Positions 1 to 64,000 of a stretch of 64,000 nt of DNA are shown piece by piece. The stretch's first letter is position 1. Every line of letters begins with the position of its first letter. The stretch comes from Strigamia acuminata. Lineage: Eukaryota; Arthropoda; Chilopoda; Geophilomorpha; Linotaeniidae. The DNA lies in contig OX442315.1 of NCBI GenBank assembly GCA_949358305.1, forward strand, positions 23,338,427 to 23,402,426, written 5' to 3'. The translations under genes were made by a program, and so were the position numbers. A model generated the notes under the pieces. That model was not told the DNA's origin. It searched no databases and worked only from the letters and a program-made list of their open reading frames with translations.

Positions 1-704
1 TAGTCTTGACAGGGCGGATGAAAGTAAAAGCTTCCGAGTGTTTGCACCATCACAAAAGAGACTCGAGAAGCAAGCTAATGTATCCATGTGCGGGGGCCCG
101 TGTATTTGGTGTTTTTGATCTCGGCAGCCACGTACTGAACCAATTGGCTGTTTTGAGGCTTTTTGTGGTGGATGGGAGCAAATGATTGCACTGGAGGTAT
201 GCGAGTCAGCTGGTGCAATTATTGTCGCGTGGATAAGGTACAGGGGTTGGGGGAGAGGTGATTTTTCCACTAGAGTTTCTCTTTTCCTTCTCTGCCACCC
301 AGGCTAATGGAAAGTATTGGAATTCTGTCAGTGAGCTACCATACTCGGTCGGTGTTTAGCGAAAAATTTGCAGTTTGTGCTCGACTGTCTCGATCGTGTT
401 GGGCTAGGAGGGCGAACAAAAGACGGTTTCACGTCTCGGTATTGGATTCTTGAAAAAAAATGTAGTGATAAAGTATCGATTGAGAGTGGGAAAGAGTTGG
501 CTACTTAAATGTCGAGAAGCAAATACCGGTAAGGTAAACGCCACTTTCTCCTTTTTTAGTGTGCTACAGGTAACTTTGTACGAATATTATGTTTGCTTTT
601 CAGGTTCTTGTGTCGGGATTTGGAGTCCTGTTGCTCCTTTCCTAAACTCGGTAAAAACAAAATCAGGTGAAGTAATTTTTTTTTTTTTGCTTTTCTTCTT
701 TCAG
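1..704 (+). other. TIAR intron, 5' part of window
   Basis: This precedes the first recognisable TIAR exon and ends in a pyrimidine tract plus CAG at 704. No RRM1 sequence or other protein similarity was seen. The short open frames here end at random stops, so I read it as intron. Confidence 0.6.
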
Positions 705-3700
705 AGCACTTTCACATATTTGTTGGTGATTTAAGTCCAGAAATCGAAACACATACTCTTAAGGACGCATTTGCACCATTTGGAGAAATATCGTAAGTAG
801 TTTTTTTTTCCGATCTTTAGCTCTGAATGTATGGTGATTTCAAACAAAATATTAGTTACGTTTGAAAGGAGAAACGGATTTTCTCTTAATCGAACTAAAA
901 TTTAAAAAAAAATTAAATTATAAATGCAATTCCGCTTTGTTTCTACTATCAAATGCAGCTAATATTTGTTACAAAAATATTCTCCTCGTTCATTAAGTTT
1001 TTCAATGCATTTCTATCGTTAAACTGTTTGTGTTTTTTTAATATCTTTAAACACGTTTGTTGCATGATGACTGATATAAAAGGATCTTGTTTTCATGGGG
1101 AAATTATTAATACGTATAAAGATGTAATTGATGACAACAATAATTTATATGTAGAACGTTTTTTTTTATATCCATCTACTTTTTTATATACTTAAATTTA
1201 AGTGAATGATTAATTGGAAATTTCTCTAGTTAAATTTAATCTCTTTCTTCATGGGTATTCTAAAGCATTGATTTTTGATGTGATCTTCTTCTGCTTGCAT
1301 TTATTTCTTTGGAATCTCTTTATCTACTGGTCATACAGAAGAACGATTGGAATTCTCCAGGCTCTGCTCCAGCATGTAAATTTTTATTTGAATTTATTAT
1401 ATATTTTTAATATATTAATATACGTTATTATTATTATTATTATAATTATTATTTCATCAATTATTTTTATTTATTTATATTATTATTATTCTATAACTCT
1501 TGTTATTACTACAATTACTTTTTATTCTTACTACTGTCTTTTAATCAATTATTTACCATAGTTCGTATCAGTTATCATATCCAACGTAAGCTGAGAAATG
1601 AGTACAAAAGGTGAATTCTACTTCTAATTGTATTCTACTTAAACGTTTCTTCTTTAAACAAAAAACAAAAGCCAAAAAAAAATGGAGCCTCATCTTTAAA
1701 ACTAAGAAAATAATTTTTTATTTAACGGGATTTGTATAGAAATGTCTCTTGAGAGAATCGTGAGTCGAAAAGGGGTTGGCGTCTATTTTATTTTACCAAC
1801 CACCCCGAAGGCTCTAAATAGATGAATTAATTAAGAATGGGGCGAGAGGCAAGCGGTCACTGAGAACAACACCACCTGGCACCATGACCTCCCGGTTGGG
1901 AAGAAGACGAGGGAGCGCCATCTCTTTGCTTACTCTCTCTCATCACCGAATGAATGGTGAAGATGGGGGGGCTGGGGGAGGAAGAGAGTGTGAGCGAGCG
2001 GCCTCCTGGGAACATAGCAGGTGTAGGCAGTTGGCCGACCAACATGCAACATGCCTCACGTGATGATACAATCCCCTTTTCCCCTGGAGGAACAAATGAT
2101 CTTATAACTTGCACAGTCTTTTATTTGATTCCGTGTCGCTCAGAGTACAATTGCTGCAACTTGCAAGTTTACTTGCGAAGAACAAAGAAGTGACACGTTT
2201 CTGAAAGGGCGTGATATTAGGGCTGACAGTTTCCTTGGATGGGCCTTATCTCTAATCCACCTATTGGTTTCCATAATGGATTGGAGACGATCATTAGTGA
2301 GGAGCAGCTCTCCCAACAATGCATCCCTATCTCGCTCCTTTTAGTGCAGAACGGAAGTAGTTTCCCTTTTTGCTATTTCACCATTATTGAAAATTGTTTT
2401 CTATAGTAACTTTTCAATTCACTAAGTTAAGTTTCGACCGTTAGCTGATAAAGATATCCAATTCGTTTTTTAAAAAAAGAAAGAAGTTAGGTAGCCGTAT
2501 AAACAGAATAGACAGAATAGGTTAAAGACGAGAAAGTGCTTAAGGAAGTTGAAATGAAATTATTGAGGAGCGAATGAGTGTGTCCAGATGAGATATGTTG
2601 CAACTAGTGGTGTTGTCAAAACGATGAATGACAGTGCAACGTTTAAACCGCACACTGGTAATGTTATGAATAGTCGGTGGAGACCGCATACGCCAGTGAT
2701 TGCGTCCACGCTCTGCTGCCTCGGGTTGAGAGGCAAGATTGTCCGAATTAAAGAAGTTGTCTGAGTTATTTGACTGGCATTGCCCTTCCCTCGAGTCAGT
2801 TTCCTGCACACAGACTTTAGTCGATAACTAATGTACTCAATAAGCTGTGAGCTGCAGCTACACTTTGAACAGCAAAGAGTTGTAAAACGGGCCATTAAAT
2901 GTGCGAGGCCCATCTGATCCTAATTAAATATCGAGGCTGCAGGAGGTTCCTTGACTCTAAAATACTGTGTGGCCCAAGGAACTGTGAAAGCGGCTAGAAG
3001 GACCAAGCGTACGTGCGGGAGAAGGAGGAGGATAGAAAGCCTAATTAGCACCGCACTATTAATTCTAAACTGCCCCTTTAAGCAAAAGCAATACGACATG
3101 TCAAAAAGTTTCTCAGTTTTTTTTTTTTTTCGTTTTTTTTTTTTTGCTTTATTTTTATATTTTCGTTTTTTTTATTTTTGAAAAATGGTAAATCTATTTT
3201 AGTAAGCATGACGGATAGGTAGGTGTACAGGTGTCAATAAGGGAATTGAATTGTACAAGCCAAAGTGAGGGGGGTCTGGACCCAAGCAATGTTTTGTCGG
3301 TGGCGAGTAATCTGCTCTCATCCTCTTCCTTTTTTATTTTCCATGCCCGGCAATTCTTCTTTTTTTGGCTTGCGGCCAGAATGTCTTATGGGGACCTCTG
3401 GACACTCGAACGGGGCACAATCCCGTAGGGATTTATTGGATCCTCTTCATCAATAAGTCGCTCCCCCACGACGAGTGCTGAGTGAACTTGAAGCTGATCG
3501 TTCATGTATTTTGACAAAAATTGCAACTTACAAGTTGCTGTACCTGTAAATAAAAGGACGAGCGATGTTTTCCTTTTCTTTTCGTTCTTTGGTCCAGTTT
3601 TTCTAGTCAATCTTAAAAGCAATGATTTTTATGAGGAAACGGGATTGTATAAAAGCGACTCGCTCTATCCGATATGATTTGTTCTACATCCGGTTGGCTT

Positions 3701-6700
3701 GTATGGACTGGCAGAAAAATGGCCGGTCTGAGGGAGAAAACAATTGTGATTGGCCATCAGTGTAAATCTCACTCGGCCAAGTTGCTACAGTCCATTCACT
3801 GCGACAAAGAAGTAGCATGAGAAATCGTCGTCTTGATGGCTCTTAAGTAAAGCGTCGCTGCGTCTTTTGTTTTGTATGTTGAGTTGGTTGGGTAATAAAT
3901 GTTTGCAACTAGGATTTGTTCTTGTTGGGTAGACAAGTTGATATTGGCAATTGGTTGCGGTCACCACGTTGATAGTACGGAGCAAATGAGTCGGCATGTT
4001 GTTGTTTTCATTTTCACTCTGAAGATTGACCATTTGCACTCACTGTCCACTGAGATTCTATTTGTCTTTCCTTTCGCTCGGTTGCTTCAAGTCGAGAGAA
4101 AGAGAGAGGGGATCCGCTTTTCTGCAACAGCGAGGGCGGGGGATTTGAGTTATTCTAATTGAGCAAGAGAAAACACGCGACTAATTTTTCCGGAGTTGTG
4201 CATTTCCCTCCAATTTGAGTAAAGTAGTCTAGTGAAGATTACTCGATCCCAAAAAAATTAACATTTGTTATTAATTTTTTTTTCCCTCTTTCTCGTCTAC
4301 TGTCTGTAAGCTTTAGCTGTTGCACAAATTAGAAACTTTCTAAAGTGGATTTGTTGAGATTAGCTGGAGATGGAATTAACTAAAAATTATTAAGTCTGCT
4401 AATTTCCTGTAAATTGAGACTCCTTAATGGCTTTTTTTTATAGCTTCTATTATTTCACAAATACAAGAAGAGGGAAAAAAATCTAGCTCCATAATTTGGT
4501 TTAGGAATTGAACGAGAAGACTTTTAATCTCCAATAACGTAGTTGGCAGAAAAAGGAAGTTGGCAAATATGGCACAGTGGTGAAGAAGGGCTATAAATAA
4601 GTGAAAAGCAGAAGCAGGAGCAGCAGGCGCAGTGAATCGGCGTGTGCCTGACCCAAGGGAAATCTAGCGGTGCACTGCCCCTCCGCACTCTACGGACTTT
4701 TCATATTGACTATACTAATCAAAAGCCGAAACTGAGGCAGAGTTGCATGGGACTTGGTCCCTCATACAGTAGTCATTGGTTTCCTCGTTTGCCATTTTCA
4801 TTTTCTTGCATCTTAGTGAAGTTTATCCGACCTTGCAAATGGGTTTATCTCATCGCCCTGCTCAATTTTTGCTGTCCGCTTCATTGCTTTTAATAATTTG
4901 GCTTTATCAGTCGAAGGAAATTGTTTTCTTCTTTCCTTTCCTCCAACCGCCTGGCTTTATCTCTTTGTGTTGCTGATGGATTTTATATGAATTCAGGTAA
5001 CTTGTGTAAACACGTCACAGTATGAGTTCAAATGACTCAGCATGTGGGAGGTTTTTTGCCCTCCTCTTCCATTTATCGTCATTCTGATTCTTCGATTCTT
5101 TTCCTCTGTCTGCTCATCGCTACAAACTGTCATCACTCTTTGAAAATTTTGTAGATCGCATTTATTTTCGGAGACTTAACTGATGACTTGATTCCCTCAC
5201 GTGTCGTCAGTCACTTGAGCCGTGCTCGTTTTTCTGATTGAAGAGGGAAGGAACGTCCCCTCTTTTTTCCCCACTTTTTTTTACAAGGAAGTGAGCAAGT
5301 GAAAACCTTTTCACTTTAACCTGTCCTCTTCGTGTATGGAAACAACACCTTTTTTTTCTCGTATTTTTTAACGTGACCAAACTTGAGAAAAAAATCGTTG
5401 TTGTTTTTTTTCTACAAAATATATATGCGATATAATATATATATTTGTAGCCCTATGACTGCAGGATTTTTCTCGAGAACTTTTTTCTTTGGGTTGGCAA
5501 GAGAATAGCGCTTTTATGAGTCCCTTGTAGTTCAAGCAATGACATTTGCATAATATCTCCTCGGGGTCTGTTGCTGCCCAGATTGCAAAATTTTCTGCTT
5601 TTGTAAAAAATGTATAGGTTAAGGAAACGTAACGCATTCTCGTTTTCCTCCTCGTCTCTCTGTTTAGAGAGCTTGCTCTTCACCTCTTGAAACATGTATA
5701 GATTACTAGATGTGCAAAATCTTGACACAAGACGCCTAAACTGTTTGTCCTCGGTTTGTCCATTAATGTTGCAAGCTGTAGTTTCCATCTTTCCGGTTCC
5801 AGCCATTACATTTTAGTTTATTTATATTTTTATTTGCAACTATTTTTTTCATTGTATATACGTGATGGTCAGCTTGTTCGTAGTGTTTAGACTTGGCTAA
5901 TGAACAAACAATGGAGGCAGTAGTCATTTTTTTCCCTTCTTTTACTTTTGCATGAGTAGTGATGGACGGCTATACAATTGACTCTCTAGAAATGGCTGCA
6001 GAAGAGGGCTGTTAGCTCGTTATTCTTTGTCCCCATTTCGCATTCCTCCCTTTCGTCTACCCATTGGGTCCACTTCCCTATGGAAAAGTCCATTAGCATT
6101 GCCATCAGAGTTCAAAACCGACTGCAGTAGAAGAGGAAAGTACTTTCTCTTCCCTTAAAAACTCTGCATAAAAGAATGGAATGCACTTGATTTTTATCAA
6201 AGGACAATATTTATTCAATATTATTTTTTTGTCAAAACTATTTTACTTGTACTAATACATGACTTTCTAACTTTAATCACACGATGTACGTAATAAAAAA
6301 ATATATTTATTTACTGTACTTATTATTGTAAGTCTAAAGCAAATATTTTTTTTTTACATTTTACGGGGAATAATCTTCTTTTTTTACATTCAACTCTTCT
6401 TTTCAAATTTCTGTTGATTCGAATGTGGGCAATTGTTAAAGATTAATCTTTTTTTTCTCTTTTTTTTTTTTGCAGAGATTGTCGTGTGGTACGGGACCCA
6501 CAGACGCTCAAATCCAAAGGCTATGGTTTCGTTTCGTTCATCAAAAAAGCGGTGAGAATATTTTTATTTTTGTTATTTAAAAAGTTGAAGTAGAAGTAGA
6601 AAATTACGAGGATAAGATGTTTTCATGCGGGGATGATTTGTTATTTATAACTATGCCGAGATTGCTCTAAATTTTTAACCTGGTGCACCCCCGCACTGAT

Positions 6701-9700
6701 TCCCACTTGGATTTCTATCTACATAGTGTAGGTAGTCCAACGTAGGTAGGCTGTCACAGATCCACCATCTTCATGTCACAAACGCTCTGATTTAAACACG
6801 ACTTTTGGGATCTCGGCTGCGGGCTAAACAACTGGCAGGGATTTGGCCGCAATCCTGTGATGGAGAGGCGACAGACCCACACTAGAGATGGAGCTGCCAC
6901 CAGCCGATAGCCTCGACTGATAACGACTGTGTGACTGGTGGAACCCCTTCAATCTTTTCTCTCCTTATTTCCCCCTACACTTGCTTCTACTCTGAAGCAA
7001 GCGATGCTGTCTCGAAGAAGGGAAGGGAAGGAAAAAAATGTTAGCTGCCTATTTTCGTGCAGACTTTTTTCTTTTTCTTCTTCTTCTCTTTTTTACTGCA
7101 AAGCAGCTTCTTAGGCTGTTTGGACTCCAACCAAATTGTGTTTGCTTCAAACCAAATTGTGTTTGCCCTCACATGTTTGCATGACAGGAAAGAATTACCC
7201 TTTTAAGCCTGTTTAGGTTAACCAAACGTTGTTTGCACATACAAAGTATTGCACTTATTTACAATTTCTCAGAAGAGGAAATAAAAAAGAAAAAAGAAAT
7301 GTTTTCTATTTTTTTTAAATACTGTTTGTCGTAAGGATTGGAAAGAGAAATGTTGACTTCTTCAAAAATGGCAACAGGAAAATGAATGAGAAGAGATTGT
7401 GTCAACAATTGCGGTTGTCCGCCGAAGTCCGTCCGTCGCTGCTCGCTGGGACTGTTGTGTCAATCATGGGGGTCGAGTGAGTGATTCGACTCGAAGCTGT
7501 GCTTTGCACCAGAAATTGGCAAGCGTGCCTTTTGGATAGGCTTAAGTGGACACGACTATAAAGCTTCCTTATCGAGTGCTTAAGCCGACGATTTATGCCA
7601 TAGCTCAAGGCATTTGCTAGGCGAATGATTGTCCTGATCTACTAGTGGACCCACCCCCGACTGCTGGACACAGACACGTTTCTTTTCTGGCTCCCCTGTT
7701 GCGATAGTAAGGCCAATTTCCTTCACGGTTTTTTGCTAGCTCTATTCGCCTTCCCTTTCCTTCCCTTCCCTTTCGTTCGTTTGTTTAGTTGGTCGTTTGT
7801 CAATTCGTTGTTGGTGTTGGTCGATTTGGCTCACATCTAATATACTTAGAGCTGTTTATTTATCTTCTTTGTTGCTCTTATTGACTTTGGTTTTAATCAC
7901 ACTTCTTTATTTGCAGGAAGCGGAGAATGCGATCGCTAGCATGAATGGCCAATGGTTAGGAAGTCGGACCATCCGAACAAATTGGGCAACAAGAAAGCCT
8001 CCTGCCCCTAGATCACAGAATGACGGTAAGGAGCTTATTTTGGTCGGTAGGTACACAAAGCGAAGCTTTCTCTTTGTCCACTTTTCCCCAAAGGGACCTT
8101 GATTGCATGTTGTACAAGTACATCGATGTATCGCTCATGGCATAATAGCTGCTCATGAGACGGTGTAGTTTGCCAGCTAATTGCATTGTAAATAGTGTCA
8201 AATTTAGACACGAGAGATGGAAGATGCCACACAGTTAACTGCTTTTTTATTAGCAGTAAAGCGCCAACATGATCCTGTAAATGAGTCATCGTCATCTTGT
8301 GCAATGCACGCCATGAGTGCTTGTTTACTTTATAGTAAAGATTACTTCGAAAATATTCAACGATAATGGATTCAGTCGAAACGAAATAATATAAATAACA
8401 AATAAGAAAAATAAAAGCCCTCCCGTCCCGTCTTTTGTCCCGAGTTGGACCCTTGCATTTACTGCTGATAGTGACACCGAACCGATGCGATGGTGTTCGT
8501 GTTTTGTGAGTGAGTGAGTGCGAGATCGATAGCGTGTTTGAGTTTGAGTTTGAGTTTGAGGGGTGGAGCCGACCTTGCTTGTCACCCTGAGTTGGTGTTT
8601 GGCGTTTGATGGCGGTTGAGTGTGTCTTTTTTTCCAATTGGAGCAGTTTGTTAAAATCTTTTACTGCTTGCTTGTGACTGTTATCCATCGAGACCCTTTG
8701 CTAGTTATTCTTATTGGTGAGTGCAGATGATGGTGACATTTTGCCCTAGAAGCACGATGTGGCAAGTGGCAAATTAATGAAGGAATTATGGCATCCTTCC
8801 GTCTTTATATTGCTCCAATCAAACATACTAGTGGGACGACAATTTTTTTTTCTTTTCTTTTTTTTCTTTATTTCTTCTGCTTTTTTGTATGTCTGCCCCC
8901 AAATGTGAAGAGGAAAGCAATGTTTCATTTGTTCGTGCATTATAGAAAAAAAAATTAATTGACTTTATCTCTTGCACAGCTGAAAGAACATGGATTGCTA
9001 CCATGTTGAAAATGGGTTTTATCAGAAATAAAAAGAAAAAACGTGTAATGAATGCAAGATGATCCTTCTCTTGCCTCACTACGATCCGACAGATGAGTTA
9101 GTGATAGGGAAAAAAATAAAAATGGATGGTAGTGGGCGGTGAACTGAATTTGTGTTGAGGGAACTGTAATTGGAAAAATTCTTTAGGTTGAATGAAAAGA
9201 CGGGTGGATGAAGATTAGCAATATGAATTTTTGTTCCCCCTAAATGTTAATTCAAAGTTGACTTTCGTTTATTTCTGTTTCTGTTTCTATTTCTATTTTT
9301 CTCTTGCGTAATGATTTTTTCTTCTTTTTGTTATTTCTATTTTGCAGCTAATGCCAAACCTCTTACTTTTGATGAAGTTTACAATCAATCCAGTCCCACA
9401 AATTGCACAGTTTATTGTGGAGGAATTACGCAAGGTCTGACAGAAGAGCTCATGCAGAAGACTTTCACTCCATTCGGCCCCATCCAAGAAATTCGAGTAT
9501 TTAAGGATAAAGGATATGCATTCATCAGGTAATTATGACCATTAAAAATTGATGGGAAAAAGCGGTCGGTTTATTCCGAGGCAGATAAGAGGTTTAGCTG
9601 GATTTGAATTGTGTCTGGGTTGTTATTTTTGAAAGCAAGGGCTAAAAATCTGAGTTGAGGTTCAAGCCAGGCGAACTAATTTCCCACCCAGAACACAACA

Positions 9701-12318
9701 AGAATGGGAGGGAGAGGAAAAAGCTTTTATGGTTTGTGACTCTGCATCCATTCTGATTAATGAACCGGCCCTTAACTGCGGGCGCATGAGAGAAAATGTC
9801 GAGATCACATCACTTCGCTGTTGTCCACTTTGTTCGTTAATGATGGCGAATGGATAATCTCGTTCCATAAAAATGTTTCCATGAACGAAGAAAAAGAGCG
9901 GAGAGGAGAGAAAAGAAGAGAAGAGCAGAGAAGGAGAAGGAGAAAGGCGAGTGTGAAAAGAGTTGGGTGGACCGTAGAGGCAGGGGCAGCAGCGTTGTTC
10001 ATGAGCCGCCCATTTTGCTGGTGCAACTGCCTGGCAGACACACTTAATATTGATTAGAAAGAGCCAGCGAGTAATAGCCAGCGTGCTAATATTCATCTAA
10101 GGCTTTGCATTTACTGCAAATTGCCTGCCGCTAATGGCCAACGGACCAAGTGGCTGCGGCCGGTTCTCTTTATCATGTCGTCCGCAGCGACTGACCTCCA
10201 TTCGCGCATCGCAACTGCGCCTGTTTTGTCCTCCCACTTTTCTTTCTGCCACGCGGAATACGGTGGGTGGGTGTAGCGTGTGGCATGTACTGTCCTTTTG
10301 TGCACTGCAGCGTGCCGAGTGTCCTGCAACACCGTCGCACAACGCCAGTGTATTAAAGTAGGGTGCATTGAATGCAAATGAAGCGAAAAGCGAACGAGAG
10401 AAGCGAACGGGTCGGCTGCGAGAATGGCAACAGAGTAGAGTACGATGCAAGAATATTCGAAAATGGCACGTGTGAAACACGTCAGCCGCGAAAAGCAAAT
10501 TTCCGAAGCAAGTGTGTGCGGGAATAATTACAATATTTCTCGGCCCCTTCCCATTCCCTTCCCTTCCCTTCACCCTCTTTCAATCTCGCAAAGTTTGGAT
10601 TCGTTCTTGTAGAATCCATCGTGATGGGAGTAAAGATAATAAAATGATATTTACAAAAGTGTTACTGTAATCACGCTGGCCACGAGGAAGAAACAACGCT
10701 CGTTTTACATAAAGGAAGTGAGTGGAATGAGCGTTTCATAATGGCCAGCGAGTCCGGCGGATTATTCACGCGCCGTTGAACCGACAGCGGAGAAAGAACT
10801 TGATAAGGGTGATCTCTTTGACTCTGTTAAGGACTTACAAGTTAGCGAGACCTCGTTAATGGAAATCAACTCATTTGTTTTAGTGCACAATTGGTGTTTT
10901 GTTATCGATTGATTGCATTTATTATTATTGGATTGCTCAATATGCAGATTGGCAAAAGCAAGAGTGGGAGTGGGAGATGTGTGATGACTAATCCCCGTCT
11001 GGGGCTCGCTTGTGCTAAGGCGAAGGGGGTTAGTACGTGAGAGTGTTAACGAGGCGGCGTTTGCCTGATCCCAATTGGAGGCGGATATGCAAATAGGTGC
11101 ATCCGCGAGCGATGGGCACCAGCTGGCCTTCGGAAACGGAAGGCTTTGCTTCGATATTGAGCGCCGTTCTACTTTCACCTCTAATTGCAGCTCGTTGCCA
11201 TTAGGGGCATGCGAAATATGGGGGCTGAGAAGAGTTTCGTTTGCAAATCCAGGCCTCGAAATGACAGTTATCGCGTGCAAGCATCAATATTGAGGGATGA
11301 ACGCTTTATTTATAATTCGATATTTTTTTTAATTCATGCAGGTTTGCAACGAAGGAATCAGCTACTCACGCCATTGTGTCTGTCCATAATACCGATGTAA
11401 ATGGCCAGACGGTTAAATGCTCCTGGGGAAAGGAGTCTGGTGATCCAAACAATCAACAGCAACAGCAGGTAAGAAAAATTCATTTCTAAACAAATTGCGG
11501 ACAACTTTACAAAAAACAGTGCATGATCGAAGGTCATCATTTGCAGTTAAATTGGTGGCGAAATGCAGCAGAATAACTTATTTACATTTCTTAAGCAAGG
11601 TTTAAAAATAAAAAGAATTGAACTGCTGAATGTCGCAATTGTAACCAATCGTTAAAGTTTTTACGTTGTAATTACATGTACAAGGTACATGCCATCTGTC
11701 TGGTTACCTACTCCAAGTAGTGTGACTCCACCTTTTGCTCTGTTTTAAATTAAAAAGTGTCATTTATTTGTTAATAACACCCTACTGTTACTGGTGATCG
11801 TGAGCTCGTGAAATTATGCTTATTAATTGGGCGGTACTATTGTTTTTGTCCACTTGTAGCAAAATCTGGCAGCCCAGTACCAGTACAACTATCAACAAAT
11901 GGGGTACTGGTATCCGCAGAGCTATCCTCAGATGCAAAGCCAATTCATGCAAGGCATGCAGGGTTACACATACGGACAGTTTGGATACCAGCAAGGTGGA
12001 TATGGGTAAGATGATTGTTATTTAGTATTTAATTAAAGCTACGATATTTTTTAATTGAGAAAACTTGAATTTAAAATTGTTTTAATTTAAAAATTAATGT
12101 GTTTCTCGTTTTGTTTTTGACTTTTCGTTACGCCATTCAGCCGTACGGATGTCTCGGTTCCTGATGTCTGCCTCTCTGCTTCCAGCATGGGAATGCAGAT
12201 GCCAGGATGGCAAGGTGTGCCGGGACAAGCAATGGCGGCGCAGCAGCAACTTGGACAGGGATTGCAACAACCGGGAATGATGGGTGCATACCCAATGCAA
12301 CAATACCAGGCTCAGTGA
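705..12318 (+). CDS. TIAL1: TIA-1/TIAR RNA-binding protein, 3' exons (5' end outside window)
   Basis: Nuclear/cytoplasmic RNA-binding protein that binds U-rich RNA, regulates alternative splicing and translation, and takes part in stress granules (family knowledge). Seven coding exons join in frame: 705-792, 6476-6551, 7917-8025, 9348-9528, 11342-11468, 11860-12005, 12186-12318 (TGA). The first three complete RRM2, with RNP2 HIFVGDL and RNP1 KGYGFVSF, ending in WATRKPP. The next two encode RRM3, with RNP2 CTVYCGGI and RNP1 KGYAFIRF. The last two encode a Q/G/Y/M-rich low-complexity tail ending in MQQYQAQ. All junctions have GT-AG borders and matching phases. RRM1 and the start codon must lie upstream, because the first exon here begins mid-codon. 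The introns are large (up to 5.7 kb) and U-rich near acceptors, which suits a gene under splicing control. It could be called TIA1 or TIAL1, since invertebrates usually have one co-orthologue. Confidence 0.95.
793..6475 (+). other. TIAR large intron (5.7 kb)
   Basis: Donor GTAAG at 793; acceptor is a long T tract plus TGCAG ending at 6475. It is AT-rich, with poly-T runs and ATT repeats near 1425-1455. No coding exon, transposon or structured RNA was recognised. The segments near 1850-2200, 2540-2950 and 6000-6130 look less AT-rich and could be regulatory, but nothing in them is diagnostic. Confidence 0.6.
6552..11341 (+). other. TIAR introns between RRM2 and RRM3 exons
   Basis: Three introns (6552-7916, 8026-9347, 9529-11341) flank the exons at 7917-8025 and 9348-9528. 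They contain open frames of up to 217 codons on either strand (for example around 8035-8688 and 10097-10573). These lack domains and have repetitive composition, so I do not call them genes. A short TTTGAG tandem lies at 8537-8560. Confidence 0.6.
8537..8560. repeat. TTTGAG tandem (4 copies)
   Basis: Four perfect 6-bp units within a TIAR intron. Confidence 0.8.
12141..12185 (+). promoter_or_regulatory. Possible alternative 3' splice segment of the last TIAR exon
   Basis: Two acceptors precede the last exon: TTCAG ending at 12140 and TTCCAG ending at 12185. The 45 nt between them are in frame and free of stops, so using the first would insert 15 residues before MGMQMPG. The downstream acceptor fits the usual TIA family tail better and is used in the main call. 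This is inferred from sequence only. Confidence 0.4.
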
Positions 12319-12895
12319 CGTCGTTATTGTCATCTCGACAATACTATTACAGCTAATACGATGAGTCTTTCGAGCACAACTAATACACACAGACAATTAA
12401 TTAATCGAAAAGAAACCAATATTGTTGTTGTTATTGGACAAGCGGAGTCAACGGGACTTATAGAGGGGCGACCATATAGAGAACTCAGCGGCGATAGACA
12501 TCAAGTGCTGATACTGAAGATCCCAGAAGCATTCAACCTTATTGTCATCTCGTTGTGTGATAGACTGTGAAATATTTGATGCCCGATGGGTTAGTTTAGT
12601 ATTTTTTGTAGCAGCCCACATGGCATATATACACCATACATCTCTCCCTCGCGTCGTAAAAAGCAGTATTCTTATTCATTGTTGTTTTTTTTCAAGAAAA
12701 CCAAAATTCAATCTTCAGTATTTGTTTTTGATCTTGACTTTAAATCTTTTGCTTTTTGAGCCCACTTTGTTGGAAAAATATCTGATAGGAAACGACCTGT
12801 TCTTGAATTACGATTATTATTATTGAAATATATGTAAATATATATTTTGATAAATCTGAAGAAAAAAGAACAATGAATGGTACGGTGAAGTGTAA

Positions 12896-12901
12896 AATAA
12901 A
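12896..12901 (+). terminator. Proximal AATAAA poly(A) signal for TIAR
   Basis: Canonical hexamer 578 nt after the TIAR stop codon. It is followed within 10 nt by TGTTGGTTAG, a GT-rich downstream element. Confidence 0.5.
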
Positions 12902-13365
12902 TGTTGGTTAGTCAGCCTTTTGACCTATTTTAAGGTGTCAAATTCGCAGACGTATGAAGAAAAAAAAAAGGAAATGGGATTTACATAGTTGGACCTCTTT
13001 GTTTATTCAGTGGTTTTTATGATTGTTGCAAAATGTATGCTCAGGCAAAATTCTCCGCCCTATCTTCCGCCTCTTGTTCATCATTTGACTGGGTTGATGC
13101 TTCTGGTGTTTAGCTTTGTGGTTGTCGTCATCGTCTATAGATAATAGGACGTTTGTATAATTTAGTTTGTAGTTTGCTCCAGTAGAACGGTGATTGAACT
13201 TCATCCCAAAAAATGCAGTAAAGAAATGTGATCAAATTCCAATCAATTTTTACACTTAATATTTCCCTCCCGATAAGTAAGAGGAAGGAATCGATGATAT
13301 TTTATCCCCATCTTTAAAATTGGATCACTCTTCTGCTGGTGCAATTGAACAAAAATAATATTAGT

Positions 13366-13455
13366 AATATATATATACATACATATAAATATATATATAT
13401 ATATACGCGTGTAAAAATAAATATATATATACATATGTATGTATGTATGCACGAA
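13366..13455. repeat. TA/TATG-rich microsatellite
   Basis: Runs of alternating TA with interspersed CATA/TATG units within the TIAR 3' flank. Simple repeat. Confidence 0.8.
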
Positions 13456-15992
13456 CACATATATATCTAAAAATATATTTAAAGTAAAATTGATTGATTG
13501 ACTAAAAAATTAAAACAAAAAAAATTAAAAAAAAATAAAAAATACAACAGAAACTGCATAAATTTGCAATACTATAAAGAAAGGAACTGACTTGTCAGTA
13601 AATGTAGAATAGTTGTGAAAGTGGTTGTATAGAATTGTTATTTTGGGACAAAACCTGGGCGAATTTGAATATCGAACAGGTCTTAAGCAAAAATCTTTTA
13701 ACATCCCATTCCGACTTATTTCTTTTAAATGCAATTGATTTCTATTATTTCGATTTTTTGATATGACTGAACTCCGAAAGCTCATCATTTTTTCTAATTG
13801 GACAACGTTATGATGATACTATTTAAGTTGCATCAACAGTATTGAATTTTGAATGTATTTTTTTTATTTTTACAGTGCTGTATTTTGTTAAGTTAAAACA
13901 TTATCGTATTTGCTTATGGCAGAATTTTAAGGACATATCAAACGAGTTAAAATGTTTTCGATTTCAAAAACAAAAATGTAATTTGTCCATCCTATAATTT
14001 GCTCTCCAACAATTTTTGTTTCTTTAAAGATCAAACCGCCATTAAATTAGTTTTCAATAATTTTTTGTTTTTTGTTTTGTTTTGTTTCGTTTTTTTTTCT
14101 TTCTATTATTTAATAGTTTGTTTAATTTGGTCATCAATATATATATAATATATATTTTGATACTTTTTTACTTTAATCATTTTAATTGTTTTTTAGATTT
14201 GACGTGAGGGATTTATCCGAAATAATAGCTACATGTAAAAGTAAGAATAGTTTCATCTGCAGTTTGTGAATGAAGTTTGTTAAAGTAAATTTGTCACCCA
14301 TATAACCTGCTCCTCTTGTAAAAAACGAAAAAAAAAATTCTAAAAAATAATTTTAAAAAAAAACCCGTACCCTTTGCAAACATAAACAAGCAGAATGAAC
14401 AAGAACTCGTACAGATATTATAGAAATTAGTTAAACAAGTCTGTGTTGGAGGATCTTAGCCCCAAACTGTAGTGAGTCAAGAAAAATTTTACTTTGGTTA
14501 ATAATCTGTGTAGTACACTGTTATTTCTGTTAATAAACATATACGCATACATCTATATACATAACATATATACACACACAAAATGTATGTATATATGACT
14601 ATGTATCTATATAAATGTAAGAACAAGAAAAGTGTACTATATATAAAAACGATGCACGTAGTTAAACATTAAAAAAATAGTTAACCACACATAACCCCAC
14701 AATTACAATCAATAACCAATAATCATAATTGTTAATTTGAGAGTCCTATTTTTATGACCCGTTAAACGTGTGTGTAGAAATTAGAATACTTAAAAATAGT
14801 TGATGTATCACCCTTAACGCCGTTGAGACCCATAATACGCCTTGCAAAAAGGTTTTAGAGTATCAAGAAATTATGAACTTTAGGTAAAAGAGAAATTAAC
14901 AAAAAAAATTAAGAAAGGAGGATCTAATTTTGTACAGTTTTCTATCGAGAGCATCGAAAACAAAATGATGATTGCTCTCGACTTTGAACCAAATTGCCAA
15001 TAATTTAGCAAATACGTTAATACTGAAAATCTAAAAAAAAAAAAAAAAAAAAAAATTATAATGCGGGATGGGCGGGGGTTAATTGAAAGAGGTAAAAAAA
15101 AAAGGTAAATAATAATTCTGTTGTACTTAAAAAGCGTAAATAAATGCCGGAATGGAAGAAAAGATGTAAACTATATAATTAAGTGACTATAAAAAAAATT
15201 GTACCTTAGTCGATTTTTTTAATGAATAGATAATTATTGTTTTTTTTGTTCACGAAAGAAACAAAGTGAAATTCTATGAAAGAAAAAAAAAACATCTTTT
15301 ATACAATTCCAAGCAAACTGTCAATGTTTATCACAAGAGCAAAATTGTTGACCCTTTTTTGTACGAAAACAGACACAGTAGAGTTTTGATAAAAGTGTCT
15401 ATATATATTCATATATTATTATTATTAATGAGAAGAGGAAAGAGATCTTGTTGCTAAATATTGTCCTTGTTTTATTGTGTGGTGTGGCGTTCATTATTTT
15501 TTTCGGTTGTCCTACTGTGATCTCTGTCAAAGGGAAGTTTAGTAGAACTTTCGAAAAAAAAGTGGAAAAATAAAAAAAATATATATATAAATATATATAT
15601 AAAATATATATATACTTATATATAATAGTAATAAGCTATGATAACGTTAGTAACACAATGAGTTGTCGGTGGCCAATGTAGAATCCATAAAACCAAAGTT
15701 GTATTTACAATTGAGAAAGAAAATTGAAAAAGTTAAAAAAAAAAATATGCAAAGTGAAGTTTTAGACCAAAAACAAAATAACCGAGTTGCTTTGATAGCT
15801 TGCTTTCTAGCGTGATATTGTGCTTTAGTTGATAGTGTAAAGAAATAACTTATACCCAAAAAGAAAAAAAACTGTCATTAACTTGAGCTAGCCACTGATG
15901 CAAACAGGCATGCAACAAAAAGAAAAAAAACTAAAATAAAAACAAACCCCACTGTGGTTCATTTTGGTTGTAGATGTAGTAGACAAAAGAAA

Positions 15993-15998
15993 AATAAA
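15993..15998 (+). terminator. Distal AATAAA poly(A) signal for TIAR
   Basis: Canonical hexamer on the + strand, about 80 nt before the MCMBP stop codon read from the other side. If used, the two convergent transcripts would abut or overlap here. Confidence 0.45.
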
Positions 15999-16041
15999 AC
16001 AGTGAAGTAAATTTGTACAAACATGTCTCTTTCAAGCTTTC

Positions 16042-16047
16042 TTTATT
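16042..16047 (-). terminator. AATAAA poly(A) signal of MCMBP
   Basis: TTTATT on the + strand, about 30 nt beyond the MCMBP stop codon (16076-16078), correctly placed for a very short 3' UTR. Confidence 0.6.
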
Positions 16048-16075
16048 AACAACACTTATTCTTTGAAAACCGACG

Positions 16076-19000
16076 TCAATCTGGTACAGAAGACAACCGC
16101 ATTTTTCTCTCCAACTCCATTCTGCGTGCTTTTTCCCACGTCTCTTGACTTAACATTGTTTGCCCTTCGCTCAAACTCAGCAATCTAAAAATAAAAAAAT
16201 GAAAAAATTAATTACTTTTTTTAATTGAATTTTCTGAATCACGAATTGACTTATTCTAGTTTTACCACGGCCTTTGAACTTAACGCCAACCCGTGACTCA
16301 GGGACAATTGAAGTTGTAAGAGACGGGGTGGAGTGTGTTTTATGTCTCCAATTGATAGGGTAGGGCACTTCGTATAATTAAAAATGCAAATTATTAGTGC
16401 TAATACGCGAGCAATGTAAAGGTAAATTGTGTGCCATTAGGAGCCTTCAATGTCGCTCTTCTCGCTCTCCATTCGTGCCAATTTATAGCCCGTAAAAGCC
16501 AACATGTTTGGTGAAAGTAAGTGACACCTTCAAAGGGTTCAACTCGCATTAAAAATAGTAACAGGAAATATTCATAATAATTCCATTTAATGTGAAAATT
16601 CTGAAATTCCAAATGCAAACAGTGACCGATTGCAATTTCAAACAAAATCTACCTACACATTTTCATCCATTCTATTAAAAATTCCATTAATTCTCTGAAA
16701 TGCACTTACCTGGCTAATATCAATAGATTGTGTAGATCACCATCTGTCATGTTGGATGCGTCCTGTCTTCTCGATTGCACAAAATCGTCTTGAATCATCT
16801 GAAATTATTATTTGTGAAGACACGCATAAATTTTAGTTTGTTTTGAAACTGTAATTAAAAATGCACGATTTGTTTGTGTAAAGAAAAGTGATCAACTCAA
16901 AATGTTTATGCAATTTGCTAAAAAGCAACTAGGACATGCACGTACATTATGTATGCATGGCATCATAACAAATTTTCCCCAGAGATGTTTAAAATATCGG
17001 CAAAAAAAATGAAGCATCAATACAGCGCGTTTCGTATATTTATCTTTCTTGTGTGACAAGACACATTTACAGGGCGAGCACACCACTAACTTGTCACTAC
17101 CGAAGACAATAAATTTAAACACAGTCGACATGTTTTCCGAGATACCCAACTGATAGATTTATTGTATAATATCAACGGGACAACTTTCGATAAAAGCTGA
17201 GAAGCGGACAGTAAATAACAGTTTAGCTGCTCGAATTAATTTCATACGTTTAAAAAAAGGTGAACTAAACCCCATAATTTCCTACTTTCGCTTCTGAACC
17301 CTGGAGTGGTTTTATGACATGTTATCGTGTAAAAAATTCTAATTTTATGTGAATGCGAGTGATGATAGATGATCAATTGCATCGCATCCTACAAATTTAC
17401 TCACGTTCTGCAAATCTTTTGACACATTATACTCCGCAAGTTTCATCAAGCTGACATATCGCCGAATTTCATCTAATAAAGTAGGCGTCAAGTATGTGAA
17501 GATGGCCTGGAAACGGTCAGCAATGTCCTGCGTCGTACACGGTCTCAAAGGCACGTGGCAATCGCTCTGAAGATTCATATCACATACCCTTTTAGTTACA
17601 AGATTTAATTGATATTCAAAGAAAAATGAAAACGTAGCTGGGGGAAAATGGGTGAGGAAAAGTGGAAAATTTACTTCTCGGTTATTTAATTTTAAACGTT
17701 AGAAATTTCTTTTTCTTTTTAAAAAAGAAAAAAAAAATGTGTGTATTAAAATGTAGGTTTAAATAAAAAAGATGAATTAGAAATATGAAAAACAATCTCT
17801 TTTCCAATGATACTTACTGGCAAGAGAGATTTGCCGTCTGATAAGACAAGGGTAGCAACATTGGCAGTGTATTCCATCATGTGGAAACCAAAATCATATT
17901 CAACTTTTTGCCAGGAAATGAAATTTCCGAGAGCTGCCATATTACGAACGCCTAAAAAATGCAAGACAAGAAAAGCTCGAGCAATTGAATTCTTTAAACA
18001 GTCTCCAAAATGTGCTATTCTCCACCGCTCAATCATCAAATATTTAGACATTTAAAATACCGCAGAAGATGATTTGTAAGTAAGATTAGCCATTTTAATC
18101 GCCTAATACCATGCGGTTGCAATTGGCCTATGGTCAAACTAGTTTCGTCCAACAACAAATGAGTGTGTTCACTGAGTTGAAGGATCCCTGGCGTCAATTT
18201 ATTGAGTTTGTAGTCCTTTTTAGGAATCAATGTCATAGTATTGATGTTGTCCAGGGTCATTGACAACAAGTAGGCCTAAAAAAGAGACTCGGGTTTAGTA
18301 AACAAAACCGAGGCGTGCATTAATAATAATAATAATTAAATTTTAAAAAAATTCAAAAAATACTAATAATATTATTAATAATAATAATTTAAGTTTCCAA
18401 ACCTTTGTGGTGATTTTTTTTAGAAATTCAAATAAATGTGAGCTGATATTCTGATCCGAAGGAGGAATATTTGATAAGTTTAAAGTGAATTTACCAATTG
18501 TATTCGTTTCACTCCGCAGATATCTAAGAGAAAAAAAAAAAAAAAAGAAAAGTAAAAAAAAAAAAAAAAAAATGGAAAATGGAAAATGTGTAGTTGAGTT
18601 TTTTCTTTCTTATTTATGGTAGTATAGAAACAAGATTTTTTCTGATTAAAATCAAGGTAGAGTAAAATAAGAATTCATCTTAGGATAGATGAAGTAATAA
18701 AATATTCAGTCAATGAGACAAGGGAGAGAAAAATGGAAATTGCAAACGGGTATCTCTAAGAACGTTAATATATCACTACAAGCAAAACAATTCGAGCAGA
18801 CAGAAGGAAAAAATCAAATCACTAGAATCTCGAGGCACTGCATTGAGATTTAACGCCACTACCCCACCTGAGGGATCATAAAACTGTCTGACTTGTCTGT
18901 GAAAATGAATATTCTCCACACACACACTCTTTCTCAGGTGCCGTTTCCGCTCTGGGAGAATATACACTCTTCACATTTGACCCCATTCATCATGAGCTGC

Positions 19001-22000
19001 CTTCATCACTTAAAGAGTTTTCACCGAGGAAGATTTCCAACTCTTGTAAAACTTCCATAAAATTCAATCTAAAGGTAGGACTAGATATGAAATATCGTTA
19101 CATGAAAAAAGAAAATCATAAATCCCCAACTTGTATCAACTCGAAACCCAATATTAGTTTCCTTACGAAAATATCCTCTCACACTAATTGAAGTGCGTTG
19201 AGCATCAATCGGCCAATATTGCCCCGTCTTTCGAAGACGTTCACCACTTATGGACTCGTGGCCTCAATACTCATAGAGGTCAACAAAAACAAGCTACTTC
19301 GCTCCACGAGTTGTTTTGGGTGCGATGGATGAGTGCGTGACTGCTTCACTAAGCATTCTTCACATACACAAAACCAACGGAACCATAACTAGTCGACTCT
19401 TGCTCGTCAATTATGCTTAGTCCACTCATAAAGTTAACAACCTGACCCCACATACGGTACTTTGCTGCACTTTTATTTTTATATTTTTTCCCACGTCATT
19501 TAAAACAACAATTAATAACGTGATGAAATTTAATGTACTTACACCGAAGACACAAGGTGGCAGATGAAGAAATCAGCAGCTAAACTGTCACCGAATAAAG
19601 CCTGTTCCAGAATGGCATGTAAATGGCTGCGAGTGGAATGAGCTTTACTCAAAACGCATTCCATTTCTGAAGAAAGAAAAAAAGAAAAATGAGAGTTAGT
19701 TCAATTAGCAGATGCCAATATTCAATAATATGAATTCCTCGATAATTAATTTGCAAGTTAGCGCCAGATGTGCAAATTTTCAAACAAAATTAGTACAAAC
19801 TGTTAAAAGTTAATGAAATTTATAACTGTCAATAACGTATTTTATTAATTGCCCGAGTTTCAAGTAGCTTTAAACTGTCATTCGTGAAGAAAATTCGAAA
19901 AGTTAGTCGGTATAAGATGCCACCAATTAATAATTCACAAACAAGCAAATTGTAATGAGCAGCACAAACTAATGGGCTCAAGTGTTGATTGTATTAAAGC
20001 TTTACGGCATCTTCACCCTTGGGTCTATCGATTCAACCAAAGACTTTGGCCTTGATTTTCATGCATGTCACTTCACTTGATCCCCTACTGGCACCATCCC
20101 CCAAATAACGAGCCACACTATCATCAACTACCTACAACAGCGCCGATACGAGTTTTCACACTATTCATGCTTTGGGATTAGTACTCTAATTAAGCAAAAT
20201 TTTCTCATTAAACAAGTGATTTACTCGAGATGATCGTGTAAACTAAACTAAGCATGTATTTAAAAATGTCTTAAATCTAATTTACACATCTATTCTCATT
20301 TTAATGTAAATGTATAAAATAAGAATTATCAAATTTAAGTTTGGATTTCATTAAGCAAATGAAAATGTAATCAAACATTATCCTTATCACCTCTCTTTCC
20401 TTCATCCGCAGTAATGTATACTGGGAGGAGTGGATTGTTGTGCATCAGCTTTCGGATTAGAATTACGTGGATTCGCGGCACGAGCGACGGAGGAGGAAGA
20501 CAAGTTTCCATTTCACGTTCATCTGGAGTTAAAAACGCAGATTGGGTTCTGAAATCAATAAAAAAAATTAATACAAACATTTCGTATCATTTTATTTTTA
20601 TTCAACCATTAAAAAAAAATATATATATATAGTTCTTTTAAATTTTCCTTTAAAAGAAAAATTATTTAAAAAAAGAACGTGTAATAGATTCAGTTTGGGA
20701 ACGATTTTCCCCTTCATCTTTTCGGTTTGTGCGATCAAGTAAGAAAGATTTAATTTTTGATTCATTTTCCGATGCCCTACTGTTTAATTCTCAAGAGTCA
20801 GCAGATTAGAATATTGATTTTCATTGAAATCCAATTTCGGGTGGAAAAAAAGTAATCCCCATCGGTTGATTTTTGAATGTGTTGTTGCATTTGAAGGGGT
20901 GGAGGAGAGTGAAATTCCTTCCCTTCTCCCATCTTCCACCAACCAACGATCCGAACTGATGCCCGAGAATTATACGATGGCAACATCTTTCATGCAAAAG
21001 TGTTGCGAATTCATCTAAATTTTAAATGTTGATGCCACTGCTACTTTTCAACCATCTCTTCTTGTACGAGGCAAGCAAAAGAATATTTGCGTATGTGGCT
21101 GGCAGCAACCCAATTTTATATTGCACTTTACAAGATCTAAATTTAGAATAGCACACATGAGAAAAATAGAGTCTCTTATCGTAAATCTATCGCTGAAATA
21201 CATAAAAACAGAAAGCAAACAAACAATATCATATCTGAATATAAAAACTTTGATAATTCAATCGAACCGTAGTTCAAGCATAAATTTTTTTTATTCTTTA
21301 TTTATTTATTTCAACTCCATTCATTTTTTTTTGCAGTAGATCTTGAAAAAGAATACATATATTTTTTTTCATTTTTAAAAATTTAAATGATAAATAGTAA
21401 AAAAAAATAGTAATTTTATATTTTATTTATAAAGCAAGCACAATTTAGTATTTACTATTCCAATTGCAAAAAGAAAAAAAAATCCAATATCAGAATTCTA
21501 TTTGTCCAATGTAATAAAGAAAAAACCATTTACACAAGCCAGTAGTGAATCTTGAAGATGTTCAATCAAATGAATTGAATCAAATTAGTTCCATGGGATC
21601 TCTATCCATTGCCCTGCCATCAACACTAGTGACATCCATGAATATGCTTCATTAGTTTGTTCCATTAGCAAATTACAAGCACATAACACAACACCAAACA
21701 CACAACCTAATGGACGACAAATGGAACCGAACCATATGTCATGATGTAGACACCCATGGCGTCCAAGCCGTTAACTTGGCCACAAAAAAATTTCCATATA
21801 CAGAAATATGAATTATCAATAGCCTCCACTACGTTCTGCTCTCTTCGCAGTATGGCATTATCTCTCTAAAAGCATTTTACATACGCCCTGCATTTTATTT
21901 GCTCTTCGGTTTACACCAGACACAGACCGGGCTCGCAAATCGAGCTCAGCTTGTTTGCAAATGACCTGAGAAAGCCACTTTGCTATTGAAGCCATTACAA

Positions 22001-25000
22001 TAAACCATCGCTACCCTTTTCTGTTTTTCCCCTCAGTCTGGTCATCTGTGAGCCCAAGTCGTGAGTAAATAATGAATTCAAACCAGTGAGCCAAGAGATG
22101 GAAATCTGCATCTCTTATGGTTCTCTTCAATTTCCTTTAGTTAGAAAAAGGGAAGAAGAAAAAAAAAGATAAAAAAATAGAAAAGGGAAAGGGAAAGGGG
22201 CTACTTTCACTTGCTTGTGTTTATCTTTTAACGTCGTATATTGAAAGCGAGTGGTGAAAGAAAAAGCGCTTTGACAAAAATATGCCCTTCAAAGACTGTT
22301 TACTAGGATGACCAAACCAAGTTGGACCATTTAAACTTAACTGGTGGAAAAGGATGGGGCTCTTAAATGAAGCCGTTCCGTTCCGTTCCGTTCCGTCCCG
22401 TTTTGTATTGGCTTGTTGAGCTTGCATTTTGATGCCACAAAACAAATAAGGAATAAACTCGACGGGTTTATGCATAAAAGTTTTGCCCTATCACCAGATG
22501 AGAAGCAAATTGCAAGTTTCAAAACGAGAAAATACTGCAATTTGTTCTGCCACGACAAACAAAAACTTTACAATTTGTCACAACAAACAAAACCCAATTT
22601 CGTATGTTAGAGACTTTGAGCGTGGAATGGCAAAAAAGTGTAAAAGCAGTTGATGATTGATGTTCCCGCTCAACCGTAGCAAATAATTAGAAGAAGAAAT
22701 GAGAGGGTTGAGCCAAGTTTTATGTGAGAAATGCATTTGAGATGAAAAGTGAGCAAATAATCATCGTTTTGTTCTGCCTCAAAGAAGAAGTCAGATGGGC
22801 CACACTTAATAACGCTCCTGTTCATTACGCGTGAAAAATCTGAACACGACCGACACACAATCGCATTCTAATTTATTTGCCAGACAAGTTTGTGTATAAT
22901 TAAGTTTTGCTGCCAAGTGAAAAAGAAAACATTCACTCTCTCTCTCTCTCCTCTTTGTTTTGGGTTCACTGATTGAGGTTAGATGGATTCTCACCAACAA
23001 ATTCTTTTAGGCATAATGTTTAATTAGAAAACTGCATTTTAAACAGTTTGAATCGCACAAAACCTCAACAAGAATGTGACAAGTCTTTACAGCCTTGACG
23101 TTTTTTTTGTTTTTAAATTCGTTTTTTTTATCGCTCCTTTTCTCCACAAACTTGCGCCAATCAATACAACTCTTTTCCCTTCCTTCCCCAAACTCCAAGT
23201 GCCGGAGCAATAAATGTAATTAAAATAAGGCGAGCAATAAAAATGAATCATGCTTGTCGTGGGGGAGTGTGGGGGCGCACTTTCCAATTTTCTTCTCATT
23301 TCAACCCTCATTTGTCCAAACATGAGGCCAAGCATTGGTCATTAGAACATGGGAAACATTTCGTACCGACGAGTTATGCTTTTCCCATTTCCACTCCGAC
23401 ACATTTCGGTTGCTCTGATTGTGTTTTCATTTAAATTGCACATGTATTTTTTCCCTTCAATTTGTTCAGAGCCAACAAATTAGACGGTTGAATGTTCCTA
23501 CAGCAATTACAAGCTGAGCAGGTTGCAAACGTCTGCTATCAAATTCAAAACAAATTAACAACAAATTAAAACCTACTGACTATTGCATTAAATTGATTGA
23601 CAAAGTTTGCAAGTTTGCGGAATGTAACTCAAAACTCACTCACCCTCCCGTTTGATTCGCGAACGCCAATTGCGAATCCACAGACAAGACACCGACCAAT
23701 TCGACGCAGTCGTTTAAACATAAATTCTCCTTTTCATCATAGACCTGTAACGGAAAAGAAAAACAAAATTTTAATTATGCTTGGGTTAAATCACGCGCTG
23801 CGTATCCGTCTAGCGTCTATTACAAAAGGCCTGGTAAATTGTACAAAGGTTGTTAAATTATAATGCCGCAATCACTTCTTCAGAGTTATTAGTTCGCACT
23901 CATTCTCAGATTTTTCGCATTCTTGGTGGTGGTCAGTGGGAGTGTTGCCTTGTGAATTCATGATGAGCCACAGTTGAAAATAATTGTTCAACTGAGAAAA
24001 GCTGCATCTCATTTCACTAAGGCATCGAGAACATTCCCTGGCAATGTGAAATTTGGAATGCTTGGGCAATATTTATGAAGACAATCAGAGCGGCAGAGAA
24101 CGTATTTAACTACACATTCAAATGAACCCAGGCTAATTTATGAACATGATAAATAACACACAAGCTCGACATAAACACAAAGGGTTTTACTGGAGACCAA
24201 CACCCTCTCAGCTTGCTGCATCACACTTCTCCTCGATTTGACATCGTAAAATTCGTTCAACACATTCACGTGCTAAAAACTATGCCAACAATTTATTTCG
24301 GCATTTCGTTTCAAATTAAATTTTAAATAACATTTTTTTTACTTCCTCACCATTTTCCAAACAAACAACAACTAAGTTCTTGACTTCATTCAATCACAAA
24401 GTGTACACATTTAATCAGGCAAAGCTAAAATGTACACCGTCGGCTCAGTGATCGTTAAGGAGAAAACTTTTAGTGTCTTTAGCATGTAAGCAAAGAAGGA
24501 ACTTAACTTGCCATTGGGATCAACTACATGGGAACACCGACATCTGCTATCAAACAACATTTTCACCTCAGGCTTCTGCTGTACGAGGTTTTAAGGTGAC
24601 CCATAATTTCACAACTTACAAACATACGAGACTAGAGAGAGCCTCGTGTTAACGTTCACTCACTTGCTTCCTAATACAATTTTAACTGCAATCCCTTTTT
24701 CAATGTACGCATAAAAAGTGTAACTTTAAACTTAAATTCCATTAAATGACTACTGGAATCCCGAACATCCTAACCTAATAATCGAGTTCATTAATTGGTG
24801 GAACCCAGCTTAAGAAAAGAGGGACGAGGAGGACGCTTTCAACTCGCAAGATTACATTATCAGTTCAAATCCATAGATCATACGCATGTTGTCAAAGTAA
24901 ACACGCAATGAAAGCAAATAACATAATGCGTTATGATTGATTTATCCATCTACGAAGAAGCTTAGAAAAGTTTGCAAATTCTAATGCTAAATAGGAAAAT

Positions 25001-26350
25001 AAAAAATAAATAAAAATCTCTAAAGAGATATGAGCAACTTTGAAGTAATGTTACGTTTTAAAACATTATTTAAGAATGAGTTCGTCAAAGCCGTTTCGAG
25101 TCATTTAATCATCTACTTGTGTTTATTTTACATTTTTTATGTCATTTCCGGTCGTGTTGGATCTTAACTATTTAAGTTTAAAGAGGTCAAACACAGACAG
25201 AAGGTGCAATCGAAAATATAAAATTTTGATGTTCCTCATAATAAATGATCCGAAATTAAAAACCGTCTACAAATGTAGATGGCACACAAATCTATAAATA
25301 AAAAAGGCATAAAACTAACCACCGATTAAAAATGTTACAAATGTGCGGTTTCAACTGTGTTTCAATTCAATTCGTCATCAACCGTCTCGGTGATGACCCT
25401 AGTCGTACGGGTGAAAGCTGAAACGCCACTCATGATGAGTGAAACCTCAAACACTGAATAATTCTCATTTTTTTCGAATCGAAGCACGATTTCAAAAATT
25501 GTTTCGTGAATATCGTTTTCAAAATATTTTCTCACGTTACATTTTTGTAATTTGTTTTATGCGCGAGTGCTTATGGTTTATGAGTGATCGAGTCATTTCC
25601 ATTTTCGTAACTATTTGAAAACTACCATAATGAAAACGCTGCACTCAAATAGTAAACATAAATTACACTGGAACATATTTTTGAAAGCGGCTACCGGTAT
25701 CGTAAATTAGAATTGACACGCGAATTGCATTCGTTTGGCTTAAAAAAAAACAGTTATCAAAGGGACCCCTCTTGTGGATATAAAAGACAAAAAAAAAAAA
25801 AACTTAAATTGAATACAAATACATTATTTATGTTCACGTGTTTTCTTTTTCAACCATGAACATCATGATGTGTTATTCTAAGTTTCCACGTAATTAATTC
25901 ATTTGTTTAATCAAAATAAATATTTCTACAAACATCTTTTCCCAGACAATTCGCCAGAAGCATCCAATTTGGAAAAGCATCAAACAAAAACCTCTAATTT
26001 TCATGAAGACAGTCCAGTCGAAAAAGTATCTTGCATTAATACATTATAAATATTTTCGGCCGAAAAATGAATCCAAAATATCTCCAAAGCATACCGGTAA
26101 GTTTATTTTATCGAGTTTCTTAAATGATGCAACCCGAAATACAAATTTGTTGCCACAATTTCACCGTCCTTATTCTTATTACTGTATATTATTATTAGAG
26201 GTTTGCGAAAACTTCGCTCCAAGCAACAAAGCTATAATACCAAGTGACATTGATATTGTCAAACAACACCACTTGGTCGCTTTGAAACTTTGAATCAACT
26301 TTTCCCTAAACTTCTTCTACGATATTTATTTTTTTATTTTTTACTATTTA

Positions 26351-26386
<36 letters not shown>

Positions 26387-29300
26387 GTGCTTGAACATTC
26401 ACAGCACTTTTCAATATATCCAATTTTCGTTTATCTCTTGCCCCCATGGCTTAGTCCCAGATGAGCTAAAAAGACTTTAGGGTGGCAGTGGCACAACCAG
26501 GAATAAAAATGTCTGCTTGCATTATATTGTAACGTAAAATAAGAACCTGAATTTTATTAAGTTTCTATGCTAAAGCTAAAACTATTTCCAAGTTTCATTT
26601 TTTTTTTTAAAAAAAAAAAGAAGGAAAAAAGAAGAAGAAGAAGAAGAGGGTTTACTTTGCATGTATTGCTTCAACTCTCATCAGATTATTTTAGCTGGAA
26701 AATGTGAGCACCTTTCCTCGATGAACATAAACAAAAAGCAAAAAGAAAGATTTTTTCCTCCCATTACCATAAAGTTCGGAGGAAATATTCCGAAAAGTCT
26801 CTTCTTTGCCTCACAACTTGTCCACAGGGGTATGGAAGCAAAAAAATGAGTGACTATGTCTTGAGAAGCTTTGGTTGCATTTGCATTTTACCATCATGAA
26901 ATTTATATAAGCATCAAACATATCCAAACTTTATTTCTCCACCTCCCCGAACCATGAAAAAAAAGCGGCAGAATGAGAGAAAGAGTCAGGAGCCACTCCC
27001 GTTGAAAAGTTTTATTGTGCTCTCGCTTGGCATAAATTTCAGACAGTTATTATTTCCGGTATGACATTGGAGAAGTCTTCCCTCCTTTTGAATCGGAATG
27101 GGTAGTTATCTGCAACCGACCAGGACTACGCTCTATTAACTCTCTCATGTGAATTGCAAAAAATAAAAAATAAAAAAAAATAAAAAAAATAAATAAAAAA
27201 AATAAAAATAAAAAAGTGTGATAGTCTTTAACCCTCCATCTGCTCCCCATTCTCCACCTGACTAACTGCATTGCATTCAACCCCAACCGAAACCCAAAAG
27301 GAAAACATCAAAAAGGCCCTGAAGATTTGCAACAGAGCTTTACTGCGGCACACGAATGAGCAATGCTATCACTCGAATGTCAAGCTCGGCTCTTTGAATT
27401 ATAACACGTGGATAATAAAAGCATGCAAATTTTTGTTTTCTTTCTTTTACCTACAGATGGGCTTAAAATAATCGGCAAAAACATTAAAACCTTTTATTAG
27501 GGGCACATGGCAACAAGGAATTAAGCAGGCTAGCTTTAATTTTCTGTTCCAGCTCGTTGACTACTTGTTATAAGTCTCTTAGCCCCACCATTTCTGTTGA
27601 TCCAGTGAGATTTTCCTTACTCTTGTTTTCGAGGGAATGACAACACCTGCACCATTTGTAAGATTTAAAAAAAAATTAAACGAAAATAAAAACACAATCT
27701 TTCTTTCTTAAAACGAAGAAAGGTAAAACAACAGAGAGAAAATGTTAAGCGAAGTAGTCGAAACTTTTCCTCCATAATTTACGCGCCATTTAAAAATTAT
27801 ATTTAAATAAAAAAGGAAAAAAAAGAAAAAGAAAAAAAAAGAGAGAAAAGGTGTTTTCTTTCAAGTTCTGCTATGATGAAAGGAGGATGAGAGTGCGAGT
27901 AAAATGTATTGGCAACTCAAAACCAATTATGCATAATATCTCTTACCTTGGCGATGCACGCTAGTCTATCCCAGTTGGAAAGAGAATTATCGGGCTCGGA
28001 TCCTCCATGCGCATTCTCCCCTTCTCGTCCTGCACAAAGAAATCAATCAACCGTTCATTTTGATCCCTGTGCAAATCTCTTAGGGTGTGCGATAAATTTT
28101 TAAAACATTTTAGAGAAATCTAAGAGAATATCTAAGGACGACACTATGGGGCATAAAGCTCACTGTTTAAATATTAATTAATGCATTGCAACTCAAACAT
28201 ATTAGAAATGTTTAGATAAACTTGTAATCAACTCGGTATTGATAAAAATTTTCCCCCGTTTGGCACTTTTCTTTTCTTACATTTAAACAAATAAAAATGA
28301 GAATAACAAACTTGCCACTTAAAGCGCTAATCCGTTATGATGGCAAAAGTTTTCTTCCTCAACTTTATTTCCTTTAAGACGGCTGCGCGTTTTTTATGTT
28401 GACAATTGAAACGAAAAATGAGTTACATTCATCCATTTGTAAATTTTTAATGGAATAATTTATAAGACTTTGTAGTCAAAATAGATGCAGATAGGACGCG
28501 AATAAAAATATGACTAATCAATACTTGTCTCAACTTAGAGCCCATATTTTATTTAATCACAGAGTAACCCTGTACGATCACTAATATGCCCGTTAATATT
28601 TGATGCACTTATTTGCATTGTGTTCTGATGAGAATTAATGCATGATGGAATAAGAGATCATTTGGCAAACTTTTGCATATTTAATACAAGAAATCGAGTA
28701 AGCAAATGAAATCAATAAAAAAAAAAGCTTTCTTCCCCCCCCCCCCCCCCCCCCACGCCCCCTCGTACAAATAATAATTACCGATGCGAGTTAATTCGAA
28801 GTTTTAAATATTAATAGAATTAGATTTATATATATATTTATAAAATAAAATAAAATGCAGATTATTACCATGAGCGAGTTCAACTCGGGCCTTTTTGAGC
28901 GTCAAATTCAAACCTTGGTCGCCAATTTCTTTTACTATCTGTGCAGAAGCAACAACATCCGCCCCATTGCTCTCAACACTATTGCCGTTTGGATTTTCGC
29001 ATGAATATGCCTCCAGCCCGCGTTTCTTATGCACGTCTGACATGGGCACACACTCTGCTTCACTCGCAACATACTTGCTAGCATATACGTGTACTCGGTT
29101 AAGAAAAATAAAAAAAATTAAATATAAAATTAAAAATTTGCGCATCGCTACATCACAAGATTTTGTCAACAATTTTTCCTTTTCTTTTTTTCTTTTAGAA
29201 AAATGTGTTGTCATATAACTAATAAATAAACCACAAAACACGAAGTTTGTCTATAAGCCTACAGCACTTAGGCCTAATTTGTTTGTTTATTCTCGTGGGT

Positions 29301-32300
29301 TTTCCGTCTGACACGAGATGAAGATCTGACTGTAATTAAGATTCTATGTTAATTTCTATCCTGTCATCTGCATTAAAGAGACCACAAGCTTAATCCATTT
29401 AGGACTGCCACAAGCTTTCTACTAGCCTACTTGTGCGCTTAATAAACTCATCAACTTATTAGAAACAGAAACGGCATTTCTCTACAAGATCTTTCATTTT
29501 AACATTTCATTTCTTATTAGCCGCGTTAACAGACGATCAAAAGGATATCTCTCTAATCCATTCGGGCTCCCCTGGAATGGGAACGCAGTAATAGCACATT
29601 CGCTCCTCAGTTCTATTTTGACTGGAATCCATGTTGATTTCAATATGCGACTGCGCAATGTAAAACAAGATGTTATTAAAATGGAAAATGACAAAAATAA
29701 TTAAAAATAATCATAATAAATCACCTCGGTTGGTATTACATCTCGAAACCAACTGCATTTTTTCGATATTAAATTCTCTTTTTCATTTTTTGTTTCATAA
29801 ATGCCCAAATAAAATTCGGGATCATACATGTCCTGAATCATACATCGCAGACGAACCAACGAATTTGGCTGCAAATATTCACTTTTGCAGTCATTCAGTG
29901 AAGGAATCTGTAAAAATTCAAAATAAAAATATTAATAAATTTTAATTATAAATTTTCAATGAGATGCAGTAATAATTTGGTTAGCAATAAAAGCGGTTGT
30001 CCAATGCATTTGGAAAACCAAACTTAAAATGTTCCACTCGTATGGTTTATTCATGGTAATTAGATAATGTATCACATAAAAAATGCAAAGTTAAGGAAAG
30101 CTGCACTACAGCATAAGCAGGAACTAGCCGTTTTTCCCTCCCTTTCTAACTCAATTTAGCTTTAAAACTTGGGCCTAATTAGTCAAATAACTGAATGGAT
30201 CAAACAGTTTCCCCGGAAAAATGCGTCTCTTTCTTGTAATACATTATGAATGGATGAAATTTCATCAGTATAAATAAATAGCTTCTTTCTTCATGTTAGT
30301 AGCTAACGTACCCTCACATCAGAATTTACAATTAAGAAATAACTCACGTTATATCCACTGTGAGAATGATAAAGACAACCGATCAAGATGATTGTCTAAA
30401 CTAGACTGATTTATTCATAAAACCTAGAACCAATCATACAAAAGATAGAACAAGTCTCGAAATGACCCCCAGGGGGAGCTATCGCTCACACGACCCCCCT
30501 TTTTGGGTTGTCGCCCTCGACAACAAAACAAAAAATTCAACAATTTCGATACAATGCGATTTTCTAATGCACAACAAGCCTCCGATAACTCCTCGCTCAT
30601 CTTTGTCGAGTCCGTCTCTCCCGTCAAAGTCTCTTCCTGTTCTTCGGCAAAATATCTCTTAAGCTCCAGGTCCTCCAGCCAGCCCAGCTCCAAATTTTCT
30701 CGTACAATCTTGCCCTTGTGACTCGATTCGTCTTCATTTTCATTCGCCTCATTCTTATCGTGTTCCTCGCCTTTCTCGTCGTGTTCCTCACCATATTTCG
30801 CGTCAACTTCATTGAACCCCGAAACCGTTTCGTCGAATTTTGATCTGTCCTCTCCCAAATTCACATTTTCTACGATCGCAACTAGCTCGATTTTCGTAAC
30901 GTCAAGTTCTAAGTTCTCCTTCCCGCATTCCACGCCAAGATCGTCGTCGTTTTCAACAAATTCTTCGTCGTTGTTGTCAAAAATGCCATTTTCGTTTTCA
31001 ACTTGATCGTTTTTTTCAAATTCGTCAACTTCTCCGTCCTTGTCGTCGTCTGCTACGTCCAAAATCTTGTCATATTCCACGACCAGTGACAAACACACGT
31101 TTTCTCGGTTCGCCTCTTTCTCGAATATTGCGCAACCAACAGTCCGAACCTTGCTGCGATCTCTTGAAACATTCATGTCGCCATTCGGTTCCAAAATCAG
31201 CCTCAGACCTTCTTGCCTACGCCAGTCTGTGCCTACGATGATAGGAAAAGGTAAACCTGACGACACTGCTACATTCCTCATTCTCGATTGAATATTGCCA
31301 ATACGAAACGAAATGTCGAGAAATCCATCGATCTCCAACGGGCCATTGACGGAATGAAAACTGGCCCCCGATCTATTCGCTCTTAATTCCGTATTGTCTT
31401 TCAAAAATCTGCCGTCGATAATTGTCAAGTTTGCGCCCGGATCAATCAGCGCCTCAACGTCCGTGTCAAACTCCTCCACACTACACGCAACGACCGTCAA
31501 ATTCATCTCCGGTTTCCTCGTCTTGACAACACAAGCTATAACCTTCTCCGGCGTTTTCTCCGTCGTAACTGCTCCCGCACTTGCCAACAAACAGTCGAAA
31601 GACACGTGTCCGATCTTACCGCACTTAAAACACGTGAGAGTAGATTTATCCATCCCGTATCTATATTGCACGTGACGTTGTGAGTTCTTGTTCGTCGACG
31701 CCGCCGAAAATGCTTCCTTCGTCGATTCCCTCACCACGTCCTCCGCTGCTCGTTTAACTTCGACGTTACTACTATTTTTGTCCGTTGTCTTCACTTTTCT
31801 CGCCCCGTCCAAACCCCTCGCGCGATGTAAAAGCTCCTCAACCGAACCGATGTTGCCAGATGCCAACGGAAACGACACCAACTCCTCGCCAATTCCGCCC
31901 AAAATCATCGACACTCGATCCGATTCACTTATACGGCTCGCACAACGCTCTAGTAAAGTGTTCTTTGAATAAATGTAATGAACGATCGTCTCCGATGCTT
32001 CCAGTTTTCTTTTCTTTTGCATTTCAAAGAATTCGTTCAAGTTCATGCGGCACTTAAATCTATCTTCTAGAGCCCACATCCAGCCCTCCAAACTCGATAT
32101 TTTCTTTCCTTCAGTCTTCTGCCAGTCGCTGGCGTGACCTTCTAGCCTCGTTGCTGCGTTCAATAGCGTCAGATCGTCCGTCCAGGCCGAAAGCTTCGCC
32201 ACGCGTTTTACCTCCTTCACCCACGAATGCACGTTCTCCTTATCGTCGCCCGAAAAAGAGGATATGGCTTTTACGGTGTCGACGGTTGAGTGCATCTGCA

Positions 32301-34335
32301 CCACCGTGGTCGCGGGACCCGTCTGCGAACACTGGGACGCGATGAAGCGGTTCATCACCAAAGTATTTTGTGCCAACAACTCCGAATTCCGCGTCTCCTT
32401 CTCCGCATTACGCGCCTCCGTTTCCGCATTACGCGCCGCCGTCTCCGACTTGTCCCGCATCAACATCTTCATCATCTCGGCCATTTGAAAAACCATCAAT
32501 TCGGCGGACGATGCCCCACTTCCGCCGGCCGGACGTGCCGCCTCCTCCGCTTCCAGTTTCTCCGCCTCCAACCTTTCTTTCGCCAATTCCTCCGCTGACG
32601 TTTTCTCTACGATCTCCGCATCGTCTTCCACCAACTTCTCCGCCGCGATTCTCTCCGCCTCCGCCGCCTCAAACGCAACGATTTCCTTGTTATTTTGCAA
32701 AAGTACCGTCATCAAGTCTTGCTTCAAATTGCTCGTCGATTCCAATCCGCGCCTGTCGATTTCTCCTTTCAAAATCGTCACCGTGAATACGTTCAGGACG
32801 TCCTCGACGACGGACAAAAGCGACGAACGACATCCTTGCAAAATTACCGCCAAATTTTCCGCCATTACGTCCGCCACGTGTTTCGCAAAATTTTCAACAA
32901 CAATCACCGATCTCGTCAACCACCGACAATGATCACCAACAACTTTTCAACTGCTTATATACGTCTCCGTCTCCAAATCGAACGTTATCTGGACGTTTTC
33001 CACGTGTAACGCGCGTCGTCTCCTTCGTCTCCGTCCCCAAATTTCTCCGCAACTCGATTTTCGAAAATGTTAAGCCCACGCGCTCTTCATCCAAATCGCC
33101 GTCATCAATTTCCAACTGTTTCAACTATTTCACCTTCCCCAAAGTCTTTTTATGTCGACTGCGCCATGTGAGAATGATAAAGACAACCGATCAAGATGAT
33201 TGTCTAAACTAGACTGATTTATTCATAAAACCTAGAACCAATCATACAAAAGATAGAACAAGTCTCGAAATGACCCCCAGGGGGAGCTATCGCTCACATC
33301 CACCTTAATTATAAATGTTCAAAGAATATTATCAATATTTATTAAAATGAGATAAAATCTCATTTCTTATTCTCTTCATAAACATGTTTCAGTTTTCAGA
33401 AAACTACATCAAATTGAAATACTGCATTGATTCTCTTAAATATTAACGAACAAAACTCTTAACCATATGTCAAAAATTGAAACAATTTATAATAAAATAT
33501 TGAAAGTTTGCTAATTTAAAAAGGAAGGAAAAAAAATCTTATTTCTTTTCAAAACAAAAAGCTTATTTTCAAACTAAAAAATATCAGTTTGAAACACAAT
33601 TAAACGCTGTTAGCCAAAACCACTCAGCCAGAAGAAGAAAAAACACCACAAGAGGTAAATACGGAGATTGTTTAATGTTTACTAAATTCAACTTTTCTCT
33701 TTGAACTTCAGAAAAAGTTTATTAAGTAAATTTCAAATCCATTACTTGAATGTTTGTGGCAGCAATACACATGCTTTGCTTTTCACGTTTATATTCGATT
33801 AATATTTAATACGAGTATGCGGTATGAGAGCTGCTATTGAAATTACTAATGAACTTTCTAACAACTTCTTGACTAAAGATGGCAGCACTTTCCAGCATGC
33901 AATGGACGAACGGAGGAGCAGTTGAGCAGTTCAAACCAGAAATCTCATCTCATCTCATGTTCCCCGAAACCATACATCGTATTAATTTTTATTTAACGCT
34001 GACGGAATGTTGTTTAAAATACAATAATTAGCATACTAGATAACTTTTCTTTGAGCTTACCGAATAAAATTCATTGGGGTCGTTCAATTTTTGCTTGAAG
34101 AAGTTTAAAACGTTATCCAAAGAGTTCCCTGAATTTTCTGTAAAGAAATTTGTGTGAAGAATTATACATTGCAGGGACAAGCGTGATGAAAAGATGAAAA
34201 TATTGGACTAGGTAATCCAAGACAACACTGCACTAGCAACACGTGTTTCATATATGATTGTGAAAATAAACGATTTTTAATCATACCGAATATGTTCTCC
34301 ACAACTTTTAACGGGTTGTTTTTCCAATCTTCCAT
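16076..34335 (-). CDS. MCMBP: Mini-chromosome maintenance complex-binding protein (complete, 15 exons)
   Basis: Binds MCM helicase subunits and helps assemble or unload MCM complexes around S phase; nuclear (family knowledge). Exons, from the start: 34287-34335, 34061-34137, 29725-29907, 29549-29650, 28869-29088, 27947-28029, 23644-23744, 20391-20548, 19543-19666, 18403-18523, 18110-18275, 17818-17951, 17405-17566, 16710-16798, 16076-16184. They sum to 1,878 nt, about 625 aa, close to the recalled ~640 aa of the human protein. Family landmarks in order: [17 protein letters not shown] at the N terminus, [91 protein letters not shown] and [16 protein letters not shown]. All introns are GT-AG except the fourth, which is AT-AC. 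The second intron holds an LTR element. The start is the first Met, in a promoter region shared with SEC23IP. Confidence 0.95.
16185..17404 (-). other. MCMBP introns 13 and 14
   Basis: Introns 16799-17404 and 16185-16709 surround the exon at 16710-16798. No additional feature was seen. Confidence 0.6.
18524..20390 (-). other. MCMBP introns 8 and 9
   Basis: Introns 18524-19542 and 19667-20390 surround the 124-nt exon at 19543-19666. They contain poly-A tracts near 18531-18571 and nothing else recognisable. Confidence 0.6.
20549..23643 (-). other. MCMBP intron 7 (3.1 kb)
   Basis: AT-rich, with a short TTCCG tandem at 22376-22395 and purine-rich stretches. No gene or mobile element was identified. 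Confidence 0.65.
22376..22395. repeat. TTCCG tandem (4 copies)
   Basis: Four perfect 5-bp units in MCMBP intron 7, followed by a variant TCCCG. Confidence 0.8.
23745..27946 (-). other. MCMBP intron 6 (4.2 kb)
   Basis: AT-rich intron with a TTA tandem near 26347-26386, an AAAT-rich run near 27161-27213, and poly-A and GAA runs around 26610-26650. No exon or transposon was recognised. It lies between the exon ending ACIAK and the exon starting VYDEKEN. Confidence 0.65.
26347..26386. repeat. TTA/ATT microsatellite
   Basis: Trinucleotide repeat with one interruption, in MCMBP intron 6. Confidence 0.85.
28030..28868 (-). other. MCMBP intron 5 (0.84 kb)
   Basis: AT-rich intron between the exons ending ELAHG and beginning REGEN. 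It holds the poly-C tract at 28735-28754 and nothing else recognised. Confidence 0.6.
28735..28754. repeat. Poly-C tract (20 C)
   Basis: Uninterrupted homopolymer in MCMBP intron 5. Its length may be uncertain in assembly. Confidence 0.9.
29089..29548 (-). other. AT-AC (U12-type) intron of MCMBP
   Basis: On the - strand the exon ends at the WIRE codons and the intron opens with ATATCCTTTT, an exact match to the minor-spliceosome AT-AC 5' splice site. The intron ends in CAC, with TTTTCTTAAC (one mismatch to the U12 branch consensus TTCCTTAAC) about 10 nt before it. Both borders are in phase 0. The joined protein reads through with good MCMBP similarity up to the HKKR motif. No GT donor gives an open frame, because a TGA follows within three codons. 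Confidence 0.88.
30359..30490 (-). repeat. 3' LTR (132 bp)
   Basis: Same sequence as 33167-33298, bounded by TG...CA on the + strand. On the - strand it carries AATAAA (30410-30415), a likely poly(A) signal. It also contains the last codons and the stop (30424-30426) of the Gag ORF. Confidence 0.95.
30424..32919 (-). CDS. Gag-like polyprotein with zinc knuckle and retropepsin-like domain (831 aa)
   Basis: Single intact ORF of the LTR element. Residues ~60-190: a long Ala/Glu/Lys-rich region, probably coiled coil. Residues ~230-370: a Retrotrans_gag/PEG10-like capsid region with SDWQKTEG and WALEDRFKC. Residues ~426-442: a CCHC zinc knuckle (C-x2-C-x4-H-x4-C). Residues ~485-565: an aspartic-protease-like region with [12 protein letters not shown] and the C-terminal motif IIVGTDW. 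The active-site triad reads D-P-G rather than the usual D-T/S-G, so activity is uncertain. Residues ~600-790 are strongly acidic (Asp/Glu/Asn). The ORF starts about 250 nt inside the 5' LTR and its stop lies within the 3' LTR. It should build virus-like particles and bind RNA. No polymerase or integrase is encoded. Confidence 0.9.
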   Translation of the reverse strand: MTRSVIVVENFAKHVADVMAENLAVILQGCRSSLLSVVEDVLNVFTVTILKGEIDRRGLESTSNLKQDLMTVLLQNNKEIVAFEAAEAERIAAEKLVEDDAEIVEKTSAEELAKERLEAEKLEAEEAARPAGGSGASSAELMVFQMAEMMKMLMRDKSETAARNAETEARNAEKETRNSELLAQNTLVMNRFIASQCSQTGPATTVVQMHSTVDTVKAISSFSGDDKENVHSWVKEVKRVAKLSAWTDDLTLLNAATRLEGHASDWQKTEGKKISSLEGWMWALEDRFKCRMNLNEFFEMQKKRKLEASETIVHYIYSKNTLLERCASRISESDRVSMILGGIGEELVSFPLASGNIGSVEELLHRARGLDGARKVKTTDKNSSNVEVKRAAEDVVRESTKEAFSAASTNKNSQRHVQYRYGMDKSTLTCFKCGKIGHVSFDCLLASAGAVTTEKTPEKVIACVVKTRKPEMNLTVVACSVEEFDTDVEALIDPGANLTIIDGRFLKDNTELRANRSGASFHSVNGPLEIDGFLDISFRIGNIQSRMRNVAVSSGLPFPIIVGTDWRRQEGLRLILEPNGDMNVSRDRSKVRTVGCAIFEKEANRENVCLSLVVEYDKILDVADDDKDGEVDEFEKNDQVENENGIFDNNDEEFVENDDDLGVECGKENLELDVTKIELVAIVENVNLGEDRSKFDETVSGFNEVDAKYGEEHDEKGEEHDKNEANENEDESSHKGKIVRENLELGWLEDLELKRYFAEEQEETLTGETDSTKMSEELSEACCALENRIVSKLLNFLFCCRGRQPKKGGRVSDSSPWGSFRDLFYLLYDWF
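30491..30507 (-). promoter_or_regulatory. Polypurine tract
   Basis: On the - strand AAAAAGGGGGG plus TCG precedes the 3' LTR, the normal position for plus-strand DNA priming. Confidence 0.75.
33156..33166 (-). promoter_or_regulatory. Primer binding site, tRNA-Ser type
   Basis: Reads TGGCGCAGTCG on the - strand, directly abutting the 5' LTR. It is complementary to a tRNA 3' end of CGACTGCG plus CCA, the serine tRNA acceptor stem. Confidence 0.8.
33167..33298 (-). repeat. 5' LTR (132 bp)
   Basis: Second copy of the terminal repeat, with no difference found by eye from the first. The right-hand target duplicate TCCAC follows at 33299-33303. Confidence 0.95.
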
Positions 34336-34698
34336 TGAATGAATAATATTTGCGTGTTTTAAACTACAAGGACTTCCGATGGAGGTCGGACACCGTCAAG
34401 ATAACTAAAACACAACAACGGAGCAAGTGGTATCAAGGCAAACAAGAAGATTCCCGCTCATTTTGCTTATTACATGACGAAAATTAGTAACGTAACTTTA
34501 GAAATTTGATGCTTTACGTTCATTAAAATTAGTATTTTTATTTTTCCTTTACATGGGGATGAGAAGTTTTATTTTATTAATTTGCTGGAAATTTTTAGTC
34601 AAAAAATGGTCAATGTTGAGAATTTGTGAAATCACGCCGATTGTTCCGGATCCAGAATAAACTCTGAATCTTGTTCCTGTTTGCGTACGTGCTGGAAC
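34336..34698. promoter_or_regulatory. Bidirectional promoter region, MCMBP / SEC23IP
   Basis: Only 363 bp separate the MCMBP start codon (34335, - strand) and the SEC23IP start codon (34699, + strand). Both promoters and both 5' UTRs must fit here unless untranslated exons lie further away. No TATA box is obvious. The arrangement is divergent, as recalled for the human pair. Confidence 0.65.
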
Positions 34699-37600
34699 AT
34701 GGCGGACAGATATCCCAAATCGACGGGAATCCAGTCTACATCGTTATTAGTCTATCCTCCTAGCAGCGGGTTTTCATTTAACGAATTAAGTGGAAATGCG
34801 CTACTTTTACCCGTTTCACAAAACACAGCTGCTGTACAACCTGACGGTATGTTTAATTAAAGAAAAAACAACTAATAATTATTCGACTGATATTATTCTT
34901 TCCGTATATCAGCTCATTTCCAGTGGCTGATGTTAACATATTGTGTAATTTGCTGATAATTTGCAAAATAAAGTTTGACAGAAAAAAATATTACCGTATA
35001 TAAAGATGCAGGTCCTTGTGAGATCGAATTTTTAAAACAAAAAATAAATAAACTGATTCCGTGTTCCTTTTGATAATTTTATTTCATAAGTTTTTTTTTT
35101 TTTTTTTTTTTTTCAAATTCTAAAACAAATTAGAACGGAAACTTTGCAGTTGTGCAGTTATAAAACTTTTAATTTTGCTCAGCTCACACTCTAAAAGAGC
35201 GAGACCCGTCATCCCAAGGAGCACATTTTGCCCTAAAAAAAACCATAACATTATGCAAAAGGAATTAATTTTTGCTTCCTTAATTATATGCCAATGCTCT
35301 GAGGATTTTGTGATGAAAATTCTGAATTGTGGGCTGAAACGAAAGCAAAAAAAAAGTTCAATATGTGGAAAGGCAATATTTTTATTCCTATTTTTTTGAT
35401 AAATTTTTTTTTTTTAATCGATGAATTAATTTTGTTAATTTCCTCCGAAAGGGATTATTTTTTTAAGTTTTTAATTTTTTAATTTTTCTTTTGTTATATC
35501 AGGTGGAGTCGGTGAACCCGATAACTTTTTAGGCCAAAATACATCAAACTCACCTGTTGGCTATTTCCAAACAAGTTCAAATGGAGCAAAAGAAATCACT
35601 GATCCGTTTTCACAAATAGGAAAAGAAACCGAGATACCCTTTACAGTACCACCAGTTCAACCAACACCAGGTGCAATAAAAAAAAATTTAATCTAACTTG
35701 TCTTTGCTCCTCACTTTTTTTTTAAAAAAAAAAAAGAAAAAAAAATTATTTTTGGTAATGAAATTTTCCAAATTGCTAGTGGCAGCACCACGCTGTAATT
35801 AGCAACCGAATAGGATTATTATTGCAGAAGCAACGTATTCATGCATGAAACACTAACGGGTAATGTTTGTGCTTTCGTAGAAATAGCTCGAAACCATTAA
35901 TAGTAATAGGAATGGTACGTGTTCACCTCCGGAATAAGAATAATCAACATACTTCAAATACCAACTGCAGCCAAACATCCATAACCTGTCAACAACCGAC
36001 CAAATGCATTAATTCTGAATTCATAATTTAAAAAGTGAGCAATAGGCTTAACAGGGTAGAGAGAGAGAGAGAGACTAGACACTGGCTGTGTTGTGTTTAG
36101 ACAAAAGAAAATGAATTGTTAGGAAACTTTTGCTAATTCTTTCTTAATGAAGTTAAAGGTAATTTAGTCTTAAGTCCAAGCGGTTGCGTTGTTTACTGGA
36201 TATTTTTAAATTGCAAGTTTGATATCAATGGGCTAGAGCACAAGGTCAATGCGCCACGATAGCGCCACATTCATATACAAGGTAGAAGCCACCCAACCCA
36301 CCCCTTCTTGCATCCTCCTTTCCTTTCCTTTTGCGAGACTCAATGAATATTAAAATTTTAATAAGTTGGCACAATGGCGAGCCGAAAGACCTCTGCAACG
36401 TTCATCTCTTGAGCAGAGGTCTTTACGTTATTATAACCTCTGGGAGAAGTGGAGTGCCATCTTTTCTTCTCTTCTCGGTCACTGCTGTTTAGGAATGCCA
36501 AAAGTCCACAATTCAGTTGGCTAAGTCATAAAATGGACCCTTAACTTTTCTCTGACATCCGGACCCGGCATTTAATTGCTGTTGCTCGTTTGAATGGGTG
36601 AATGGGGAGACGCAGACACACCTTCATAATAAAAGATCAGACCGGTGAAAATTTCTCCTCTTTTCCCCCCACTGTCTTTAAAATGAGACGGGGACGGGGA
36701 CGGGGACACGGGGGAAATGGAGAAGGAGGAGGTTGTCCTAATGGTCTAATCAACCTACGAAGCGATATGTTTCGTCCTAGGGCATGGGATTAAAAAGGGG
36801 TGGCATAAATTAATTACAATTGCAAATATATGTTGCTTCATAATGAGAAAATTGTTTCGCATTATTTCTTAATGTTATTTTACACTGCGTAATGGGTCTG
36901 CGTGGACTTATCATATCATCCTCTCTTTATCATAAGCGAGGTCAGTTTAAGCAAGGAGAAAAGGACGCTTTACGATTTTCTTATGCTAATATTGCTTCAG
37001 AAATATGAGCGTTATCAATAATAAGAGTAATAATAAATATGAATTTTTTTCTTTCTCGCCAGTTGTAGGCGCTGCGTGCTCTAATTTGCACATGCCGTTG
37101 AGAGCTGTGGAGCCTTTGCCATCATCTACATCAACATCTACTAACTCCAATTTATCAGAAGTAAATAAATTGTTTGTTTATTTATTTATGTATTTATTTA
37201 TTTTCATTTTAAATTTATTCTAAATTTATTCATTTTTGTGCGTAGAGTGCCAAAACACCGTCTACGTCTCCATTTATGAATAAATCAGCATCAGTTCAGT
37301 ACAAACCGGTTCTGCATCACTGGTTTTATTGTAAAGAAATTGAAAAGAAAAAGGTTTGGTTGCCGTTTAGTTTGATTGATTCTGTGCATTTGGAAGACAT
37401 TTTTAATTCGGGTATGTCTTTATTTTATTTTGTTTTATTTTATTTTTTATTTTGCTTATGTTGGGTCATAATTTTCTTTTTTTAATTTAAGAACATAAAG
37501 AGGATATTGTTGTTCCCACTGACGGCGGGCGTTATGACGTCCATTTAGATAAACGACTTCGTTACCCGCTTTATTGGGAAGAAGATCCTACACCTGTCCG

Positions 37601-40600
37601 TAGGTGTTCTTGGTTTTATAGAGGAGATGGAGAGAAGAAAAGCGTGCCGTACGAAGAAGGTTTTGCTGAAAAATTGGAGGTAGGATGAAACACAACAGCG
37701 AGAACATTGTGCTTTTTGAATTTTTGAATAATTGATTAGAAAATCGATTTTATCAAATTCAGAGTTATTATTATTTATTATTTATTGAAATTCTCTTTTC
37801 GCGAAATCTAAAATTAAATAACCGAATATAATTTTAAAAATTTTATAATATTAACGTGATAATCACACAAAAAGAAATCTAAACGTTTAGAATTGCCGGA
37901 TAGCAAACACAGCTTCTAATCATTATGTTTTATTACGTGAAGGAATGCAACACAATTGATAACATAATTGAGAAATTTAACTCGTTCTTTGCCTTTTATT
38001 ATTATTGCTTTTTTTTGTTTTAACCCAAAACGATTTTCAGATTAAAAATTGAGAATTTTCATTGCTATCATTTATTCTAACTTGTTTTCCTAATTTCTAA
38101 TCTCGACTAATTTATTCACCTGAAAATTTTGCCATTCTGTTAAAAGTTTCTTAATTATCAAGAGCAAGAAAATTGCAAGACAAGTGAAGCGTATAGTTGT
38201 TGCATTGTGTAAAATAGCAGTAAATTTGGTTATGATGATGAGGAAAGGAAATCTGAGAAGTCGTTTAACGGGACAATTTGTTGCGGAAAATAAAAGGACC
38301 CCCACCATCAACATTCAAATGGATTTCACTTTGCTGATAGTGGCCAGGGTGTGTTGTTTCGCCAAAAATACGATACTTAATGTTTTGGAAATGCAATTTA
38401 TCTGTGATGCGTAAATTCTGATTAGGTAAACCAGTGCAATAAAAGAGAAACCCAACACAATAAGGAGAAAATTCGCAACCCTTTTGTGCAAAACAACACA
38501 CTTCACAAATTTATTTCCTACTCTCTCTTTCTCTCTCGCCCCCCTCTCCCTCTCCCTCTCTTCTCTCTCTTCTCTTCTCTTCTGTTTCCACTTGACAGAT
38601 TTGAAATAAAAGTTTTGTCCACGTTGCCAAACAAGAAATAAACATTTTTGTATAAAACTATTTCTATAAAAATTGAGCCGAAAATGAAATATATTTTCTC
38701 GTCAGTTTGATACATTTGCCCTTGGTTTAATCTCGCTCTCATTCATTGTGACAAAATGTCGACTCAAGCCAATGTTCCTGCAATGATAGCAACACGCGGA
38801 TTACAACTAAATCCTCACATATCTTAAATGGCTGTAACCATAATTCCAACTCACCAACCAGTATTGATGGATTGCTTACATGAAAGCATACATTTTATTG
38901 GACAACAAAACTTCTAAACCTTATTAACAGCTACGATAAAAGCGAATAGAAAGGGCAACGAGAAAAAGAAAGAAAAAGAAAAATGCAATATATTGTATAA
39001 AATAAAAGTCACAAAGTGCTTAGAATTCATTGTCTAAATAAATGAGAGTGAGTTTGCATGGCTGTCAAATGTGAGCTTTAAACTAATCTGCTGTGCCAGA
39101 AGGGTCATCATTACTCATTTTGCGGGATATTCTTTTCGAGTGCCCTCAACTCGAGTGTGTCACGGCTAGGTCAAAGTGCACATCTGCACTACAGATCCTC
39201 TAATTCCCTACAAATTCCAAACGCCAGTTATTGTTTCCTACTTTGGAAGGTTGGGCTCAAAGGATTGAATTGCAAACATTTCAGATCTAGCCTTCAAAAC
39301 TAACTGTCCATATCCAATTTACACTTATCAGAAATGTCAAAACCTTTAGCACATATTTCTCATTTTTATTTTTTTTATTTTTATTTTGGGCTTCGCTTTG
39401 AAACGACGCAATATTCGACGATATTGTATATTAGGAAAATTGTCATGTTTGAAATTTGAAATTCGGACATTTTATTGGCTCGCGTTTAGTTAGTGAAATT
39501 GAAATGAAAATGGGACAAACTTTTAATACCGTTAGCTCATTACGATTGTAATAGAAATAATATCGTTTGATAAAAGTAGCTGGAGCTGAAGCTTAGGTCA
39601 AATCGTTATTAGTGGCAATAGATGCGACAATTGCAACCAGCAGTCATAAAGGGGAACGTGCTGATTACATACTTGAGAGCAATTGAGCAGTGCTCGAGCT
39701 ACTCAAAATGATCTACCTTGATTGCAATTTAGCGATAATGTTCACCTTTGTATATTGTGTTCGGTGCATAAATATATTGAGAATGGTTAATCGTGAAGGG
39801 AATAAATAAATTTCTGATTCATTTGTCTCGTGGTTGCTAAATGGTACAAGTGCAAATAACCTTTGCTGCGCCCTTTTCCCACTTTATGCCTTCGAATCTC
39901 TTCAGTGACATTAAGCTTGCTGTTGTGCTCTTGTTATTGAATGGTAAAGTTTAGCTCAATTTCGACTGCGGGTCAAAAGAGCAACTCATTAATGTGCTCA
40001 AGTTCAAACAAGTGCGCAAATTAAGAGATGTGAAACTCGACTAAAAGGGCAAAGGGAGAAAAATTAACTTGCGCTTTTTATTTTTAACTTTGAAGCGCCC
40101 AAAAGTTGCTGAAGAATTGAATTAATTTCACTTCGTATTTAGAAGTCATTTGCGAGAATCAACAACTATGCAGTAGTTTACAATAGAAGAAAACAAAAGA
40201 AAAGAATAGAAATGAAATGAAAAGAAAAGAAAAGAAAAGAAGAAGAAGAAATAAGAACGCTCGATTTCTTTTCTTGCGTCCTCATTAGAGAAATAAATGA
40301 AAGGGGAAAATGTATATACAATTAACTTGCTACTCTGGAATAAAAATAAATTGAAAGTTAATTTTTAAAACATCCAACTAAAAAAAGAAAAATCAAATTT
40401 AAAAAAAAAAAAAAAAAATGAGAAAGAAAAAAAAAGTTCCCATAGAGTAATTATCCTTTCATAAAAAGCAATTAGAGCACTTTGGAAATATTTTTGTGAT
40501 TAAAGATTCTCACGAGAGACCAATTAATTTGCTTTTCTAAATAGAAGACTATCACCTCATGACCCCCTCTTTCACATTGGCAACAGCAATCTTTGAAGGC

Positions 40601-43600
40601 AATCAAACCAATCTGTTGCATCTACACCTAATGAGCATATTGACACTCCCGCTAGAGCAATTAATACAATGCATCTCGTCTTGCCGACAAAATTCACGTT
40701 GACGGAAATTATTCAACGCGTGTAACTTACTTGAACATAAACGGAAATTTAAAAAAAGAAAAAAATGTGCTTGAAATTACAGGTGTAAATTTAAGGGACA
40801 AATAAATTTGATTCAAATGCAATATTCAGGTTGATTGATGATAGAGTTTCACTAATCTCCTGCCATTCGTATAGAAAATTGGTCGCTTTGAATGGAAATT
40901 TGTGATGCGAAATCCTTTAACAAAGTATTAATAGGAAATCCTTTTTACCACAAATTATGATCAAGTTGGGAATACGGCAACTAATGATCCAGCACATTGC
41001 GCCGAAATTATGGATAGAATGAATAGATTGTCATACATTTATCTTTAATCCTCTAATCAGGAAGAATACCGAACAGCAATGATGACAAATTCATGGTATA
41101 GACGTCTGGAATTCCCAGGAGGCGAGACCATTATCATGCACAATCCGCAACTGGTCGTGCATTTTCTGCCATCTAAAATGCACGATGAGTGGGGAAATGC
41201 ACCTGTAAGTATCGATCTTTTAACTATATTACGAATATTAATTATTCCTTTTGAACATTTTACTTTTAGCACGATAATCAGTTACGACCGCGAGTTGTCA
41301 AAAGAGGTGTCGAAGATTTTGATAATATTGATGATGGTGAAGCAATGAGAATCGATCATTTGGTGTTTGTCGTTCACGGAATTGGAGGATTTTGTGATCT
41401 TAAATTTCGAACTGTCACAGAAGTGGGTTAGTAATGATTGATTATTAAATGTAATGAAATTACTGTGTTTTTTCTATTATTGTTATTTTTTTTTGTAGTT
41501 GATGATTTTAGAAGTATTGCAAATGGTTTGCTGCATACCCATTTCCGGAAACATGTTGAAGAGCAAAGCATCGGAAGAGTAGAATTTTTACCAATTTCCT
41601 GGCACAAGACTCTGCATGGAGATAACACTGGAATTGACGCGTTGGTTTTATTAAAAACTTATATTTTTATTATCCTTTTTAAACAGTTAAAATTAAATCT
41701 TTTGCAGTCAGTTACATCCGATTACATTACCAAGTATCCCGAAACTTCGTTACTTTTCCAATGATACCATACTTGATGTGTTATTTTATACAAGCCCCGT
41801 GTATTGCCAAGTAAGTCGATTTTGAATTTTAAATGAAAACATCAATTGTATTTATTTATTTTTTATTTTATAGACTATTGTAAATCAAGTTGGCTCAGAA
41901 ATAAATAGAATGTATCGACTATTTTTAGAAAGAAATCCTGCTTTCGAAGGAAATGTTTCTCTTGTGGGACATAGTTTAGGCTCTGTGATTTTATTCGATG
42001 TTTTATTACATCAAAGAAGAAATCCTAATGATGAGACATGTGACAGTAGGGAAGAGTCACCTCAACATTCTGCTTCCGTTGTAGATTCCGACAGTGTAAA
42101 TTTATAGTTTCGTACTTTATGATTTCCATCGGTGTAATTAATATTTGTTTTTTAATTTTTAAATAGTTAGATCACGATTCGGTTTCAGCTGAGAAAGAAG
42201 AACTGACGATTGAGAATTATTTGGAAAGTAATTCCCTGTCGGAATACACGGACCGATTCCTGAAAGAGAAGATAGAGATGGATTCTTTAGTGAGCAACGA
42301 AAATTACTATACCGTAATTAGAGCCCGAATTTAACAATTTTATAATTTTTAAATCAGTTGTTGTGTTCGGAAAATGATTTAAAAGAATTGGATATACCAT
42401 TAGGGCCTCGGAAAAAATTATTAATGTTAATTAAAGAAAGAAACAAAATAGAAGTAAGTGATTTAGGAATTATTTTTTTTTTATCGGTGCTGTATTGACC
42501 TTTTTTTTTTTTTTATTGTAGGAACAGAGAAAACAAGCTCCCGATCATTTTACAGCACCGTCGATTCATCAGCGTCCAGCCTATCAACGTCGACAATCAC
42601 TTTCCACCGTTAATTACATGGTTGGATTGGCTGGCACTGGCCAACCATTTATTTCATATCCAAGGTTTGATAACTTGTAATTAAATAAATAATTATGGGG
42701 TTTTAAATTATTCGATTTATTTGTAGATTGGATTTCAATCCAAGTTGCTTTTTTGCTGTTGGGTCACCTACAGCAATGTTTTTGACTGTCAGAGGTCTTC
42801 ACACCATTGGAAGTGATTTTAAATTACCAACTTGCAACTCATACTTTAACATTTTTCATCCGGTAAACTTACAAGTATGAATTCTTATCGTATTATTAAT
42901 ATTTTTTCAAATTTAGTTTGATCCAGTCGCTTACAGAATGGAGCCTTTAGTTGATCCTACTTTCACCGCGAAACCAGTATTAATTCCGCATCATAAAGGG
43001 CGCAAACGGATGCATTTAGGTGAGAACTGAAGATGACGAGATTTTTTTATTTTGAATTAAATTAATATTAATTAATTAATAATTTTACCTTTTTGCTTAT
43101 AGAAATCAAAGAGAGTCTTGCACGAGTTGGTAGCGACCTGAAACAAATGTTGATGGACTCTTTTAAAAGCACTTGGAATTCAATTAATGAATTTGCTAAA
43201 GCGCATAGAAATTCAATTACTGCTGAAATGGAGGCCGAGATGAATAAAATGGTAGCATCAGTGAACCTAACTCATGAAGATAACGATGAAAGTGGTACAA
43301 CATTAAATTTAATCCTTCGTTAAACTCGTCATGGAATTGTACAATTTTTTTGAAAGATGCCGAATCCGTCGCCTCGCAAACTGAGGTGAAGGAAGACTTT
43401 CATGTTGGTAAGTTGAATGCTGGCCGAAGATTTGACTATGTCTTGCAAGAAAAACCCATAGAAAGTTTCAACGAATATCTCTTTGCTTTACAAAGTCATA
43501 TGTGTTATTGGTACGTATATATAGCATAACCCTAAAATAAACATATTTCTAATAAATGTATTCATTTAATTAGGGAGTCTGAAGACACTGTTCTTCTAGT

Positions 43601-43970
43601 TCTCTCAGAAATATACGCAACTATGGGAATTACTCCGATCCAACCGAACCATCGTCCTTTATTTTCGTCGAGTGAGATAAATCCTTGGCATTCTGCTGAA
43701 CCTTCCACCACACGGGTTCATCGTGAATCTCCAAGTTATGTGTCGCCATCAACATCGACTACATCGCTTCAACAAACCTTTCCTCGAACTCAGACATTGG
43801 ATCCCTCGGCTTATTCTCCTCCGTACGCGATGCCGCAATCGCTGCCATTCGCATCAATCCTAACCCAGCAGCACACTCCTCAGCAACAGGGAATCGATCC
43901 GACATCGCCGGTAACAAATTATTCAGTGGGTCCACCACCACTTTCTGGTTTTGTAAGGCAAAAAAAATGA
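34699..43970 (+). CDS. SEC23IP: SEC23-interacting protein / DDHD-domain phospholipase A1 family (complete, 18 exons)
   Basis: Intracellular PA-PLA1 family member that acts at ER exit sites and binds COPII Sec23 in vertebrates (family knowledge). Exons: 34699-34846, 35503-35670, 37063-37160, 37246-37411, 37492-37679, 41061-41204, 41270-41426, 41499-41640, 41708-41810, 41874-42095, 42167-42289, 42358-42453, 42522-42664, 42727-42862, 42917-43019, 43103-43294, 43357-43510, 43574-43970. They total 2,880 nt (959 aa) with consistent phases. Residues 1-140 are low complexity. A WWE-like region ([19 protein letters not shown]) follows. The lipase core has VHGIGG and the GHSLGS nucleophile elbow (Ser about 472). 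A SAM domain (ENYLES to [12 protein letters not shown]) is followed by a DDHD domain with [19 protein letters not shown] and [14 protein letters not shown]. The SAM plus DDHD order matches SEC23IP/DDHD2. The C-terminal 115 residues are Pro/Ser/Gln-rich. Confidence 0.94.
34847..37062 (+). other. SEC23IP introns 1 and 2
   Basis: Introns 34847-35502 and 35671-37062, AT-rich with poly-T and poly-A runs and a GA run near 36060-36073. No further gene was seen. Confidence 0.6.
37680..41060 (+). other. SEC23IP intron 5 (3.4 kb)
   Basis: The largest intron of the gene. It contains a pyrimidine (CT/CCCTCT) tract at about 38519-38583 and AAAGA-rich runs near 40200-40240. No coding sequence or transposon was recognised. 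Confidence 0.65.
38519..38583. repeat. CT-rich simple repeat
   Basis: Nearly pure C/T on the + strand, with CTCTCT and TCTCTTCT units. Low-complexity tract in a SEC23IP intron. Confidence 0.8.
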
Positions 43971-44782
43971 AAAATATTATTAATTACCGGTACTAAATTA
44001 TCGAAATGTTAAAATTATGTTTAAGATGTGTCGATAATATTGATGATAATGATACAGCCATTTACTGTTGTATGTGTAATTGAATTGAAGAAATAATTAA
44101 AATAGAAATATTTTCAATTTTATAGTCTTTTGGATCTTAGAAAGTACACACATCGATCACGTGAGGGCGCTAGTTACTACAGGAGCAGCTGTGGATTTAA
44201 TTAAACCTAGTTGCATTTCTGCACATTTTGTCTCGTCTTATCTGCCGGTTGCACAGAGATCAAAACGATTGGAAGTGGGTAATTCAAGTTGTAAGTCAGT
44301 GAGTTTTGTGTGGATGAATAAGGCATTATTGAAGAATTGAAAGATTTGTTTGGCCAGTCCCATTTGATCAAAGATTTCATGTTGAAATCGATTATTTTTT
44401 TTAGTTTCGTTTTATTTTTCGTTTTTAATTTATTTTTTCTTTTTGAAAATCTTTATTGCTGCTATCTTAATTTGAATTCATACTGCAAATCATTGAAATT
44501 TTGATCCCTCTCACGATAAATATATTTTATTATATTGCAGGTCTAAAATACTCCCTTTAGTACCTATTACATAAAAAAGAAACAAGTTTAGAAGAACTAT
44601 TTGAGTAAGTTACACATCAAGAACTAGATTCGTCCGGAAAAAAATTACGAAAGACATTGAAGTCAATTTTTCTAATGATACTGTCGTTTTTTGGACGTCG
44701 TTTGATTCGTTGATGATTTTCATTGAGAGAGAGATTTTTTTTTTTAAATTGTATTACGTATTATTACCGGTACCAGTTGCTG
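43971..44782 (+). other. SEC23IP 3' flank / sideroflexin 5' flank
   Basis: Holds the SEC23IP 3' UTR and the sideroflexin promoter and 5' UTR. No canonical AATAAA is obvious soon after the SEC23IP stop. An acceptor-like CAG lies about 7 nt before the sideroflexin ATG, so an upstream untranslated exon is possible. Confidence 0.5.
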
Positions 44783-46303
44783 ATGGATGATGATACAAAA
44801 ATAAACTTAGAAGAGCCGAGATGGGATCAAAATACATACAATGGACGAGCCCGTCATTTTTTTGCAACAACGAATCCTTTGAATTTATTAGCAACTAATA
44901 ATGAATTGGAAACAGCGAGAAAAATTGTTCGCAAGATAAAGTATAAAAAATAAGGAAGTATTGAATGAATAAATTAAAATTTTCTTAATTTTTTTTATAG
45001 AAAGGGTGTTGAACTCGAGCTTTCACACGATGAAATATGGAGAGCGAAGCAGCTTTACGATTCAGCTTTCCATCCGGATACCGGCGAAAAGATGCTGCTA
45101 ATCGGCCGAATGTCAGCCCAAGTACCGATGAATATGTTTATAACTGGTTCTATGATGACTTTTTACAAGTACCGTCATTTTCTAATTCCTCTTTTATTGT
45201 AATTTGATTTTATATAATAAAGAGGCGTTTTCTTTAGGTCCAATCCAGCAGTTATCTTTTGGCAATGGATTAATCAATCTTTTAATGCTGTTGTGAATTA
45301 CACAAACAGAAGTGGAGATTCACCAATAACGAACAAGTAATGGTTTTTTATATTAATTCAATAACATTCGCTAAATAACGTTTTTTGTTTTTTTAGGCAA
45401 TTAAGCGTTTCATATTTATTAGCTTCATCAGGAGCAGTAATAACTGCAGTTGGACTTAACAGTGTGGTCAAAGTAATAGAGAAACAATAAGTTTAGGGAA
45501 TAAATCTTAGCATTAGTTTTTATACTAGTCGCTTCCATCTCTTGTGGGACGTCTCGTTCCATTCGCAGCTGTTGCAGCGGCGAATTGCATCAATATTCCT
45601 ATGATGCGAATGCAGTGAGTTTTGATTCTTGCTGCTCTAAAGTTAATTTTCATCATTTGCAATTGTTTTCAAGTGAATTACAAAAGGGAATTCCGATTTT
45701 CGATTCTTACGGCAGACGACTGGGTGAATCCACAGCGGCAGCTACAACAGGCATTACGCAAGTAGTACTGTCGAGAATTGCAATGGCGTCGCCGAGCATG
45801 GGTATCCAGTTTAAATAAAAATTACTTGAAGCGATGTTTTGTTTCATTAATTTCTTTTTAAACGTTTTAATTAGTTGTACCACCATTAATCATGAATCAC
45901 TTGGAAACGAAAGGAATTTTGAAGGTGACCGATTAAAGATATAAACGTCAAAATTAAATTAATAAATTAAATTTCAGAAATTTCCTATGTTAAATGCACC
46001 GATTCAAATTCTGCTTTGTGGACTATGGTATTTGTAAAATTGTGAAATTCAAATGGTGGTATTTACTAAGTGTATACGTATACTTGTATTTTAAGTCTGG
46101 CATTTGCCACACCGATGTGTTGCGCTTTATTTCCACAGAAGAGGTTGTAATAACAACGGGTATAAAAAAATTTTTTTTTATATTTACCGTAATTTTTATA
46201 TTTCAGTTCCATGCCAGTTAGCAGCTTGGAACCAGCAATGAGAACTAATGTTGAGAACAAATTAAATCCACCTGATATTGTGTACTTTAATAAAGGTCTG
46301 TAA
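44783..46303 (+). CDS. SFXN1: Sideroflexin (SFXN1/3-type mitochondrial serine transporter), complete, 10 exons
   Basis: Inner mitochondrial membrane protein; SFXN1-type members import serine for one-carbon metabolism (family knowledge). Exons: 44783-44940, 45001-45168, 45238-45336, 45397-45472, 45529-45614, 45674-45801, 45875-45924, 45978-46027, 46096-46143, 46207-46303. They total 960 nt (319 aa), the usual family length. Hallmarks: [17 protein letters not shown], the HPDTGEKM motif, [60 protein letters not shown], and the C terminus IVYFNKGL. The introns are tiny (50-75 nt), much shorter than in the upstream genes. The start is the ATG directly before DDDTKIN. An open frame upstream from 44723 gives an atypical N terminus and is not used. 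It is closer to SFXN1/2/3 than to the divergent SFXN4. Confidence 0.96.
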
Positions 46304-46741
46304 ATGCGTAGTAATGTTTAGAAAATTCGTTAGGTAATTGCATTATGTCCGTAAAAGTTCGACTTAATTTTTAAATTTAAATTTACTCAACATTCCAGTG
46401 AAGTGATCAAACTAAATCATGTGTTTACTATTGATATTTAGGAGCGGTATTAAAAAGCATGTGTTGCAAGTGGAATTGAACTACTAGAGTATTATCATCT
46501 TGTGATAATGTAACTTAATAACTGTATATAAAAATTTTGTATTTTCCAAAAAACTAATTAAATTATTTAATTAAATTAATAAAATACTTAAATTTGATAA
46601 TTAATTGGCTTAATTTTTTACGATTTAATATTATCACAAGATAAAATAGATGTGTTTAGGACAAATTAGAAATAATCCTCGTATGAATAAAAAAGTTTAA
46701 TGAAGAAATATTCGTTGTTTACATTATATTTCCAACACAAA
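46304..46741. other. Convergent intergenic region, sideroflexin / ALMS gene
   Basis: AT-rich, with AATAAA-like hexamers on the + strand near 46578 and 46688 that could end sideroflexin. Only 438 bp separate the two stop codons. Confidence 0.55.
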
Positions 46742-48191
46742 TTATAAATCCCACATGCTGTTTTGGACCCTCTGCGTTAAAGTATACGACACTTTTCCTT
46801 CTAATGCTTTCTCCTGAACTTTCTGTACAAAATTAAATACAAAAAAGTTTATAGGAACCAAAATTAAAAATTAATTTATACCCGTTTGAAGATTTGTGCC
46901 ATTAATCGGTGAGTTTTTGCTGTTTCTGTTCTGCGTATTTTATCCTTTTGGGTCACGACTTCAGGCAGCACACGGTACAACCTAAACAAAAATCAATTAA
47001 TTTAATTTCATCCTTTTATTAAAAAATATGAATAAATAACCTTTCAGTTTGTTCTCTCATCTCCCTGTGACTGAAGATACGTCTTCGAGGCCTGTGTAAA
47101 ACTTCTAAAGCAAAACAATTATTATAAACTAAATTTTTAAATTATTTTCAATTCTCACCCGTCTCTGGTTCTGGGTTTGTAAACTTCTGTTCCCTCAATC
47201 CAGTCAAATATATATAATTCATCTGAGTTCGATGCTTACGGTCCCTCGCTGCAATTCCTATTTTTTGTTGCCTGGCATGCGACCTCAAAATAAAATCGCT
47301 TTTGAAATAATTAACAGCATCCTGCAGAGTTAACTGCACCGTAGTGGCTCCTTCATTGCCATCAGGTTGAACTGTTCGAGTCACGTTTGAGTGCGATCCA
47401 TCGCCGGGGCCCCTCGTTTGTAACCACGGTTTAGTGTTATCTAAAGGTATAAACCAAGATATTCCCGGTGTAGTATTATTTGGCCGAGAATCGAGGCGAG
47501 GACCAGAATAGACGTCAAAATCGAAATTAGCCGATACAGTCGCATCAATTTTCCTAATCGTCTTTCCCAATACAGGTTTAACAGGTGCATTCTTCTTCCT
47601 ATCTTTTATCTGCATCGGTACGGAGACGAAATAACGATCATCCATTTTTTTTATTTCTTCATCTTGGTGCAAACTGCACACATGATCGTGTCCTCCTTCC
47701 TCTACCCATTGCTTTACGTATGGAATTTTTCTTTTCTCACTATCAAATGTACTTTTATTCCGTATGCTAATTTCTAGCGGTTGATACTTCAAAGGACTTA
47801 ATTTCTTCTTCTTCGCGTTATTTGATTTTTTCTGCGCCTCCATTAATAATTTCTCTACTTTTTCAAGCCATCTAATTTCACGCTGCAAACGCCTCACGTA
47901 ACTACCCCGTTGCTTTTCGATTAAACTCTTCATGTCCGTGGCCTTATCGGCGGTTTGAGAATCAGAACTCGATGTACTTTTTAAAATCGCTGAATTTGAT
48001 TTCAATTCGCTCCATATTCTCGACGGTGTTGTGTCGCTCGATGACAACGTCGAATGATCATTTTCTTCCATTTTTAGGGAACTAAACTTCGCGGATTCAT
48101 CGGATGAATTCCAATTTGCGTGAATAGGAACGTAATGGTGTTTACCCTTCACGCGACTGATTTTCATGAAATTTAAATAATCCTTCGACAT
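46742..48191 (-). CDS. ALMS-motif protein (centriole/basal-body type), complete, 4 coding exons
   Basis: Exons from the start: 47159-48191, 47041-47104, 46882-46981, 46742-46822; 1,278 nt, 425 aa. The C-terminal ~130 residues match the ALMS motif shared by ALMS1, C10orf90 and CEP295: LTLQDAVNYFKSDFILRSH, then RRIFSHREMREQTERLYR, LPEVVTQKDKIRRTE and LMAQIFKR. Proteins with this motif localise to centrioles or basal bodies. The N-terminal ~280 residues are charged, with a predicted coiled segment around SYVRRLQREIRWLEKVEKLL, and are not recognised. The start is the ATG of MSKDYLNF. An open extension further upstream crosses an acceptor-like TTTGTAG at 48202 and is probably intronic. The small size resembles C10orf90 or insect Alms proteins more than vertebrate ALMS1. 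It lies just downstream of the giant Cys-rich gene on the same strand. Confidence 0.87.
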
Positions 48192-48463
48192 CGTGCAACA
48201 CCTACAAATCAAAAAATAAAAAATTTGTAAAATATAAAAAAAGCATAAAATAGCAAAGCAATTTGAATTTCCAAACTTCTGGCACGCGCAAGAAATAAAC
48301 ATACAACTGTGTTTCAAGAAGTTTATTGGCCCTTATAAGTACAAAATCGAGAATTTCCAAAAACCTGTTTCAATGATAACGCATTAATTTTTTTTTCGAG
48401 TTACCTAAATGTATTTACAATTTTTTTTCCATTCACATCACCTAATCCTACATTATCATAGAT

Positions 48464-51400
48464 TTAAGCGCCATCTGTCATACCAGACGACGTCGCATTC
48501 GCTTCAGGTGGTCTGAAAAAATAAAAAGTGCAATTAGTCACGAACCACCGAAATTTCCACCGAAATATTCCAATTTACCTGTCGGGTAAATCGGGCAAAT
48601 TGCAAGTTGACATCAACTGCATACTCGTCACCTTGAAGTCCTCATCTCCGGTCGTGTCGGTTTTCGGTTTGTAAGTGCCCGTGATGTAGAAATTGACTGG
48701 CTTTCCCGTCGACAAATTCTTGACTGCTCCCGCCCCGCTCTCCTCCGCCATCTTGGTCCAATCTGCTGTAGAGTGCACATACTTTAGAACTCCATTAAGA
48801 ATGGCCTTGCGCGTAATCATCGCGCTTGACCCTTCCTCTTCCCCATTCTCAACATAAACGTGCAGATTTGCATCCGTACCACTGGGATCTTTCTGGGGTT
48901 TCCCAAACGCCTGCTTGATGTGCGTCGCGCAGATCTCCGTGAAAGTCCTCTTGGGTGGAAACTCGTCGTCCTCCGCGGGAATTCGCGACGTTATAATCGT
49001 CAACGCTTCTTCGTTCAACCGCTGCAGTGCTTTGATCTCATCTCTGAGTGCCTCCGATATCGCATCAGACTCCTTCCCTTCGACTTCTTCGCCATTCGGC
49101 GCAGGACTGGTCGCCTTTCCCTGACACCCACACGACGATGGAGGCGGGCACGGTTTAGGGCACGGAGGGGGGCACTGTGGAGGGCACGGGCACGGGAGAG
49201 GGCACGACGGAGGGCACGGCATAGCGCACGGCATAGGGCAGGGCGATGGGCACGGCGATGGGCAAGGACAGCCGCCACACGTTGGGCCGCACGGAGGGCC
49301 GCAACAGGGAATTGGTCCAAAGCAAGGTGTAGGGCATCTGGGTAGTTGCGGGTCCCCTCCTGCTGTTAGTTTAGGGCAAGATATTGGAGGTGGCGAGCCG
49401 CCACACCCGCTTGAAGGTTGCTGATCGGCACCCGCCTGGAAAGCAGCGGACGGGCAAGCGTCAGGTAATACACAAGACTTGGCGCAAGGGCCCATGTGTT
49501 TCTGATGTTCTCTCTGTTCGCTGTCGGCGATTTCCAATGTACCGTACGGAGTTTTGTCTAGCGACCTGTACTTTCGGTGCATGTTCCAATCGATTGTTTG
49601 GTCGTCTCCTGAATCACTACTCCTTGCACATTTGTTAGCGCCGCGTGGCGGTGCTGGACATCCTGATGGCATGCTCGGCATTGGACATGGCTTTGGGGAA
49701 GTCTTTGCGGCTGGCATCGGACAAGATGGACCCCCGCATTTCGAATCGCCTGATTTTTCTGCTGGTGGGCAACCTGGTGCTGGGCAAGCTGGTGGTGGAC
49801 AAGCTGGTGGGCAAGGGCCGCACGGATCACAAGGACCACAAGGACCACAAGGACCGCATGGGTCACAAGGACCGCATGGACCACAAGGGCCGCATGGACC
49901 ACAAGGGCCACATGGGCCACAAGGACCGCACGAACCACAGGAAGCTCCACAAGGACCACATGGGCCACAAGAAGCTCCACAAGGACCACATGGGCCACAA
50001 GAAGGTCCACAAGGACCACCAGGACCACAAACGGGACCACAAGGTGGAGCGCAAGGATTTTTTGGACTGCATGGACCACAAGGGCCACAAGGGCCGCAAG
50101 GGCCATAGGGACCACAAGGGCCACAGGGACCGCACGGACCGCAAGGGCCGCAAGGACCTGGTCCACATGGACCGCACGGACCACAAGGGCCGCAAGGACC
50201 ACAAGGGCCGCAAGTACCTGGTCCGCATGGACCGCAAGGCCCTGGCCCACAAGGACCACACGGACCCGGCCCACAAGGACCGCAAGGGCCGCATCCACCT
50301 GGCCCACAAGGCCCGAAAGGACCGCAAGGACTTGGACTTGTGCAAGGACCGCAAAACCCACGAGGACCACAAGGCCCACAAGGCCCGCAAGGCCCGCAAG
50401 GACCGCAAGGGCTGCAAGATCTTGGCCCACAAGGCCCGCAAGGGCCGCAAGAACAAGGACCGCATGAGCCGCACGAACAAGGCCCGCAAGGACCACACGG
50501 GTTACAAGTAATGCAAGGTGGTGGGCAAGGACAACCGGGTGGTGAGCAAGGAATGCAAGGGATTGGACACGGTGCTGGCGGACACGCCTTTAACCCAGGT
50601 GGGCAGCACGGACCTCCAGCACTAATACGCCTCTGAACATCTTTGTACTCGCTTTCATTCTCGTCCATCGCCCCCACGCAGTCTCGATCGACAGTTCTTG
50701 CCTTTCGGTGTTGGAAATTCAATTGGTCATCCGGTTTGCACGAAGCCGTTGGAAAAGGCGGACATGGGCAATTACAAGCACCACCCGCTCCACCAGCGCG
50801 TTTCCGCACCAGTTTCTTCGGATTGGACAAAATCTTATTTCTCAATTCGTTAAACTTATTGTATTGAGCAAACGCCGCATCCATCGGCTGCGACGGTTGA
50901 CATTTAAATCGGTTCCAATTCTCCACCGACGACGTTTCCGGTCTCTGTACTGTCAAATGACCCAAATCGGCTCCTCCACGCAGACACTCTCGTGCTTTAG
51001 GACACGTACCAGGTGGCATCTGAAACGCCACTGGACTCATAGTTGGAAAGTTGTAATGTCGAGACTCGCGATCCTCTGCTGTGCACACATCAGTTTCGCC
51101 AAAACAGGACTTGTCAATACTTCGGAATTTACTGTGGATAACATATTCCACGTCGCACACCTCGGTGATTCCACCGCCTCTACCTCCACCACCGCACGTC
51201 GGTTTCCTCTGCTGTTGACACGCAGGCGGCAAACAAATCGACGGAAATGAATTGGGCATGTCTGGACACTGCGGTGGGCAAGGACAACCGGGACGCCCGC
51301 ATGGTTCCAATCGTTCTTTAAACTCCTTCCGCTCTTTTTCCAATGCGCTTATGGCACCCGAAGGCGCCTTGTCAACAACTCGTTGTTTCCACTTGTAATC

Positions 51401-54400
51401 CAGATCCGCATTAGCGGGCGCCGACATACCGCCTCGAAGACGTCCTTCAATCGGTCGAAAAAAGATGCCGTTGTCCATTCCACCCGGTAACTCGCATCCT
51501 TTAGGTGTGGTCCTCCTCCTCGTGTTTCCGTTTCCGAACGTTGGTTTGCAAATATTCTCGCATTCTTGAGCCTTGCCAACGGATGGGTCGCACTTCGGCT
51601 CCGCGCATGGATCGCATTTTGGTTCGCATTTTGGTTCGCAATCGATCGGGCAAGGATTTGGATTCTTTGGATCATCGTTCATGGTCATGCATCCAATCAG
51701 TCTGCATTCGCGAGTCGCACCCGTTCCCGAGCACCGATCTGGGCACTCTTCTTTCTCTTTTTTCTCCTTCTCCTTCTTCTCCTCTTTGTTGCCACATTTG
51801 TCGGCGCCGGAAGACAGACGGTGCACCATGTCGCTCGTCATGTGTTCAGCGTCGGCGTCGGGCGATAACTCGATGTGTGGAAGTGGAATTGCGCCTTTTT
51901 GGGGCGCAACGTAGTCCTCGGTCTCGTATTGATGGCGAAGTCCGCTCAAAACCGAATCGGTATCCATGGTAACGTCCTGAGTTCTGCCCGACATCATGGA
52001 CGTTTTATCGTCGTGGTAAGACGTCTTGGGCGACATTTTATCTTCTTGAATTGGGTAATGACTGTGTTCGTGGTCGTGTTCGTGTTCGTGTTCATGAGCA
52101 GACACGGCGTCGTGATACGACTGTTTCTCCTCGTGAACGGACGTCTTTTCCTCCTGAGCAACGAATTGCTCGTAAGTTGAAACTCTTTCTTCGTGAGGCG
52201 ACAATGGATCGACCAACGATGTTTTGGGAATCTTCTCCAAATCATGCGCCAATTTCAATTCGTGGCTCGTTTCGGCCACCGATTCGGGTAAATGTTGAGA
52301 CTCCAGTTCGCTCGCCTTCTTCGATTCGCCCATTTTTTCAGTTTTCGTAAAATTTCCAGGTGACGGTTCAACGGGCCCCATTTCCGGTGGCGGCGATATG
52401 TGTTCAGCTAAAACACGATCCACTTGAGCTCTGTGCTCTCCGTGCGTGTGCTCGGGCTGTATATTTTCGATCAGATGTTCACCCAACACGTGGTCATAAG
52501 GGCCCATCACAGCATCGTGTTCTCTCCCGACTGCCTCCATCGACACGTCCGTCTCTCCTCCTTCGACCGTTTTCGACACATCGCTAGCCTCGGACTCCGC
52601 CTTTCGCGTTTCCTTGTCGTGTTTGTGGGACCTCTTTTCGTGCTTGTCCTTCTTCCTGCTTTTCTTTTCGCTCTCGCCGCCAATTTTCACTTCATCGGTC
52701 GCCGTGGTATCCGCGGTCTTTTTCTTCTGCGTCGGAATGTCGGCGCCACCTCGAAGACGGTCTTCCAACTCCTCCGCGCTGTCAACTTTCGAACTGGACA
52801 AAATTCGTTTGCAAATATTGCTCATTTTCCTCCGTATTGCATTCGGGCACACGGGCCCATCAGCCTCGCATTCTTCACTCGACTTGGCAGCCAAGTTTGC
52901 ACTTTTATTGCACTCAGATGAGGACCCTCTCCGGGTCGGGATGGAAATTTCTTCTTTTTTCGAATCGAGCAAAACGTTTTCAGTCGTTACAAAATCGACG
53001 TCCACTTTATTCGTTGGACCTCCGCCACTGCGTCTGACTCGTCTATCGGAGCCGCCATCCATTCTTTTTCCTTTCGCGTCAGGTTTTGCGCATTTATCTT
53101 CACATTTTGGCGGTGGCGGCGGCGGGCACGGCGGCGGCGGCGGCGGCGGGCACGGCGGTGGTGGGCACGCCGGTTCGGGTGGTGGACAAGGCGGAGGCGG
53201 GCAAGGGGGTGGGCAAGGAGGTTCGGGAGGCAGTGGACAAGGTGGTGGTGGAGGCGGACATGATTTATCGCCTTTCTTATCATCCTTCACAGGTCCCTCT
53301 TCCTTTTTGCCGTCCTTTTTCGGTTTGTCGGACCCACCTCGCAAACGATCGCACGGGTCGCACGCATCGGATTCAAACTTCACTTGACCCTCGTCGCTGG
53401 CACCGCACGGACCGCACGGTCGCGGCGCATGTGCGGCGCAGCATTTCGGCGCAGCATTTCGATTCGCTTCCTCGAGCAACAAATAAGCGCCTGGGCCTCC
53501 AATAAGACGACATTCGAAACATTCATTTTCCTCTTCCTTCTTCTCCTTACAAAACAGCCCGGTCATCGCGCAAATTTTTTCTTGAAACGTCTTTTTCTCC
53601 GGCGTTTCGAAACATGGATCCGTCACCCTGCAACACCCCGTATGGTCGTGTTTCGCCGTTTTATCTTCCTTATTCGGTTTTTCCGCACATGGGTCTTCCG
53701 TCATGCATTTGCCGCACGGAAACTCGGTATTCCTCTTCGTCTCCTTCGGCGAACAGTCTTCGCTGGCCCGCACATTGTCCGCGCCCGATCTCATCCGAAT
53801 CGCAAATCTGTTCGTATCACACCCACTAAACATCCTCCCGTTTTCATGTCTGTCACACACGCAGCATTCGGTTGGATACCGGTGATGCCCGTGCGGTGGC
53901 GGCGGTTCCGTGTTCTGCTCTTCTCTTGGACAAGTATAATTCAATTCATCGCATGGATGGCAAGGGTCATCTTCGGCACATGGTTGAGGAAGAACTAATA
54001 AACACGGGTTTGCAGGGGGGCATGGACATGGGCATGGGTTTGGACACGGGCATGGGTTTGCACACGGGCATGGGTTTGGGCAGGTGCATGAAGCTGGACA
54101 AGGGCATGTACTTGGGCAAGGGCACGAACCTTGAGGTTTTATAGTTCCACGTAAACTGTCCGAAGCAGGTTCGGCAGTAGTGGCCGCTGGTTTTCCGGCG
54201 GGCGCACGTTTAGAAGGAGCGGGGGCGGGAATGCCGCCTTCGTCTGCAGGGGGTAGCGATGGGCACCACATGCCCGTCAACTTGCAAATTAACGAGGGTT
54301 TCGGTTCCGATTCCGGTACTGCAGCAGCTTCTTCCTTTTCCTTCTTTTTCTTGCCGTGACTCAAAAAATTCATACCGGTGTCGGATCCTGCGCTCAAACG

Positions 54401-57400
54401 TTCGTCGACACTCTTTCCACCCTTTTTCGAATCCGGTTTCGCATCGTCGCAAGGCGGTTCGGGTGGCGGCGGCGGCGGCGGCGGCGGGGGCTTGATTTCG
54501 CACTTTGGCTCAGGTGGAAGGTCGCATTTGGGCTCGGGCGGAGGCGGTGGCGGCGGCGGGTCACATTTGTCCCCACTGTGATCGGCGTTCTTTGCGTCCG
54601 CCTTCGAATCTTCGCCTTTCTTCGGTTTGTCAGACCCCGATTTCATTCGCCCCTTGTCGTCACCTTTCGGTTCCGGTGGTTTCGTAGGACCACCATCGCA
54701 TTTCGCTACATCGCATTTCGGTTTTGGCGGGGGGGTGTCGCATTTTGGCTCGGGTGGCGGCGGAGGAGACGGTGGACATTCGCCTTCTCCCACGGTTTTC
54801 GCTTCGGGAGTCTTGGGGTTGGGGGGCGGCTTTTTATCACCCTTGTCACTCTTGTCAGCACCAGCTCGCAATCTTCCACCAAATCCATCGGATCCACCAT
54901 CCAAACGAGTTCCTTTGTCTTGACCGCCACCTTTACGATCTTTTTTATCGTCTTTTTTGTCGTCCTTCTTGCTACATCCACCACATTCTGGAGGTTTATA
55001 AATTATATCCGGTGCCTGAATGGTTGGTGTTGAACAGTCGTTTTTACAACAAACGGGTGGTGCCGTAATGGTTGGTTTGGTACAGTCGTCTTTACAACAA
55101 ACGGGTGGCGCGGTAACGGTTGGTTTACTGCAGTCATCTGGGCACTGCGTTTTTGGTTTGCAACATTTGTCACTTCCACCACCCAGCCGGGCTGTCTTTT
55201 TGCAGTTGCACGTGCTCGCTCCTCGGCATTCTGCAGGTTTAAAGCAGCACACGTCTGGCGCGGTTCTAAGCGGCTTGGAGCAGCAACTGTCATACTTGGC
55301 AGGGCAATCGCAGTTCGATTTGCCACAACATTTAGCAGGCTGGCCACAACAAACATCGGGTGCACTCACTTTTGGTTGCGAGCAGCAACTGTCGTACTTG
55401 GCAGTGCAGTCGCAGTTCGATTTGCCACAACATTTAGCAGGCTGGCGACAACAAACATCGGGCGCAGTTATTTTCGGTTGCGAGCAGCAACTGTCGTACT
55501 TGGCAGTGCAGTCGCACTTCGATTTGCCACAACATTTAGCAGGCTGGCGACAACAAGGATCGGGCGCAGTTATGAGAGGTCTTGAACAACAACTATCGTA
55601 AATCATGCAGCCGCAGCTTTCTTTGCCGCAACATTTGACGGGCGTCCTGCAGCTCACATCGGGTGCAGTGATGGTGGGCCTCGAACAACAAGTGTCATAA
55701 ACCATGCAGCCGCAACTTTCTTTACCGCAGCATTTCATCGGCGTTCGACAACTGACATCTGGTGCCGTAATGGTTGGTCGTTTGCAATCGTCCTTCTTGC
55801 AACAACTCTTCGCACAACCTGGTGGACAACATGGCGGCGGTGGACAACATGATGGCGGCGGACAACAAGGCGGCGGAGAAGGTGGACAACATTTAGGTGG
55901 TGGGCAACAATCTTTGGGTGGGCAGCAATCTTTGGGCAATGGTGGACAACATTTAGGTGGTGGTGGACAACAATCTTTAGGTGGGCAACAATCTTTGGGT
56001 GATGGTGGACAACATTTAGGTGGAGGTGGACAACAATCTTTGGGTGATGGTGGACAACATTTAGGTGGGAGTGGACAACAATCTTTGGGTGGGCATTTAG
56101 GTGGTGGGCAACATTTAGGTGGTGGGCAACAATCTTTGGGTGGGCAACATTTAGGTGGTATACAGCAATCGTTGGGTGGGCAACAATTTGTGGGTGGGCA
56201 ACATTTAGGTGGTATGCAGCAATCTTTGGGTGGGCAACAATCCGTGGGTGGGCAACATTTAGGTGGTATGCAGCAATCTTTAGGTGGGCAACATTTAGGT
56301 GGTATGCAGCAATCTTTGGGTGGGCAACAATCTGTGGGTGGGCAACATTTAGGTGGTATGCAGCAATCTTTGGGTGGGCAACAATCTGTGGGTGGGCAAC
56401 ATTTAGGTGGTATGCAGCAATCTGTGGGTGGGCAACATTTAGGTGGTATGCAACAATCTTTGGGTGGACAACACTTTGGTGGTAGTGGACAACAATCATT
56501 GGGTAGACAACACTTTGGTGGAATTATACAACAATCTTTTGGTGGCAGTGGACAACAATCTTTGGGCGGACAACACTTTGGTGGTAATGGACAACAAGGC
56601 GTTGGCGGCGGGCAACATTTTGGTGGACAAGGTGGTGGCGAAGGTGGGCAACATGGTGGTTTTGGTAGTGGTGGACAACAAAGCGTTGGTGGAGGTGGGC
56701 AACAAGGTTTCTGTGGTACCAGATAACTCGGTGGTACCAGACAACACGGCGATGGTAGGCAACAAGGTTTTGGTGGTTCCGGACAACACGGCGATGGTGG
56801 GCAACAAGGTTTTGGTGGCTCCGGACAACACGGCGGTGGTGGACACGGTTTAGGCGGTAATGAACAAAAAAGTGGTGGCGGCGGCGGACAACAAAGTGAT
56901 GCTTGCGGACAACAATCTGATGGCGGACAACACGGTGGTGGGCACGGTTTAGGTGGCGGGCAACAAGGTGGTGGCGGACAACATGATTTTGGCGGCGTGG
57001 GGCAACAAGGCGATGGCGGGCAACATGGTTTAGGTGGCAGAGGGCAACAAGGCGGTGGCGGGCAACAAGGCGGTGGCGGGCAACAAGGCGGTGGCGGGCA
57101 ACACGGTTTAGGTGGCGGTGGGCAACAAGACGGCGGTGGCGGACAACAGGGTTGCGCTAGTGGTGGACAACAAGGCGATGGACAACATGATTCCTTCACT
57201 TCAACAGGTCCAGTCAATCTGCAACAGTCGTCGGCTCCCTTCCTCGGATCCAAGCAAGGGACACTGCAGAGAACATTCGGTGTGCCGCAAGGATTACAAC
57301 ACGGCGATTCCCTTACAAGAATAGGACCAGAAAGTTTACAGCACTCGTTGGTTAGTCGACTCTTTGGTTCGTACGTGACAGTGCATCCAGGATTGCTTTC

Positions 57401-60400
57401 TACGCAGCAACACTCGCCCGACGGCTTGGTGCAAACGCAACAGCAACTTTCAATCGGAATAATCTGGCCGCGCAAAGAACAATCTTCGTCATCCTCCGGA
57501 CAAACCGGTGGCGGTTCTTTCTTGCATTCAGGCTCACTGCAAGGCGCAGCAGGTGGCGAAACACTCACGGTCGTACCGGGGCAAAAAATGCCCGTTAACT
57601 TGCAAAATTTCTCTTGTATACTGGCTTTCGTGAGCCTTTTAAATGGTTTACCACACACGTCTTCACTACAAACATCCTTATCGTCATCGCATTTCCTGTC
57701 GTGTTTACACTCGTGCCAGTGTTCGGACGTGCACTTGTCCGGTGCATCCGCTCCCGATTTCAATCTTTTCTTATCCTTATCACTCTTCTCTTCAGCTTGA
57801 GCCGAGGTGTCATCTTTCGGCGGCGGACAAGGCGGCGGAGGTGGCGGCGGACAAGGCGGACATGCAGGTGGTGGACACGGAGGCGGTGGACATGGAGGCG
57901 GTGGACAACACGGAGGCGGTGGACACGGAGGCGGTGGACACGCCGGTGGTGGTGGTGGTGGTGGCGGCGGCGGCGGACACGGAGGTGGCGGCGGACACGG
58001 GGGGCATGGTTTTTCCTTCGGAGGTGGCGGGGGGCACGGAGGCGGGCATGGAGGCGGGGGGCACGGAGGCGGAGGGCACGGAGGCGGGGGGCAAGCTGGT
58101 GCACAAGGATCATCTTTTTTGCCCTTGTCAGTTTTCTTATCAGCACCAGCTCTCAGTCGTTCATTCGAATTGAAAGCCTGAGGTCCGTTTTGACAACAAT
58201 TTTGATTACTCTTGTTGGTGTCGCAGGTTCCACCCGAACAGCATTTTTCCTCCTCCTTGGGTTCGGTTTCCTTTGGCTTCTCAACCCGCGTTGGATCGTC
58301 CGAGCCAGCTGATAACCGCTCTGCATGAACGTCAGAACCCGCACATAAGTTGTACTTGTTATTTTCTGGGCAACACGGGCCAGGAATGCAACGTATGCGA
58401 TCGTATTGCTCCTTCTCGCACACATCCAAATCGCCCTTCGAACTCTTGTCTACCGTTCTTTCCCTCTTGTGTTGGGCGTAGTACTCCACTCCAGGTAAAA
58501 ATGCCCTGTCGCACCTGCCCTCACCAGGCGGGTCTTCGCACCGACTTTTCGCAGTGTCTTTTGGACAGCTAACACATTTATCCGAGCCCGCAGTAAGTCT
58601 TTCTCTAGCTGGTTCTTGAGTCTCCAATTTCGGTTCGTCCATATAAATTGAATCGCAGCCTCCCCCGCACCTGGGTTTGGCGTCACCGTCCTTCGCGGGA
58701 TCCTCGCAACACTTCAAAAACTGATCTCCACCACCCAAAGCGACGGCAGCTTTCGCACCGGGACACTTGGTAAAAGTGTCACCCCGCTGATCCGGTTCAG
58801 GCTGCTGCGTTTTCTTGGCGCCCGCACGTTGACATGGTGGTTTAGGGGCCGGCTCGGTTATTGGCCACGGTGGACCAGCGGATCCATCTTGTCTAGTTTC
58901 AGGATCAATTTTGCAAACACATTTCCTCGAATCAGTCTGTTCCTTTTCGATCAAATCAACGTCACCATTGTCTGATTTGTCAATAGTCCTCGTCTTCGTG
59001 TGCGATTTCGCATACTCCTCCTTCTCATCCGGCAACTTGGGTCGTTTAGTGGCCTCGGATCTTGGTCCGCACGGACACATCGGATATGCGTAAGGCGACG
59101 GCATGTTTTGACAAAATTCGGTTCCTTCCTTCTCCACAACGTCAAACAATCCAGCGGGCGTTTTATCAAAAGCGCGTACTCTCTTCGCAGAAGCGCATTC
59201 CGATTCGAGTCTCTCAAATGTTTCCAATGGTTTGCACGGTGGTGACGGACTCCTTGGTGGCGCAAACGACCTCTCGCATCGTTTTCGTTGGCTCTCTATA
59301 ACATTCAATTCGCCACAATTGCTTTTGTCGATACTCCTAGACTTCTTGTCAATCGTGTATTCCCCATTGTCCGCTGGACAGGGCGGTGGACACGAACACG
59401 GAAACGGTGTACACGGCGAGTACGTTCCACAAGGGGAGGCAAGAGGATACGGTGGTGAACTGTAATATGTAGACGACGCTCCGCAAGGGCCTGGGCATCC
59501 CCCCGGTGTTACGCAAGCTCCACCAGGTCCGCACGGTCCATTAGGACCATATCGGTATGGCCCGCAAGGCCCGGAAGTCGGTCCGCAGGGTCCGCATGGA
59601 CCACATGGTCCCGGTCCACAAGGTCCGCAAGGTCCGCAGGGTCCAGGTCCACAAGGCCCACAGGGTCCACAAGATCCGAAAGGTCCACAAGGTCCGCATC
59701 CGGCATCGCAACCACCACAAGGTCGCGGACTGCATGGTCTACACGGTCCGCACGGTCCACATGGTGCGCAAGGAGGCACAGTCAATGTAAATGCCATAGA
59801 TGTTGCAGGTGGGCACGGAGCGCACGGTCCACATGGTCCACACGGCGAACAAGGATCGCAAGGGTGGCAATTGTACGTATTCGGACAAAATCCACACGAC
59901 GCGCACGAGCCACACGGATTGCACGGCGAGCACGGATTACACGGTAAACAAGGTGCACATGGTCGCGGCATGGGAGCACACACGGTTCCGGGTCCATCAG
60001 CTGGTCTTCCGCTTCTGTGAGGCGCGGAGCATGGTGGAGGCGAACATGGTGGTGCTGGGCAAGGACCCGATCGTCTGCGGTCCTCTCTATCTTCCATGGC
60101 TCTAATATTGATGGATCCCGCCGGTGTTTTGTCCATCGAACGATATTTGCATTGTTGGTATTTCTCCGCATCGTACGGCGCTGGTGGAGTCAATTGGCCG
60201 ACGCAAACCGATTTTCGTGCGGCAGGTCCAGAAGCAACTGCCGTTGGACAAACTGCTTCCGCATTGGGTCGTGAACTTCGTTTAAACTCGCGTTGATCGT
60301 CATTCGACTGAGAATAAACCCCAGCAACATTCTCAACGTTGTACGCCTGCTTGTGATGTCCAAAAATCTCCTCGCTCTGAAACGCAGTGTTCCAATACGT

Positions 60401-61681
60401 ACTGTACTGTTGATTCTCAGCCCTCAGCGCTGGATTTCTCATCTCCAACGGGTACATGTCGCATACTTGAAGCTGAATCAACGGGAAAGGCATGAATTGA
60501 GGCGGTCCAGATCGTCTCTTCAAATCTCGTTCTTGAACTTGTCGGCGCTCGAAGCAAGCCTCGTTCGCAGCCGCCTTGGCAAAACTGTGATGTCGGTTGT
60601 GATGTTGGTAAAATTCCTCGCCCGATGTCAAAGGACACCCGTTGTCGTACTGAAGATTTCGGTTGTGCGACGGGCACGATCGGCACGGCCTACAAATCGG
60701 ATTGGATTGACGTCGGAAATTTCGTTCGTCGCATTGTCGAATCTCGCCGCATCCGGTGGGAGTCACATCTATCATCTGTTGCTTCTTGTTGTGAGTGAAC
60801 ACCTCGGCGGTTCCCAAACACGTCTCGCCAGTGCGTTGCTCCAAAATGAACCTCTCGCATTCGTTCGTGTTGTGCTGCTCGCAATTGTCGACCAAACACA
60901 CCTGTCGGAAGTTGTTGTCGCGAACATAATGTACATTTTCGGTGTCAGAACAGCATAAATAGTCTCTCACGCCTCCAACTCGGCATTGAATGTCACATAC
61001 GAGATTACAAATATTCGATCCGTGGTCGCCTAGATTCACCTTCTCGTCCAATGTGCGTGGGCCAACCAGGGTCGGGGTTCGACAAGGCAGGGGTCTCGGG
61101 CAGCAAACGGGGCCGCAAGGTGCGCTGCAAGGCGGGTAAAAGTTACAAGGATTGCATGGGTTGCAAGGCGGGCAAACACTGCAAGGGTCGCACGGATTAC
61201 AAACTGGGGGACATTGGGGTCCTAAAATGTCTTTGTCGTCATGAAGTTGGTGCATAACGTAAGGATCGATCACTTCGTTTATTTCGGTCACGTTTGGTGG
61301 GCAGTGGTAAGCCGATTGGGGTCGGTCACTCCCAGCTGAAGGATGCGTAGAGTCCCCTTTGCATGGTTCGCTGCATTGTTTATCCTTTTTGGTCGAGTCC
61401 TTGTCCTTGTCATCGTCGGGCATGGGTTGATAGAGAGGTGGGTAGTCTGCATCTGGAAAGTTGTCGATGGTGTATTCTGTCGCGGCGATGGGCGATTTGA
61501 CCACCTCGCATGTTCCTCCCGCAACCATGCGGAATTGTGGAATGTCTTTAGATCGCCATTGTGATGGGGAAACAGTCGGAGATATGTCGGGCGAAGTGCT
61601 TGTGATTACGGTCAAATCCTCTACTTCGTTGTCCTTGAGTAGGGTTGGTGATGTGTGCAGATTTGCAAGTTTTAAATGCAT
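48464..61681 (-). CDS. Giant Cys/Pro/Gly-rich repeat protein (about 4,383 aa), function unknown
   Basis: One 13.1-kb exon (61681-48579) plus a short last exon (48512-48464), joined at AG/GTAAAT and TTTTCAG. Without the junction the ORF stops directly after the donor. The start ATG is 2 nt after an acceptor (TTTTTAG), and an in-frame TGA precedes it in the likely 5' UTR exon. No signal peptide or membrane segment is seen, so it is probably intracellular. Order by approximate residue: 150-200 CNPC/CPPC; 570-760 CGP repeats; 776-1090 modules with R-S-I-D-K-S-x-x-G; 1190-1290 PPPPC; 1450-1960 CCPP(K) repeats; 1964-2164 tandem 33-34-residue Cys repeats; 2164-2880 Lys/Pro-rich with RLxxGSDK motifs; 2960-3280 acidic/His-rich; 3430-3680 more D-K modules; 3690-3960 CGP repeats; 4100-4185 CPxPCP; 4200-4383 Cys-poor domain. 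CGP and CCPPK repeats recall sperm-tail Mst(3)CGP/ODF1 and SMCP, so a flagellar structural role is inferred only. A cuticle-type structural protein is less likely. Confidence 0.85.
49790..50600 (-). repeat. CGP-repeat block 2 (in giant gene)
   Basis: About 270 residues of CGP triplets (residues about 3694-3964), longer and purer than block 1. It also contains GASCGPC units spaced by about nine residues. Confidence 0.85.
55190..55790 (-). repeat. Six tandem 33-34-residue Cys repeats (in giant gene)
   Basis: Each unit follows the pattern ITAPDVCC, then RxPxKCCGK, then CxC, then YDSCCS, with 8-9 Cys per unit. The units diverge toward the C terminus, where the KCCGK part decays. Shorter TVTAPPVCC units follow to about 55020. 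Confidence 0.88.
55800..57320 (-). repeat. CCPP(K) tandem repeats / coding minisatellite
   Basis: About 500 residues of CCPPPP, then [16 protein letters not shown] and CIPPKCC units. Between about 56100 and 56480 the DNA is a minisatellite of 36- and 54-bp units (12 or 18 codons), always in frame. Similar in style to mammalian SMCP. Confidence 0.85.
57805..58105 (-). repeat. Polyproline-Cys block (in giant gene)
   Basis: About 100 residues of CPPPP and PPC units (residues about 1192-1292), following an RLRAGADK motif and preceding an RLKSGAD motif. Confidence 0.8.
59395..59970 (-). repeat. CGP-repeat block 1 (in giant gene)
   Basis: Codes for about 190 residues dominated by C-G-P triplets with occasional SPC, GPG and tyrosine interruptions (residues about 570-762). 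The triplet period is the same as in Mst(3)CGP sperm-tail proteins. Confidence 0.85.
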
Positions 61682-61682
61682 T

Positions 61683-62031
61683 CTAAAAATATTTAAAAAT
61701 AAATTAATTTCTACAAAAAAATTACAAAATCGAAATTAAATACTCAATACTCAAACCTTCTTATAGTATTAATATTTCTAGTGTTTAAATTAAGAATCTT
61801 AAACAAAATTTAAAAATCAACATTGTAATGGCTCCGAAAATTTTAACGCGATTGGTATGTTCTAAAGATGAAAGCTTATTAAAGCGCGAGATTCGTTACC
61901 TAGCAACAGTGCATGCGAATGGTTATGGTTACCTAGGCGAATAGAATTAACATTTTATAAACTATTAAAATTTAACTTTTTTTAATATACGTATTATAAA
62001 ATAAGAAATATATAAGGAAAAATATACTTAC
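61683..62031 (-). other. Likely 5' UTR intron of the giant gene
   Basis: On the - strand a strong donor, CAA/GTAAGTAT, lies at 62031, and the acceptor TTTTTAG is next to the start codon. Splicing would put an in-frame TGA a few codons before the ATG. Inferred from splice signals only. Confidence 0.55.
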
Positions 62032-62808
62032 TTGGTTCAAAACCTGCAATTTCTTATGCCGGGAGATCTTCAAGTCGAGAAATTCATCACTTTTAAAAAT
62101 ATCGCTGACCACGATTCCAGGAACGAAGATTTTTTAAGGCCTTTTCTTAAACTTCTTTTTTTGTAAATTTTTTTTTGTTTATAGAGGAACTAGATATGTT
62201 TTCAGTTATTTCAAACAATAAATAACATGATTTTTTTTTCTTTAAAAAAAATCTCCGGCTGAAACGGCCAAGATAATTGAAAATTCAGAAGAGAAAAACT
62301 CCGAACATCCGTAACCTTTTTTGTTCCTCAAATTTAGTAACTTGCGCGCGCCAGAAGTTTGGAACTGAGCGTGTCATTCACAATTCATTGTTATTCAACT
62401 CGTGGCAAACAATAACACGTGCCATCAATACAAACCATTTTTAAATACCGTACCTGCTGTTTGCTTCCAAAGTTCCCAGACTCACCGTTACGACGCCATC
62501 CGTTACCCTTTCAAAATTAAAAAGAACATTCTTTGATTAGTCAAAATTTAGCACGTGCAAATTTGGCCTTGTAATAATCGAGTATCTGATGCTGAATTTT
62601 TAAAAGAAGACAAATACCTACCTATTGTTTTTTAGGCTACAATCCTTCTTGGTGCTCGAGCAGAAACTATAGTTGCGATTTCAATTTGAAAATTGATCTA
62701 TTTATTCCGACCGGTTCTGACCGGTCACATGACTTTAATTTCCGTTTCACGTTTTCTAGCGGTAACAAGCCGTCAACATTAACTTAAAAACATATACTTT
62801 TCATCTCA
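62032..62808. promoter_or_regulatory. Divergent promoter region, giant gene / SUPV3L1
   Basis: Holds the probable 5' UTR exon of the giant gene (ending at 62032 on the - strand) and the upstream region of SUPV3L1. No clear core promoter motif was identified. Confidence 0.45.
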
Positions 62809-64000
62809 ATGGGAACCCTGCGATTTTCCCGTTTTATACATTTGATGCGATCGCGGCAGTTTACATTTCATTGTCATTTTTCAAGGTTCTTACCAACGGC
62901 TGCTGAACTTAGTCCCAGAAATAGAAACTTTAGGACTGATTTCGTTCGCCAAAAAAGTTCGAAAACAGATGATCCCTTATTTGTTCCTGTGCCCTTTAAG
63001 ATTGCTAACAACTCTGATGATATTAACGTCGGTGAAGAACTATCATCGAAATTAGAAAAGGGTAAAAAACAAAATAAATTGGCGTGTTTTTTATTTTATT
63101 TTATTTTTAAATAAAAAATAATTTTTTTGTGAAATTTCAGATGAAGTAAAGAAACTGTTAAGCGAATTTTACAACAGATTGCAAGTAAAACTACTTGCTG
63201 AAGAAGTAGGATTGCACGGCCAACTTTACAAGGAAGCGTGTAATAGTTTCACTAGGTTTTGTGTTTCTTCTGAAACTTTACCACCAGACTTACACATAAC
63301 TTTTACTGACATAATACTAGGCGCGGGTATACAAAAATATTGGTTTCTTAGGTTTCATTTTTACAAATTAATATTTTTTGCCAGGTCACGTTGATGATAT
63401 TTACCCATATTTCATGCGCCATGCGCAAGAAATATACCCACATCTCCAATGTATGGACGATTTAAAAAAAATTAGTGATTTAAGGTTGCCAGCAAATTGG
63501 TACGAGTTTGAGAATTTTATAACATTTTGTAGAAAAAAAATATTTATAATTTATTTATCAAGGTACCCAGAAGCTAGGTCTATAAATAGAAAAATAATAT
63601 TTCACGCTGGACCAACTAATAGTGGGAAAACATATCACGCTTTGGAGAGATTTATAAATGCCAAATCAGGAATTTATTGCGGTCCTCTGAAGTTATTGGC
63701 AGTTGAAGTTCATGAGAAAACAAATAAAAGAGTAACTAGCTTAAATTGTAAGTTTATTTATTTAGCTGGTTAATAATTTTTATTATTCTTTTTGTATCGT
63801 TTTAACAGGGAACAAAATGTGATCTCGTCACTGGTGAAGACAGGCAGTACGCAAATAAAGAAAACGAACCTTCTGATCATGTAGCTTGCACAGTTGAAAT
63901 GACTAATCTTAAAAAAGAATGTAAGAAAACAAAGTTAATTTAATTTAATTATTTGATTAAATAAATTTTTTTCAAAAAAAATCTATTCTAGGTGAAGTTG
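62809..64000 (+). CDS. SUPV3L1: Mitochondrial ATP-dependent RNA helicase SUV3 (5' part, truncated by window end)
   Basis: DExH-box RNA helicase that works with PNPase in mitochondrial RNA decay (family knowledge). Exons: 62809-63061, 63141-63326, 63385-63499, 63563-63731, 63809-63920, 63992-64000 and beyond. The N terminus is Arg-rich and free of acidic residues ([16 protein letters not shown]), a typical mitochondrial presequence. Next come the family N-terminal region ([20 protein letters not shown]), Walker A GPTNSGKT, the motif [22 protein letters not shown], and HVACTVEM. The last exon starts with the codons before the expected VIDE motif. Motifs II-VI and the C terminus are outside the window. 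The introns are short (57-80 nt). Transcribed away from the giant gene, with about 1.1 kb between starts. Confidence 0.95.

Follow-up and report, generated by a model that had tools for sequence, protein, structure and literature searches.

Most descriptions of cysteine-rich sperm-tail repeats concern small proteins. SMCP, a small mammalian protein with a mitochondrial location in sperm, carries CCPP(K) repeats, and the Mst(3)CGP proteins are small and built on a single motif. To our knowledge, little is known about the composition of the accessory material of insect sperm. In the literature, the Mst(3)CGP family is defined by a repeated Cys-Gly-Pro motif; its Drosophila genes are reported to be testis-specific, and loss of Mst84D to disturb the axoneme and the nebenkern derivatives (PMC10645079). 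ODF1/HSPB10 is described as carrying C-X-P repeats, in a combination of HSP20 and repeat (PMC8913478), and the S-LAPs, of which many have lost their active site, as constituents of Drosophila sperm mitochondrial material (PMC3078892; PMC6388916). The window considered here, a stretch of 64,000 nucleotides from the centipede Strigamia acuminata, holds a giant gene in which several of these repeats come together in one chain.

A giant, almost single-exon gene

On the minus strand, positions 48579-61681 form a single open frame that starts with the ATG at 61681. Left unspliced, the frame reaches a stop at 48575-48577 after 4,368 amino acids. When a predicted GT...AG intron of 66 bases that contains this stop (48513..48578) is excised, exactly 4,383 residues result, with a TAA at 48464-48466. 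The main coding exon (48579..61681) would thus supply residues 1-4367 plus 2 bases, and a predicted last coding exon (48464..48512) the final 15 residues and the stop; an AATAAA at 48322..48327 is a possible polyadenylation signal. This splice is a prediction from the DNA itself. With the 3' exon included, the product would have a mass of 464 kDa and contain 558 Cys and 848 Pro.

The first-pass annotation had described a 4,383-residue, almost single-exon Cys-rich protein with an uninterrupted 13.1-kb coding exon in AT-rich surroundings, and each of these points holds. In 200 copies of this DNA generated by a first-order Markov model, the longest open runs average 180 codons, with a maximum of 310, against the 4,368 observed, and the repeat counts given below agree. 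Measured in 1-kb steps, the GC content is 0.42-0.60 over the gene, while in the rest of the window it is mostly 0.27-0.43 and at most 0.51. The remaining five frames across the gene hold 67-189 stops each.

Could the frame be no gene at all, but a stop-free chance product of tandem GC-rich DNA? Up to 357 codons are indeed open in other frames of the region. However, 13.1 kb without a stop lies far beyond the Markov maximum, the repeats show heavy synonymous variation, and the DK modules described below have been retained though diverged; the likelihood of such an accident is negligible.

Repeats and modules along the chain

The motif counts of the protein were compared with 500 shuffles, each made within 100-residue windows. 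CGP occurs 75 times (shuffle mean 11.6, maximum 22), CCPP 45 times (11.9 and 21), R[LM]x[AGS]G[SAG]D 14 times (0 and 0), [TS]AP[DP] eight times (0.95 and 5), and C-x-[LM][ST]G five times (0.12 and 3). Since the codons are varied, with 26 different 9-mers encoding the 75 CGP, 15 different 12-mers encoding the 45 CCPP, and cysteine written as 282 TGC and 276 TGT, the repeats lie at the protein level. A mix of CGP and CCPPK had been claimed at the outset; the mix stands, while exact CCPPK is found only nine times, fewer than the title of that annotation suggests, and CCPP with other neighbours is commoner.

A second element is the DK module, of 35 residues, which occurs nine times and gives leave-one-out scores of 17.2-41.7 bits, compared with 5.2 bits for the best of 534 background windows. 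The order of all these elements is roughly that of a mirror image: CGP and DK mark the two ends, CPPP and RLxGGxD the interior, and CCPP falls between. Following the chain (every feature is on the minus strand), the N-terminal region (61202..61681, residues 1-160) is followed by DK module 1 (60065..60169, residues 505-539), the first CNPC/CGP block (59579..59980, residues 568-701), and DK modules 2 (59261..59365, residues 773-807), 3 (59099..59203, residues 827-861), 4 (58913..59017, residues 889-923) and 5 (58382..58486, residues 1066-1100). The span with all 14 R[LM]x[AGS]G[SAG]D motifs (51800..58600, residues 1028-3294) encloses the first CPPPP block (57866..58093, residues 1197-1272), the CCPP/CCPPKD block (55832..57187, residues 1499-1950), six [TS]APD repeats, each 33-34 residues long (55202..55786, residues about 1966-2160), and the second CPPPP block (53108..53260, residues 2808-2858). 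Then come DK modules 6 (51305..51409, residues 3425-3459), 7 (51047..51151, residues 3511-3545) and 8 (50621..50725, residues 3653-3687), the second, long CGP block (49814..50506, residues 3726-3956), DK module 9 (49490..49594, residues 4030-4064), and a Cys-poor C-terminal domain (48464..49090 including the predicted intron, residues 4198-4383).

The DK modules are absent from the other repeat genes that were fetched, and a protein query finds none elsewhere in the genome. The genome holds no paralogue of the C-terminal domain, and those parts of the protein that were tested are present in it as a single copy. An AlphaFold model of this domain from the single sequence has a mean pLDDT of 37 and is unusable.

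Searches of databases and literature gave little to compare. Pfam offers no matching family for the giant chain; Head_binding (E 0.033) is below cut-off and at chance level, and the one NCBIfam match to the C-terminal piece is likewise at chance level. The DK region also gave a weak C9 match (E 0.15), which is missing among the matches of the DK profile and was dropped. The PDB holds nothing significant for the C-terminal domain, for a profile of eight DK modules or for the N-terminal 560 residues. The protein library has no match for the C-terminal domain or the whole chain; these negatives are not counted as novelty because the control, a neighbouring ALMS-motif gene presumed to be animal-specific, also went unmatched. 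No giant Cys-rich insect sperm protein is among the literature matches listed, a coverage from which subscription papers are mostly absent.

Inside or outside the cell

Another question is where such a protein resides. That it lacks a signal peptide, as proposed in the first-pass annotation, is borne out: the first residues are hydrophilic, the top Kyte-Doolittle mean over 19 residues is 0.87, and no hydrophobic segment resembles a signal peptide or a membrane helix.

Giant Cys-, Pro- and Gly-rich chains are common in secreted materials, and splice-acceptor-like sites directly ahead of the ATG at 61681 make an upstream exon likely. Does this exon carry a signal peptide, so that the product is a secreted, cross-linked extracellular structural protein of the eggshell, cement, cuticle or silk-like kind? 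The hydrophilic start and the lack of any hydrophobic stretch speak against it. So does the join with the nearest plausible upstream donor, the GT at 62031, for this one donor and either of two acceptors: an in-frame stop precedes the ATG. Considering also that similar repeats occur in two proteins of intracellular families, described next, we regard secretion as unlikely.

Other repeat loci in the same genome

A genome search finds a three-CGP pattern at five loci and CCPP-xx-CCPP at three, with no control hits; altogether these are six loci, the giant gene included. Two of the five others could be named, as an HSP20 protein and a LACTB, both intracellular families; for the remaining three, Pfam matches nothing in the pieces that were scanned. 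The HSP20 gene, at C1:45.094 Mb, has a CCPP N-terminus with the inferred start MSGCCPPP. The LACTB-like gene, at C3:29.617 Mb, matches PDB 7ulw (E 3.1e-52), has SISN in place of the catalytic SISK, and is interrupted at two places, by CCPPKD/CGP and CPPPCP inserts; CCPPKD occurs four times in its insert, compared with nine times in the giant protein. LACTB is reported to be mitochondrial in man (PMC9815587).

The CGP runs can also be read as Gly-X-Y, so that either the giant or the LACTB-like protein might form a collagen-type trimer of Gly-Pro-Cys triple helices. The LACTB-like insert, whose longest pure run is 20 CGP, exceeds the Pfam Collagen cut-off (32.8 bits versus 27.2) and matches collagen alpha-2(I) in the PDB (E 1.5e-12); the CGP block of the giant protein matches BclA there, likewise a collagen-like chain (E 1.8e-7). 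However, these matches rest on Gly/Pro periodicity, the Collagen profile is unmatched in the giant chain, where the longest pure CGP run is 7, and an intracellular trimer without hydroxylation would be improbable. We consider a collagen-type trimer very unlikely.

A proposed role

Our preferred reading, which we hold as fairly probable on indirect support, is that the giant protein has a structural role inside the cell, where it is cross-linked through its thiols, and that it most likely belongs to the sperm tail. Extended Pro-rich segments (CGP, CCPP, CPPP, TAPDVCC) would present regularly spaced cysteines, while Cys-poor docking modules, namely nine DK around the CGP blocks, fourteen RLxGGxD in mid-chain and the unique C-terminal domain, would anchor the chain. 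Oxidation or metal binding of the thiols during maturation might fix the chain, together with its partners, in an insoluble fibre or sheath. Within the sperm tail, the likeliest place, this would be the dense fibres, accessory bodies, or material around the mitochondrial derivative.

We infer the cytosolic location, the docking role, the cross-linking and the sperm-tail site alike. An intracellular, Cys-cross-linked sperm-tail protein had already been suggested from the first inspection, and this is supported in part: the intracellular component is favoured because there is no signal peptide or membrane segment and because the repeats are shared with HSP20 and LACTB, whereas the link with sperm is by analogy, since neither is a sperm-specific family. 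The resemblance to sperm-tail proteins in composition and repeats can be convergent. Three findings also speak against the preferred reading: three of the five other repeat loci match no Pfam family where they were scanned, the Drosophila testis element TCE is missing near the giant gene, and the DK modules do not recur in the other repeat genes fetched.

Might an intracellular, thiol-rich protein serve elsewhere, in somatic cilia, as a metal or redox store, or as the cytoskeletal armour of another tissue? The same chemistry would suit metal binding, and HSPB10 is reported also in kidney collecting ducts (PMC8913478). Nevertheless, sperm tails are the best-known setting of CGP and ODF1-type repeats in the sources cited (PMC10645079; PMC8913478), and the order of the modules points to a scaffold more than to a store, so that another role seems rather unlikely.

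A bolder extension of the sperm-tail reading, which we put forward tentatively and hold to be possible, is that in this lineage one thiol-proline cross-linking vocabulary is shared by unrelated proteins, having been inserted into each. The giant scaffold, the HSP20 protein as an independently built ODF1 analogue, and the probably catalytically dead LACTB, from a filament-forming mitochondrial family, would be co-oxidised into one composite material of the sperm tail and mitochondrial derivative, with the giant chain as the organising strand. A 464-kDa modular chain, with similar repeats on a chaperone and within a protein of enzyme descent, would provide a concrete list of the parts from which a disulfide-hardened sperm tail is built, and would make it possible to test for convergence with mammalian ODF1 and Drosophila S-LAPs.

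Comparison with known systems

The Drosophila Mst(3)CGP proteins (Mst84D, Mst87F) have the repeated Cys-Gly-Pro in common with the giant protein, which differs from them in its 4,383 residues and in the added CCPP, CPPP, TAPDVCC, DK and RLxGGxD modules. The TCE (ACATCNAAATTT), a testis element described for Drosophila at +28 of the transcript (PMC3439415), has four matches in the window with at most one mismatch (shuffle mean 5.6), none near the giant gene. The Collagen profile of Pfam recognises no Gly-X-Y domain in the giant chain. With SMCP, the shared feature is the CCPP/CCPPK repeat (45 CCPP, nine CCPPK), a low-complexity motif for which we claim no further homology. The LACTB-like gene has CCPP, CCPPKD and CGP blocks like those of the giant gene; it encodes a beta-lactamase-fold protein in which no homology to the giant protein is seen outside the repeats. 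Mammalian ODF1/HSPB10 has Cys-X-Pro repeats, as does the giant protein, and is an intracellular structural protein, as proposed for the giant protein, in which Pfam finds no HSP20 (alpha-crystallin) domain up to E 1. The combination that marks ODF1 is found instead in the HSP20 gene with CCPP repeats, yet there the repeats are N-terminal, while those of ODF1 are C-terminal.

Genome Setting

The window lies on contig C3 (C3:23338427-23402426) of a 237.5 Mb genome. TTAGG telomere arrays, in keeping with an arthropod, fill three of 15 contig-end stretches (L047, L049, L055), while a further one of the 15 has N at both ends. A genome search returned no second convincing copy of the C-terminal domain of the giant protein or of two DK-containing regions.

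The downstream neighbor, on the same strand (47148-48191), has an ALMS-motif match at E 4e-5 and 24.4 bits, below the cut-off of 27, and its first ATG comes ∼130 bases past the AATAAA of the giant gene. The ALMS motif marks a centrosome/basal-body family. Elsewhere, 30355-33298 holds a gag-like frame, open over 840 residues. It matches a CCHC knuckle above the cut-off and aspartyl proteases below it, and is flanked by 136-base direct repeats (99.3% identical): by its sequence, it looks like a young LTR-type element.

The Giant Gene and Its Product

The gene for the giant Cys-Pro-rich protein is real. On the minus strand, one open frame of 4,368 codons runs from the ATG at 61681 to a stop at 48575-48577, vs at most 310 codons for the longest open run in first-order Markov copies (n = 200), and the five remaining frames of the region contain 67 to 189 stops. 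The stop falls inside a 66-base GT...AG stretch (48513-48578, minus); with this taken out, a predicted exon join, the chain reaches 4,383 residues and ends at 48464, and an AATAAA lies beyond the coding end at 48327-48322. The open frame, together with the predicted 3′ splice, bears out the nearly single-exon Cys-rich protein proposed in the first-pass annotation. The absence of a signal peptide, claimed there as well, also appears to hold: no hydrophobic segment occurs in the chain, and the nearest plausible upstream exon would have an in-frame stop ahead of the ATG.

The protein (464 kDa, pI 6.6) contains 558 Cys and 848 Pro. Its 75 CGP copies are written in 26 synonymous codon versions, and because so many synonymous codons serve the repeated residues, the repeats are kept at the protein level and are not mere tandem DNA. 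Read directly along the chain, a CNPC/CGP block (residues 568-701) is followed by a CPPPP block (1197-1272) and a CCPP/CCPPKD block (1499-1950). Six [TS]APD repeats span about 1966-2160; CPPPP then returns in a block at 2808-2858 and CGP, in a long block, at 3726-3956, before the Cys-poor C-terminal domain (4198-4383). Short modules sit between these blocks. The 35-residue DK module (consensus about EYxxHxKxRxxDKSxxGxxDVxEKEQ) has nine copies, five ahead of the central blocks and four behind, with leave-one-out scores of 17.2-41.7 bits per copy against a top score of 5.2 among 534 background windows; the motif R[LM]x[AGS]G[SAG]D (RLxGGxD) has 14 copies (residues 1028-3294) and none in 500 shuffles. 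By eye, the module order looks roughly mirror-like.

Pfam gave no family match to the chain. A protein library gave none to the C-terminal domain or the whole chain, a result without weight for novelty, since a presumed animal-gene control also went unmatched.

The Same Repeats in Other Genes

A run of three CGP codon triplets is present at five loci in the genome, the giant gene among them (84 matches, overlaps counted; the reversed pattern gave none), and CCPP-two residues-CCPP at three, again including it (30 matches; none for the control). Five repeat loci thus accompany the giant gene, and two can be named, HSP20 and LACTB. The same repeat vocabulary on unrelated folds is why the giant protein merits attention.

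The HSP20 gene (C1:45094080-45095165, L037:9081 into L038) is predicted to have five exons, with GT-AG sites placed by sequence. The predicted protein has a CCPP N-terminus, opening with MSGCCPPPSPCC; small exons follow, among them a pair of nearly identical 27-base mini-exons that each specify VCCPPPPKP, and an HSP20 domain (E 1.2e-9) forms the C-terminal end. Two adjoining minus-strand HSP20 frames (L037:5711-6274 and L037:7656-8012; E 1.8e-10 and 4.4e-11) have no CCPP array.

The LACTB gene at C3:29.617 Mb (L013:4545-7427, C3:29616544-29619426) matches human LACTB (PDB 7ulw) in two exons, at E 3.1e-52 and 1.9e-23. One insert, CCPPKD/CGP, sits after SGIRHYDK; a second, CPPPCP-rich, separates the matches to chain residues 222-324 and 335-446. 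Of the motifs named in PMC9815587 (SISK, YST, HTG), YST is retained, SISN stands where the catalytic SISK is expected and HTG is changed to HSG. With its two inserts and SISN, the product looks like a structural pseudoenzyme. An N-terminal CCPP frame (L013:6873-7427), assigned to this gene by position alone, has no Pfam match.

At the three remaining loci, Pfam matched nothing in the pieces that were scanned. The CGP genes at C1:51.10 Mb (L012) and C8:10.14 Mb (L016) are related copies on different chromosomes, 92-97% identical in their main collinear pieces, and both repeat the motifs KGPYGQ and RLAGGGDK, the latter shared with the giant protein. The third, at C6:7413866-7417282 (L014:7867 into L015:1382; two pieces scanned), is a 1,139-residue Cys-rich CGP frame with 176 Cys and RxxAGG motifs. 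None of the other repeat genes fetched showed a DK module.

Possible Mechanism and Comparison with Known Systems

How might such a chain work? Its Pro-rich extended arms would hold out thiols at regular spacing, these could form disulfides (or metal sites) in maturation, and the DK, RLxGGxD and C-terminal modules may dock the chain onto partners. By analogy, the sperm tail is the favored site, because of the precedents of Mst(3)CGP, ODF1 and the S-LAPs. The Drosophila Mst(3)CGP genes are described as restricted to males, with transcription in spermatocytes; when the Mst84D genes are lost, the axoneme and nebenkern derivatives are disturbed (PMC10645079). ODF1 is presented as an HSP20 protein with C-X-P repeats, part of the mammalian outer dense fibers (PMC8913478), and S-LAPs as constituents of the paracrystalline material of fly sperm mitochondria, many having lost the active site (PMC3078892, PMC6388916). 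Against the sperm-tail reading count the missing Drosophila TCE and the lack of DK modules in the other repeat genes fetched.

CGP runs also show periodicity-based matches to collagen-type chains; these were judged a coincidence of composition, and a collagen-type reading is unlikely.

The likeness to Mst(3)CGP, ODF1 and SMCP suggested at first pass stands for repeat type. The giant protein differs from Mst(3)CGP in size, and no TCE, the testis element described for Drosophila, was found near its gene. From ODF1 it differs in having no HSP20 domain; with SMCP it shares the repeat type. Judged by sequence, it is a member of neither Mst(3)CGP nor ODF1, and what it has in common with them is the type of repeat, whereas the pairing of HSP20 and CCPP in the C1:45.094 Mb gene is an ODF1-like combination.
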